A stretch of DNA of 64,000 bases from contig NC_053417.1 of the NCBI RefSeq assembly GCF_016859285.1, positions 27,619,206 to 27,683,205 on the forward strand. Reading direction: 5' to 3'. Positions 1 to 64,000 of the stretch are shown here, one piece after another. The notes under the pieces were generated by a model, which was not told the DNA's origin, did not search any database, and saw only the letters and a list, made by a program, of their open reading frames with translations. The stretch's first letter is position 1, and every line of letters starts with the position of its first letter. This DNA comes from Xiphias gladius. Its lineage: Eukaryota > Chordata > Actinopteri > Istiophoriformes > Xiphiidae. The translations under genes and the position numbers were made by a program.

Positions 1-287
1 GGCACACGGTGAGATGGCAAACCAGACCAGGTCGCGTGAGTCAGATGCCCAGGAGACGTGTGTGAATCTGTGAGACATGTAGTTTGAGTGTAGGCAGCTG
101 CGTTCTATTGTTTTCACATGATTTGATGAACTGGGTACGCTCACTCTGTCAGGGTTGTATCAAATCATCATCAACTCCGTCTTACTCTGAGACACATGCA
201 GCTGTTTCACATCTGTGGGTGTCCCCCCCCGTGTCTGGTTCACCTCCTTTTCTAACCCGATCTGCCGCTGTCTTGATGTCACGTCAG
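1..287 (+). other. lama5: lama5 intron (partial)
   Basis: Sequence upstream of the first visible lama5 exon. It ends in an acceptor (acgtcag before 288). I see no coding similarity. The open frame running through it is intron read-through into the exon. Confidence 0.6.
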
Positions 288-3200
288 GTCTTTATAAAGC
301 GTGACGGAGAGAAGATCAGTCTGGTAGTGGACGGTATCAGCGCGCAGTCCAAGAGAATTCCTGGAGGAGACAGGACTCGTCTCACTGGGCCGTTGTATGT
401 TGGAGGCGCCCCCCCCCCACTGATGGTAAAACATCCAGTCTACACCTTAAAACAAACACAACCGTCAGGTTACTCAAACTTTTTTGATGCCCTTCTTTTT
501 ATTATTCTGTGCTGTTGTGTTGGCTATAGCCTCACCAGAGCTGGTAAAAAGCTAAACATGTTTTCTTTTTGAGCTGCACCGTGACTTACTCTGCAGCTAC
601 AGCAGTCACCATCATATGACAATATCATAAAAAAAATAAACTGTCTCACATGAAATTTCTGTTTCCAAATTAAAGTAAATGCTTAACAGAAAATTCAAAT
701 TCTATACTCTGGGTCTTACTCTTCGTTGTTTTCAGTCATCACCGGGGCTGCATCTGACGGTTATTTTCAGCATCGGTTAATCTGCTAAGCATTTATTTGA
801 TTAATTGATTCATTGTTTGATCTTAACTTTAAAGAGTCCGGTCTCGACCTGCTCTATTTGAAAAGTGTCCTGAGATAACCTCACCCATGATTTGGCTGCT
901 TTATAAAGTAAAACTGAACTGAAATGAATTAATAAAATGTAAGACAACGGTATAAAATCTCCATCAGTGCTGCGAAGATCCCAAGGGGAAGTCATCAGAC
1001 GATTTGTTTTGTCCAGTCAACACTTCAAAACCCGAAGATATTCGGTTCACTATGATGTTCAGACAGAGACAAGCAGCCAATTGTCAAAACTGAAAAGCTG
1101 CAACCATCAGATTTTTGGCCTTTTTGCTAAATGACGACTATTAAAACAGCTGCTGATGAATTTTCTGTCGAATGACTAATCAATTAATCAAGAAATCGTT
1201 GCAGCTCTGGTGATAACATTTTACTCAACTACGCCGTTGACAACTAATGACACAGTGAGGATGAGTTGGAAACAATCCTCCAGCTTAATCTTCTAAATTT
1301 ATTTAGAGGATTGGTTGAAGTCTGACCCAATGTACTTTCCATATTTGTACACACACAGTTTTTCTATTTAATGAAGGATTTTAACCATCATTTTTGGATT
1401 GAGTCTAAAATCCAAATAGGTGTTTTCAGTAATGTGGCTAAACTAGGGTGTTGTTTGTCATGTTGGACCCGGGGACACAGAATAAAGACCTGACAGCAAC
1501 AAAGCGACTGCACCGGTTTGCACAGCGATTGGTTCATTTTTCTACACACACAAACTAATGCTATCAAAATAATTTGAGAGGGTGTAATCGGATAAAAATT
1601 CTACACATGCTGACTAAAATTTCATGATAACTTACAGAAATGGAGGCCAACCCTGAAATAGTTCAGCTCCAGCCTCTAAAAAAGAAATTTCCTCTGAATC
1701 AAATAACCTTTTTCCAAAAAAGCGAATATCTGAACGTGAGACGACGTTAACTGTGTTACTGTAAACTTTAGGCCCCAGGCTCTGGTGGTCTCATCGGTTG
1801 CGTCAGGGACCTGACGCTGAACGAGGCCCCCGCAGGCAGCCCCACTCACAGCCAGGGGACGGTGCCCTGCTTCCTAAACCCTCTACAGCCCGGAGCCTAC
1901 TTCTCTGGACAGGGAGGACACGTGGCAATAGGTGGTTATCGTCACTCTCTGGGTTGTTTCAGTCATGTTGTTCTTGTTTGAGTGCTGCCGTGCTGTTGCG
2001 TTCTGACTGAAGGCCCGCTCTCCCTCCCTGCAGATGAGTCCTTGATTCTGGGTCGGGATCTTGAGATCCAGTTGGAGGTTCGACCCGTCTCGGACTCTGG
2101 GCTGCTGTTGCATGCTGGGACATCATCTGACCAGCACCTGAGTTTGGTCCTCAGGCAGGGAGAGGTGGGAACACGCTAGTGAGGGTTTTAATAACGATCA
2201 GGGACGCTAGTTTTTATTCAGTTAGAGAAGAAATACAGAATTATTACTGTGGAGACCTGAAAACGGTGTGTGTGTGTAGGTGACCGTCTCAGTGAACAGT
2301 GGCAGAGGTGACTTCTCTACCTCCTTCACTCCTGAAGAACCTCTATGTAACGGACGCTGGCACACAATCACAGGTGAGTTCACGTCACAAACTGTCCTCG
2401 GAACCTGTCGCCGCGTTGCCGCCCTGGCGCCGCTGTAACGCTGTCGTGTTGTGTGTGTGTGTGCGTCTCCAGTGGTGAAGAGGAATAACGTTCTGCAGCT
2501 TCAGGTGGATGCAGCCACTGAGCACAGCGTCGGCCCCAAGCAGAGCCGCTCTGCAGGGGCCAAGGAGACCGTTTACCTTGGAGGGGTACCTGGTTAGTAC
2601 ACACACACACACACACTTGTGTTTGCCGCTCTGCAAAATCCCCTCTGTTTTTCTTTTGCGTCTGATCCTGTTTAATTTCTTATTTTGAATATTTAAGAAC
2701 CTTTCCAAAAATTTGTTTTCCCCCAAATTTACATTTTACAGTATGGTGATTTTTTTTTTCTTTTTAATTTTCAGAATGACTTTTTCTTATGACTTTATTT
2801 TCTTTAGGAATACAACTACCCATTATTCTCATTATTGGTTAAACTGTTAATTAATCTTTCATTTATTAGTCATTTAGTCTGTAAAATGGCAGAAAATAGT
2901 GAAAATTGCTCATTACAATTTCTCGAGCCTCGTTCTTTGTTTAGTCCAAATAAGTTCAAAACCAAAGACATTTAATTTACTGTATGAAACTGAGAGAAGT
3001 AGTAAATCCTCACACCTGAGTCTGGAAACAGAAAATTTTACAACTTTGACACTCTCAAAATCTTTTGTTAGTTTTTATCCCAACAGTGGCCTGAATGCAG
3101 CGACGTACAATTAACGTCCTTCTCCCTTTTCTCTGCAACACGCTGTTCCTCTCTCTGTCCGCCAGGTGGCGTCACAGTCCCCGGTCTGCCGGCCGGCCTG

Positions 3201-3314
3201 CCGGCCTTCCACGGCTGCGTCCGCCGAGCGACCGTCAACCACAGACCTGCCGCGTTGTCCAAACCGCTCGCTGTGCACGGATCTGTGGGTACGCAGGGCT
3301 GTCCACACATGTAA
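288..3314 (+). CDS. lama5: Laminin subunit alpha-5, C-terminal part (LG4 end and LG5), six exons, 5' truncated by the window
   Basis: Laminin alpha-5 is a large secreted basement-membrane chain whose C-terminal LG domains bind dystroglycan and other cell-surface receptors. Exons read by splice sites: 288-425, 1772-1931, 2034-2164, 2280-2373, 2473-2592 and 3166-3314, with a TAA stop at 3312-3314. All junction phases agree (0,1,0,1,1). The first two exons give the end of LG4 (DGISAQSKRIPGG, LYVGG, GCVRDLTLNEAPAG). The last four give LG5 (LEVRPVSDSGLLLHAG, STSFTPEEPLCNGRWH, YLGGVP, FHGCVRRATVNHRPAALSK, and final VGTQGCPHM). The C-terminus resembles the end of mammalian LAMA5 (CVRRL...VHGAVG..GCP). 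The downstream convergent neighbour is adrm1, as in human 20q13.33, which supports alpha-5 rather than another alpha chain. The first exon has a run of ten C at 409-418. The rest of the gene lies left of the window. Confidence 0.93.
426..1771 (+). other. lama5: lama5 intron with dispersed repeat
   Basis: Intron between the two LG4 exons: donor GTAAAA at 426, acceptor ctttag ending at 1771. The middle holds a copy of the GCAACTAA-type repeat (listed separately). The remainder is AT-rich with no coding similarity that I can see. Confidence 0.6.
742..1213. repeat. Dispersed GCAACTAA-type repeat, interrupted copy
   Basis: Starts with GGGGCTGCATCTGACGG and ends with AATCGTTGCAGCTCT. The internal part around 830-990 does not fit the family and may be a later insertion or diverged sequence. 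The right half (AACACTTCAAAACCCGAAGATATTCG onward) matches the other copies best. Confidence 0.55.
2593..3165 (+). other. lama5: lama5 last intron
   Basis: Donor GTTAGT at 2593, acceptor gccag ending at 3165. It begins with a short CA run (2599-2614) and holds a GCAACTAA-type repeat relic at about 2812-3060 (TAGTCTGTAAAATGGCAGA, AAACCAAAGACATTTAATTT). No other feature seen. Confidence 0.55.
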
Positions 3315-3502
3315 ACCCAACACACACAGTCTTATCCTCACATTCCCCGACTACAAATTACTGGTGGTGGGTGTCATGTTACTGTAGCTTATTTAAAATA
3401 TATATTAATATTTATTGTCTATTTTCAGAAAAATGTATATTTTATATTTTCCTGTTTGTCGTCGCGCTACAGGGTGCTACAACGGTGACAACTGTCTGCA
3501 CG

Positions 3503-3735
3503 TAGAGATGCACTGATACAATATTTCAGATATCAACTCTCAACATCCCAAATCAATTATGAAATGTGTAGTATATTGTAAATAAAGGCAACACAGCTTG
3601 AAATGTCGCTTTTTTTTTTTTTTTTTTTTTACAAATGATGAAAACTAAATTATAACTTGGATCATTATTTTTGGCTCCTGAATCTGCAGTATGTTCAAGT
3701 CCCGGATGTACACAGCTGCGTATTGTGCATCTCTA
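3503..3735. mobile_element. Short MITE-like element with TAGAGATGCAC inverted ends
   Basis: The left end reads TAGAGATGCAC (3503-3513) and the right end GTGCATCTCTA (3725-3735), an exact 11-bp terminal inverted repeat. The interior, about 210 bp, is AT-rich and noncoding. The ends resemble the TAGGGATGCACCGAT ends of nonautonomous hAT-type elements common in fish. I do not see a clear 8-bp target duplication. It lies in the lama5 3' UTR. Confidence 0.55.
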
Positions 3736-4430
3736 GCAGAGAATGTTAATACCTACTGAGTCGGTACACTGTGAGCTTATGTAATATATGAGCAAAGTCC
3801 TCAGGCAGCGTTGCCTGCAGCCCGGACTAGGGCTGAACTTCTGGGAAACTCTGAGTTTGTTCAGTCTGTTACATGAACGGACAAGATTTTGGACTCGGCT
3901 AATAACCGTCTGAGTAACTACAGTATCTGAGGCGGGAGTCCTCTTTCTCCTCCTCACATACAAATCCAACATGTTGTTGAAGTCTTTTTCTTGCTTCTCG
4001 GATTTTGTGCGTCAGCCTTGGTGACAATGCTGCGTCCAGGTCACGTCGGTCACGGTCATTACCGTTTTGACCTGCGAGTAGTGGTCACGTGAAACACAGG
4101 TTTTTCTGAAAGCTCTGGTGACAGGGCCCCAGTCAAAGTTCAAGGTAATTAAACCCAAATTGAACGAATATAGTTCTAACGCTACAATCACGCGAACGCT
4201 CGGGAGTCCTAGGCACCGCACCAATTCCCGCAGCGGAACTGTCCCATCTGTCGGCTCCTGTCCGGGCTGCAGGCAGCGTTTCCCGTCTCTATTCCGTCGT
4301 CATTGTAAACATGTACCAAACGCGTGTGAAGCTTGTATGTTATATAACCACTTTATAAAAGATCTCACAGAAGGAATAAGCTGTCCCTCGCCCTCACTCC
4401 CGGCCCCCATGTGTTGTAAATGCATTTCTA

Positions 4431-4436
4431 AATAAA
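4431..4436 (+). terminator. lama5: lama5 poly(A) signal
   Basis: AATAAA followed by a T/GT-rich stretch, about 1.1 kb after the lama5 stop and in the right orientation. Confidence 0.65.
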
Positions 4437-4530
4437 GTTGTTTTTTTTCATACAAGCTGCACTCTCCACTGTGTGTTTCTCTTGTTGCAAAAGAGGAGTG
4501 AAGTTGTTTTTCTTTGCCAATATGATTATT

Positions 4531-4536
4531 TTTATT
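4531..4536 (-). terminator. adrm1: adrm1 poly(A) signal
   Basis: TTTATT on the plus strand is AATAAA on the minus strand. It is about 430 bases downstream of the adrm1 stop codon. The adrm1 and lama5 signals face each other, so the two 3' UTRs may nearly touch or overlap. Confidence 0.55.
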
Positions 4537-4968
4537 ATGAAGAGTAAATCACAAAACAAGCCTGAACGCATCAGCGCCCGCTCAGACTCGTGACGGTCTG
4601 CACTGTGGCGTAACAACAGAAACACAGAAAAGAAGACAAAATCCAACTTAAGGCTTAATCCCAACACAATTCCCCTCTTTTTATAAAACTGCCTCTCTCC
4701 TTTCAGAGTAAAACTAATGGTCAATAGAACAAAAGTGCTGATGATTAAACACGATTAGGTCAAACAGTTGGTCGCAGTGGAAAAAGCGGCCTAACTTGTG
4801 TCCTCACAGCTTCACTAGTCCCGTGGTGTTCGTCCTGAGTAGGAGCAGAGTGTTGCCTCTGGTACAGAAACGTATAAGACAACACAGAAGAGAGGGAGGT
4901 AAAGAGAAAGTACTGAAGTATAAAGGAGAGAAGGAATCACAGTTTGCTGAGGCTCGGCGGGTCGAGCT

Positions 4969-7900
4969 CTAATCCAGACTCATGTCTTCGTCGTCCTCTT
5001 TCTTCTCTTTGGAGTCTCCTTTACTGCCCTGCATGGCCCTGGCAAACGCCTCCACATCTGACCAGGAGACACAAACACATTAAGAAATGAGGAGATTACA
5101 GCAGATTTTTTTTTAAAAGGTCAACATTTAGCTCCTGGGCCTTCGTCCCTGCTTCAGAAGCAGGGCCGGGACTTATCTGAACACAGGACGCACAACTGGT
5201 GTAGTTCCAGTCATTTCCAGTGTCTCCACTGACTAACCTGAGTGACTAATGAGGACTACAACTAACAACTACTTTCTCATTTCAACGATTTAGTTCATAA
5301 AATGTCAAAATTTTCCTGCAGCCCAAAGCTACAAATCCAACCCCAAGATATTCGCTTTAATGTCTAATGAAGAAAAACGTCAAAAAACATTTTTTTAACA
5401 TTTTTGCTTGAAAAAAATGACTGAAAAGATGAATTGATTATCCAAACTGTTGCAGCTCTACCCTATGAATTTTGAATTGGATCAAATCATCACAGATTGT
5501 GTATTTTATCTATTTCATTTGGAACTTCACACGTGGAATAAAAAGTGACAGCCCTCTTCAGGTGGCCCAGTAACCGCGTGGTGGCAAAGGGCCGGTGGAA
5601 TAAACCATATGTGCGCGTGTTGGCCTCTCACCTCCTCTGTTGGCGGCGTCCACAGCCTCTGCCGGCAGACCAAACTGACTCATGAGAGGGCCGAGCTGCC
5701 CGGAGGCCAAGGCACTGCTGAACATACTCATCGACTGCAGAAGGAATCACAGTCACCAGGGATTATTCAACCCTCTCTGATCTCAACACACGGCAATTAA
5801 ACATACGTACGGCCTAATTCAATTCTCTCTGGCACTGTGTTATAATTACTGTTAGCAAATGACACCATAACGGAGATGACTGGTATGCAGCTGCATACGG
5901 TCCATCTCCTCGTGCTCTACCCACCCTGATTAGCTAGAATCAGTCTGTACTGAGCCGATCGAGAGCACGAGGTCTTCATCAGGTCACGATGAAGATACAG
6001 CCTCTGTCTCCCACCATACTTTTACCAGAGGTGTGTGTCGGTGTTCATTTGACGCTCGGTGCAGTAGAGCCGCTTCGTGTTAATCTTTTCTTCCTACCTG
6101 CTGGAACTGGGGCGAGTTGAGTGTGTTCTGGATCTCCTCGGAGCTCTGCGGTAAACTCTCTCCGCTCGGGAGGAAGGGCAGCAGCCTCTGCTGGACCTCA
6201 GCATTAGTCAGGATGGGAGCCATCATCTCTGGGGTGCAAACGCTCGCCAGGTCCACTAGAGAAGAAGAGAGGAGGTGCTGTTGGTATTCTCTCCTTTTCC
6301 TCCGAACCTTTTCTCTATTTTCCTTCTCTTTCTGCCCCCCTCTCCCTCATTTCCCTGACGCCTTTATTTAGACTGACTGGACTTGAACCGTCTTTGACCA
6401 ATTTTAAATCCAGGTTGAAAACCTTTATTTTCTGCAACTCCCTTCAACTGAACCTTGAGTTCTCATCATAAACCGTGTTGCCCCTTGAATCTCTATCTAT
6501 CCTGTGTTTGTCTTTTTCTTGACCTTTCATTTCCTATTTATTTGCCTTTTTATGTTTTTATACTGCCTGTCTTTTTATTGTTTAATGCATTATGTAAAGC
6601 ACTGCCTTTCTGTATGAAATGTACTGCACATATAAACCTGAGCAGCAGTAAAAGTCTTGTATCGCGGCCACGGCCAGCATTTATCCGCCTCCAATCAATC
6701 ATCCTGACTCCGACCCGACTGACTTTTCCTCACCTGCTGGTCCCTGAGCAGCCGCCGCTGGGACGTTCATGGTGGCGAGGATGCTCTGAAGGTCACTAAG
6801 CTGGATGGGCTGGTGGGGTGCAGGGCTTCCAACAGTGGCTGGGGCCACGGGGGTCTGAGCCGAGGCTGCAAACATGAAGGGCAAACGGAGGTTTCAAGAG
6901 GTTTTCACATGTACAATGCAGATATAGAGTCCCATCGGGGAGGCGTCCGATCGGCCCCAAATTCATTCTGCGGCAGGTCAATGAGCCCAAACACACAGCC
7001 AGAGTCATAAAGAACTGTCTTCAGAGACAAGGAGAACAAGGAGTCCTGCAACAGATGGTCTGGACCCCACAGAGCCCTGATCTCAGCATCACAGATTCAA
7101 GTCTGGGATCACACGAAGAGACAGAAGACACTGAGACAGAACAAATCCACAGAGACTGTGGAAAGTTCTCCAAGATGCTGGAACAACCCACCTGCCAAGA
7201 ACCTGAAAAACTGTGTGCAGGTGTACCGAGGAGAACTGGTGCTGGTTTAAAGGCAAAGGGGGTCACAGCAAATACTGATCTGGTTTAGGTTCTTTTCCGT
7301 TTGCTGCACTTTGTAAGAAGTTACTTTATAAATAAATCTACTAATGCCATTATTTTTGAAAGCATCCTCACTTTACTTTTGGTGCTCAACACTTTTGCAC
7401 AGTACCATAGATACACATTCTCTATATAATGAAATATCAAATACTCAATTTTGTATTGGGGCTGAAACAACAAGTTGATCGATCAATTAGTCGATCAACA
7501 GGAAACTAACCTGCAACTAACTGGTTAATAATTCAAGACATTCTTTGAGCAAAAATGCCCCACACAACCCGGTTCCAGCCTCTACTGTGAGGATTTGATG
7601 CGTTATTGGATAGTTAACAGAGTGTCATTGGATTTTGAAACACTAGTCGGACAAAACAAGGCGTCACGTTGGACTTTAGGAAATGGTGATGTCTTTTTTC
7701 AGTTTTCTGAAGTCCAAATGATTATTCAGTGAATTTAGCAAATGATCGGATCTGCAGATTAATCAATAAACGAAAATAATTGTTAGTTGCAACCCTAGTT
7801 TGTATCATGCCTTTGACTGTAAAGCTGCCACATTTATTGCACACGCTGCAAAACTAAAATATAACTGTTTTATTATAATGAAGGTGCCATACGAGGATCC

Positions 7901-10900
7901 AAAATCCTGTTCCAAATCATTTGATTACCACAAATCGTCTGTCATTCTTAGCTGTTCGAAGACTGACAGGGACCACACAATGACACAGTACTGTACTTCG
8001 TGTACCTGGTGTGGAGGGAGCAACACCAGTGGGTGACACAGCTGAGGCAGCAGGAGTCACGGGGGTGGTGGGCGCCTGAGAGGAGCTCAGCCTGGGGGCT
8101 GCGCCTGATGAAGGAGTGGCCGCTGCTGATTGGCTGCGAGAGCTGGGAAGGAGGAGGGGGACAGAGTTCAGGGAAGAAAACGCGGGCTCACTGTGTTTTC
8201 TGGTCATGCATTTCCTTAGCTCTGCTATATAACAGACAATTCTGTGAAGAGGGAAATGATGTGGGCTGATGCTCAGTCTCACCTGGATGAGGAGCTGCTC
8301 GTAGCTGGTCCTCCGCTGCCCAGCAAGTTGGCAAGTCCTGGTCCTGCTAGAGCTCCCAGGCCTTCTTGGACGAACACAGAAATCAAAAAAAACATCCAAA
8401 TTGTTCTTTGATTCTTATTTTATTTATATGGGTTGTGAGTTGAGACAAATCCTATGTTTCAAACTACTTATTTAGTTTGACAATCTGGATGAATGTAAGT
8501 GAACAAATTCAGCAAATGAGAGACTGTTGGTGTAATTCTACTTCTTAGACTGGACTTTTGGTTTTATCCACTTAAGTCATTTACCTTTCCGGAATTATAA
8601 TGACATTTTAAAATGTAATTTGTTTGTAAAATACGTTTCCAGTAACATGTTTTTTAGAGTTACTTTTTGGAAAAGGCTTTCCTTCCCTTTATGAATCACC
8701 TAGAAGTCTAGTGCTGCTCACCCAGTCCCCCCAGTCCTGTTGGCCCAATCAGCTGCATCAGCTGGTTGTGGCTCATGTTTCCCAGCAGGTTTTGCAGGCC
8801 TCCCTCTCCTCCGAGCGCAGAGAGTTCGTGGCCGCTGCCGCCTCCGCTCCCTGGTGCTCCGGGGATGGGGGGGTTGTTCAGGTACTCGTTCACCTTACGA
8901 CAGTACTCGTCATCCTTGTCCGTCTTCGGCTCCTGATGGAAATGGGCACGCAAGAAATCCTTGAAATGAAGAGGTACATTCTCCACAGACCAAACTGACA
9001 GGTTCAATTCTGTGTGAATTATTCTTATGTGGTGAAACAAGGCAAATGTCTTTTTGTGTCTTTCAAAAACTACCCTAATTCTACACACTTCATTGAAAAT
9101 TAATTCATCGACAAAATGTGTAGCGACTGTTTTGGCTCGTAAAAAAATATTTCCGGCAAGCAAGTGAAAATAATATTATAATAAACGAGTCCACAGGAGG
9201 ACACAACCTTGTTTATTTGACTAAAAATATATCCCTCTGCACTGGAGCAGATAAAAGGAGAAAACTATTGGTGAGAATCAATATTAAATGTGTGGCTGCC
9301 TGACAAATACACTAATTATAGCCACGCACCCCCTGTCATCATGAGTGTAATAATCTCTTCTTCTCCACTCATCACTCTCTTTGCCTCCCACTTCATTTTT
9401 CCACTCAGTGTCCCTCTCCTGAACATCTGTCTGCCTGCACACAAATGGACACAGATGTCCTGCATTCATGCAGACAGTCCTAAGTTCCTCTTCCTTTAAA
9501 AAGAAGATGAGGAGCTTGTTCCTCTCACCTGCATCCAGAAGAACAGCCTCTTGGATCCGGCTTTAAACTTCAGCACGTAGACACGTCCGGTGGTGCACTG
9601 GTTCACCCTCTTGAATTCGCAGTCGTCGGGGAAGATGATCAGGTCCTGGAACGGAAAAGGCACAACATGAGAGAGTCGAGAGAGACAGGCGAATAACAGC
9701 GAGGCTGCTCTGACACAACAAATCACCATCAAAACAGTTACCGAAAGGGAAATCAAGGCAACAGCATCGCTGCAGCTCCAAAATAAAGACATGGTCACCT
9801 CACTTGCTCTGTGAAAGGCCAGCTAAATTAGGATTCAATGTGTCAGCATTGGTTGTATTAAAAAAATTGCTTGTATGTGCAAATCCAGGATGAAGAGACG
9901 CAAGCAGAATGGCAGTTTTTTTTTGTTTTTTTTATTGCTTTACTGTCACGCTAAGTTTCAACAAAGGCGGATCAGACCTTGCCAGGGTTTTCCCTACCAT
10001 AGAAGTGTTCTAGCGAGGGCCTTGTAAAAGGCATTTAGGAATGACCTGCCAAACAATAATCAGTGTGCAGAGGAACGTTTGTGTGATTGGTGTGTGACAG
10101 ACGCTCATCGCTGAGCTAATCAAACAGCTGATTGGATATTTGTCTGTACCGTCAGGCTTGCAACTTACGCAAGTTGCAAGCCAACAATTGGTAATTTAAC
10201 AAAGAATAAACAAAATATAAAACTATTTGCTAGGGAGTCATTCTTGTGGATGGTAACAATAGTGATAGCACGTAGAGAGAAGATATAACTGATGTATAAC
10301 TATTTTACAGCTAAAAAAAACGAATTAACTTATTGTTATTCACGTACCAAATTATGTTATGCTAGCAAGCGAAGCCAGTTAGTTTACATTACATAAAGAT
10401 ACCTCGACTGAACCAACGTTAGTATCTAACATGGCTTGGTAGCTAATCAAAGTTAGGCCTTGTCCACATGGAAAGTCTTTCTCTGACGAAACATGTAGTT
10501 GAGAGCGTCCTTTGTTACTATAACTTATACTAACCTAGAGTTAACGTTAGGTAACATGCTAATTTTGCTAGCGACTGAAATAAACACACACACTAACCAG
10601 AAACTCATAGGACCCGTCCAGTGTGACTCCACACTGCTCTGATTCAAACATCATAAGTTTATCCACTGCTACCTTCTCCAATTTTGACATTTTAATGGGA
10701 CATGCCAGGTCTCGTTGCGCCTTTTGTGATTGGTCAGCTGGTACAAGTTAAAGTAATCCACATAGCGTATATTTTCATTGACTCTTTCAGACTTTTTGAC
10801 CCCACTGTAGTTTGCCCACCAGAGAGTACTGACAAGTTTATTTTTCAACTGTTAACTGTTCCACCCAGTACAAATTGACCGTAGAGAGGGTTGACAGTAA

Positions 10901-11407
10901 ACAAGGGAAGAGAGACATGGGGGACAGGGTTGCTGTGGCCCATGGTCAGCACTTCAAACCCCCGAAATGTTGTTCTGCTATAACAAAGACCAATGGCTTT
11001 TTTCTTACAATGAAAATCATAATTTGTTCCAATGTAACCACTGCAGTCAAAAATGCTATTGTTCCAGATTAGGAACCATAGTTTCCAAAACTGGAGGGGC
11101 CATGGGAATTTTCTCAAAAATGACAATTGGTTTGCATAAGGCCGCAAAGAAAAAGTTACGTGAAAGTAACATAGGTGTTTGGTTTAAAGTTACTTACATC
11201 ATCAACGTTCCCCGTCGTCCTGTCCTTCCAGCAGAAGTGAATCAGGGAGTCGTCCGACTGCTGGATGTACACCGTGCCCTTGCGTTTGTCTGGTGTCACT
11301 ACGTTGCCCTTCAGGGTCATTTTGCCAGCACGAAACTCCACCAGGTACTTGCTGGAGCTTCCCCTGGAGCCGCTTACCAAGCTTGGAAAGAGAGCACCTG
11401 ACGACAT
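4969..11407 (-). CDS. adrm1: Proteasomal ubiquitin receptor ADRM1 (Rpn13), nine coding exons
   Basis: Rpn13 sits on the 26S proteasome lid (via PSMD1/Rpn2), binds ubiquitin through its N-terminal Pru domain, and recruits and activates the deubiquitinase UCHL5 through its C-terminal DEUBAD domain. Coding exons, 5' to 3': 11198-11407, 9529-9645, 8722-8932, 8283-8361, 8006-8142, 6734-6865, 6098-6255, 5632-5734, 4969-5057. All phases join, giving 411 residues (human 407). Pru (about residues 15-130) shows [37 protein letters not shown] and [10 protein letters not shown] Gly/Ser/Ala/Pro-rich linker follows. DEUBAD (about 270-390) shows [26 protein letters not shown] and [16 protein letters not shown]. 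The end is the acidic EDDEDMSLD. The start is the ATG before SSGALFPSL, as in vertebrate orthologues. Two 3' coding exons are short and easily missed. The gene is convergent with lama5 and divergent from the dnajc5 5' exon. Confidence 0.95.
5058..5631 (-). other. adrm1: adrm1 last intron with dispersed repeat
   Basis: Lies between the last two coding exons. About 5250-5462 is a GCAACTAA-type repeat copy ending TTGCAGCTCTA. The rest has no recognisable content. Confidence 0.55.
6370..6648 (+). mobile_element. 3' tail of a CR1/L2-type LINE in an adrm1 intron
   Basis: The text 'AATTTTAAATCCAGGTTGAAAACC' (first part at 6401-6424), then a T-rich stretch, then GTAAAGCACTGCCTTTCTG, GTATGAAATGTACTGC and ATATAAACCTG is the typical 3' end of fish L2/Rex-type non-LTR elements. 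Only the tail is present, with no reverse-transcriptase domain. It is antisense to adrm1, between coding exons six and seven. Confidence 0.5.
6866..8005 (-). other. adrm1: adrm1 intron with a dispersed repeat
   Basis: Intron between coding exons five and six. About 7458-7798 is a full-length GCAACTAA-type repeat (GGGGCTGAAACAACAAG to TTAGTTGCAACCCTAG). The region 6880-7290 has no recognisable coding content; its open frames have no similarity that I recognise. Confidence 0.5.
7458..7798. repeat. Dispersed GCAACTAA-type repeat, both ends present
   Basis: Left end GGGGCTGAAACAACAAG, right end TTAGTTGCAACCCTAG. The two ends are inverted copies of each other, and the interior carries the family's GATTAATC/ATCGATTA runs. 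Confidence 0.6.
8362..8721 (-). other. adrm1: adrm1 intron between coding exons three and four
   Basis: AT-rich, no repeat or coding similarity recognised. Confidence 0.5.
8933..9528 (-). other. adrm1: adrm1 intron between coding exons two and three
   Basis: AT-rich sequence. The open frame that continues upstream of the [13 protein letters not shown] exon is intron read-through. No other feature recognised. Confidence 0.5.
10155..10182. repeat. Hairpin, 12-bp perfect arms
   Basis: GGCTTGCAACTT and AAGTTGCAAGCC separated by four bases (ACGC). The arms are exact. No known role. Confidence 0.6.
10598..10690 (-). CDS. Candidate short coding exon (31 codons) inside adrm1 intron 1, product unknown
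   Basis: On the minus strand an ATG at 10690 opens a 31-codon frame beginning [18 protein letters not shown] and ending DGSYEFL. It stops exactly in phase 0 at a plausible donor (CTG then GTTAGTG). A reverse CCAAT motif (ACCAATCAC) lies about 50 bases upstream of the ATG. The peptide looks coding in composition but I do not recognise it. Because adrm1 exon 2 starts in phase 0, it could be an alternative first exon of adrm1 that lacks the first 70 Pru residues. It could also be the first exon of an unrelated minus-strand gene, or a chance or relic frame. Confidence 0.3.
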
Positions 11408-12450
11408 CTTTAACTCTCTTTGTAAACAGGTACGAAAAGTGGAAGAAAAGAAGTTGTCAGGTTTACAAGACCATTCAAGCTGTTACTGTGGCATGATTGT
11501 TATTGATGTGAGTAACAAAACTACAAAAGGGCAGGAAACATAAGTTAGAATATTTACTGCTGTAGGAAACTCTCTGGTTCTGTTGTACCGCAAACACCAG
11601 AATTTCTCAGAATCATAATCAGGTTAATGGGTCAAGTATGTTTGTGCATTCAAGGTATTTGACTCCAATTTCTAGTGGTTCTAAATGTACTAACACACGA
11701 TACACAGTGAACAAAGCTGAACAAAGAAACATGACTATAATGTACAAGCAAGTAGGTGAAAATTTTAATTTAATTTAAATAAATAAATACGTGTGTGTGC
11801 ATATATATATATAAATTGGTTGATATTGTTTAATTTTAATTTCATTTCCACCTACTAATTTAGATACTTTTAGTGCTTACACCGTTACAACCCTTAATAC
11901 TCTCCACTACAATTAGTTTTACTTTAAAAAATGAACTTATATAGTTAAACCCTGAAAAGCATATTTTTAAACTTTTCAATCTGAAGCAAACGCAAATCTT
12001 AAAAGCATTCTGACATGAATTCGAACAGTTAGCTACTGTGGTGTAGTTTGGAGACTTTGGAGGCTAACGGTTTGTCATTTTTCATTTTAATTCCCACAAT
12101 TTAACACTGCGCCGACACCGTAGGCCTGATGTATGACCATCGCGGTGATAATTGTGTCCTATCCAGAAGTTTCAAAACTGCGGAGCCGCTCGTTTGCGTT
12201 ACAAAGACTTTTCAAAGCGACGCTGACAGAGGCAGCAGTTAGCCTGTTAGCCGCGCGGAGATCTGGCTGTGTCAATGCTAACGTTAGCCCATGACTCGGC
12301 TGAACCGACGAGCGACAAAGGCCAAAGTCTTACAATTGATCTACCTTGAGTCATTAAAAAACTCAGAAATAACGGTCACGTCTGAGTCGGAGCGCCCTTT
12401 GAGAAGTTGTACGTGAAACTGATGTTCACAAAAGAATCGCGTTCACATAC
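11408..12450 (-). other. adrm1: adrm1 5' intron
   Basis: Intron between the noncoding first exon (donor GTATGT on the minus strand at 12450) and the exon holding the start codon (an acceptor such as TTTACAAAG sits about 10 bases upstream of the ATG). Mostly AT-rich, with an AT/ATAT run around 11790-11812. No other feature seen. Confidence 0.45.
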
Positions 12451-12535
12451 CTGAAGTTGTGTTAACGGAGTTAACGAACAAGTTTTTTCTTTTCTCTTCT
12501 TCTTCACGTCGCTCGCTAGTCGCGTAGCTGATTTC
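12451..12535 (-). other. adrm1: adrm1 5' noncoding exon (start estimated)
   Basis: The minus strand reads an exon-like GC-rich to purine-rich leader ending ACAACTTCAG followed by the donor GTATGTGA. Vertebrate ADRM1 genes have an untranslated first exon, and this is the best candidate. The 5' end is not defined by sequence alone. Confidence 0.45.
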
Positions 12536-12720
12536 CTGTCGTGACGTGACGCGACGCGACGCGACGTGACGTGAGCGCAACTGCCGTCGGCGGGAGCGCG
12601 CACAGGGAGAGTGGGAGGGTTTCCGCGCGACCGACGACCTGGGATTGACAGCTCCTTCACTCCCGGTGTAGCCGTTACCTCCGTGGCTGTACTACCGGCT
12701 GTTTGAATGGTTTAGCGGCG
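12530..12720. promoter_or_regulatory. Putative bidirectional promoter adrm1 / dnajc5
   Basis: A GC- and CpG-rich interval sits between two diverging 5' exons (adrm1 ending at 12451 on the minus strand, a plus-strand exon ending at 12812). It contains seven consecutive pentamers of the form G(T/C)GA(C/G) at 12541-12575 that create two TGACGTGA octamers (12542-12549, 12567-12574), close to the CRE/ATF site TGACGTCA. No TATA box is apparent, which fits housekeeping promoters. That the two genes share it is inference. Confidence 0.5.
12541..12575. repeat. Pentanucleotide array (GTGAC/GCGAC)x7
   Basis: Order of units: GTGAC, GTGAC, GCGAC, GCGAC, GCGAC, GTGAC, GTGAG. The T/C variants are arranged symmetrically, so a CRE-like octamer lies at each end. 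Confidence 0.8.
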
Positions 12721-12812
12721 GAGAGCAAAGCTGAACTGGCATGCGAGTCTTATAAAACTCGCTTCGCTTAAAAAATAAGAAGAGGAGCCAGAGTGCCCGG
12801 GGTTGAAACAAG
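12705..12812 (+). other. dnajc5: Candidate dnajc5 5' noncoding exon (start estimated)
   Basis: The sequence ends GTTGAAACAAG followed by a strong donor GTAAGAAAC at 12813. It lies 19 kb upstream of the exon with the dnajc5 start codon and on the same strand. Vertebrate DNAJC5 genes have an untranslated first exon and a very long first intron. The link between the exons is inferred, since no other plus-strand gene is visible in between. Confidence 0.45.
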
Positions 12813-14482
12813 GTAAGAAACGCGCACAGTTAGCCAGTGTGCTAACATTAGTCAGCTCTGCTGCCCTTGGATTAGTTAGCGAGCTCAGTGCTAGCTGGCT
12901 TATTCGAACCAGGCACATCGCTCCGCGCAGGCGAGGCTACGGCAGGGCTAACCAACATGGATGCTGTGTGCGTTCCTTTGATGCGGTGCCTGGAGATTAT
13001 CCGCTTTAACCACGCTTTGATTCCCGAGCCGACCGGTATTTTCTAGTTCCGTTGCCAGTCACGAACCGAGAGCCGTACGTTACCATCTGTGGGGGCAGGC
13101 GCACGGCGGATCCAGATCCCGGGGGCGTCGTATCGGTTATTTTGTTTTGAATCGCGACTGATTTAGTCAAGTCGAGTAAAAACAGCGAGAAGACACCACG
13201 GGATAAATCCAGATTTGCAGTCCGTAGCCAAGTGAGGGGGCGATGTTGTTTTTTTGGGGGGGTTTTTTTGGTTGTTGTTTTATTTTTGTTGGAGAAACAG
13301 GTGCAACTCTTCCCTTGCAAGTTAATCACTAACATGTCGACAAAATTGGCAGGGCGATTTAAGAATCTGTAGCCGAGTGGTCTAAATTATTTCTATTGTC
13401 CTTAATGTGGCACTTTGAATTACTGGTTTGCCTACGAGCTGCCGTCTTTTTCTGCCCTCGTGTGATGTTTACATGGAGTGGCAGGTGGTGGTACAGACCG
13501 CTTGACTGTGCGCGGATGTGTGAGGGCGCTCCCGTGTTTATGGCAGAAAATGTCGTAAACGTAGAATAAGGTACACTTTAAACGTAAGGGCAGAGTCAGC
13601 ATCAACGAAACAGCTGACACGGTACAGTCACCTGGCAACTGGAAATGAATCTGTCTATGTTGAGATACCATGACCAGTGCTTTGCTTAAGATAAACTTTC
13701 AGTTAAAAAAAAAGGTCTTAATTACTTCTATTTATAAATAGGCATAATTGATATAGTCAGTCGTACATGTAGTTTAACACATATCAGCTCAGGCATCAGC
13801 TGCACAACTTGGCTAAATACTGGTCCTTGGGGTTGTCCTGGGAAAATGGTACCGATGAATCTAATTATATCAGTATAAATAATCTCTCAAAAGTACTGGA
13901 TATTGATAACACTAGAAAAAATATATAGCTATAGTGACGCACCTCTACTCAAATGACTGGGTGCCCAATCTCGCAGTGGGGTATCCTTGTCCAGATACCA
14001 TACAAGCCCTTTTAGAGAATGACATTATCAGGGACAGTGCATCTCCAGCCACACAGACAGGAAAGTATTTCATCATTACATGACATTGTAATTCAGTTTT
14101 AAGCCATACTGCATTCGGAGGCATGACCAGTTGTTTAAATGCATCATTATGTCATTTTTCCGGCTAGTTGTATCTTTAAAAATTCACGTCTGAGTCGGTT
14201 TTATTTTACAGCACACGTATAGGGAACATATTGCCAGATCATATTATTTGTCTGAGTCAGCCGCTCTGCGTTGGGGTTGAGTGGAACGCCTGATGGTGGG
14301 TGATGTCATTAGAATGAGCCCTGGTACGAGCGGTCATCAGTGACTCATGTAAGAGCCAGTCACATCAAATCAGGTTACACCTAGATAACAGACCAGTGGT
14401 AGGTCAGAGGGGGAGATTATTGCTGTTGTCACACTGCAGTTGCACTGAGAGGTAAATGTGCTTCAGTTCATTGGTAAGAGCC

Positions 14483-14715
14483 AGGGCTGCAACTAACTCT
14501 TATCTCATCATCAATTTATCCACAATTTATCTATATATTTGTTTATTTATTTGATTGCTTGAGTAATGGCTTAGTCTATAAAATGTTACAAAAAAGAAGC
14601 TAATCCTCACATTTGCAAAGCTGGAACCAGAGACTTTACTTTATTTTTTATTTAATTTTTTGCTTGTAAAATGACTCAAACAATTAATCAGTTATCAAAA
14701 TAGTAGTTTATAACC
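14483..14715. repeat. Dispersed GCAACTAA-type repeat, 5'-complete copy
   Basis: Opens with CAGGGCTGCAACTAACTC and carries the family's TCTATAAAATGTTACAAAA and CAGTTATCAAAATAGTAG blocks. The right terminal GCAGCCCT is missing. Confidence 0.6.
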
Positions 14716-15675
14716 CTGTGTAAATCCAGAGAGGTGGATTATTAAAATTTGTTACCAACCGTGGATAAGGGGGCAGGGGATGTACATTTTTCTGACCAAT
14801 AATGTTTTTATTTATTTATTTATTTATTTTTCCTCAAATATTCTGCAGACACTAAAAAATAACAACTTATTTCTGTTCTGTGTTTTAATTTGGAGTTTTT
14901 AATTTTATTATGATGTATCATTTACCTAATTTATTGTGCCTGTAGCTTCATTTAGCTGCGGTGCAGTGTAACAGTTTTCTTGTCGGAGTGACTCTGCTGC
15001 AACCCTTGAAAACCTAAAATTATCCCCCAGCTGGAATTCCTTCTTTGGCTCACTGGTATTTGGTATTGAAATTTGTATCCTCACATAGAGGCTGACAGGT
15101 TTCATATTCAGTCTCTGACATTAGAATTAAAACAGTTGTAGATGACTGCAGGACCTGAGCTTTACACACAGATCCTAATTTTGCAGCTCAGTTAACGAGC
15201 AAGAGACCAGCCCAGTATGTATTTTTATTGTGTAGTGATATGCTCATATGCTGTTATATTTCAGTTTTTACTTTTTTTTTTTTTTTTTTTAAAGTTGCAT
15301 ATGTTGCTCGCTGCATTTATTTTTCTAAAGAGAGTCATTATACCGACTCCCAGAGGGGTGAAAACAGGTCACCGTTCTCTGCTGGGTGAACTTTTCATCC
15401 ATGTTGCACTGGAGAAACCAGAATATGTGAGGTCTCAGCAGGTAATTCCATCAGCTGTCTTAAAGCTTTACTAACGTTGACATTACTAATTAAGGCGTGG
15501 CCAAAAGTGCAATTATTATCGAGAGTTTCAATCTACAGAGAGAACTGCAGCTGGATTTTCTCATCCGTTTGTGTAAATGAAAGTGTTATACATTTCAGTG
15601 GCATCATTTGTTGGTTTGTTTGTTTTTTTAACCCAGGGAATTGTTTTTAACTCCAATGGGTGCTGGCTCACCACT

Positions 15676-16120
15676 AGGGCTGCAACTAACTAATAATTTT
15701 CATTATCGATGAATCTGCAGATTATTTTCTCAATTAATCGCTTAATTGTTTTGCCAAAAAAATTGTGAGAAAATAGTGAAATATCCTTTTTAAAATTTAC
15801 TACAGCCCAATGTAATATATTCAAATGTATTCTTTTGTCCGACCAATGATCTGTTACCCAAAGATATTCCTTTTAGCGTCATGCACAACAAAGAAATGCA
15901 TCGACCATGCTGTAATGTGACTGTTTTTTGCGAATTTATATATTAGTAAATTAAATATCTTTGATTTTTCAGCAATTGGTTGGGCAAAACAAGCTATTTG
16001 AAGATCACACATGGGGCCTTGGAACTTTTGTCATTATTTTGTGACATTTCATAGACTAAAGGGTTACTTGAGTAACTGATAAAATAATTGTCAGATTATC
16101 AACAATTATCTGAACGTGAT
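15676..16120. repeat. Dispersed GCAACTAA-type repeat
   Basis: Left end AGGGCTGCAACTAACTAAT, with GATGAATCTGCAGATTA and TTTTGTCCGACCAATG blocks inside. It decays to TTATCAACAATTATC on the right. Confidence 0.65.
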
Positions 16121-16929
16121 AATCCTTTCTATAAAACCTAGTCTTAAAGTGAAGCAAATCAAAATCAGATGAATTTTACTTGTCAGTTTATCATTGTTTT
16201 AGTCTCTTTAGATGTTAAGATTTCTAGAATAGAATAGTTAACAGATGAGTATGTTAAAGTCTGACATTTCTGGCATTGCATGTAAAAAGAAAGGGGGTTT
16301 ATCTTATTTTTATATACTGAAGTTAGTGACTTTATAAATATGTATTGTATAGTATAGTATAGTTTAAGTAGGTGTTTTCCTACTTTAGAGCTGCTTCTTG
16401 ATCCCACTGACATCCAGTTGAGTTAAACTAGGTTAATCATATCATTTAATACGCACGTGCGAGGACACTAGAAAGGCATTGATACGTTTTTCTCACTGTA
16501 AGTAAACAAATTGGTAAAACTACCCCTGTAATATATTATCTTCAGGGGTATATATCCTAATCAGAGAAGCCACAGATCCCCTGAAGGAAAAACACCTTGT
16601 CACGAGTGTGTCCTCTAGACAGGATGGTGTAGCAGTCCTGTGATCGCGTGTCACATGGGGCTGTCAAATATTCGCTTTCACTGTCTCCCTTTCGGTCTCC
16701 TTTTCTTTCTCACCCTGAAGCAGTTCCTCCTTTTTTTCTGTCACTCCATCTCTTTCTCCCCAACCCAGCTGTCTCCACTCTGTCTGCCTCTGTCATTTCA
16801 TCTTCCCCATTCTGGATCCCCCACACTGTTTTCACTGCATTTCCTCTCCTCCGTCTCTAGGCTTTGACATTGATTCCACACAGATTTATTCTGGTAGATC
16901 ACGGATGTGCTGTAAGGTGTTTTTTTTTT

Positions 16930-17185
16930 TTACCTCTGCCAAGGTCATGTTTTCATCCATATCTGTTTGTTGGTTTGTTTATTTGTCAGCAGGATTACGC
17001 AAAAAGTACTGAACCGATTTGCACCGAACTTGGTGGAGGGATGGGGCAAGGGCCAGGGAAGAACCGATTCAATTTCTGTTAAGATCCGGATCGTTAATTA
17101 TGAATTTGAATTTTTTTCTCTGAAGCCTGGTTTATGTTGTCTGATATTGGCCTTGGCGGAGGTCTGCCCTCACTGCGTGCCCTTG
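16930..17185. repeat. Dispersed repeat with CCTCTGCCAAGG / CCTTGGCGGAGGTC ends
   Basis: The ends are inverted copies (ACCTCTGCCAAGG and CCTTGGCGGAGGTCTGC). The interior GCAGGATTACGCAAAAAGTA, CTGAACCGATTTGCACCGAA, CTTGGTGGAGGGATGGGGCA is a conserved core I know from nonautonomous repeats in many fish and invertebrate genomes. The open frames across it are not genes. Confidence 0.65.
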
Positions 17186-17817
17186 TAGTTTTCTTTTATA
17201 AAGTATAGAGTTCCTTAGTGAAATTACCTAGTGATGGATAGCATGATGATAAAAGCTGTGATGTGAGGGTTTCACAGCAAACTTGTTAATATTGTTAAGA
17301 CATAGTTTGTCCAGGGGCCCTATTTGAGCAAGATTTGAAGAAATAGCGCTATTTTTAGCAGTGCAGGCTTCATAGTTGCACCTGAGCTGACTGATACAAC
17401 GCCACTCTTATTGGTGAGCACTGAGCAGGTCTGCCAAGCAGTCAGACATGCCATGCCTTGCCCGAGGTTATCTCACCTGTTGGAGAAATGGAATGTGTTT
17501 TTCATTCATTTTCTCTTCCCTGGTCTAACCAGCTGTTTTTGGTATTTAACCTAACAACCTTGTTGAAATGACAACTTCCAAATCGGGTTTTGTTTGTGAA
17601 TTTTAAATAGTTATTTAACAAATTCCAACTTCACCTACTTAACTACACTTGATTGCACAGTAGTGGTGTAAATATAAATGGCAGACATTAATGGATCAGC
17701 CGAAGTGATGAGTAGATTCTATAGCTACAAAGTATTGCTAAAAATGATCAGTTGATTAATCATTTAGTCAAATTGTTAATTAATTGTGCTCATAGGTCAT
17801 CACATCTTGTAATCATA

Positions 17818-18070
17818 CTGGGGCCGCACCTAACCATTGTTTTCATTATTGATTTATTCTGGTGAATATTTTTCCCGATTAATCAATTATTTATTTAATC
17901 TATAAAATGTTTTTTTTAAAAACTGTGAAAAGTGCCTCTTACAATTTCTCAGAGCCTGAGGTGGCATCTCCAAATAGCCTGTTTTATCTAAGCACAAGTC
18001 CAGAAACACAAAAATGTTCAAATAACAACAGAGAAAAACAACAAATCTTAAGATTTTAAACCTGGACTTT
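17818..18070. repeat. Dispersed GCAACTAA-type repeat, left part
   Basis: Starts TGGGGCCGCACCTAACCAT and includes TTAATCTATAAAATG, CTCAGAGCCTGAGGTGGCAT and a CAGAAACACAAAAATG remnant. The right end is lost. Confidence 0.5.
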
Positions 18071-18264
18071 AAACCATCATTACTGTGATCATTACTGTAA
18101 TGTTTTCTCCTGTACCGTTAGCATGTGTGTGTCCATTGAAAAACTGGTGCATGAATGCAGACAGACACCTGATTGGACATTAGCTAATGAACTGGATTGG
18201 CCTTTTTGCATCACAGCATCCCTGTGCCAAGACGCAGAGAATGATGGGAAGGCAGACTGCAGAG

Positions 18265-18266
<2 letters not shown>

Positions 18267-18319
<53 letters not shown>
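18267..18319. repeat. (GT)n microsatellite
   Basis: Uninterrupted GT dinucleotides, about 26 units. Confidence 0.95.
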
Positions 18320-18320
<1 letters not shown>

Positions 18321-18472
18321 CCGTGTCAGCACTTTGTCCTCAGCTTGATTTCATTTTTGCAGTATTAGAAGAAGTAAGAAATGTAAGCCCTCAGATTTAT
18401 TTATTTATGCTCAGCTGTCCAAGTATGATTAGCTACTGACTATCACATGGCATGGTCAAAGGTAACGTGACT

Positions 18473-18685
18473 CGCAGTTTCGCTTTGAAGATGTTTCACT
18501 ACTGAACCAAAAGGCTTCACACACACTCATACGCATACTGATGACATGTACTGAACCCAGAATTGCTTGGGGTTCACTGTCTTGTCCAGGGACACTTCAG
18601 CATGTGGACTGGAGGAGCCGGGCATCGAACCACCGATCTTTCAGTTAGTGGACGACCCGCTGTACCCCCTGAGCCACAGCTGCTT
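18473..18685. repeat. Composite of two dispersed-repeat fragments
   Basis: The left part (CGCTTTGAAGATGTTTCACT ... CCAAAAGGCTTC) resembles, in reverse, a retroelement tail common in fish (GAAACGTCTTCAA type). The right part (TTGCTTGGGGTTCACTGTCT ... GAGCCACAGCTGC) is a known kind of percomorph repeat with a degenerate tRNA-like motif, GGCATCGAACCACCGA. Both assignments are from memory of similar repeats. Confidence 0.4.
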
Positions 18686-19029
18686 CGGTTCGGTTGTTTT
18701 TCCAACCAGGAAAGCTGCCGTCAGTGTGTTGTGATTCAGTTGTATGGAACCCAGGCTAGGAGATTGTGTGTGTTTGTACCTTGATATCAGTGAATGAATG
18801 TGGAGCTGCACACACTCACAGTCAATCATCATTGACTGACTTTTGCGCCTGTTAGTATGTTTGTCTCTGTTTTTGTTAAGTCCTTTTTTGTGAATCCTCA
18901 TTTGCATTTTACTAATATAACCTCAGGACATCAAGTGAGTTGTAGTAATAGTTAAATCATATGAATATGATATGCGATTTCCTCTTTCTCTCTCTGTCTG
19001 TTTTACCAGTTTTTCTACTCTCATACTTG

Positions 19030-19310
19030 ACAGGACACTTTTACTTTCATTTTTGATGGTTCGTCTTTTATTGCAGCTCCTTATTTAGTCCATAAAATGT
19101 CAAAAAATAATTCCTGTTACACATCAAATATGTCAAACAAAGAGCCAAAATCCCTAAAAGTAGCCTATCTGAGTTACCATGATTTGTAACAATTAAAAGC
19201 AAGAGAATCAACACTTTATAAAAGCTGAAACCAGGGAATGTGTCAGTTAATTGTTAGGAAAAATGTTCACATTTTCACTAATTATTATTATTATTTATTT
19301 TTCAATTGAG
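19030..19310. repeat. Dispersed GCAACTAA-type repeat, eroded
   Basis: Recognisable by TTAGTCCATAAAATGTCAAA and AGAATCAACACTTTATAAAA, AGCTGAAACCAGGGAATGTG. Both ends are lost. Confidence 0.45.
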
Positions 19311-20144
19311 TAATCATATGTCTTTTATCTCTGTCTTTCTTCTCTCCGCTTTTCCAGCTCTTTAATAATAATAATAATTGTGATCATTAAGCAGTTAACA
19401 TGATACCCGTGATTAATAAAGGACTCGATCTGGCGTTTCTCGAAACATTTTTGCTCGTTCACGAAAGCCACATTCCTAACTGCAGACACGAGTTGAGGTC
19501 AGATTCCCAGAAAACAACTTAGAGATTAATATCTGAGAAGCGAAAAAGTAGCTGGAAGAGGATGTGTGTGTGTGTTTGTGTAAAATGCTGTACCTACTCT
19601 TAGCCTTTCCTGGACGATACTAAATAATGAAGCCAATTGAACCTCCTTGTTTTTCTCTTAAATGAGCTGTAGATTTTTAGGCTGAACTGGGCTTTAAGGA
19701 GCAGATTTTTTGATGCTTTTTTTTTTTTTTTTTAATCAAATGAGTGAACAATTGTAATGAAATGTTTCAGTAATTAGACGTAATAAATGTTCTTCGTGTG
19801 ATACTGTTGCAATCTAAATGAGGCTGAATGGGAAATGAGGAAAAGAAGGAGGTAACTGGTAAGCGAAGCAGAAATTACACTTGAAGAGAAGATGTAGAAG
19901 AAGAGGGAAGAAAGCGTAAAGCAGAAAAAAGACAATTAACAAAAACAGGATGAAGAGAGCAAACGTTGGAAACGACAGAAAAAATAAAATTGATAAAATG
20001 AGGTGCATCTTCTTCAGCTGGGAAGCAAAATGATATTAAACATACCAAAACTGTGAAATCCCATGTCAGGTTGTCTAGCAGATGCTTAGCATATTTCACA
20101 CCATGATATGGGGAAGTTAAACTTAATCTGTCTGAAGGCGAATC

Positions 20145-21180
20145 CATTAATCTATTGGTTGATTGACGAGAAATTTAATCGACAGCTATTTTGATAATCA
20201 ATTAATAATTTTTGAAATTTTTCAAGCTAATATATCAAACATTTATTAGTTCCAGTGCCTGTATATCTTTGTCTTATGTGAAAATAAACTAAATATATTT
20301 GGGTTTTGGAGTGTTGATAAAACAAAGGAAGCAATTTGAAGATGTCACCTTGGGCCTTAGGAAATAGTGATGTGACATACTTCACTATTTTGTGACACTC
20401 TACTGACATTCCCAGGTGAGTCAGAAATCATCTGACCGAGTGTTTGCTTTGTTGTGTTAAGTCCACTGTTGCAACCTGGACATTATTTTTTTTAAACTAA
20501 TTTTTTGCCATTTTTATTCAGTGAAGAACAAAAACTGAATAGAAACCAATAATTAAAAAACTGATGGAAACAGGGCTACAAAAAAATATTTTCATTATTG
20601 ATAAATCTGCTGATATTCCTTGATTAATAAATAATCGTTATGTCTATCAAATGTCAGAAAATTGTAAGAAATACCAATTATAATAGTTTTCAAGGTGATA
20701 CATTTAAATTACTGGTTTTGTGGCGCCAAGAGTCCAAAACCCAAAGGTATTCAAATTACTAACCTATATGATGAAGAAAAGCATGACATCCTCACACTTG
20801 AGAAGCTGTAATTAGCAATATTTGGTATTTTTGCTTAAAATTGACTAAATTAATCAGCAACTATTTTGATCATTAATTAATGGTTCAAGTGATTTTTCAA
20901 GCAGAAATGCAAAAAAGGTTGATGGTTCCAGGTTTTCAGATGAGAAATCTGTTGCTGTCCTACATATTAGTCATTTGAACATTTGTGGATATAGGAGTGT
21001 TGGTTGGAAAAACAGGACTTTTGGTGACTTTGGCCTCTAGGAAACTTAGACAGAAAGTTTCCACTCTTTTCTGATGTTTTGTAGACCAAACCATAAAGCA
21101 ATCATACATTTTTAAAATAAACTAGTTGCTGATTAATTTTCTGTTATTTAAATAATTGAATTAGTTTCCTTTCAGCTCTA
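20145..21180. repeat. Cluster of three adjacent GCAACTAA-type repeat copies
   Basis: Copies at about 20145-20420 (reverse orientation: TTGATTGACGAGAAATTTAA, then GGGTTTTGGAGTGTTG), 20573-20885 (AGGGCTACAAAAAAATATTT onward) and 20885-21180 (ending GTTTCCTTTCAGCTCTAA). They lie head to tail or overlap, so this reads as repeated insertion into older copies. Confidence 0.5.
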
Positions 21181-21631
21181 ATTTGCTTCACAGTATTAAA
21201 TCTGCTGATAAGTCATAAAACCAACATCCTCTTTTTAACATGGTAAAAAAACCTTAACTGGTGAAAGGATGGGAACACAGAAGAATGAAAAGAATACCTT
21301 TCTGGAAAGAAGGTGAAAACAGATCAGAAATCAGCCACAGTGGCTTGCACATCGTGAATTTACCACTTTTGACCTAAATCAGATTAAGCTGTAGAGTTGA
21401 TTAAAAACCTGTAGCTAATGATTAAATGTTTGCCCGCTTACAGCATGAGCTGAATCAAACTGCTGTTGGTAGTCTGCCAGTCTCTTCTTTAACCAGACAC
21501 ATTTTCAGGAGAAAATTGCCTGTTGGTTACCTGCCAAAGTAGCTGGTCGAGGAAACAGTGACAGCCTGAATGTACCAACATGTAGCCTGCGACTGGTGTT
21601 GACACCTCTCTGTGATGACAAACTGAAGGAC

Positions 21632-21691
21632 TGTGTGTGTGTGTGTGTGTGTCTGTGTCTGTGTCTGTGTGTCTGTGTCTGTGTGTCTGTG

Positions 21692-21719
<28 letters not shown>
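21632..21719. repeat. Interrupted (TG)n/(TGTC)n microsatellite
   Basis: TG dinucleotides interrupted at several points by TC, giving alternating GTGTGT and CTGTGT blocks. The frames across it (Cys/Val or Thr/His repeats) are not proteins. Confidence 0.9.
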
Positions 21720-21722
<3 letters not shown>

Positions 21723-22141
21723 TTAATTTTTTTTTTTATTTTGCAGCTGTGCTGCGGACAGATGCTCATTACACTGAAATCAGGAAAAAGCTGGGGATGT
21801 GCGTACGTGTAGTGACCACAGCCTGGATATGAATGCAGGCTTCTTGTGTTTATATTTGGTTGGTGTTGAGAGTCTGCAGATGACAAAGATGTCCACTAAA
21901 AAGGAGAACAAAGAGTACAGAGTTACTGCACCCCTAGCTGGTATTGTGAACTGTTACAAGCCGCTGCCCAGTCCAAAGTTTGTTGTTCAATATTTATGTT
22001 CTGGTTTTAAATGTAAAGTGTGTGCAGACATCAGCAAAAGAGATCGAGAGTTTGAGAAGTTTAATATCCTCCCTTCATACTTTACATTCTATTTGCACTT
22101 TCTCTATTTCATTTTGGCACAGTACAAAACAGTACACGAGG

Positions 22142-22285
<144 letters not shown>

Positions 22286-24342
22286 TCCCCACTGGGCAGC
22301 AATGAGGGAAACAGAACAGTTCAGAAGAAGTGAGATCAGAGTCGTGTTTTTTAAAAAGCTGAAAACAGCTGTTTTATTGTCTCAGCAGTCTGCGAAAATG
22401 TAGTGTTTGCCTGAACCTGAAAATGGCTTAAAGGAAAAATTCACCAACACTAGGATTTTATTTTTTCTTCCTGTTCGTTATGAGCTACTCTTGGAGAGAA
22501 ACTGCCTTAAGGCACCGTGACTACACCAGGAAGCTACAGAGAAAAGAAAGGCACTTCATTGAATTTAGTGCTCATGCAGTTAACATTACACACAATGTTG
22601 TAACTACTTACAGATACGGCAGACTTTCTGAATTAAAAAAAAAAATCCAACCAAACAAATATTCTGCCTCTATTAGAAGTGCAGTTGAGTTAAAAGGGGG
22701 CTCTGCATGTTCCCCGCTCCAAATCAGACCATCTGCTCTGCAGCTGTGTGCGCACTGTCTGCAGCAATTAATATGTGCATATACGAGTAGGCAGGGGTTG
22801 CCTTGGCACACACACACACACACGCACACTGTAGTGGACCCTGTGGACAAATGGACAGCAAGCATTCAGGAAGGCTGCTCTTAAAGTCAACAAAAGCAGG
22901 AAAAGCCGCTTCTCTTTGTTAAAACGTTCACAATGGCTGCATGTTGTGATGGTACGGCACGTGTTTTATTCTACTTTTTTTTTTTTTTTTATTGGGTATT
23001 TGGTTGTTAGTTTTTAAAGGAGGCAAATCACTGGCAAAGAGCCACAGCAATGGTAGAGATGGCATCCTACGAGTCTATTCGCAATAGATTAAGAGAATTT
23101 TCACAAGATGGAAATTCCTCCGGGGACCATTTTTGGATCTATGTAAAAAAAAAAAAACTCTTTAGGGCCTGTTAAGATTTCAAAAATAGCCAAAAATGTT
23201 CTGTGACTGTGACATTTTATTGTGGACTAGGTCTGTCATTTCTGTGAGTTCTGCTTATTTTTAATATTTTTAAATTGTCTTTTGCTCAGCATGTCTTGGA
23301 GTAGTGTCTTTACCTGTAACCGTGAAATGATACGGGTTGGTACTGCCATGTACCTGCCCTTTCTTAAAATAAAACTTATTTAACAGTCAGCGTGGTTTAA
23401 AAATTTAGTAACTGCTCTGCACACGTTGGGGTTTCAAATAGTGGATTCCCAACTTTGGAATCAAACCCTTAATTTTTTTTTTTCTACATCCTGGACATGC
23501 ATTTTGGCGTCAAAAAAAACACAACAAGACAGTACAGTAACAACAAGAGACAAAACCTTTAGCCAGTGGCTGCCTGTTACAGCGACCGCAGTTTGAAAAA
23601 GCACAAGATGATGACAGTTGCATAATAGTCTCCTAAAACAACCACACGCATACACTGAGTAAGAAGAAGACGGGTAGTATTGGACGGTGTCACTGAGTGT
23701 ATCTGGGTGTTGCTGGGAAAAAGCTTTGGTGTATAGTGAACCTTCAGTGGACAAACAGAGGTTTGTTACCACACCGTAAGTGAGGACTTAGACACACACA
23801 CACACACACACTTATCCCATCAGAAATGGGATTTGTCAGGGATTGCTCGTTTACTTGTGGTTACGCTGTACACTGCACTGTGAGTGGTCATTGTGTTGAC
23901 ACAGTGTGTGAGTAAGTTTTTCTTAAGTTATGTTGCTTAAAGGCACATTTCTTACTGTTCTTCACCAGGGAGCTACATTGATATGTCTGTAAAGCACAGA
24001 GAATTATATCCTGAAGTAAAGCATCTAGTTCTGCAAATTTTTAACCAAAGAGCTGGTCACACATTGAACTCATAACATTTCTGAATTCAGTCATCCGTCA
24101 AACCGTCACTGTTTTGTCCCATAACAGTTATCTGTAGAAGAGCTTGAAATAGTGACACTTTCTTGCCCACAGGAACTGACTAATCAAAACTTTAAAGACA
24201 TGAAATGCAAAGTGTCATATACACAGCAAAGAGCAAACCGTTTATTTAGATAGAGCTGGAGCATCACTACCAAAACGTCTTTTGCTTTCCTCATTTTTGT
24301 ATAATACATTGGTTGCAGTGAACTGTTGTCTAGCTGTTGCTG

Positions 24343-24444
<102 letters not shown>

Positions 24445-25544
24445 AGTGATAGCTTCTTTTAATGCAAGCTGACAGCAGGATTTCTGGCCTATTTTCTCAG
24501 TCTCCCTTACACAAACACACACACACACACACACACACTTATGTAAGTTCACAGACAAAAGCGTCAGTTGTGACTCTAGCTTCACACACACCATAATATA
24601 AGTATGACATTCCCCAACCATTTGGCTGGTGAAATTTATCTATGACAGGAGAACTGTCGATTTGCATCCCAGGAGGCTGAAGTCAGTCAGTTGCACATTC
24701 TTCTCCCTCACTCATCTCTACTCATGTCTTAAGCAAGGCCCAAAACTCAAAACTTCTCCAGTAATGCTGCTCTGTGTCTAAAGGGACCAGTATACGTCAT
24801 CAGAACTGCTGAGGCCGTTACGGATCGGCAGTAAACACTTCTGATTTCTGATGTGAGCAGACAACATGTGGTACACACCACTTCTTTTCTAGTACAACCC
24901 AGCTTTAACTGTAGCAGACTGGTTGTACTGGGCAGCTCCAACAGTTTTTTTGAATGTTAAATTCATCCATGGAGGATGTTATCTCAACTCCTGTCTTGGT
25001 TACTCACTTCCTGTTGGCAAAAAATTGCACTATCTGAAAATCTACAGATAACTGTGTGACATGACCGTGACCTCTGATTTAAACCTCATGTTATTAAATT
25101 AAAGTTACTGCATTTGAGTTTGTTTTTCCAGTAACTAGCCTTTATTTTACTTGATTTTTGCAGCTTATATTATTTTTTTTCCTCTACTTTCAAGTCCCTG
25201 AAGTTGTGAGAGGATTTATGTACATACAGTATGCAGTACAGCTGCAAAGCCAGGAACAACAAACACACACACACTGTTTCCTTATATGTTTTTGCATCTA
25301 GCGATGTTAATCAAGCAGACATCAAAGTCACAGTGAGTTTACAGACAGAATTCGCTTTGGCAGCTACTCGGAGCTTTGCAGGCTTATTCATTATGTTCTT
25401 TTTGTTATTGAGACGTCTTGCAGACCAAAGTTACACAACCTTGGAAAGTCGAGCAGAACAAAGTGAACTCTGGACTGAATCTCATATGCCGCTGTCTCTC
25501 CTTTGGTTCTGAGCACATGCACTAAAACATGCTATTTTGAGCTG

Positions 25545-25775
25545 CACTAGGGTTGAGTTATATGAGAAATTTTGCCCTACTGTTCATTCCATAGACGAGA
25601 TCCCCGAAGATATCTCTGGTTTTCAGAGTTATCCAAATCTGGGCCATTGGCCAGTCCACTCAGGAACTTTGATTGAAATTGAGGCTGTGAGCAGTTTTCA
25701 TTTAGTGTCGCTTGACATGTGAGGGATGAGGTATGACCTAATGTTGTACGGTAATGGCAAAAATATTCTCTGATT
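25545..25775. repeat. Dispersed GCAACTAA-type repeat, eroded left part
   Basis: Weak family blocks (TGCACTAGGGTTGAGTTA, CCCCGAAGATATCTCTGG) precede the tandem duplication, whose first unit begins with GTGAGAATTTGCTGC from the same family. Confidence 0.35.
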
Positions 25776-25778
25776 CCA

Positions 25779-26398
25779 ACTTTTCAGTTGTGAGAATTTG
25801 CTGCTTTGTCTTGTTTTAACGTCATAGTAAATTTAACATCATTGTGTCTTGGGCTGTTGGCCAGATAAAACAAGTTATTTCATTATATCGGTTTCGGCTC
25901 TAGGAAACTGTGGTGCGCATTTTTCACTATTTTGAAACAATTACTTGCAGCCCTAATGGTGATATCGCTATATTGGTAACATCTATTGTAATGGAGGATT
26001 TTATTTAAATCACCCCACTTCTACTTGATAGTTTGAGGATTTGCATGTAGTTGGACAGTGTGAACCTAAATGGAACAAATACAGATATGCAACAAAGTTG
26101 GTTTTTCCAGTGCAGTTCAGACTAGAGGAAAATTGAGTAAAAAATATAAAAATAAATGTAAGACTCAGGTGTGAACGCACTTATCAAGTCTCACACTCAC
26201 AGACCATATGGTGTCATCCTCATTACAGCATGTGTTAATTCCTTCCGGCCTGTTTGTTCCTGTGAATTTGACTTTCAGCTCGTTCAACAGGACAAAATCT
26301 CATTGGCTGCTCAGCTCAGGTAGTCAGGAATCTTTGGTTTAGGCTCACTGGGGTGGCCGTTTGTGATAATTCACCACACACAAACACACACACACTCA
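25779..26398. repeat. Tandem duplication, copy 1
   Basis: Starts ACTTTTCAGTTGTGAG and ends CACACACTCA. It matches copy 2 at a constant offset of 630 bases, with only about five substitutions noted by eye in 620 bases. It contains TTTTAACGTCATAG, GGAAACTGTGGTGCGCAT, CACCCCACTTCTACTTG and CCTTCCGGCCTGTTTG. Confidence 0.9.
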
Positions 26399-26408
26399 TT
26401 CAAAATAC

Positions 26409-27027
26409 ACTTTTCAATTGTGAGAATTTGCTGCTTTTTCTTGTTTTAACGTCATAGTAAATTTAACATCTTTGTGTTTTGGGCTGTTGGCCAGATAAAA
26501 CAAGTTATTTCATTATATCGGTTTCGGCTCTAGGAAACTGTGGTGCGCATTTTTCACTATTTTGAAACAATTACTTGCAGCCCTAATGGTGATATCGCTA
26601 TATTGGTAACATCTATTGTAATGGAGGATTTTATTTAAATCACCCCACTTCTACTTGATAGTTTGAGGATTTGCATCTAGTTGGACAGTGTGAACCTAAA
26701 TGGAACAAATACAGATATGCAACAAAGTTGGTTTTTCCAGTGCAGTTCAGACTAGAGGAAAATTGAGTAAAAAATATAAAAATAAATGTAAGACTCAGGT
26801 GTGAACGCACTTATCAAGTCTCACACTCACAGACCATATGGTGTCATCCTCATTACAGCATGTGTTAATTCCTTCCGGCCTGTTTGTTCCTGTGAATTTG
26901 ACTTTCAGCTCGTTCAACAGGACAAAATCTCATTGGCTGCTCAGCTCAGGTAGTCAGGAATCTTTGGTTTAGGCTCACTGGGGTGGCCGTTTGTGATAAT
27001 TCACCACACACAAACACACACACACTC
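26409..27027. repeat. Tandem duplication, copy 2
   Basis: Second unit of the duplication, separated from copy 1 by ten bases (TTCAAAATAC). Differences from copy 1 include TTTTCAATTG for TTTTCAGTTG, CTTTTTCTTG for CTTTGTCTTG and GCATCTAGTT for GCATGTAGTT. Both units end in a short CA-rich tract, a likely site of the recombination or slippage that made the duplication. Confidence 0.9.
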
Positions 27028-27119
27028 ACACACTAGTACCGTCTCTCAGTACGTTGATAATCCCTGGTGTGCCGATGAAACGCCCTCATTGGTTAATCCC
27101 AGTCCGGTGGGAGGTTTAT

Positions 27120-27300
27120 CTGTGATGTGACTGGTTAATCTGAGGCACGGTAGCGGGCGGGATTTAGGAAGGTGTTAAATCGATGTGTTGTCAGGCGTGT
27201 CGTGGTCGGGGCATTGTATGGTTGCCATGGCAATAGTGGCCATCTGGTGCCATATAGGTCTTATATAGGACTCCTCTTTATAATCTATTGAATAGGACAT
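27120..27300. promoter_or_regulatory. Promoter-like segment in dnajc5 intron 1 with RFX X-box
   Basis: A locally GC-richer stretch with GGGCGGGATTT (27156), an almost perfect X-box palindrome GTTGCCATGGCAAT (27221-27234) and two TATA/CArG-like words, CCATATAGGT and CTTATATAGG (27250-27270). The X-box is the binding site of RFX factors. Function as an alternative promoter or enhancer is inference. Confidence 0.35.
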
Positions 27301-27463
27301 ATAATGCTGTTTGTTTATGGAGTGTATCTCTTTATACTCTTTATAGTCCATCCAAACTGTGCCTTTTTTCCCATCCTTTGTGTGTTCACGAATTTCCCTG
27401 TTTGTTTAGGTACTTAGCCACACTCTGCTAAAGTTAACCTCCTCCCAGTCACCGCCTCAGCTC

Positions 27464-27464
<1 letters not shown>

Positions 27465-27548
<84 letters not shown>
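27465..27548. repeat. (AC)n microsatellite, about 41 units
   Basis: Uninterrupted AC run in dnajc5 intron 1. Confidence 0.95.
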
Positions 27549-27550
<2 letters not shown>

Positions 27551-27692
27551 AGAAAAACATCTTTGTAGTGCGAGTGATAGAGCCTCAGAAATGCATCGGT
27601 ATGGCTGATATTATTGGCCGACTTTAGCTTATCAAAGGTGGGTAATATGTAACAAGAAGGTGTAGTACAGTAAAGCCAAACAAACAGAGCTG

Positions 27693-28117
27693 TAATTTAG
27701 AGCTGAAACAATTAATCCGTTAGTACATCAACAGAAAATAAATCAGCAACTTTTCTCAAGCTTCTTAAATGTGTGAATTTGCTGCTTTTCGTTTTCTTTC
27801 ATTTGTCCTACACAATTTGGGTTTTGGGCTATTGGCCACACCGTGGCCACATTTCTCACTTGAAATTTGAGAGGTCGTTTAGTTGCCCCTTTACGTGCAA
27901 GAAATATAGATATTAGGGCTGCAACTAATGAGTGTCTTAATTATCATGTAAGAAGTCAGAAAATAGAGGAAAAAAATGCCATAAAGATTTCCTAAAGCCC
28001 AAGATGACCTCTTCAAGTTGCTTTCACTTAAATTACTTAAACAGTTGTCAAAAATAGTAGCAGATTAATTTCCTGCCAATCAACTAATCAATGGATCAAC
28101 CACTCTTCTCAGCTCTA
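27693..28117. repeat. Two neighbouring GCAACTAA-type repeat copies
   Basis: First copy about 27693-27890 (GAGCTGAAACAATTAATCC). Second 27915-28117 (AGGGCTGCAACTAATGAG to TCTCAGCTCTAAT), which keeps both ends. A short TTAATTAA-type run follows. Confidence 0.6.
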
Positions 28118-28179
28118 ATTAATTAATTAATTGATTAATTAATTTCCATTAATTTTCTGGGGCATGTTTGTATTTATTC

Positions 28180-28295
28180 ACAGGCGGACAGCAGAAAAGA
28201 GGCAAGAGGGTGGGAATGACATGCAACAAAGGTCCCAGACTGAAATCAAACCGTGCATTTTAACCACTAAACCACAACGATGCCCTGAACGCATT
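28180..28295. repeat. Dispersed repeat fragment with tRNA-like tail
   Basis: AGGCGGACAGCAGAAAAGAG, GGGAATGACATGCAACAAAG and GACTGAAATCAAACCGTGCA followed by TTTTAACCACTAAACCAC resemble a common teleost repeat that ends in a degenerate tRNA-like block. Assignment is from memory. Confidence 0.4.
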
Positions 28296-30044
28296 GGTTT
28301 TATTACTTCAACCTCCCAATAATTGATATCACACCACAAATTATATTTTATTGCATGTGTGAAGCTCACCTATATGCCTGTGTGATGGGAACCGTGTTCC
28401 TGTTGCAATATACGGCGCATGAATCACAGTGTGATAATTGTTCATCAGAAAGGTGCAAGTCTAGTGTGAAGACAGCGTGCAGCTTATTTCCCTGTTGGTA
28501 GCGTAGGTCTAACAGTCTGGTGTAGTGTCTGTAAAGCTGAATTGGCTTAGTGTGGTCTCTAAGCCTGCAGACCCCCATGCACCTGCTCTCTGACTGGGTT
28601 ATATCAGCCAGGGTTAGGGCTCATTTACTGCTCAGTTCAAAGGTCAGGAAGTGGATTTGCTTCAGGATTTAGAAACCTTGAATCTATCGCTCGACAACAT
28701 TTTTGTACATAAATATAAAATCTACAAATAAGTCATTTTTGTGCCAAAGTTTAACATTCAGTTTACCCGTTCTGCAAACATCCACATTACTTATAATCAG
28801 CTTACTTCCTGTCTGAAGTTGGTTTATTATTGTTGTGGATGGGTGTGTGAGTTTGTTAGTGTATTGTGGTCTGGTTGAGTTATCTTATCATGCCTGCTGT
28901 TCATAAACTATGTTGCCCCACAGCAGTTGCAGTTAGTGTTGTTTTTCATGTCTTCGCTGGGTGAACTGACCTGCGGTACCCTGTATAACTCTGCTACGCT
29001 CCTACGCACTCTTACATTTATTTAATCAGGCTTTTACAAGATGATTTAGCATTGATGCAAATATTGCACAATAAAACGTTAAGTTCTAAATCACCGGTAT
29101 TATAAAAGAGTGCGGCAGTTACAGCTAGAGCAGCTTGGATGAAGAAGTTACCAGAGGTGATCATTTGCCACACTAGATAAACTGTTTTCCTGTTGACATT
29201 TAGAAATGAAACTGCCATGCCAGGAACTAAACACTAAACTACAGTAGTATATGTCTTCTGTTAAGATAACAACGTACTGACTACAATTAAATCAAATTAA
29301 CCAAAGGGACAAGGTTTTTGTTTTGTTTTGTTTTGTTACTGGTTAACCTGCCATATATAATGGACTTATATCATTTATATATCACTATATATAATATAAT
29401 TTTGGTCAACATTACCCCTAACATTATCTCTGTCCTGCTACACACCAGCCCATTTAGAAAAACCATTAAATAAAGAATAACAACTTTAATTCCTTCAGCC
29501 ATTAAACAAAAAATCAATTAAAATCACATTATGTACGCTGCTGAGTGTATTTTTTAAAAACTCTACTCTCCATTTGTTTTATGGACAGCAAAGATGGCAT
29601 TTGAAAAACTAAATACTGGTACTGCTTGGTCACTCAACATGGTTTGTCACTTGACAAGAATTTAATTTTGAAGGGTAAGAAGTGCTGCAGCGTGTAGAAG
29701 TTACTGTCGTTATGAAAGCAGCAAAAGCAACTGTCATGTGGTGTGACCTTATTGCCATGGTGATACTCATCACTTCCTTAATGAATCCGGCAGATAAAGA
29801 AAGACTGTCATCATTTCAGTTACATGTTTCATCCACAATAGATACATGTTGAATGTCTACGTATTTTTGTACTCATTCAGGAGCTGGCATCCTGGAACAG
29901 GTTAACTTTGGGGTATTTTGTGATATGATATTTATGGCGGCAAAGCCATACGTTAATGTTTACACTATTTTGTGTTTGCCTGTTTTGGAGTCTTGTGCTG
30001 CTTTTTTGGGGGGGGGGGTACTCCTATGTGGACTGAGATGAGAT

Positions 30045-30340
30045 AATTTTTTTGACTAATCATTTTGTCCATAAAATGACAGTAAATACTGGAAAATGCC
30101 ATTGATCATTTCCCGCAGGCCCAGGTGACATCAACAGTCCAAAATCCAAAGATATTCAGTTTACTCTCATGTGACAAAGAAAAGCAACAAATCCTTGTCT
30201 TTGAAATGTTAGAAACCACAAATATTTGACATTTGTGTTTAAAAAGTTAACAAAAAGGATAATTCAGTCATCAAAATAGTTGCAGATTAATTTTCCTGAT
30301 CACTGACTAATCAATTAATCGGCTAATCGTTGCAGCTCTA
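30045..30340. repeat. Dispersed GCAACTAA-type repeat, reference copy
   Basis: The best-preserved internal structure in the window: TTTTGTCCATAAAATGACAG, then GCCCAGGTGACATC, then AGTCCAAAATCCAAAGATAT, then TCAGTTTACTCTCATG, then GCAACAAATCC, then ATCAAAATAGTTGCAGATTA, and finally GACTAATCAATTAATCGGCT and CGTTGCAGCTCTA. This layout identifies the other copies. It is noncoding and has short inverted ends (AGGGCTGCAACTAA when complete). I know it as a very common teleost repeat but cannot name its superfamily with certainty. Confidence 0.65.
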
Positions 30341-31204
30341 CTGCATTTTTTTGTCTGTTGATGCCCGATTCTATATTTGTAATTACACTAAAAATGCAAA
30401 GGGTTAAATATTTCAATGGAACCTGCTAATTATCTTTTACATTACGACTCTGTGGCAGATAAAGCCCATTAGACAACAGCAGCTGCTGCTTGTCATCCAT
30501 CTAATAACAATAACATCAACTTACTTGTCAGTTAGCGTACCTTTAACCACTTGTACCTACGTCCTGCTTACACTCACATCTACATCAAGGCCTCCTTTTC
30601 TTCCCTATTTCTGCCAGGAGCCACCACGCTTCGTTCTTTTACTTATGGTTCATATCTTGTATTCTGCAGCTTCTGGACGGTTGATTGACCGGAAACGCGA
30701 GGTTCATTCAGTACACAGACTGTAAATCTCTCTGCCTTATGCACCTGCCTGACCACTGTTTGACATGAATTTAGGTCACCCTGGTTTAACTCAGTTATTC
30801 CTTTCCCTTTCTCTGCCCATCACACCCTTAAATCCCACAACACCATGTTAGCAAAGTCAGTGTCAGTGTCACCATGGTACTTCTTTTAATATCAAAGCCA
30901 TTGTTTCTGCATTCACACAAGAGCTACTCACATGCAGTCCTGTGTAAATACTCCTGAGTAAAGCTGTTTGTGTGTTTACAGCCTCTTCTCTCCCCCCTGT
31001 CCCCGTGAAAAATTGCTCAGCACTAGTTTTGTTACCATCTAAGCCTCTGTAAAGCCAGGAGGGAAAGACGTTGTGTAATTCTATCGGCAGCAGGGAGGCT
31101 TAATGGGCGTCCTGTGCCCGAAAGTTTGATGTGGCATTTGGTGACTGGAGGGGACAGAAAAGCAATCGCATCACACAGCAAAAAGTGTCTCTCGAGTGAG
31201 AGAA

Positions 31205-31645
31205 TATTAAATCGTCTATTTTGATGATCGCTTAATCTTTCAAATAGTTTATCAAGGGAAAATGCTGCTCGTTCTCAGTTTACAGCTTTTGTGAGGCCCA
31301 TGTGAGGATTTGCTGCTTTTCTCTGTATTGTATCACTGTGAACTGGATACCTTTGGGCTTTGGACTGTTGGTCAATTTAAAACGAGACATTTGTGGACGT
31401 TACCTTGGACCTGGGGAAATTCTTTTATAGACAAAACAATTAATTAGTTAATCAAGAAAAACTATTAGCAAATTAATCAATAAATCAATAATGAAAATGT
31501 TTTTTATTTGCGGCCCTCTATTTAAACACATTACAATTGTGAATTGTGAGAATTCTGACATTTTGTAGACCAAACAGTCAGTTAATTGTGAAAACAATCA
31601 CCAATTAATCAATAATGAACATAATCCTAGCTGCAGCTCTAACTG
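31205..31645. repeat. Dispersed GCAACTAA-type repeat(s), overlapping copies
   Basis: Blocks TGAGGATTTGCTGCTTTTCT, TTTGGGCTTTGGACTG and TAGCTGCAGCTCTAAC show the family. A second partial copy starts near 31540. It ends about 200 bases before the dnajc5 coding exon. Confidence 0.5.
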
Positions 31646-31916
31646 TAATTTTCTTGTTGTTTGGTCATTTAAAATTTAGCCTGATGAAAGATTGATCGAT
31701 GGATCGATTTAGCAGTATACAAGTGAATACGTGCCTGACTCAAACTGTGAAATAAGAGGTAGAAACCGTAAAACAACAAAGCAACTTGTTTTGATTTGAA
31801 CCTCTGGCTCATCTGCTCCTCTGTCCTCCTTCCTGGATTCTCTCTCTGCCTGACAGGTGAGAGGCTGAGTGAGTGAGCAAGGGAGCGAGTGAGAGAAGGA
31901 ACGAGAGAGCGAGGCC

Positions 31917-34428
<2,512 letters not shown>

Positions 34429-34528
34429 ACACACAGACACACGCACAACACGCACCCATTCAGCTCACACCTGACAGTTAACCACAGCTACAGTTTCCAC
34501 CACAATCGCGATACTGATACGTACCGTA

Positions 34529-34531
<3 letters not shown>

Positions 34532-34611
<80 letters not shown>
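34532..34611. repeat. (AC)n microsatellite in dnajc5 3' UTR
   Basis: About 40 AC units, 100 bases after the stop codon. It is expected in the mature transcript of either poly(A) form. Confidence 0.95.
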
Positions 34612-34792
34612 GTAACATTTTCTTGTCAGTTCATCCACAGCAGTAATTATTAACACCACACATACACACACACCAGCAAACAACACATACCATCAGTCCT
34701 GACAGTTAGCATGGGCTCACCAGCTCAGCCCAGACTTTCCCCTCTCTACATTTCAAATTGAGGTGGAAAGAGGGGAGAAGAAGGGGGGGGGG

Positions 34793-34798
34793 AATAAA
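34793..34798 (+). terminator. dnajc5: Proximal dnajc5 poly(A) signal candidate
   Basis: AATAAA after a G-rich run (GGGGGGGGGG). It would shorten the 3' UTR to about 0.4 kb. Confidence 0.35.
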
Positions 34799-37700
34799 CA
34801 CTGAACAACTCTTAACACTGGTTAGAAAAGAATGAAAACCAACGTGAGTGATCCTTTGTTCCTCCGAGGCACACAACACACACCGAGTTCAGCCCAATTT
34901 TCTTATGCAGCGTAACATCCACCTTAAGAGTGACAGATGAGCTCACTGTTAGGCTCACGTTAGAGGACCGTCAACTAAAATATCAAATATGCTTGATAAC
35001 AATCATGATGTCCCAAACTCAATCAGGAGCACGGACCCCGAGTTAAAGAGGGATGCACCAACTTGACTTGCCAAAAAGTAGAGACTAATTTACTAAATAT
35101 TTACAAGCTGGTTTTACCTGGAAGAGGTATACGCTCATTTTTATTTATTTTTTTCTCATTTCAATAATCATGAAGAAAAAGCATGAAATCACTAAACCTT
35201 AGCACAAAAACAAAGCGGTAAATTAAAAGCCTTACAAATTCTGCTGTCACGTCTGTTTGGAAACTGATGTCTGGAGTCTGAGGAGCAGGCAACATGGAAA
35301 GTAAATACTGAGAATCGTAGTATTCGAAGATGAATGAATGAATTCTGAATGAATTTTAACAGTACTGCTTTTGTCATGCGAGTCAAATTGTACAGTTGAC
35401 GAAGGCACTACTTATATTTACTTTTCTTTAGTTTGTAATTGTGAGCACCAACGCAGTCCTGAGGAAGACTGCCGTCGAAATGTTTAAGAGGTGGATGTTT
35501 TGGCTCTGTCGTTGCATAAATCTAAATCTTAAGAAAGCCATAGTGTGCACTGTACTTTCCAGTGTTTTTTGTAGCCGTGAAGCCCACTTTATTCTTTCCG
35601 CATCAGTATCGCATCAGTTTCGCCAACTGCCCGTTTTTGACACGTCATTCAACGTTTTGTTTTTAAACACGGAAATGAATACCTAGAATGTTAAATCCTT
35701 GCGTCTACAACATAAACGTTTCTGGATGGTGTTAATTAGTCACTCAGAAACCTAACTGTCCGGCACATGAGAAAAAAAGCTTGCTGGGAAACACCTTTTG
35801 AGGCTTCGCTCCCTCTCTGCTCCAGGTAGGAGCTAGAGGTAGGTTTTCTGCGAGGAGCTGATAGGACTGGGTGGGGGTTGAAGTGTTTGTATTTGTCCTC
35901 AGCAGCCTCTTGAACTTCACCCCGTAGTCTGTCATGAGTCTTCCCACTCAAATGTGGTTCAGCAAGTTCAGTGTGTTTCCATTCTGAAGTAAGCGTAAGT
36001 TTACTGTGGCAAAAGGGGGACCTTTACAAACCCTCAAGCTGTCACAAGAATCCGGGATTCCTGGAGATTTGAACTAATCGTGGTTGACAGATGTGGCATG
36101 CAGCCACCTTTAGCATGTCAGCGGGCGAGGTTTCAGCTGAGAAAGTCATCAGTCTTCAGATTATAAGGAAACACTAGAAACTCTGCAGCTGCCGGGACTG
36201 AATCGCAACCCTCTTTTGCACCTGTGACCATGACTAAACAGATAGCTGAAAATTAACACCAGCCTGCAGACAAGTAATGCGGCTAAGTGTTTACTGTGAC
36301 CGGCGTGTTTTTCTATTCCGTCGCAGAACATGCTGGGACCATGGAAAGTCTTTTAGTCATCAGTTACTCTTATTATTTATTGACAAAGTATTCACATTGC
36401 TTCAGTCTCTCAGTAGTAGCAGTAATTAGTCACATTACTTGTCATCAACAGTCCTCCACTGTGGATTTACTGCGATCCTCCTCCTCTCTCTAACCTCCTC
36501 TCTCCTCTCCTCCTCCACTTCTTTCTCCCTCATTGTTCAACTCGATCCACCTTTTCTTCCACATGTGAAGGACTGAGCTCCCTGGTTCACACTGAAGAGT
36601 CATAGAGTCCCGTGTTACTAGTAGAGACATTACGAGTACATTACCATACATTAGTGACCGCTTGCTGTAACCCAGAAGGACGTACATATACATACACACT
36701 ATATACACTGATGGAGCCCCGTTTTTGTTTGTTCTTAGTTTTCAGTTTGTTTTGTGAGAAAGTAAAGATGCTGTACATGTCGCGTAAACTGTATGTTTAG
36801 ATTTCACTGTATTTCTTTGAGTTGGTCGGAAATTTGAACACTTGGGGTTTTTTTCTTCTTCCATTTGTCTCTGTAGATTTGCTTTTCACTGTTTTTGTTT
36901 TTCTTATTTATGTTGTTAATGAAGGGAGGATATTGATATCCAAGTCTTACTTGTTTGTGTGGCAGAAGGTTTGTAGATTATACTAATTAGTAAGGGTGTA
37001 ATTTTCCAGAATAACATTTTTTTTTTGTAGTTCTTCTTTTTTCGTCACACATGAGTAGCACTCTAGCTCTGCTGTAGAAAAAACAGGAACCTTGTCGTTG
37101 TTTGTGTCAACTTTTGTAAAAAACGAAAAAACAAAACAAAAACAAAAAAACACCTACATCCAACCAAAACAGGCTAATGTGCTGACTATATTTTATTTGA
37201 TTGCTCAATCAAACACGCACTCATTATGTATTCATACATATCATGAGAAAGTGCAATAAGAGCTAAACAAGCCTCTTCCATGGCTGTCCTCCAGTTCCAG
37301 ACTCCCAGTCGCAATTTTCAAAGGTTTCAGGGAATCTGCAGGTTCATAAAAAGTCTTTCTCTTTTTTTAAAGTCAGTTTGAAGCCACAAAAAGAATGAGA
37401 TGTAGCTAAATCAAGTAATTAGATGTCTTCACCATCAGATCCCTCAAATTCTTTGTTACATCAGTACAAATCAGAGTTAACACAACCTACAACACGCCGG
37501 CTCCAGTAAACGCATCTGAACAATCAGATCAGGTTAACTGATTTTTATTCCTTGTTTAGGTTTTTCAGTTACTTCTTAAGTTTTCCTTCTAAATTTCAAT
37601 ATATATTTCCAGTCCAATTTTGGATTAAAAAGATCTTTTTAAGGGTTTTTATTAAACCTGCAGATGCTCTGTTTTAACCAAATTTATCTTCACTTGATTA

Positions 37701-38203
37701 ATTTTTGTGCTTCATGTCATGTGATCACTGACCACTGAAATGCCACATTGTTAAACCCAAATCCCTAATCCCTAATTTCGTTCTCCCATTTTTTCCTTTA
37801 TTGACCAAACCTGCATCAGTGTCTGAGTGAATGCAATGTGTAGGCTGAAATTCATAAACCTGGAGTCAAGAAACTTCCATTGTTAGAACAGTGACATAAA
37901 TAACAAGAACTGATGTGTGAATATAGCAACCAGATGATGATAACATCAAAGCGTTATTTTATTTATTTTATTTTTCATATCTTTTTAATCAATAATTAAC
38001 AGCTAGCAGGTATGTCAAGGGGATGTATAGGATTTTAGATTTCAACCATTTTGACAATGACAAAATGGCAGACCTGCTGTATATACACTCAGTGGCACAG
38101 TACATAGAGACATAGAGGTTTTGTGTTTTTAGCATGGACTAATAATGTTTGCATCTGTCAGGCAGACGTATGGGTAAATTAAGTATCTGATGTACTGTTG
38201 TAA

Positions 38204-38209
38204 AATAAA
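38204..38209 (+). terminator. dnajc5: Distal dnajc5 poly(A) signal
   Basis: AATAAA followed by TGTTTCTGATG and a T-rich stretch. Repeat-derived sequence starts immediately downstream, which fits a gene end here. Confidence 0.55.
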
Positions 38210-38229
38210 TGTTTCTGATGCTTCAGAGC

Positions 38230-40290
38230 CTCTTTTCTCATTGTGAGTTTATTTGATTAAAAGTTGAAAGGCTTGCATTTATGTCCTCAAATTGTATGTA
38301 CAAAGTACATGTACTCAGTACATGTACTTTGTACCTTGACTTTATCTCATGAAATGTGTAGCTTAATGTAATCAGCATAGCTGTATTAATGAATGTTATG
38401 TGATTGCTGAAATCACCCAAAAGAACCATTAATAACAAGAAGAGAAGGGGACCAAGACTACTGCCTTGTGGCACACCACAAGGTTTGTGATCAGTTCCCG
38501 ATACAAGATCTCATGGCTCAGATAAAACTTATGAATTATTTAATTTTTCTTACAAAAAAGTTCAGAACCATAATGATAGAAATATAACGATGTGAAAACC
38601 AACACCCAATTCACACAAAATTTTATTCAGCAACTACGAACCACGCTAAACTACATTCTTGGCTCAATATTTGTTTTACTTTATTTTTGAAACCATATAA
38701 ATAATCATTAAACTTTGTAACAACTTCCAACATTTTGTGACAGATAACCAAGAGGAATTTATGTTTCTAACACAGCGTACTTATACTGCAAAGATTTAGC
38801 ATTGTACTCCTATAACACAATGGTACTCACGATGGATAGTTTAAAAAAATATATCAAAATTGATGCAGACAGAACCAGGGATACCGTCTTTTTTATTTAT
38901 TCCACGGATTCTTCATCCTTGTCAAAACCTGCCGATTACATTACCCACAATGCAAATCTACCGCTAGCAGTTCGGTCTGAGACTTGGGTTTGTTATTCTA
39001 GTAGCAGCTAATGTAGCCTGGAGACTCTAGCCTCAAGCAAAGATGAAGACTGCGCTACAGAGATCTGGTAAAGTTGTTTTTTTTCCTAACTTCTAATTTT
39101 TTTCTTTTCATTATCAAGTGACGTTGCCTCAAGTAACTTCACTTGAGGCAGGTTATCAGACTTCACACAGGTCCCTCTGGAGCCACAAAAGGGATTTATA
39201 CAGCTTTTTGCATTTGAAGTGGCACTCCCCAACACCTGTAAACACACTTAATGAGTAAAACTGGTGTCATTGTCCTTTAGAATCTGACCTACAGCAAATG
39301 GTGTCGCATTCTCAATCCAGATCTCCACTCAACTTTTATATTTTTATGTGCTGTGGCTTTATTCAATGAAATGTATAGTTCAATCTCATCAGCATATCTG
39401 TGATAAATAATGTGATGTGTATATTGATACCACCCAAAAGACGCATAACAGGAAACACATGGACTGATTCAGTTCTCCCGTGGAATACCGCAAGGCATGT
39501 TGTCAGATGAAAATAATGTGAAACACCGCTCTCTTTTCATTAGAAAAAAGTCCATAATAATCATAATCCTAGAAAAAATAAACTTATGTGAAACCCAACC
39601 ACTAATTTTATCAAAAATTAAAACAAAAAATTATTAAGCAACCAAAAACCACCAGAGAGCCACATTCTTGGCTAAATGTCCTATAATTTTCAGTGAACTT
39701 GCCATTATATTTACTGATTCATTGTGTTATTTGATCTCTAAACAATATGCGTAATAATCAAACATTAAAGCCAACATCATAGCACATAAACAAGGGGTAG
39801 TCATTAATCTAATGGAGTGTAATTAAAATCTTAATCACAGTAAGTGACAGGCCTTATCCCATGTCGAATGTCATCAGTATAGCTGAAACAATCAGTGTTA
39901 TGTCTATCGTATCATCCAAAAGAAGCAAATATAAAAACAAAAGACAGGGACCAAGATAAGTGCCCTGGGGAACTCCACAGTGGGTGTAATAAGACGAATT
40001 GAATGTGAAATACCTCTCACTTTTCATTTGAAAATCTTCAAAATAATTCCCAATAAAAACAAAATATATAACATAAAAGAAATTAAACAACAACAAGCCA
40101 TACCAGATTCTTGACCAGAAGTCCAATCAGCTTTTAAATTTGTCCTGATTAAGTAGTTTTGCTACAAGAAAAAATTAGATCATGGAAATGACTATTTACT
40201 GTTATTTTCATTTTATAAGGAGGCATGTAAAACCCAAAGGGGCCCAAGACAACTGCCCTGTGGAACTCCAAAACTCCAAACTCCAAAATA
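38230..40290 (-). mobile_element. Series of decayed non-LTR reverse-transcriptase fragments
   Basis: On the minus strand the RT palm motif (GVPQGSxLGPLLF in intact elements) appears at about 38415-38490 (PQGSSLGPLLFLLLM), at about 39960-39985 (CGVPQGTYLGPCLLFLYL) and, more decayed, at about 39440-39500 and 40220-40270 (GPFGF region). Each is flanked by similar noncoding text, for example ATCAGCATAGCTG at 38372, ATCAGCATATCTG at 39388 and ATCAGTATAGCTG at 39871, and CATTCTTGGCT at 38656 and 39670. So these are diverged, repeated copies of one small RT segment, not one element. All are broken by stops and shifts. They are likely CR1/L2-type. Confidence 0.6.
38298..38334. repeat. Near-perfect palindrome, 18-bp arms, 1-base loop
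   Basis: Arms GTACAAAGTACATGTACT (38298-38315) and its exact complement (38317-38334) around a single C. Each arm itself contains the small palindrome GTACATGTAC. It lies 90 bases past the distal dnajc5 poly(A) signal. Confidence 0.85.
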
Positions 40291-40300
40291 TATTTTGTCT

Positions 40301-40304
40301 GTGT

Positions 40305-40382
<78 letters not shown>
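40301..40382. repeat. (GT)n microsatellite, about 38 units
   Basis: Near-pure GT run with one TCT interruption at its left end. Separated by 68 bases from a second long run. Confidence 0.95.
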
Positions 40383-40384
<2 letters not shown>

Positions 40385-40448
40385 CAGTAGAAAGAGCACA
40401 GCCTGGCATGGTCTTAATCTGTCCACATACCATCCACTGCCTGATATG

Positions 40449-40449
<1 letters not shown>

Positions 40450-40538
<89 letters not shown>
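40450..40538. repeat. (GT)n microsatellite, about 44 units
   Basis: Pure GT run. The unique spacer between the two runs (40383-40449) shows no similarity to anything I recognise. Confidence 0.95.
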
Positions 40539-40539
<1 letters not shown>

Positions 40540-40599
40540 ATTCGGTGTGTGTTGGGATCATTTCAGAGGCACTGGGCCGAAACCTGACACGACTCTCCC

Positions 40600-41443
40600 C
40601 CCACCCCCACCATCCAACCCGATGTGTCCTCTCTCTCACACACTCTCTCTCACACACACACACACACTGCTACAAATGGGCAGGAAGCTGCAAACCAACA
40701 AACAGAGCAGCCGCTACTTGTGTGGAAAAAGAGGAATGGAGTGAGTGTTGGATGAGCGAGGCAGGACAAGAACGAGAGACAGACTCTGTCCTAACGTCCT
40801 GTCCAGGCAGATTTAGTGTCAGCGTTCGGTGTCACGGGAGCTGAGGAGGAGAGCTCTGAGAGGAGACCACAAACTGGCTCCTGCTTCATTTCTCTTCTCG
40901 GACAATAACCTTCATTTCTTTAACTGACTGACCTGGATGTGACTTCTCCACCTCAACGTTCGGATGATTTATCGTCACGGACGTCTGTGATTAGTCTCAC
41001 TGAGATACTGGATATCAAGAAGTGTCTCTCACCCTCTGCGCTCGGTACAAGTCAGCAGCATCAAGCGAAACCTACTCAACACTTGGGTTTTACAGTAAAT
41101 CAAATCCTGGAAATATAAAATAAACCCGCAGCTCACTGAAGCTCATCTTAAGAAACGTGTCCTACAAGAAATAATTACATATAATTTTTTTTTTTTTTTA
41201 ATTAAAACTGGACAAAGTTGAGGAATTCCCAAGAGACACAGTAAAGTCTCACAGGTCTCTTTGGTGGCGGGAGCTCAACTGTGCTGACAGAGTACGGGCT
41301 CGGTCCGGATTTGCTGCCTGCCCAGAGAAACGCTGCAACAGAAATACATCTGCACAAAATGATTATGTGACTGAACGTGGAGACCAGCGGAAAAAAGAAG
41401 CAGCTAAACTAAGTGACAAGAGACTGAAATTTACGGTCAGCAG
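40600..41443 (+). promoter_or_regulatory. Putative promoter and 5' UTR of the MuRF-type TRIM gene
   Basis: Upstream of the first candidate start codon. A TATAAAA word lies at 41114-41120, which would place a start site near 41145 and leave a 5' UTR of about 300 bases. Several CANNTG E-boxes (CAGCTG, CACTTG) are present, as expected but not diagnostic for a muscle gene. The start site is not proven. Confidence 0.3.
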
Positions 41444-43142
41444 ATGCAGAGGAAGGTAAGTAAACAGGTAAAAGGATGGTTGCAGTTTTAAAGTCTTCTC
41501 ATCTTTTATTTGTCTTTTATTTTTGTCCTTTCTTTTCTTTATTCTTTTGTTTTCTCTTCTTTTTTTATCTTCTCTTGATTTTTTTTTTGAGATTTTCTCT
41601 TTCTCTCTTCCATCTGAAATGTTTCTTTCATTATTATTATTATTTTATCTTGTCACGGCCTGTTTTACCTCTTCGTCTCTCGTCCTGTTTGACTTTTCTT
41701 CCATCTGTTTTCTTCTTCTGCATTTTTATCTTGTGTCACATGATACTGGTGGTTTTGTGTGGTTTTTCTTGCCCATTAATTCCAAAGCATTTTTTTAACA
41801 AGCTTTCAGCAGACACACTTTTAGGCCCATTTTCAACGTTCCAGGCAGCCACTAGCTTCAAATGACTGAATTTACACGTGGGCAGTCCTCTGATTAATGC
41901 AGTTGCTACCAGGTGCTGTTACGGTGGCGTGCTCGTGAAAGCTTTGACACCTGATCTTTCAGGTGAATCTGCAGCATTATGATGTGTGTTTTGGTCAAGC
42001 TCGAGCCTGGAAGACAAATTTTAGACCCACCCCCGGGTAAGTCGGTGCACACTCATGTTTGAATCCACAGAACTTTATTTTAAAATTATAGCGGAGATCC
42101 TGAAGTTTGAGAATATCACAAATGTGGTGCAGTCGTGAAAACATGGAGCTGTATGACGTTCACTCAGTATAAAGGTTATAGGTTTTATGAAGAGTGGCAA
42201 CGAGGTAACACAGAATATATACCCTTCACATTCAGACAGTGTGGAATAAGATTTTTTCCATCTTTAAAGCTACATAAGGGACAGAAAAGTGGAAAACTGG
42301 ATGTTTAAGGATCAGGAACATTGTCAAAACAAGTTAGTTGTTCAGCAGCTGCCGACTTTCCAGCCATTGATTACAGATTTCAGACAAGTTTCAAGACTCT
42401 GCAAGGTGGTTTTCGTAGAACTGAACTAAAACCAATCTAAAATGAGCCGTGTGTTTTTGAAAAACGGTCAGTGGTGACTCGAGTATGTGCAGTTTATACT
42501 GACTGGTCTAAAACGTGCAGAGGCACCAGCGCAGCCCCTTGAAAAACGGACAGCCGTGCCGGCTGACTGCAGCAGATTAGACCGGTTGTCAGTCGTCTCT
42601 GCTATCGACAGGAGGAGGTGAAGCTTGGCGGCGCAGCCACGTCGCCGCCGGCCGACCTGAGCTGCCTGCGGGGCGGCGGGGGAGCGGACCGCGAGGCGGG
42701 GCTGGCGACGCTGGAGAAACAGCTCATCTGCCCGATCTGCCTGGAGCTGTTCAGCAAACCGGTGGTCATCCTGCCCTGCCAGCACAACCTCTGCAGGAAG
42801 TGTGCCAACGAGCTCTACCAGGTGTGGGACACAGCACGCATGTAGGCCGCTGCTAATGTGTGTTTGGTGTGTGGCTCTGTACATGCAGTCCGCGGACGTG
42901 CGCTCAGTGCTGCACATGTATGTAGCGTGTGTGCAGGGACACACTCGTCTTTCATCCCACACTTTTTCTATCATGGGCCAGTACCGCGTTGTTCACACAC
43001 ACACACAAACACACACAAGATTGGTGCGTGTGTGTGTGCAGTGGATTATCAGTGTCTAAAATGGGATGTGTGGATGTTTAACTGGTTCGCTCATGTACAT
43101 GAAGGTCACCTGCCCTGACCTATATTTACTGCCATTGTTTAG

Positions 43143-43182
<40 letters not shown>

Positions 43183-46100
43183 GCGACTCTGCTTGTCGAT
43201 GAAAAGCTCAGCACATCCATCCAATCACTGGGCACTTCAATGCAATTTGGGCTTTTTGAGGTACTTCGGTTTTAGTGGAGTATATACGTTGTAATCTGCT
43301 TGATGCTTCTTCTCCACTTCCTTTCAAGGGGAAATATCGAACCTTCCACTAAACTTCCAGTATAATGAAGCTGTAGTTATTAGTTACTTTGGAGATTAAG
43401 TTTATGAACACACGTTCCGCAACTTCCAAAGCTCATGTGATGCCACTAATGATGCAATAAGAAGATGTGCACGTGACCTTTTCTGATCCGGTTCTCGTTA
43501 TCCTGCGCCCCCCGAACATCGCTGACCTCTGTGGTTTTACCGTCGGCGTTCCCAGAACCCGTAATCCGTCTGGATCTCACGCGCTGACCAGGCTCCCACC
43601 TTCGGATCGGCAGAACACACACAAACACGTAGTAGGTCACAAGTCCACAAGTCCTACAGCAGGAGGACTAACGCTGTGCATACCTGACAGACTCCGCCCC
43701 CGCTGTCATGCTCACGTTCATGACCTCTGACAGCGAGAGGTCTGCCCTCCGCAACACACTGACACAAACACACACTGACCGGCTTTCATGCAATAAAAAG
43801 ATTTAGCTCTCACCTGCCCGGTTTGGACATGCCGATCCCCACCACACCCCTCGATCCCTGCCGGGCCACGTACCGTTTTCCATCGCCGCACTGCCTCAGT
43901 GTGTGTATCCAACAGCCACTCTCCCCCTTCTCTCCTCGACCTTTAACAAGCAGTCTGGCTTCACGTGGGGCTATAACCATGAACGCCGTCCTCTCTCTCC
44001 CAGTCTTTGGAAAAACCACAGACTTAAAGAATATTACCAGAAACCTTCAGGTCTCCGAGGTGAAACTGTTTTGGTTTTTTAGGATTAGGATTTCATGAAA
44101 TGACATTGGTTACAGTTTACAAATTCGTGCACAGTCTCAGGATTAAAGGCGCACTGCGGTGGTTTAGAATTGCACTTTCGCTTGCGTAACTTTGGGACAT
44201 GGGAGAGACTGTTGGCTTAGTTCAGCACAAAGACATGGAACAGGGAGAAACAGCTACTGAGCGGGCTCTGTCCACAGGTAACTAAATCCGCCCACCAACA
44301 CATCGCACACAGACGGGTCAAAACCGCATGACAGTCCACGGACTCCGAAACAGCCAGGCCCGTGGGGTGCTCCCGTTGCGCTGCGGCGAGCACCTGCCGA
44401 CGGTGGCATGAGGAGCGACAGACCGCGAACCAACCACGACAGGGCACTGTGGGAGGTGCTGGAACGAGTCGGCGCCGCGACGGCTTCACCGCGCAACGTG
44501 CAGGGCTTAACGGATCTGCTGCTGACGTCTCGCCGCCAGATACCGCAGGACGTCTTCAGAGGCCTCGCAGAGTCCCCGCCTCGGCGGGTCAGAGCTGTCG
44601 TGGCGGCACATGGTGGACCAACGGCGCATTAGGCAGGGGACTTTCAAGGGGACTATGTGTCAGACCGTTTTTTTGTCCGGGATGAGTACCTTCCTGGACT
44701 CTCCCCTGGTTGCCTGGTAAACCCACGGTAACAGCAAGACTTCAAGACTTCAGACCCATTAATGTTGCTGATGAAATGTTTTTGCATCCAACTGTGGACT
44801 GTTGGGAGACGTTACACACATATAGACTAAAAGTGGGATAGTGGGATAGTGGATTGAGCTGCAGGAGGCTGTTCAGTCCTTTTTTTTTAATGGCGTTTCA
44901 GTCCGAACCATCAGACCTGTAGGAATCACTGTCACCCCGGTTGCTAAGTCTGTTAGGAAGCTCGTAATGGACAAGCGTCAACTCTAGCAAAGACTTAAAT
45001 CAACTTGAAAGAATTAATCATTTTCAGTTGCTGCTTTTCCAGGTCCAGGTGGAATTAATTCGATTAGGAATTGTTGTTATAAGCTGCCGGGAAGTCCTGA
45101 GAAAAATGCGATGTAATGATGAATAATTCTTCGGACTTTCCGTCATACTGTCATACTTTGGCCAGCACGATTGTGAAACAGGTGTAAAATTTCATTCAAC
45201 GTGGAGTCTCAAGATGGAAGTTGGGGAACCCTGCAGAAACCTTGTCAAAGGACACTAAATACAGACAACTGAGAAGGTGGATTATCTTTGTTATCACCGT
45301 TGGAGAACTTTGTAACTGATACAAATACGAATTCAACCTGATCTAGAACACATTCTAACCCAGTTCTCCCAGTCCCGACTGTTGGTCTCTCTACCAGCCC
45401 CTGTCTGACCAGCTCTGACCCCCCAGTCGGGCCCAGCAGCAGCTGAGGCTTATTAAAGCCCCTATTTCAGGACGCTCTGCCCCCCTAGCCTTCCCTCCGT
45501 CCGTCTCTCTGCTCCTCTCTTCCCCCCAAGCTCTCAACTCTCTAATCGGTTTCCACTTGTGCACAGTTTGTCTCCTGTGATCTCTCCTTTCTGTTGCTGT
45601 CGTCATTTAACTGTCCATCCGTATTTCCGTCGTTCTATCTGATGATAAAGCAACAGCGTACTGCTGAAAGCCTTGGCCAGTTTTTTTTTTTTTTCCCACC
45701 TTATTCACACAGTGTGGTGGCATTTAAACACTCTTAAGTACCCAACACAAATTAAAGGAATAGTTTAACGTTTTGGGGAATAGGCTTACGAGTTAGTTCA
45801 GAGGATTGATACCGTTCTCATGTCAACTCTATTTTAGACTTCATCGGCCTCCTAGTAGCCAAAAAAAAAAAAAACAGTGTCCGAACTTCACTGCATCTAT
45901 AGCACGTTATGTTTTGTGATTTTTTTTCAAAACAGTTTCATTCATTTTTGTAGTAATATGAAACAGTTGTTACAACGCAGCAACCAACAAATAAGTAATA
46001 AAAAAACACAGGAAAGAAACAACATCAACGAAGCAACGCTAGAGTCGCCCGGATGAAAACAAAAACACCCAGTTTCTTTCACGTGTAGCAGATCCCGTAG

Positions 46101-47455
46101 CCCAGGTCCATCCATCATGGGTCACAACCTGGCCCCAGTCCAAGTGAGTGTGTCCAATACCAGTATTCTGTCCTGAAGGTCTCCAGGTCAAGAGGTAAAG
46201 TCCCACAGATAATAAATTAAGCCTCCCTGCAGGGAGATAGTCCACCAGTAGCGTCCAAAGGTTCAGAAATCATTTAGCAAATTTAATGAGATCCTGTTCT
46301 GCTCCTCCTGGTGGAATCCCCCCACATGGACGAACAAAATACCCACAATGTGAGCGAGGTGAACAGAGGCTTCTGGGTTTTTATTTAGACCAGTAAACCA
46401 AGGTTACTCAATGAGTTTGTGTGTGTGTGTGTGTTTGCTGCCCTCCGGGCTTCAGGGTGTTTACATGCTGGATGGTGAACAGGGGGTTTTCGGATCTCGC
46501 TCTTGTTCAGTGACCTGTCCTGAAGCAGCTCTGACTTCACCCAGGGAGACATTTGGAAGATTTCAAACATTCTCCACCGGTGCCACTGACTGATGAATAA
46601 CCCTGCTGCTAATTGTTAAAATCCCAGCATGCAGCTGTGTTGTCGGACAACAAACTCCAACTGCTGGGTGTTGAAAGGCAGACGGAGATACACAGCTGAT
46701 GAACGGTACAGTAGAAACTATCACCGCTGTCTTTATATTTGTATCATTTTTTGTTTTGTTTTGTTTTTTTCTGTCCAGCCCTCCCTGTTCCAGGCTCGGA
46801 CCACCATGCTGGTGAGCAGCGGCCGTTTCCGCTGTCCGTCCTGCAGACATGAGGTGGTGCTCGACCGCCACGGCGTCTACGGCCTTCAGCGAAACCTGCT
46901 GGTGGAGAACATCATTGACGTCTACAAGCAGGAAGTCAGCAGCAGCAACAATAGCACAAGGTGAAGAGAGACGACAAGTCATTTAAAACACACTTACACG
47001 GAGACACTCAGCTGGCGGTTTATTAGGTACACCTGGGTAAAACCAAGGCAGTCTTATAATGTTTGGTTTGTGTTGAAACTGTGTTAAAGAGGTGTTGATT
47101 GACCCGCGTGATCATTTTTGAGCTGTGGACTGTGGTGCCGCTGAGCTGCGCTGCATGACACAGACAGGTGCTGCCATTATTCGGTCCTCGTCATTCATAC
47201 AAACAGCCACCAGAGTGTAGCCACGGGTGTGTTCCTTCCATCTCTCGCCAGCCCCCTGCCGCTTCCTCCACATCCCGCTAAGCTGATGTGTCCGGACCAC
47301 GAGGGGGAGAAGGTGAACATCTACTGTCGCACCTGTCAGGTCCCCACCTGTTCCCTCTGCAAGGTGTTCGGGGCTCATCAGTCCTGTCAGGTGGCTCCTC
47401 TGACAGACATCTACCAGCAGCAGAAGGTATACAGTATGATAATACACTGTACGGT

Positions 47456-47531
<76 letters not shown>

Positions 47532-49015
47532 GTCTGTGTTGCGTGCGAGAGAAGAGTTGGACTGATGGGTTGGGGATGGAAACCATCATTACAGGGTCTT
47601 TTTTTCATGTTCCAGGACCTTTATACGGTGAGTTCTAAGCTACTGCTGCATATTCAGACTATACAATAATTATTGTTGGTCTTTGTTTTTTTTTTAAAAA
47701 GGTTCTTAGATACGTTTGTCCCACCTGCAATTCCTACTATTCTGCGATATTCCTACCAGATGGCAGATGTGTACAAAGCTGCAGCACCACTCCTCCTAGT
47801 GGTGGCGCAGCATGATGATAATGATGAAAATAGCGAACGCGCGGCTTAGCCCATTTGTATAGCGACTTTAATACAGGTCAGTGCAATTCAAAGTGCCTCA
47901 CAGGTGATAGTGAAAGAGACTAATGCACACGATATAAAATTAAAAAATCTATAAGTAAAACCAATAAAATAGAGAAAAAGATGAAATTTACAGAATACAA
48001 AAGAACTGTTCGGAGGTTAAAATGTAAAATGGTGTGCCTTTGATTGGGCTAGGCTAATCGCAACCTTTAAAAAAAAACTACTCAAGTTCATTTCCTCTCG
48101 TTTCTCAGGCGGAGCTGAGCGAAGGAGTCAGTTCGCTGGTGGCTGTCAACGGTAAAATCCAGGCGTTGATCAGTGAGCTGGAGCAGACCTGCAGAAACAT
48201 AGAGGTGTGTGGGCAAGTAATCCTAAAACGTCTCATCAAGTCTCACAAAAGTCCGAAATCTCAGTGTCTTTTTCCTTCGGGTTTTTAAACAAATAAATCT
48301 TGACTTGATATTCCTTAAGAAAAAAAAAAAAAAAATCAACCTCAGCTTCTGTTTTCTAATCCTGCCTATTTGCAGTTTCTTAAATGTAATTGATCTAATA
48401 TATGTTGTTGTTTTGCCAGCATGGTTTCATAAATTGCCTCTATGTACAATATTTGAACAGTGTTTTTTATTGTGTGGTGTCACTCACTATGAAAGCATGC
48501 GTTTTGTTTTTCGCAACCCTCTTCGTTTCGCCCTCAACAGGAGGACTGTAAGACCCGGAAACAGAGCGTGTGCGACAAGTTCGACGGCATGTTTTCCATC
48601 CTGGGGGAGAGACACAAGGTCAGGTTCTGTTCTGCTCTTTGACTTCGCTCGAAAATTCACTGTTTGGTGCCTTCGAGGAGCTTCGACAAGCGCGGTGGCG
48701 GTTGAACAGAATAGCGGCGATATTGGCAACAGCCGTACTCTGATACCACTGTCACATGTAGGAGTAGAAGGAGCAGTTCTGAAAAAAACAAACCCAAACA
48801 AAACACTGACCCAATAAATAATGTAATATTACATATGCAGTTCATTTGATACATGAATGGATGACTCACATTACAAAACTGTCAGTTCTCTTCAAGACTG
48901 TCCTGCAGAATATACTGATAGAGATTAGGAGATTAGCTCCTGCTGATATTCAGTACATGGCAAATATTTGTGTCGTATATGAAAAGTATATGTCCTGCAG
49001 CATTTTAATGGCAGC

Positions 49016-49049
<34 letters not shown>

Positions 49050-52000
49050 TCAGTACCAGTAGTAGTAGCAGTAGTAGTAGCAGTAGTAGTAGCAGTAGTA
49101 GTAGTAGCAGTAGTAGTAGCAGTAGTAGTAGTAGCAGTAGCAGTAGTAGTAGCAGTAGCAGTAGCAGTAGTAGTAGCAGTAGTAGTAGCAATAGCAGTAG
49201 TAGCAGTAGCAGTAGCAGTAGTAGTAGCAGTAGTAGTAGTAGCAGTAGTAGTAGCAGTAGTAGCAGTAGTAGTAGTAGTTGTAAATGTAGTGGTAGTTGA
49301 AACCGATGTTGTCACCATCATCATCTTCACCATTACTGCATCATCACCTTGAAGGCGATGACACAGCGAATCAGCTCCGAGCAGGACGAGAAGACGGGCC
49401 GCGCCCGGGCGCTGGTGCGTTGCTATGGAGACAGCATGGAGGCCAACGCCAAACTGATGGAGAGGGCGTTGAGCGGCATGGAGGAGCCGGACATGGCTGC
49501 TTTCGTCCAGGTGGGCGGTAGTGGGCACGTTTACGCCTTGAACGTTAGCGGCAGTGTCCATGGTGTTCACAACGGAGAAGGGCAGACGGATCAGTGTCGG
49601 ACTGAGAAACGACGGGAATGAAATTCCAAATTGCTGATACTCACAAAACAACCTCTCTCTGAATAAGTCTCGGTAACCCTGAAGTTAAAAAAAAGAGTTA
49701 TCTCTTTCAAGAGTCACCCGTGTACAAGAATAAACCTGTACAGTTTAAATGTGGACACACACAGAAAACTCCACACAAGTTCGAACACTTTTACATTAAA
49801 GTAAAGCAATTACAGGTAAAGTTTGATTTGGCTTAAAAAGGTCTAATGAAGAGAGGTCACCGAGTTGTTGCACTGTGGGAAATGTGGTCTTGAGAGTTGC
49901 TTTTGGACCTTGGCCAGTACTAGACACGTAACACTGTGAAAATTACTGTGCATTTCAGCCTCTACTGCCCCAACTTTCACTAGTCACTGTGCATCATATG
50001 CTTTTTAGGTGTGTATGGCTTTTTTTTGCGCAAATAAGAAGTCTTGAAAGCTGGGAAGTGATCCGTCTCTGAAATGCTCTCTCTCTCTCTTGTCTTTTTC
50101 CCTCTGCCCTCTTCCTCCCTCCAGAATTCAAGAGAGCTGATCACAAAGTGAGTATTGTGCTTTTATTTTACGCGATGAGATCCTCTGTTCAATACGTGCA
50201 TGTGCTTGACTTTGTATAGACCTTTTGTTGTTTATACCTTTTTATTATGTACTTTTTGGCTCTATTCTATACAGTAAATTCTTTGTTTATCAAAATTTTC
50301 CCCCCCTCGTATTCATTCATTACTCCCTGTACTTTCCTCAGAGTCATAGCAGCGGCCACCTCCGGTCCGGCTGAGACGCTGAAGCCTGGTTATGAGAATA
50401 TGAGCCACTACAAATTTAACTTTAGCCGACAGGAGAGAGCCCTGAGGAGCATAGACTTTATTAAAGGTAAGAAACAGGACTGTCAGACCTCAACACTGAG
50501 AGACTTTATTTTTGTAATTTACCAATTAAATTGAGAAAAACAAAACAATTTTGACTTTCAACTACAAAGAAAAAAGCAGCATAATTCGTTCATCTGCAAC
50601 GTTACGTGCAAAACTACCCGGCTGCAAAACGAAGCGCTGGTTTGGAAAAAAAAGTCGAATTATTTCAAATGCTTGGTGTATGTGTAAAGACTGAACTGTC
50701 AAGCTACCTGCCAGGAACAAGAGTGCAGATGTAACACACACTAGGTGACCTTATCTCTTCTGGGTTTTTTTTTTTTTTGCGGGGTTTAAGGTCTGTGATG
50801 AGTCTGGTATTAAAAAATGGTTGGTCGCTGCAGTCGGTGAGGAAGAGCCGGTGAGGAAGATCAGCCCCACCCAAGCACGCAAAATAACCAAAAATGAAGA
50901 AGCCGAAAGTCTTATCGATCAGCACCAATGCCTCGGTGATTGTTAGGCCAGATGCTTCCACCCCACTCCCTTTTCTTAAAAGAGAAACTTTACATTTTTT
51001 TACTGTATAACAATCCTAACATAATATTCTTAGGTCTTATTTATTTACATGGTTTTAGACAAGCGCTGTTTAGGTTCTTTCTAGGACGAAACATTTTACC
51101 TAATTGTATAAGAAATTTTATATATATATATACATATACATACACACAGACATCACTGTAATCAGTTTCCATTTCGAAGCATGTCAGCACTGAAAACCCA
51201 GAGCTGAAAGAAAAACCTAGACTCGACAGTAGGTGTTCGGGTAAATGCTGAATGTGGAAGAAAACTATCAGAGCTTGTAAACAGTTCCGTTTGAGACTGA
51301 GGTCTGATTATGTCTATTTTACAAGGTTTAAAATGCCTGAGAACTTCATACCGGAACTGATGAAGCCTCTTCGACACTAAAACAGCAAATACAGTAAATT
51401 TTTTGACTTGGTAGCTCAGATTGAGCTCAGTAGAACCTAGAAAATATCTAGCACCACATCATCTGAATATTTTAAAGTGAAAACACACACACTAAAACAC
51501 CAAAAAACTGCTAAATGTGAATCGAGTGCTGCAATACAAATATTAAATGTCGTTGAAGTACAGTTTTATTTTTGTTGTTTTGTATAGTGAAAGCTCAAAA
51601 ATGTGTCAACACACTATGACTTAAATAATCCTTACAGACAAGTCCAAGCAAGCATTCAGTATCAACAGGTTTTGTTGTCTCTCTCCAGCTGTGGAGGATG
51701 TTCCTGAAGAACCAGAGGCTGAACCAGAGCCAGAGGAACCCAAAGAGGCCTCTGTCCAGAACACTGAACCAGAGCACCACCAGGAAACCTCCATCCAGAA
51801 CCTGGAGTCTGTTGTAGAACCAGTTATAGAGACAATCCCAGCACTGATATCACCCCCAGGGGAACCAGTACAGACAGCAGCACCAACACCAACCCTGATT
51901 CCACCAGCTCCAGGACTGTTGAGAGACTCCGTGGAAGCTGAAGGGGCAGATCTGCAGCCAGCGACCGACGACGCAGACCTGAATGATGAAGGATCGGGTC

Positions 52001-55000
52001 CGATTAAGAACAAGGAGGAGGAGGAGGAAGAGGAGGCCGAGGGATGTGCAGCTCCTGACTCTGTTAAAGAGGTGAACATCTGTGAACCCCAGGAGGGAAT
52101 GAGCACACAACAGGTACAGTGCCACACCTGTAAAGAAAATCCTCTGCCCCAAACTCAAAACTACGTTTATTTAAGTGTAAACCGTCGAGGTTCTTTGGTA
52201 AATATATCAAGCTTCCCCTCTTCAGTGTTTATGTCAGCCACATGGAAGATGTTTTTAACGTAACAATGTTTTTCTCATGCAAACTATTTAAAGGACCACT
52301 GAGCCCATTAACTATCGTTTGTGTACGTATTACATCATTTTCCAAAGTATGAAAAACTTAAAGTCGTCTTAAGGATCATTTTAGACTGATTTCCTCCCTT
52401 TCACACAGCATCTAGTCTCACTTCCAGTCGTCTTTGAAAACCAATCACAGAGATTTGACATTTTCTGGAAGTAATCCATCATATTAAGCAATTTGTGGAC
52501 TACAAGTACATCTGGTTAAATAACTTTATTATTAGTTGGTGCTGGACCTTTTTAAAAATCTCTCCACAGTGCTGCATTCAAGAACTTCAACTTCTGAGAA
52601 TAAGACAAGCGCATTTCAGATGGCGTTAATGAAGTCTGTTGAGAAAACCATGAGATCCAGTGGACAAAATAACCACGGATGCAACCAAAAATACACTCAC
52701 TGATCACTTTATTAGGAACACCATACTATTACTGGGTAGTTCCCCCCTCTGCTCTCAGAACAGCCTCAGGTCTTCGTGGCCTGGATTCCACACGATGTTG
52801 GAAACTCCTCTGAGATTCTGGTCCATGTTGACCTGATTGCAGCACATAATTTCTGCAGATTTATCAGCTGCACATTCAAGTTGCCAGTCTCCTGATCTAC
52901 CACATCCCAGAGGTGTTGTACTGGATCCAGATCTGGTGACTGGGGAGGCCACTGAAGTTCACTGAACTCATGATCATGTTCATGAAACCAGAGTCGACTT
53001 CTGCTTTGTGAAATGTTGCATTATCCTACTGAAAGTATCCAATAGAAGATGGTCAACTGTGGCCATAAAGGGAAGCACATGGTCAGCAACAATACTCAGA
53101 CCGGCTGTGGCGTTCAAACCATGTTTGGTTGGTGTTAAGGAGCCCAGAGTGGAAGCAAGAAAACCTTCCCCCCACCATTACACCACCACCAGCCTGGACT
53201 GTTGACTCAAGGCAGGTTGGGTCAATGGATTCATGCTGTCTCCAAATTCGGACCCTACCATCTGCTGCCTCAGCAGAAATCTAGATCCATCAGACCAGGC
53301 TCCGTTTTTCTAGTCTTCAGCTGTCCAGGTCTGGTGAGCCTGTGTCCACTGCAGCGTCAGTTTTCTGTTCTTGGCTGACAGGACTGGAACCTGACCTGTT
53401 GTAGCTTATCCACCTCAAGGTTGGACGTGTCGCTTGTCCTGAGAAGCTTCTCTGCTCACCACAGTTGTAGAGAGTGGTTAACTGAGTTACCGTAGCCTTT
53501 CTGTCAGCTCCAACCGGTCTGGAAGTTCACCTCTGACCTCTCTCATCAACAAGGCGTTTCCGTCCACTGAACTGATGCTCGCTGGAGGTTTTTTGTTGTG
53601 CGGCACCGTTCTGAGTAAAAGCTCTACAGACTGTTGTGTGTGACAATCCCATCAATCTGATGTTTGATGTGAACATTAACTGAAGCTCCAGACCTGGATC
53701 TGCGGGATTTTATTCACTGCACTGCTGCCATGTGATTGGCTGATTGGATAACTGCTTGAATAAGCAGGTGCATGGATGTTCCTAATAAAGTGCTCAGTGA
53801 GTGTATAATCACCAGTGTTCATCTGATGCCAGATCTGGCCAGTTAAAGAGGCAGTGACTTGCACCCATTAGTAATTAGCAATGTTCATGGACGAATTATG
53901 AGACAAGGGCCCCTGGGCAAAGACTTGTAAAAGGCCCCCTGCCTCCCTGCTCATTGTGTTGTTTTTGTGTGGAAAATGGTCAATAATAGTTAATGGGCTA
54001 AAACATGCAGAACTATCTGAATGCACTAAATCTGTCTTCCTTCACATATCAGTGTGAGGGGGAAGGGGCAGCAAGCGATGCAGGTGATTATGTGGCACAG
54101 AGAGAGACAGAGGAAAAACAAGATGCTCAGGATGAAGAAGAAGAACTCCAGATGAAGGAGGGGCCAGATGCCATGTTTTACCCCAGCTGGTACGAACCAG
54201 GCCACAGGCGCAGGGTTATCCCTGCTCTGTCTGCACCTGATACAGACCAGATGATGTCCTCAACACAACCGGCCGGGGGTTCCCTTTCAGAGGCCAGGAC
54301 CCAGAGTGAGTCTCACAATGCAGTGCGAGCCATGTCTGACCTCCAGATCCAACCACAACCTCCGTGGAGTCAGGATTCCCAGCTCCCGTCTGAAACTCAG
54401 CCTCATATCCAGGAACAGGGCATGTCTTACCCCAACCAACCTCCCTCTGGACCTGCACTCTTCCCCCACCTGCAGCCACAACAACTCCCCCTTTCCACTC
54501 GGCTTTGCGCTCAGCCATATTTTCCTCTCTCTCAACCTCCACACCGCTCAGAAAACCAAACCCGAAATCTGCCTCCTCTTCGTGAATCCCAATCTCAACC
54601 ACCTAAAATGCCCGTCGAGTTGGACCGTGCTTTTATACCCGTTCCCCGAGTGCAGCCAGCCAGGCAGTCCCTGGGAGAAGCTGGAATAACCCAGGATGAA
54701 AATGAGGAGGAGGAGGAGGACATGCAGGGCTGGGTGTGCCTAACTGGGACTGTGGATACAAGTTTCAGTCTGGCGGAGGGTAGTTTTGATCTAGGAGATG
54801 CTAGTTTAGACAATTTTTCTGATAGTAATGATATTACATTGTCCGTGCTACCAGAGGAGACTAGTTCAGGGATGGATAAGGAAAACTTTAAGCTCAGGGA
54901 TGGAAGGGAAGGGGACGTGGAAGAGAGAGAGCAGCTTGGGGAGGATATTTTAGGTCTTAATGGGGCTTCAGAGCTGAAAGGAAAAGGGTTGGGAGGGGGT

Positions 55001-57105
55001 CATTTTGAAGCTGAGATGATGGAAAAAGGAAGCGTTTGGTCTGATGAAAGAGGTGAGGTGCTGAGGAATGATTTCTCCAGGCTGGAGAAGGATGCTGTAG
55101 CTACGAGGGATGGTAGCTCCAACGTGAAAAGTGACGGCCCGGATGTGGAGACTACAGACAGCTTGATATGGGGAGACCGAGATGCAAAGTTTGAGGCTGG
55201 TAGTTCGATGTTTGCAGAAAATAAACAGGAGGACGGGGCGAACACTGAGCAGCCTGAAGACTTTAGTTCCAAAATGGACACAAGTGTTGCTGAAAGTGAA
55301 GAGAAAATAACCTCCTGTGTCTCTCTCCAGGTCAGTGTTGTCTGGTTTTACCATCATCATCATCATCACCATTGTTGCCATCGTCGACCAGGCTCTTGCA
55401 CCCGTCACCCACCTGCTGATGTGGCTACACCTCCACACTGTCTTCTTCTTCTCTCTCGTTCTCTCTTGATCGTGGTTGTTGCTGTTTATGTTTCGCAGAG
55501 TCGCTTTTTGCAACTTGGTAGCCGCTGCTTCAGCTCTGTGTTCGAGGTCTCTGTGTTGTTTGGATGGAGGAAGGAGGGACCGAGGGAAAACGATTTCAAA
55601 AAGTATTTTACCCCCCAATATTAAAAATGAATCCCTATCAAGTGAAAAGCCTGCTCCGGAGCCGTTTTTTGACCATGAGTTAACAGTATTCTTCCATATA
55701 TTGAAAGGAATCTTGTTGATTTAATTTACAAATGTCTCTAAACACAGGTAGTGGTCGCCAAATACTTTTGTTCGCATTCTGCAACAGTTTTCTGATCCGC
55801 TGCTTGAATAAAAGGCACCATTACAAGTAAAAGTCCTGCATTCAAAATCCTACGTAAGTCAAGGTGCATAATTATTATCAGAAAAAGGCAGTCAGAGTAT
55901 GGAAGTAAAAGTACTCGTTCTGCAGACAAAGGTCCCCTGAAACTGATTGGTTATTATCTGTCACATTATTAGTTTATTAAGACTGGTGCATCAATGTGCA
56001 AGCAGTATTTTAATGTTTTAGCTTCTTGAGGTGGAGCTGGTTTTACCTCCTTTATATACAGTTTGCCAGTTTAGTCCAGCGGTTCCCAACCAAGGGTTCG
56101 GGCCCCTCCGAAGGGTCTCCAGATAAATCTGAGCGGTCATCAGATGATTAATGGTAGAGGAAAGAACATAAAACAAAGTTCTAATACATAATTTGTCTTC
56201 ATATTTTGGACTCCGCTCTCATTTTTTTTTTCTTTTTTTTTGTGAAACGTTGGATAATTGGACCCTTGTTGGGCCTTGAAACCAAAAATGAAACCATCTG
56301 AGGGGAAATCTCTCAGTGGGGTTGAAGTGTAAAGTAGCATTAAATAGAACAATAAGAAGGACCAAAGCACAAGTACAGGTACTTCAAAGTTGTACTGAAG
56401 CACAGTGCTCGAGTAAATGTACTTAGTTACTTTGCACCACTGTTCAGCAATAACATATTCCGTCAGCATGAGCTCACGAGTGGCCTGTTAGTCTTCCTCA
56501 TCGCTGTCAAGGCCTCATGGGAGCTGTGGTTGTTGAATTCTTACAGAATGGCAGTTGTTCTGTCTGCTTAAAGCGACATGGTACAAAAACTCAACTCTCG
56601 GGAAGAGTAGCAAGAGTACAGGTAGATACGGATTTCTCTTTCTGACAGAAAACGTTTCAGAGTTTCAGGGCGGCTGAGGAAACAGACGCTCCATGGAGAA
56701 AACGGCGGAGTTACAGATATTAGTGGAACAGAGGGAGTAGATCTCCAGAGATTTCTAATCACAAATTCATCATTTAGTAAATTATAAACAGTCAGATTAG
56801 ATGAGTTGGACTGGATGACTGCCTTCCTCCTTTCCCAAAAATTCTTCCCTTTTCATCAATCTTTTCATCTCATCACCTCAACCACTTTTCTCGTCCCTTT
56901 TCCTTGTCACACCATCCTTTCCTACATCCCCCCCCCCCCCATCTCTTCCTGTCCCCCCCCTGTATTTACCATCTCCCCCATCTACCCCTCTCTCTTCCAT
57001 CCCTCCATCTTCCTCCAGGCCGTCACTCTGCTCTTCTACCTGTTGGCCTTCCTGGTCATCCTGCAGAGGGTTTGGTCTTACATCGGCTGCTTCATTTGCA
57101 CATAA
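41444..57105 (+). CDS. trim101: MuRF-family TRIM E3 ubiquitin ligase (trim101-like) with long acidic tail and C-terminal membrane segment
   Basis: MuRF-type TRIMs are RING E3 ligases of striated muscle that bind microtubules and sarcomeres. Exons: 41444-41455, 42612-42821, 46779-46960, 47252-47426, 48109-48204, 48541-48618, 49355-49510, 50125-50147, 50342-50466, 51689-52113, 54053-55330, 57019-57105. All phases agree; 948 residues result. RING (about 44-98): CPIC, CQHNLC, CRKC, CPSCRH. The MuRF signature [20 protein letters not shown] follows. B-box 2 about 146-187 ([23 protein letters not shown]). Coiled coil about 190-303. COS box about 305-352 ([22 protein letters not shown]). The RING to COS part resembles TRIM54/55/63. 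The 570-residue tail beyond is acidic and Pro/Gln-rich, without a known domain, and much longer than usual. Exon 1 is the nearest ATG that splices in frame, because the RING exon has no Met and an upstream in-frame TGA at 42564. The name trim101 is by elimination among MuRF genes and is tentative. Assigning exons 11 and 12 to this gene is inference. Confidence 0.8.
43145..43180. repeat. (GT)n microsatellite, about 18 units
   Basis: Pure GT run in TRIM intron 2. Confidence 0.9.
44200..44740. repeat. Dispersed percomorph repeat, interrupted by a transposase relic
   Basis: The left part (TTGGCTTAGTTCAGCACAAA, GGGAGAAACAGCTACTGAGC, GGGCTCTGTCCACAGGTAAC, TAAATCCGCCCACC) and the right part (GGGGACTATGTGTCAGACCG, TTTTTTTGTCCGGGATGAGT, CTTTCCTGG-like, GGTTGCCTGGTAAACC) are two sections of a repeat I know from many fish genomes. 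The middle, about 44297-44632, is foreign to it and coding-like. A further 5' section of the same family is at 45750-45905 (AAAGGAATAGTTTAACGTTT, GATTGATACCGTTCTCATGT). Confidence 0.5.
44408..44632 (+). pseudogene. C-terminal relic of a Tc1/mariner-like transposase
   Basis: A 74-codon open frame reads [20 protein letters not shown], then [20 protein letters not shown], then [20 protein letters not shown] and a stop. This matches in order the end of Tc1-like transposases (HLWD-L-RRV--R----P-N---L--AL---W--IP---I--L--SM-RR--AVI-A-GG-T-Y). The catalytic DDE part and the N-terminal DNA-binding part are absent or unrecognisable. It is GC-richer than its surroundings and lies inside another repeat. 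It is not a functional gene. Confidence 0.6.
47000..47110. mobile_element. Short MITE-like remnant with TTTATTAGGTACACC end
   Basis: ACACTCAGCTGGCGGTTTAT followed by TAGGTACACCTG resembles one terminal repeat of Tc1-like fish elements (CACTTTATTAGGTACACC). No matching second end was found, so it is at most a one-sided remnant in TRIM intron 3. Confidence 0.35.
47457..47530. repeat. (GT)n microsatellite just after a splice donor
   Basis: About 36 GT units beginning 30 bases after the donor of the B-box exon (47427). UG repeats are known binding sites for CELF/TDP-43-type splicing factors. An effect here is inference. Confidence 0.95.
47850..48010 (-). mobile_element. 3' tail of a CR1/L2-type LINE, minus strand
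   Basis: Read on the minus strand, the segment gives a T/A-rich region then GAGGCACTTTGAATTGCACT and CTATACAAATGGG. This is the usual end of fish L2/Rex-type elements. Only the tail is present. It ends about 100 bases before the first coiled-coil exon. Confidence 0.45.
49009..49280. repeat. Compound (GCA)n/(GTA)n trinucleotide array
   Basis: About 90 triplets. A pure GCA block (49015-49046) is followed by mixed GTA and GCA units in repeating groups (GTAGTAGTAGCA). It is in TRIM intron 6 and ends about 75 bases before the acceptor of the coiled-coil exon at 49355. The Ala/Val and Leu frames across it are artefacts. Confidence 0.95.
50125..50147 (+). CDS. trim101: 23-bp TRIM microexon
   Basis: Encodes NSRELIT plus two bases of the next Lys codon. 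It sits between the acceptor CTCCAG and the donor GTGAGT. A 23-bp exon at the end of the coiled coil is a conserved feature of many TRIM genes. It is too short for ORF finding but is needed for frame. Confidence 0.8.
52114..54052 (+). other. TRIM intron 10 with Tc1-like element
   Basis: Donor GTACAG at 52114, acceptor CACATATCAG ending at 54052. More than half of it is the Tc1-like element at 52692-53805. The left 550 bases have no recognised content. Confidence 0.6.
52692..53805 (-). mobile_element. Degenerate Tc1-like DNA transposon (1.1 kb)
   Basis: The left end TACACTCACTGATCACTTTA and the right end (complement TACACTCACTGAGCACTTTA) form terminal inverted repeats of 29 bases with one mismatch. 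They begin and end with TA, the Tc1 target dinucleotide. The minus strand encodes a broken transposase. A clean stretch at about 52890-53000 reads [17 protein letters not shown] then VQHLWDVV, the SPDLNPIEHLWD signature of Tc1 transposases. Other parts are interrupted by stops and frame changes and the element is shorter than intact copies, so it is inactive. Confidence 0.85.
54053..55330 (+). CDS. trim101: Large exon of the TRIM tail (426 residues)
   Basis: One exon in phase 0 at both ends (acceptor ATATCAG, donor CAG before GTCAGT). The first half is Pro/Gln/Ser-rich ([31 protein letters not shown]), the second half acidic with many Glu/Asp/Gly. A more ordered-looking segment, [20 protein letters not shown], lies between. 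No domain is recognised and disorder is likely. The open frame continues past 55330 into intron, giving a His run from (CAT)n that is not coding. Confidence 0.65.
55738..56445. repeat. Dispersed percomorph repeats in TRIM intron 11
   Basis: Two abutting parts: 55820-56080 (AAGTAAAAGTCCTGCATTCA, GGAAGTAAAAGTACTCGTTC, TGGAGCTGGTTTTACCTCCT) and 56082-56445 (AGCGGTTCCCAACCAAGGGT, AGTACAGGTACTTCAAAGTT, TCGAGTAAATGTACTTAGTT, ACTTTGCACCACTG). These phrases are characteristic of common teleost repeats. I cannot name the class. Confidence 0.5.
57019..57105 (+). CDS. trim101: TRIM terminal exon A: C-terminal hydrophobic segment
   Basis: After the acceptor CTTCCTCCAG the exon encodes [16 protein letters not shown] then [12 protein letters not shown] and TAA. 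The first 15 residues are hydrophobic and would suit a tail anchor; two Cys near the end could be acylated. It joins exon 11 in phase 0. A donor-like CTCAG/GTACAC lies 43 bases after the stop (57148), so it might also be spliced onward. It is preceded by a long C/T-rich tract (56920-57018). Confidence 0.6.
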   Translation, partial: AVTLLFYLLAFLVILQRVWSYIGCFICT

Positions 57106-57149
57106 CACCAGCAGGGGACACATCCATCCTCACTGCTGCACAGCTCAGG

Positions 57150-58568
57150 TACACACGCCTGCTTGCTCCACCAGGAAGTGCTGTTCAAGGCTTTTATTCT
57201 GGAAAAAAAAGGAATAACTACGATGGAGTTCGCAATTTAAGTGTTTCTTTTCTAACATAATCTGCTGATTTTTAAGAATAACAATTGCCTAAAAAAATGC
57301 CTACACTGAGGAATGCTGGCATGAAAATGATGCAGGTATGCAGATTAATGGCTGGTCTGGCTTTACTCATTTCAAGTCTCGTTTGTAAAATATTTCTCCT
57401 TATAAAAATTGCATTTTGTGTATTTTGACTTGAGTCTACTGCCACTACTACTGCTACTTCATATTAATATCGAAAGAAGAAGAAAATGAAGACAAAAAGA
57501 AGGATCAATTAAAAAGAAACTGATAATTTTATATTAACATGTTTTGCTTTTCATGACAAATTAACCCTGATCCTCGCCAAGACAAGGAGGTAAAAGATTA
57601 AGACGAAAACAGGGCAGATTTTTAAAATTATAGATTCAAATAAAAACTACAAAAGGTGAAATAACAAATGAGAATGGTTTTCTATTAAAAACCAGAAGTG
57701 AAATCCTCTGACAACAGCAGTTTAGTCTTGTCTCTGATGACACCTTGTGAAACAACTGTGTAATTACAGTTCAGAATCAGGCAAAGGCCCAAGTCAGTAA
57801 ACACTAAAAATATGAGGATGAATAAACTGTCTGACCTGAATCTATCAACAGCTTTCGTGGTATTTTTTATAACTTAACTTTTTTTTCTTGCTGTCTTTAT
57901 GTGCCGGGAACGCTAACATGACCCTGCGCTTCACGCTGCATGATAAGTTTTGGAAATTTCATAGATATGCATTGAAGCGCTTCTTTTCTTTGCCTCTTCA
58001 CATATTGTTGCATGCATAATGTGAAGAGCCCTTCCGCACTGTAATTAAATACATTGTAGAAGATCATTGGAAATGTCTTTTGAGAGAAAATATTATTTTG
58101 CCATCAAGTCTTTTTCCTCGTGCAGCTCATTTGTCACGTTTGGGTAAATACAGGAAATACAGTACAGTGATAGTACACAACAAGGTGGCTCATTTTTATG
58201 TTGACTGTTTTCTGAGTCAAACTGTGTAACACTTAACAGAGTGTAGCCTCAGTAGCCTCTGTCAGCGCTGAAAAGAAGAGAGACAATCTGTCAGGTAAGG
58301 CGAAGAACGCTCAGGCATGTAGGAGGCCCCCCACCCTTTCTACAGGGGAGCAAGACCCCCCCAACCAGACTGAAAGAGACTATTTGTGGTGGTTTCGCAT
58401 CCATATTTAAGTGTTCAACCACTGAACATTAAATTAAACAACAGGCTGTTGTTCCTAAACAACAGTTCTAGTCTGATATTAATTTACCTCTTACTATAAA
58501 TATTTGTCCTGGTGACACTGTGTCATGGACATTCATATAGAACCGTCTGCTGTCCCTCTCTGCTCCAG
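57150..58568 (+). other. TRIM intron between alternative terminal exons
   Basis: AT-rich, no repeat clearly recognised. 58306-58380 is C-rich (AGGAGGCCCCCCACCC). Confidence 0.45.
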
Positions 58569-58712
58569 ATGGAGACTGAGACTAGGAGTCCTGCTGAGAC
58601 CAGTACCCCGCTCTCCTCCTCTACCTCCTCCACCTCCTCCCCCGCCCTCAGGGAGGCTCCTCGTCGACCCAGTTTCTGCTTCTCCTGGCTCAACCCCCTC
58701 CACAAGAAGTAG
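58569..58712 (+). CDS. trim101: TRIM terminal exon B: alternative soluble C-terminus
   Basis: After the acceptor CTGCTCCAG the exon encodes 47 residues and TAG in phase 0: METETRSPAETSTPLSSS, a Ser/Thr/Pro-rich stretch, then RRPSFCFSWLNPLHKK. Joined to exon 11 by skipping exon A it would give a 967-residue soluble form. It is equally compatible in phase, so it is either an alternative end or the ancestral end of the gene. There is no transcript evidence. Confidence 0.5.
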   Translation: METETRSPAETSTPLSSSTSSTSSPALREAPRRPSFCFSWLNPLHKK

Positions 58713-60045
58713 CGGAAGGAGAGGATCGTTTGGAGATGAAGTTTTACTGAAGAGATAAAGAAAGATGCACTTCACCTCCGGAGTCAGTTTCACCAGCCCA
58801 GCGTTGCTCCGAGACTGAAAACATACTTAAATCTGAGAACCTCAGGCACTACTGAGTTTCTTTAGTTTTATTATCACTGTTCTAAAGATTAATCCGGTTT
58901 AAAATACGTTAGCACTTCTGTGTTGTGTGGACAAAACAGGAGTAGATCTGCTCTGGATCTGAGTGTCTAAAGGGAAAAACGCTCACGCTGTCGATGTTTT
59001 ATTTTGAAAACTTATTGAGAATTAATTGAGTTTTTTGTTTTGTTTTTGGAAGCTGTTACACTTGGCACCGAAGGTCTCCACAAGCTTTATGTTTCTGACT
59101 TTAAGTAAGATCTGCAGAGGGTAGGAGTACAGTAGTGTATAAGAAGTATTTGGAATAGCAGCCGTTGCCGTTATCTCAGCAGCTGTAGTCACAGTAGAAC
59201 TAGTAATAGCAGCAGCAGTAACAGGGGAAGTTATGTTTTTGTAAAAGTTTGTGTATTAGCAGTTGAAGAAGATGCATAAGTACAAGTTTTAGTACCTACA
59301 GCAGCAGGAGCAGCAGCAGAGCAGTAGTAGTAACAGTGGCGGTATCTGGTTTACTGCATTAGCCTGTTACTTTGGGTGTGGGTGCGGGATGTGAACAGAA
59401 ATTCAGGTTGTGATCATTATCGCAGCATTTCAGTGTTTTATTAATTGTGCCAATATTTGAGCTCTCACGCATCAGCCAGCTCGCGCTGTTACGGATTTGG
59501 GTAAAATGGAACTGAAAAACATTCAGAAATAGACATAAGAACCTGCGTCTAGGTGTTGTTACTGATTTCTGTCAAAGGAAATCCAAGGTTTCAACAGCCT
59601 TTTGCTGGGGATCTGCAGTCGTGATCATAGTCCTATATTAGAAACAGGGAAAAGAATAGCTCTCATTGTAAAAGAGGAATCAGTGACTGTAGATGAAGGA
59701 AAGGATGAATTACAGTGGAAGTAGCTGTAGCAGTAGCAATAATAGAAGAGGTCACTGTCTTTTTTCTTATTAGAAAGATTTCAAACACTGCTAGACCCGG
59801 TCGAGACCCGGGCGTCCAGCTCGAACCGGTTTGAACTGGTGATGTCGGACGCCAGATGGGATTCAGTGTGGTTTGGTTTGGCACTGAAAACATTTGTGTG
59901 TGTGTGAGTTGAAGAGTCAAAAGTATTTTTAGGCACTTTTTGAGAGTTTTTTTTTTTTTTAAGCTGTTGTCTGTGCATGATGCAGGTCAGAGATGTCAGC
60001 TTTGTTGGGTATATTTATAGATTAAATAAATCTGATTTTGGTCAC
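58713..60045 (+). other. Putative 3' UTR of the TRIM gene
   Basis: Ends after AATAAA at 60025-60030. It contains a loose (AGC/AGT)n-rich stretch at 59160-59345 and no coding similarity. Assignment depends on exon B being used. Confidence 0.4.
60025..60030 (+). terminator. Putative TRIM poly(A) signal
   Basis: AATAAA in ATTAAATAAATCTG, followed by a GT-rich stretch (GTGTGTGTGT). Confidence 0.45.
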
Positions 60046-60089
60046 CTGAAGTGTGTGTGTATTTCTGTATGTGCAAAGCTGGATCACCA

Positions 60090-60355
60090 ACTGCCCTGGG
60101 GCCCTATGACCCCCATGGGAGTACCTACACGCTGCCTGTTTTGACCTCCTGCTTGTTTTTGGACGTTGCCTTTCACCTGCCCGATTCTCCTGCCAGCCTG
60201 CTGCCGACCGCCGCCCGCTCCCTGGCTTCGCCCCCGGGGTGTCCTCGCCTGCTTTCCGCCTGCCGGGCCTAAATGAAGGCGAACCGATTTGAACTTTTTC
60301 TCTGAGTCGCACATCTGGGTCCTTCCAATTCTGAGCCGTGACCGAGACTGACACA
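60090..60355 (+). repeat. Fragment resembling the end of a fish LTR retrotransposon
   Basis: CTGCCTGTTTTGACCTCCTG, TTTTTGGACGTTGCC, CCTGCCGACC-like, and later TCGCACATCTGGGTCCTTCC recall the ends of Gypsy-type LTRs in fish. No coding domain or second LTR is present. From memory, so tentative. Confidence 0.35.
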
Positions 60356-60439
60356 GAAAACCTGGGGCAAGGTATTATTATTGCAGCGTTGACGTTTTCT
60401 TTTCATGATGTATTTACTTGTCTGGCAATTCATCTATAA

Positions 60440-60735
60440 CTAATTGATTAATTAACTAGGGTATTAAGTTTTACAAGTAGTAAAAAAAAACAAAAAAGGA
60501 CATAACATTTCCCCAAAGTCCAAGGTGACATATTCAAATGTCTCGTTTTGTCTAAAACCTGAAGAGATTCAGTTTATTATCATAGATACCAGAAAATTAG
60601 CAAACATTCGTGTTCGAGAGAGATTTTTGTCACTTTTGCTTAAAAAAAAAACAAACTTCCAACGATTAATCAATAATCAAAATAATAATAACAATTGCTG
60701 ACGAGCTGATTAATCGACTAATCGTCTCAGCTTTT
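60440..60735. repeat. Dispersed GCAACTAA-type repeat, intergenic copy
   Basis: TAACTAATTGATTAATTAAC at the left, CAAGGTGACATATTCAAATG in the middle, and TTAATCGACTAATCGTCTCA at the right end. Confidence 0.6.
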
Positions 60736-60759
60736 AGTTGGTTTCTAGACTGTAACACA

Positions 60760-60965
60760 GCAACCACGTCGCCAAACACCTGGACGTCGCCTGTCCCTGC
60801 GACGTCACTTCACCACGCCGGAAAAGAGATTCCCAGAAACCCCGCATCAGTCGGCAGCGAGGAACTTCCTACTTCCTACTTCCTACTTCGAAATAAAGGC
60901 CCCGAAACCTAGATCGACTTTGACGGACGCCGCGCACTTAAAGTTGAGCGTTAAAATATTCAGTA
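60760..60965. promoter_or_regulatory. Small CpG-rich island, possible promoter
   Basis: A GC-rich patch in AT-rich surroundings with CGACGTCAC (a CRE-like core), ACGCCGGAAA (an ETS-like GGAA) and three direct copies of TTCCTAC (60866-60888). No coding frame starts nearby. It could serve an unannotated noncoding transcript or be chance. Confidence 0.25.
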
Positions 60966-62640
60966 TCATTTATGGGAAAGGCGGCGTTTTTACTGCCAGA
61001 TTAAAAGTTCGATATATACTGACTCCAGGTGACGAATACAAAATACTGTAGGCTCAGTATTTACATACACAAACAGAACCAGGCATATATTTTATTCTGA
61101 AAACTATATTTCCACCATTGATTATAATAATATTATTAATAATAATTTCATCATGAGGCCCATCCTTACAAGTACATACCATATATGATATATTTTACTT
61201 AACAGATTTTTAAATTAAATCTGACTACATTTTAGTACAAGCGTACACATTTTTTCTGTGTTCATGTAGCAATGGTGAGGAAAAAAGTTAAGAAGTGTCT
61301 GCGCCCCGGATTTTAGCTCCCCCTAAATTCGTTTGACTGAAGGAACCCCGGAGGATCTTCATCAGGCAGAAATATAGAATGGGACGTGCACACACCTTCC
61401 TCTCTGTTAGTGCCACCACCGGAGAACATGACCACAGTTCAGTGTTGCATTCATCCAAAACCACCACTTCCGGCTCTCCAAAACACGATGCGGGGAGTTT
61501 AGTGGAATCACCTAATATTTTCCTGTCAATGTCAAAATGTAAAATGTGTAAATTTCAGGTAAATTCAACGTAGAATGTCGAGTTTTAATTTTCAGACCTC
61601 AGAACTTATAAACATCAGCTGTTCTGACTTGAATCGATGAGTTGAATGCGTGAGCTGCCGAGAGGTCACTCAACCCATCGAGTGAAGTTTTTAAAGAAAC
61701 AAAACCAGCCTATTAACAGACGGCTTCCCAGCATGCATTGTTTGAGACTTAAAACCCTCCAGAGACGTATTGTGAAGAAAACAGACACGATGAAAACTCG
61801 CTGTGTCTTTATTACATGTTAAATTAAGTCCTGGTTGTTTCTTTTCATAATGATGAAAACAACACCAACCACCATAAAGGTTAGTACTGAATTCAGTCCC
61901 GACCCCAGTAGACTTTAACCGAGTCACTGGGAGCAGCCTGTCCTGTTGCCTTTGTGCTGATTCTGGTACAAAATGGCATCAACGGCTGCAGACCGAAGTT
62001 GTTCGTGTCCAGTGATGAACTGATCCTTCGAGCTGAGGAAATGTTACAGAGGAGAAAATCTGTCTGTAATGACCCTGTACCTGAGACTAAACAGTCGCTT
62101 TAACTTAAATTCTGAAGTTGAGTGAACCGGTTCAGTTAACCGGACTCAGCTGGATTTACATTTTCAAAACTCATAAACTGATATTGAACTAGCTCTTTAA
62201 CTTCATTCACAACTCTAAGAGAAGTTCAGTTAACTCGCATTTTCAAGGCAGCAGGAGAACTTATGTTTCTAAGTTGAACGAACTTAAAATGATAAAAGAA
62301 ATTATAAAAATGGGATAAAACTGAAATAAAAAGACAAATAAGAGAAAGTAACAAAAAAAACTCCATTAAAAAACCTGAAATAGAAACAGGAAAGGCTCTC
62401 CATTAAAGGTACGGTATGTTTTAAGAATTAATTTGAAAGATGTTATTGACTCAACCAACCTGATTTCCTCAGACACGTTGTTCCAGAGCCTCAGGACCCT
62501 GACCAGGTGTCTGGAACAGATAAAAGACCTCTGCCTGAGGAGCTCAAACCGCTAACTGGCTCATGTGGTACTAAGAGGTCATAAATGTAACAAAATGAAC
62601 GAAATTGGGAAACCTTTCCCAAAGAAAATTTGGGACACTG
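60966..62640. other. Intergenic region between the TRIM gene and tpd52l2
   Basis: Mostly AT-rich. 62455-62590 (TGTTCCAGAGCCTCAGGACC, GACCTCTGCCTGAGGAGC) resembles a common teleost repeat whose class I cannot name. Nothing else recognised. Confidence 0.45.
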
Positions 62641-62642
62641 CT

Positions 62643-63530
62643 GTAGAATGAATGAATGGAGGTACCTCTTGTGCCAGACTCGGTCTAATTCAATTAAAAG
62701 TCCTCCACTGTATCCGCCATTCAAAAGCCAAACTCTCCGAAACATATCCTAATTTAGACAAGACGTGCGACGGATGTCGTGTTGCTCCAGCAGGGTTCAC
62801 TCCTATGTTCTGGACCTGCCCTTATCTACTTGTGGGGCATGTATTTCTTTTAAACATCTCTCCGAAACCACAGGCTAAACGTTTGGACAGCTATTTTTTT
62901 TGGGGGGGGGGTCCAGTCAATGAGCAATCACAGCCAGTGAACATGAAATTAAAGAATATCACAGCACTTGCATCATTATTGGCAAGAAGAGGAATTTTAT
63001 GGAAAAAGGATGAAGTTATCAGCCCCTCCTAAGTCATCCCTCTGGCTTAAAGACCTGATGATATTTATGGATCTTGGGAAAATCACGTTTGCACTGAGCG
63101 ACTCAGCTCACAAGTTCTATTCCACCTGGGGACAATACTTTAATGATATTAAGGGTCTTCAAAACTGTAGGTGAAGGGATTCATTTATCTTTATATTTAT
63201 TGCAACGTATTATTATTACTATTGTAATGGTTTTATTTTTTCTTATTTATGTATTTAAAGTTTTGGTTATTTTCTAACAGTATCATAACATTTTGAACTG
63301 GGCTATCGGCTGTTTTTTTGTTTTTGTTTTTTTTTGTATTATGTCTCTAGTAACAAACAGCAGTGTGCATGGAGGGTGAGAGACAGGGCTCGAGGAGACG
63401 GGATAAAGATTTGTTGATGGGTTTTTATTTAAAAGAAAAGCATATGTCAATTATCTCCCAATGTGCCTGATTAAGTCTGAGTTTGTTCAATAAAAACATT
63501 TTGCAAAAAACAAAACAAAAAAACAAAACA
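62643..63530 (+). mobile_element. 5'-truncated L1-type LINE, 3' end of ORF2 plus tail
   Basis: The plus strand reads, with frame breaks, the C-terminal part of fish L1 ORF2: GGTSCARLGLIQLKVLH, SKAKLSETYPNLDKTCDGC, FTPMFWTCPYL, then ALASLLARRGIL, SSLWLKDLMIFMDLGKI and SDSAHKFYSTWGQYFND. A region after CPYL is deleted or shifted, and the frame changes near 63000. A T-rich 3' part and an A-rich tail with AAACAAAAC units (63495-63528) follow. It is inactive and lies 0.4 kb upstream of the tpd52l2 start. Confidence 0.7.
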
Positions 63531-63659
63531 TGTTGGGAGCAAGTCTAAAGAGTATTTATGGAGATAGAGAATGTATTTGTAAGGCATTCATTGGAATCTC
63601 TGGATAAAATTGGGGTTTTATGGATGATACAGCAATTCTTCATCATCATCCCCATCATT

Positions 63660-63905
63660 CGGCAGGGTGCCGTAAAGGCTTTATTTTGAAACTCCTCACC
63701 GGACGTGCCTAGCTGGCTGTTGGGCTGTTCCGGTTCGGGCTGTTCCCGTCGACGACTTTCTCCGAGTGGGAGCAGTCACTAAAACCAGGAAGGTTGCCGC
63801 ACACCAAGTGGAAAGCGCACGTTACCAGTCTGCTATCCACGTCCTAGACCGGTCGAGTTTAACTTTTAACGATAAAAGGAGTTTCAGCGCTGTCAAATCG
63901 CCGCC
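63660..63905 (+). promoter_or_regulatory. tpd52l2: tpd52l2 promoter and 5' UTR
   Basis: CpG-containing sequence directly upstream of the start codon (CGTCGACGACTTTCTCCGAG), without a TATA box in a clear position. Promoter extent is not defined. Confidence 0.4.
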
Positions 63906-63924
63906 ATGGACCCCGCCAGCCAAG
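63906..63924 (+). CDS. tpd52l2: Tumor protein D52-like 2, first coding exon (partial gene)
   Basis: An ATG in perfect Kozak context (GCCGCCATGG) encodes MDPASQ plus one base, then a donor GTAACG. Human TPD52L2 starts MDSAGQ, with the next residue Asp, which fits the split G. TPD52L2 is a neighbour of DNAJC5 in human 20q13.33, which supports the call. TPD52-family proteins are coiled-coil adaptors in vesicle traffic. The rest of the gene lies to the right of the window. Six residues alone are weak evidence, so the call leans on synteny. Confidence 0.6.
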
Positions 63925-64000
63925 GTAACGTTAATTGTTAGCTTAGCGTATAGCTTAGCCTGGTGTTCGGGATACGCAAACAGTTGTGATAAATTAACCC

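What the first reader, a model, noticed from the sequence alone, without database searches (positions are those of the whole stretch)
57019..58712. MuRF-type TRIM with two alternative C-termini, one apparently membrane-anchored
The large tail exon ends in phase 0 at 55330. Two downstream exons fit it: one (57019) ends the protein in a 15-residue hydrophobic stretch with Cys and aromatic residues; the other (58569) ends it in a Ser/Pro-rich soluble tail. TRIM54/55/63 are soluble. A tail-anchored MuRF would place a RING ligase on sarcoplasmic reticulum or another membrane. TRIM13 and TRIM59 show that a C-terminal anchor is possible in TRIMs, but I do not know it in the MuRF branch.
Basis: partly seen in the sequence, partly recalled or inferred. 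Interest (0 to 1): 0.75.

Follow-up and report, generated by a model that had tools for sequence, protein, structure and literature searches.

The report
Swordfish MuRF4 with swappable membrane tail
This stretch of swordfish DNA is the end of a known muscle ubiquitin-ligase gene (TRIM101/MuRF4) that can finish its protein with either a soluble tail or a greasy, membrane-anchor-like tail, and the same pair of endings occurs in its relative MuRF2, including the human one, so the switch looks older than the split between the two genes.

Summary
Both terminal exons (57019, hydrophobic "B"; 58569, Ser/Pro-rich "A") recur in other fish. B was the best conserved of four segments compared (88% mean identity; core 78%, long tail exon 46%). 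AlphaFold2 makes B one 30-residue helix behind a disordered leash. A carp paper reports a C-terminal TM domain in teleost TRIM101 (PMC10048487), and MuRF2 p60B has a "highly hydrophobic C-terminus" (PMC3353113). My addition: MuRF4's two tails look homologous to MuRF2's A and B tails: same motifs, same branch point, B-tail similarity beyond composition (0 of 5000 permutations); a human TRIM55 isoform ends in B. So a splice switch between a soluble and a membrane-anchored E3 probably predates the MuRF2/MuRF4 split. Membrane insertion, target membrane and function are untested.

The parts
41444..41455 (+). Exon 1, MQRK, then gtaagt
   Evidence: Single match of the pattern in the window, read; start agrees with P0004
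42612..42821 (+). Exon 2, first half of the C3HC4 RING ([21 protein letters not shown])
   Evidence: Junctions; Pfam RING models; identical to P0004
46779..46960 (+). Exon 3, second half of the RING and the MuRF-type box ([37 protein letters not shown])
47252..47426 (+). Exon 4, B-box
   Evidence: Pfam zf-B_box 2.8e-8; PDB matches to TRIM63 and TRIM54 B-boxes
48109..48204 (+). Exon 5, coiled coil
   Evidence: helix in the model
48541..48618 (+). Exon 6, coiled coil
49355..49510 (+). Exon 7, coiled coil
   Evidence: PDB match to the TRIM63 coiled coil 4m3l at query 235-292
50125..50147 (+). Exon 8 (23 nt)
50342..50466 (+). Exon 9, C-terminal helical (COS-like) part ..[14 protein letters not shown]
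   Evidence: the name COS is recalled
51689..52113 (+). Acidic/Pro tail exon ('E9'), ends ..GMSTQQ in phase 0: one of two branch points
54053..55330 (+). Large (1278 nt) tail exon ('E10'), ends ..CVSLQ in phase 0; absent from the deposited swordfish isoform and present in several other fish
57019..57105 (+). Terminal coding exon B: hydrophobic tail [32 protein letters not shown]
   Evidence: In P0004, 100%; conserved; helix
57106..57148 (+). Possible remainder of exon B up to a donor CTCAG|GTACAC: a 130-nt cassette whose stop lies 43 nt before the junction
   Evidence: Donor and distance; three predicted proteins of other fish (P0008, P0013, P0046) appear by eye to join here to the A exon, in another frame
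58569..58712 (+). Terminal coding exon A: soluble tail METETRSPAETS..RRPSFCFSWLNPLHKK-stop
   Evidence: homologous tails in P0001, P0002, P0019
60021..60030 (+). ATTAAATAAA, candidate poly(A) signal downstream of exon A; others at 57639 and 57821 lie between B and A

Best explanation
This is trim101, which encodes MuRF4, a RING E3 ligase of the muscle MuRF family. From a phase-0 branch point the transcript ends in one of two alternative coding exons: A, a soluble disordered tail with the motif FSWLN, or B, a 28-residue hydrophobic helix at the very C-terminus. B makes the protein a tail-anchored E3: it is inserted after translation, most likely into ER/sarcoplasmic reticulum, and holds the RING-B-box-coiled-coil module on the cytosolic face by a disordered leash of about 140 residues, or over 550 when the large exon is included. 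The A/B pair is homologous to the p60A/p60B pair of MuRF2/TRIM55, so one inherited splice choice moves a MuRF ligase between cytoplasm/sarcomere and a membrane. Shown here: gene identity, both exons, their conservation, B-tail homology across the two genes, the predicted helix. Inferred: membrane insertion, which membrane, substrates, and that the switch is regulated.
For: Identity: the 522-residue B-tailed model equals P0004, NCBI trim101 isoform X2 of Xiphias gladius. Neighbours agree with the trim101 paralogon of PMC9353778 (passages): LamG, Rpn13/ADRM1 and DnaJ domains in the window. Both tails with long and short bodies occur across fish (e.g. short+B P0004, short+A P0019, long+B P0003, long+A P0001). 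B is the best conserved of the four segments compared in the window and 7 fish (0.88; core 0.78; 0.57; 0.46; these rows were chosen because they end in B). Homology: 16 TRIM101 against 7 TRIM55 B tails, anchored at the junction, mean BLOSUM62 37.7 against -10.1 (sd 7.9) when columns are permuted, 0 of 5000 as high, and only register 0 scores. A-tail motif shared: gar TRIM101 RHLFSFSWLNAL, TRIM55 RHVFSFSWLNSL. Both tails occur in a TRIM55 clade of SH-aLRT 100 and in the TRIM101 rows, and in gar isoforms X2 (A) and X4 (B). In three species' TRIM55 pairs the two forms are identical for 503-508 residues and part after ATSQ. In mouse, p60A joins exon 9 to 11 (PMC3353113, passage), so a skipped exon lies between, as here. 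Topology: one 30-residue C-terminal helix, pLDDT blocks 80-92, after a disordered stretch 352-490; no other stretch in the protein is as hydrophobic. In 58 TRIM101 rows the best 15-mer has median GRAVY 2.86 and the rest of the tail charge +1; in 64 TRIM55 rows 2.74 and -1; high hydrophobicity with low tail charge favours ER (PMC5450235, passages).
Against: No membrane insertion, localisation or RNA read was tested. The hydrophobic run is short (15) and is followed by a conserved polar pair (QR; HH or HY in TRIM55). With the Hessa scale (values recalled) the best 19-mer is favourable in the three fish TRIM101 tails tried (-1.40, -1.33, -0.79) but unfavourable in the three TRIM55 tails (1.24, 2.24, 0.55); 17-mers are favourable in all six. 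The deposited swordfish isoforms are gene-model predictions. TRIM54 and TRIM63 proper, sharks' B tails, lampreys and invertebrates were not sampled, so the date of origin is bounded only by the MuRF2/MuRF4 split. The tree was a quick search with midpoint rooting.
Confidence: 0.78

Rival explanations
1. The B tail is a conserved hydrophobic helix that binds another protein, oligomerises or acts as a degradation signal in the cytosol, and is not inserted into a membrane.
For: The hydrophobic run is short, the second half is amphipathic (moments 1.3-1.9 for the 13-mers around Trp), and TRIM55 19-mers score unfavourable on the recalled Hessa scale. L503, L509, W513 and I516 of P0004 are nearly invariant over 42 aligned proteins, which suggests a specific face.
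Against: Median 15-mer GRAVY of 2.7-2.9 in 122 B tails, extreme C-terminal position and a single helix are the textbook tail-anchor layout; a conserved face is also compatible with helix packing inside a membrane.
Confidence: 0.13
2. The B tail is a tail anchor, but for mitochondria or another organelle rather than ER/SR.
For: Short anchors with weak positive flanks can go to mitochondria; one of two spliced SLMAP anchors does (PMC2712456, abstract), and a tail-anchored DMPK isoform clusters mitochondria (PMC2778554, title and start of abstract in the listing).
Against: High hydrophobicity and low tail charge point to ER by the rule of PMC5450235 (passages), which was fitted to mammalian proteins.
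Confidence: 0.27
3. The MuRF4 and MuRF2 hydrophobic tails arose independently and resemble each other by hydrophobic composition.
For: Hydrophobic helices easily look alike; TRIM54/TRIM63 and invertebrates were not sampled to show a common ancestor.
Against: Similarity far exceeds composition and is register-specific; the alternative A tails also match; both follow the same kind of phase-0 branch, with the extra exon between the body and the A exon.
Confidence: 0.05
4. The 57019 open run is a chance or non-functional pseudo-exon.
For: Only that the + strand has 27 acceptor-like sites with short open runs, and that the run past 55331 is hydrophobic too.
Against: Deposited swordfish isoform uses it; conserved at 88% over 28 pairs of fish rows; present across the sampled teleosts, gar and bowfin.
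Confidence: 0.01

Closest known systems
TRIM101/MuRF4 (named MuRF4 by Macqueen et al. 2014, cited in PMC7013991 and PMC8805411; the 2014 paper itself was not held)
   Same: This is that gene: identical to the deposited swordfish trim101 isoform X2. A C-terminal TM domain in teleost TRIM101 is already reported (PMC10048487, passages).
   Different: In the passages I saw, the carp paper does not mention an alternative soluble tail, the large extra exon or a link to MuRF2 p60B.
MuRF2/TRIM55 isoforms p60A and p60B
   Same: Same two kinds of tail, homologous in sequence, chosen at one branch point, with the extra exon between body and A exon.
   Different: A separate paralog (own clade, SH-aLRT 100). 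Its B tail continues longer (..IQCLIFTLMDWI) with HH/HY in place of QR; it lacks the fish 1278-nt exon as far as the listed lengths show.
TRIM13 and TRIM59
   Same: TRIM E3 ligases with a C-terminal TM domain (stated in PMC10048487, passage).
   Different: Not MuRF family; not compared in sequence here; the alternative soluble tail is not part of what I saw about them.
SLMAP and DMPK
   Same: Muscle-expressed proteins whose tail anchor is set by alternative splicing (PMC2712456, abstract; PMC2778554, listing only; the detail for DMPK is partly recalled).
   Different: Unrelated proteins; these show the mechanism, not kinship.

Membership tests
MuRF family (TRIM54/55/63/101) | N-terminal C3HC4 RING | tested here: met
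   Pfam zf-RING_UBOX 1.4e-10, zf-C3HC4 5.2e-8
MuRF family (TRIM54/55/63/101) | B-box of MuRF type | tested here: met
   zf-B_box 2.8e-8; best PDB B-box matches are TRIM63 2d8u and TRIM54 3q1d
MuRF family (TRIM54/55/63/101) | Coiled coil followed by a COS box and acidic tail | tested here: met
   Long helices 185-292 and 296-317, PDB match to the TRIM63 coiled coil, acidic tail by sequence. The COS box was judged from similarity and its name is recalled.
MuRF4/TRIM101 | Orthology to trim101 | tested here: met
   100% identity to NCBI trim101 isoform X2 of swordfish; outside the TRIM55 clade; DnaJ, Rpn13 and LamG neighbours agree with PMC9353778 (passages)
MuRF2/TRIM55 p60B | Belongs to the TRIM55 clade | tested here: not met
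   Lies outside the 20-row TRIM55 clade: it works like p60B and shares its tail, but is the paralog MuRF4
MuRF2/TRIM55 p60B | Hydrophobic C-terminus from an extra exon, alternative to the FSWLN tail | tested here: met
   with PMC3353113 and PMC7555135 (passages)
Tail-anchored membrane proteins | Single hydrophobic segment at the extreme C-terminus, none elsewhere | tested here: met
   Best KD windows at 913-931 of 944 in the B form; without it the best lies in the zinc-binding RING at 1.8-2.0; helix 492-521 of 522
Tail-anchored membrane proteins | Hydrophobicity sufficient for insertion of a 19-residue segment | tested here: inconclusive
   Favourable in 3 of 3 TRIM101 tails and 0 of 3 TRIM55 tails on the recalled Hessa scale; 17-mers favourable in 6 of 6
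Tail-anchored membrane proteins | Post-translational insertion and membrane residence | not testable with these tools
   Needs fractionation or imaging

The most novel reading that the evidence does not exclude
Vertebrate muscle inherited, from before the split of MuRF2 and MuRF4, a membrane-anchored arm of the MuRF ubiquitin system, human MuRF2 included: a splice choice between an FSWLN tail and a helix with a conserved Leu/Trp/Ile face that docks on a specific SR/ER membrane partner, so that MuRF ligases police membrane proteins of the calcium store as well as the sarcomere.
Probability: 0.3. Interest if true: 0.72.

Novelty: new member of a known kind. Interest (0 to 1): 0.45.

Why it matters
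MuRFs are studied chiefly as soluble, sarcomere-directed ligases of muscle wasting. If the B tail anchors them, part of the family works on a membrane, and the choice between A and B becomes a relocation switch. PMC3353113 notes that no antibody against the hydrophobic p60B C-terminus was available, so this isoform has been hard to see. The homology found here means the question can be asked in zebrafish trim101 and mammalian TRIM55 together, and the very high conservation of the 28-residue exon says it is worth asking. The window's own case is an ordinary member of this set.

Tried and rejected
Considered and rejected: (1) chance open run at 57019. (2) Novelty of an anchor within the MuRF branch: rejected after PMC10048487 and PMC3353113. 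(4) In-frame fusion of part of the B exon to the A exon, as in predicted proteins P0011, P0015 and P0045 (..ILQR|METET or similar): kept only as a curiosity, since it needs a weak donor inside exon B and the proteins are predictions.

Led nowhere: tail-only protein search with a bird TRIM55 tail found only birds (16 hits of 18 candidates), so it said nothing on mammals; the full-length marmot query did. The bacterial promoter scan and tRNA scan are uninformative here. Searching the window's own assembly was not possible. The second AlphaFold2 model (A-tailed gar form) had mean pLDDT 54 and no structure in the A tail. No fold search was run.

Limits of counts: one search lists 120 of 465 proteins and one search lists 120 of 2080; tail classes are by my own pattern and hydrophobicity threshold, which differed slightly. 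For one search I chose 16 and 7 tails by hand, two TRIM101 ones (Gadus, Latimeria) typed because they are shorter. One search used 77 of the proteins held.
Full report
What is there. The window is fish DNA holding a complete MuRF-type TRIM gene on the + strand, from exon 1 at 41444 to a 3' region ending near a poly(A) signal at 60021-60030. Twelve junction regions were read by eye and checked. The spliced model gives four open forms: 522 residues (short, hydrophobic tail), 541 (short, soluble), 948 (long, hydrophobic) and 967 (long, soluble), none with internal stops. The first is letter for letter P0004, which NCBI names tripartite motif containing 101 isoform X2 of Xiphias gladius. The window is therefore swordfish, or a sequence indistinguishable from it over this protein.

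Identity of the gene. RING and B-box are found by Pfam; the nearest solved B-boxes are those of TRIM63 and TRIM54. Names in the protein listing are mostly TRIM101 for the nearest fish. The window also holds LamG, Rpn13/ADRM1 Pru and DnaJ domains; I recognise LAMA5, ADRM1 and DNAJC5 in them (recalled, except for the domains). PMC9353778 (passages) lists dnajc5 and trim54/55/101 among the gene families around the duplicated crh genes. TRIM101 is the gene called MuRF4 (PMC5795982, passage), said to be lost in birds and placental mammals and without known targets (PMC7013991, passage).

The two tails. Exon B (57019-57105) encodes [28 protein letters not shown]; exon A (58569-58712) encodes a 47-residue Ser/Pro-rich tail ending RRPSFCFSWLNPLHKK. 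Of the 120 listed homologous clusters, my rule put 66 in a hydrophobic class, 28 in the FSWLN class, 2 in both and 24 in neither. All four combinations of long or short body with A or B occur: P0004 short B, P0019 short A, P0003 long B, P0001 long A. So the large exon and the tail are chosen separately, as far as deposited gene models tell. In the window and seven long B-tailed fish proteins, mean pairwise identity is 0.88 for B, 0.78 for RING to COS, 0.57 for the acidic exon and 0.46 for the large exon, gaps ignored (28 pairs; with gaps as mismatches 0.88, 0.70, 0.48, 0.32). The rows were chosen because they end in B, so this measures how little B changes where it exists.

The link to MuRF2. 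The listing also held TRIM55 proteins of birds, lizards, a salamander and bichirs that end in a hydrophobic tail (e.g. [33 protein letters not shown]), beside others that end in RHVFSFSWLNSLNE. Perera et al. [quoted passage not shown] PMC7555135 (passage) says p60B arises from an additional exon. A search with a marmot TRIM55 listed 120 of 2080 clusters, of which 60 end in A, 47 in B and 13 otherwise; a human record named isoform 3 (P0178) ends in ATSQ|ELVICLALLAFLILHYIWSQIQCLIFTLMDWI. That this record is p60B is my inference. In Rhinolophus sinicus, Octodon and Macaca nemestrina the A and B forms are identical for 508, 503 and 508 residues and part right after ATSQ.

Are the tails homologous? 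Anchored at the junction without gaps, 16 TRIM101 and 7 TRIM55 B tails score a mean BLOSUM62 of 37.7 over 22 columns; permuting the columns of one set gives -10.1 with sd 7.9, and 0 of 5000 permutations reach the observed value; sliding by 1 to 4 residues destroys the match. The A tails match too: gar TRIM101 RHLFSFSWLNAL, bichir RHVFSFSWLNSF, TRIM55 RHVFSFSWLNSL. On a tree of 77 cores without the tails, TRIM55 is one clade of 20 rows (SH-aLRT 100) holding both tails, and the remaining 57 rows hold both tails as well, with gar isoforms X2 (A) and X4 (B) from one contig. The simplest account is one A/B pair in the common ancestor of MuRF2 and MuRF4, which PMC9353778 places in the early vertebrate genome duplications. 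I did not sample TRIM54, TRIM63 proper, lampreys or invertebrates; the literature says MURF1 is not spliced and MURF3 has one variant (PMC3353113, passage).

Does B anchor the protein? AlphaFold2 gives residues 492-521 of P0004 as one helix with pLDDT blocks of 80-92, after a stretch 352-490 below 50 (whole-model pTM 0.28, so only local statements are safe). In 58 TRIM101 B tails the best 15-mer has median GRAVY 2.86 and the residues behind it charge +1; in 64 TRIM55 B tails 2.74 and -1. By the rule of PMC5450235 (passages), hydrophobic anchors with low tail charge go to the ER, which in muscle means SR/ER. Against this, the run is short and a polar pair follows; on a recalled insertion scale 19-residue windows are favourable in the three TRIM101 tails tried and unfavourable in the three TRIM55 tails, while 17-residue windows are favourable in all six. 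I put anchoring at about 0.85 and SR/ER as the membrane at about 0.55, both inferences.

How the choice could be made. B lies between the body and A, so skipping it gives A. A donor at 57148/57149 would make B a 130-nt cassette whose stop lies 43 nt before the last junction, inside the usual 50-55 nt limit for escape from nonsense-mediated decay (recalled). Two AATAAA signals between B and A (57639, 57821) equally allow B to be a terminal exon of its own. Reads would tell.

What is known and what is not. A C-terminal TM domain in teleost TRIM101 is in print (PMC10048487), as is the hydrophobic tail of MuRF2 p60B. In my ten paper searches I saw no paper that joins the two, that shows either form on a membrane, or that calls a MuRF tail-anchored; but Macqueen 2014 was not held, I did not try to fetch Pizon 2002 or Perera 2011, and most subscription papers are missing, so this is weak evidence of absence. 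The finding is a sound reading of a real gene, already annotated; the added value is the shared, old A/B switch.

Noticed in passing
window 55319-55335: The site tctctctccag|gtcagt may work both ways: donor of the large exon and, in predicted isoforms of Anarrhichthys and Lycodopsis (P0027, P0028), apparently acceptor of an exon that starts VSV(G/V)WFY after GMSTQQ. P0021 and P0047 read through the donor. The run past 55331 is itself hydrophobic (15-mer mean 2.65).
   Followed up: partly
P0065, P0068 (Albula, Anguilla) and P0098, P0115, P0117 (lizards): A third type of TRIM101 C-terminus ending in ..LWLDM or ..LWLHD; no counterpart was found downstream of the large exon in the swordfish window (one unrelated-looking LWL match at 63028).
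   Followed up: partly
window 52691-53806: A 1.1-kb element with 30-nt terminal inverted repeats, 97% complementary (ATACACTCACTGATCACTTTATTAGGAACA), in the intron before the large tail exon; looks like a DNA transposon.
   Followed up: partly
window 66-569 (+), 8711-11482 (-), 32508-33373 (+): Neighbouring genes: a LamG domain (LAMA5-like), Rpn13/ADRM1 Pru domain in two exons, and a DnaJ domain followed by a cysteine string (DNAJC5-like). Pfam hits; gene names recalled.
   Followed up: partly
P0012 (Scortum barcoo), P0046 (Etheostoma spectabile): Predicted proteins that seem to fuse TRIM101 with neighbours: P0012 carries Pfam PF04201, which I recall as TPD52; P0046 begins like the DNAJC5-like exon of the window. 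Probably gene-prediction joins that reflect synteny.
   Followed up: no
window 49015-49300: A long AGC/AGT trinucleotide tract in the intron just before the exon at 49355.
   Followed up: no
P0093, P0095 and other names: Database names are unreliable in this family: Amia 'TRIM63 isoform X2' and Pristis 'TRIM54-like' fall in the TRIM55 clade, and several 'TRIM54-like' fish and reptile proteins fall with TRIM101.
   Followed up: partly
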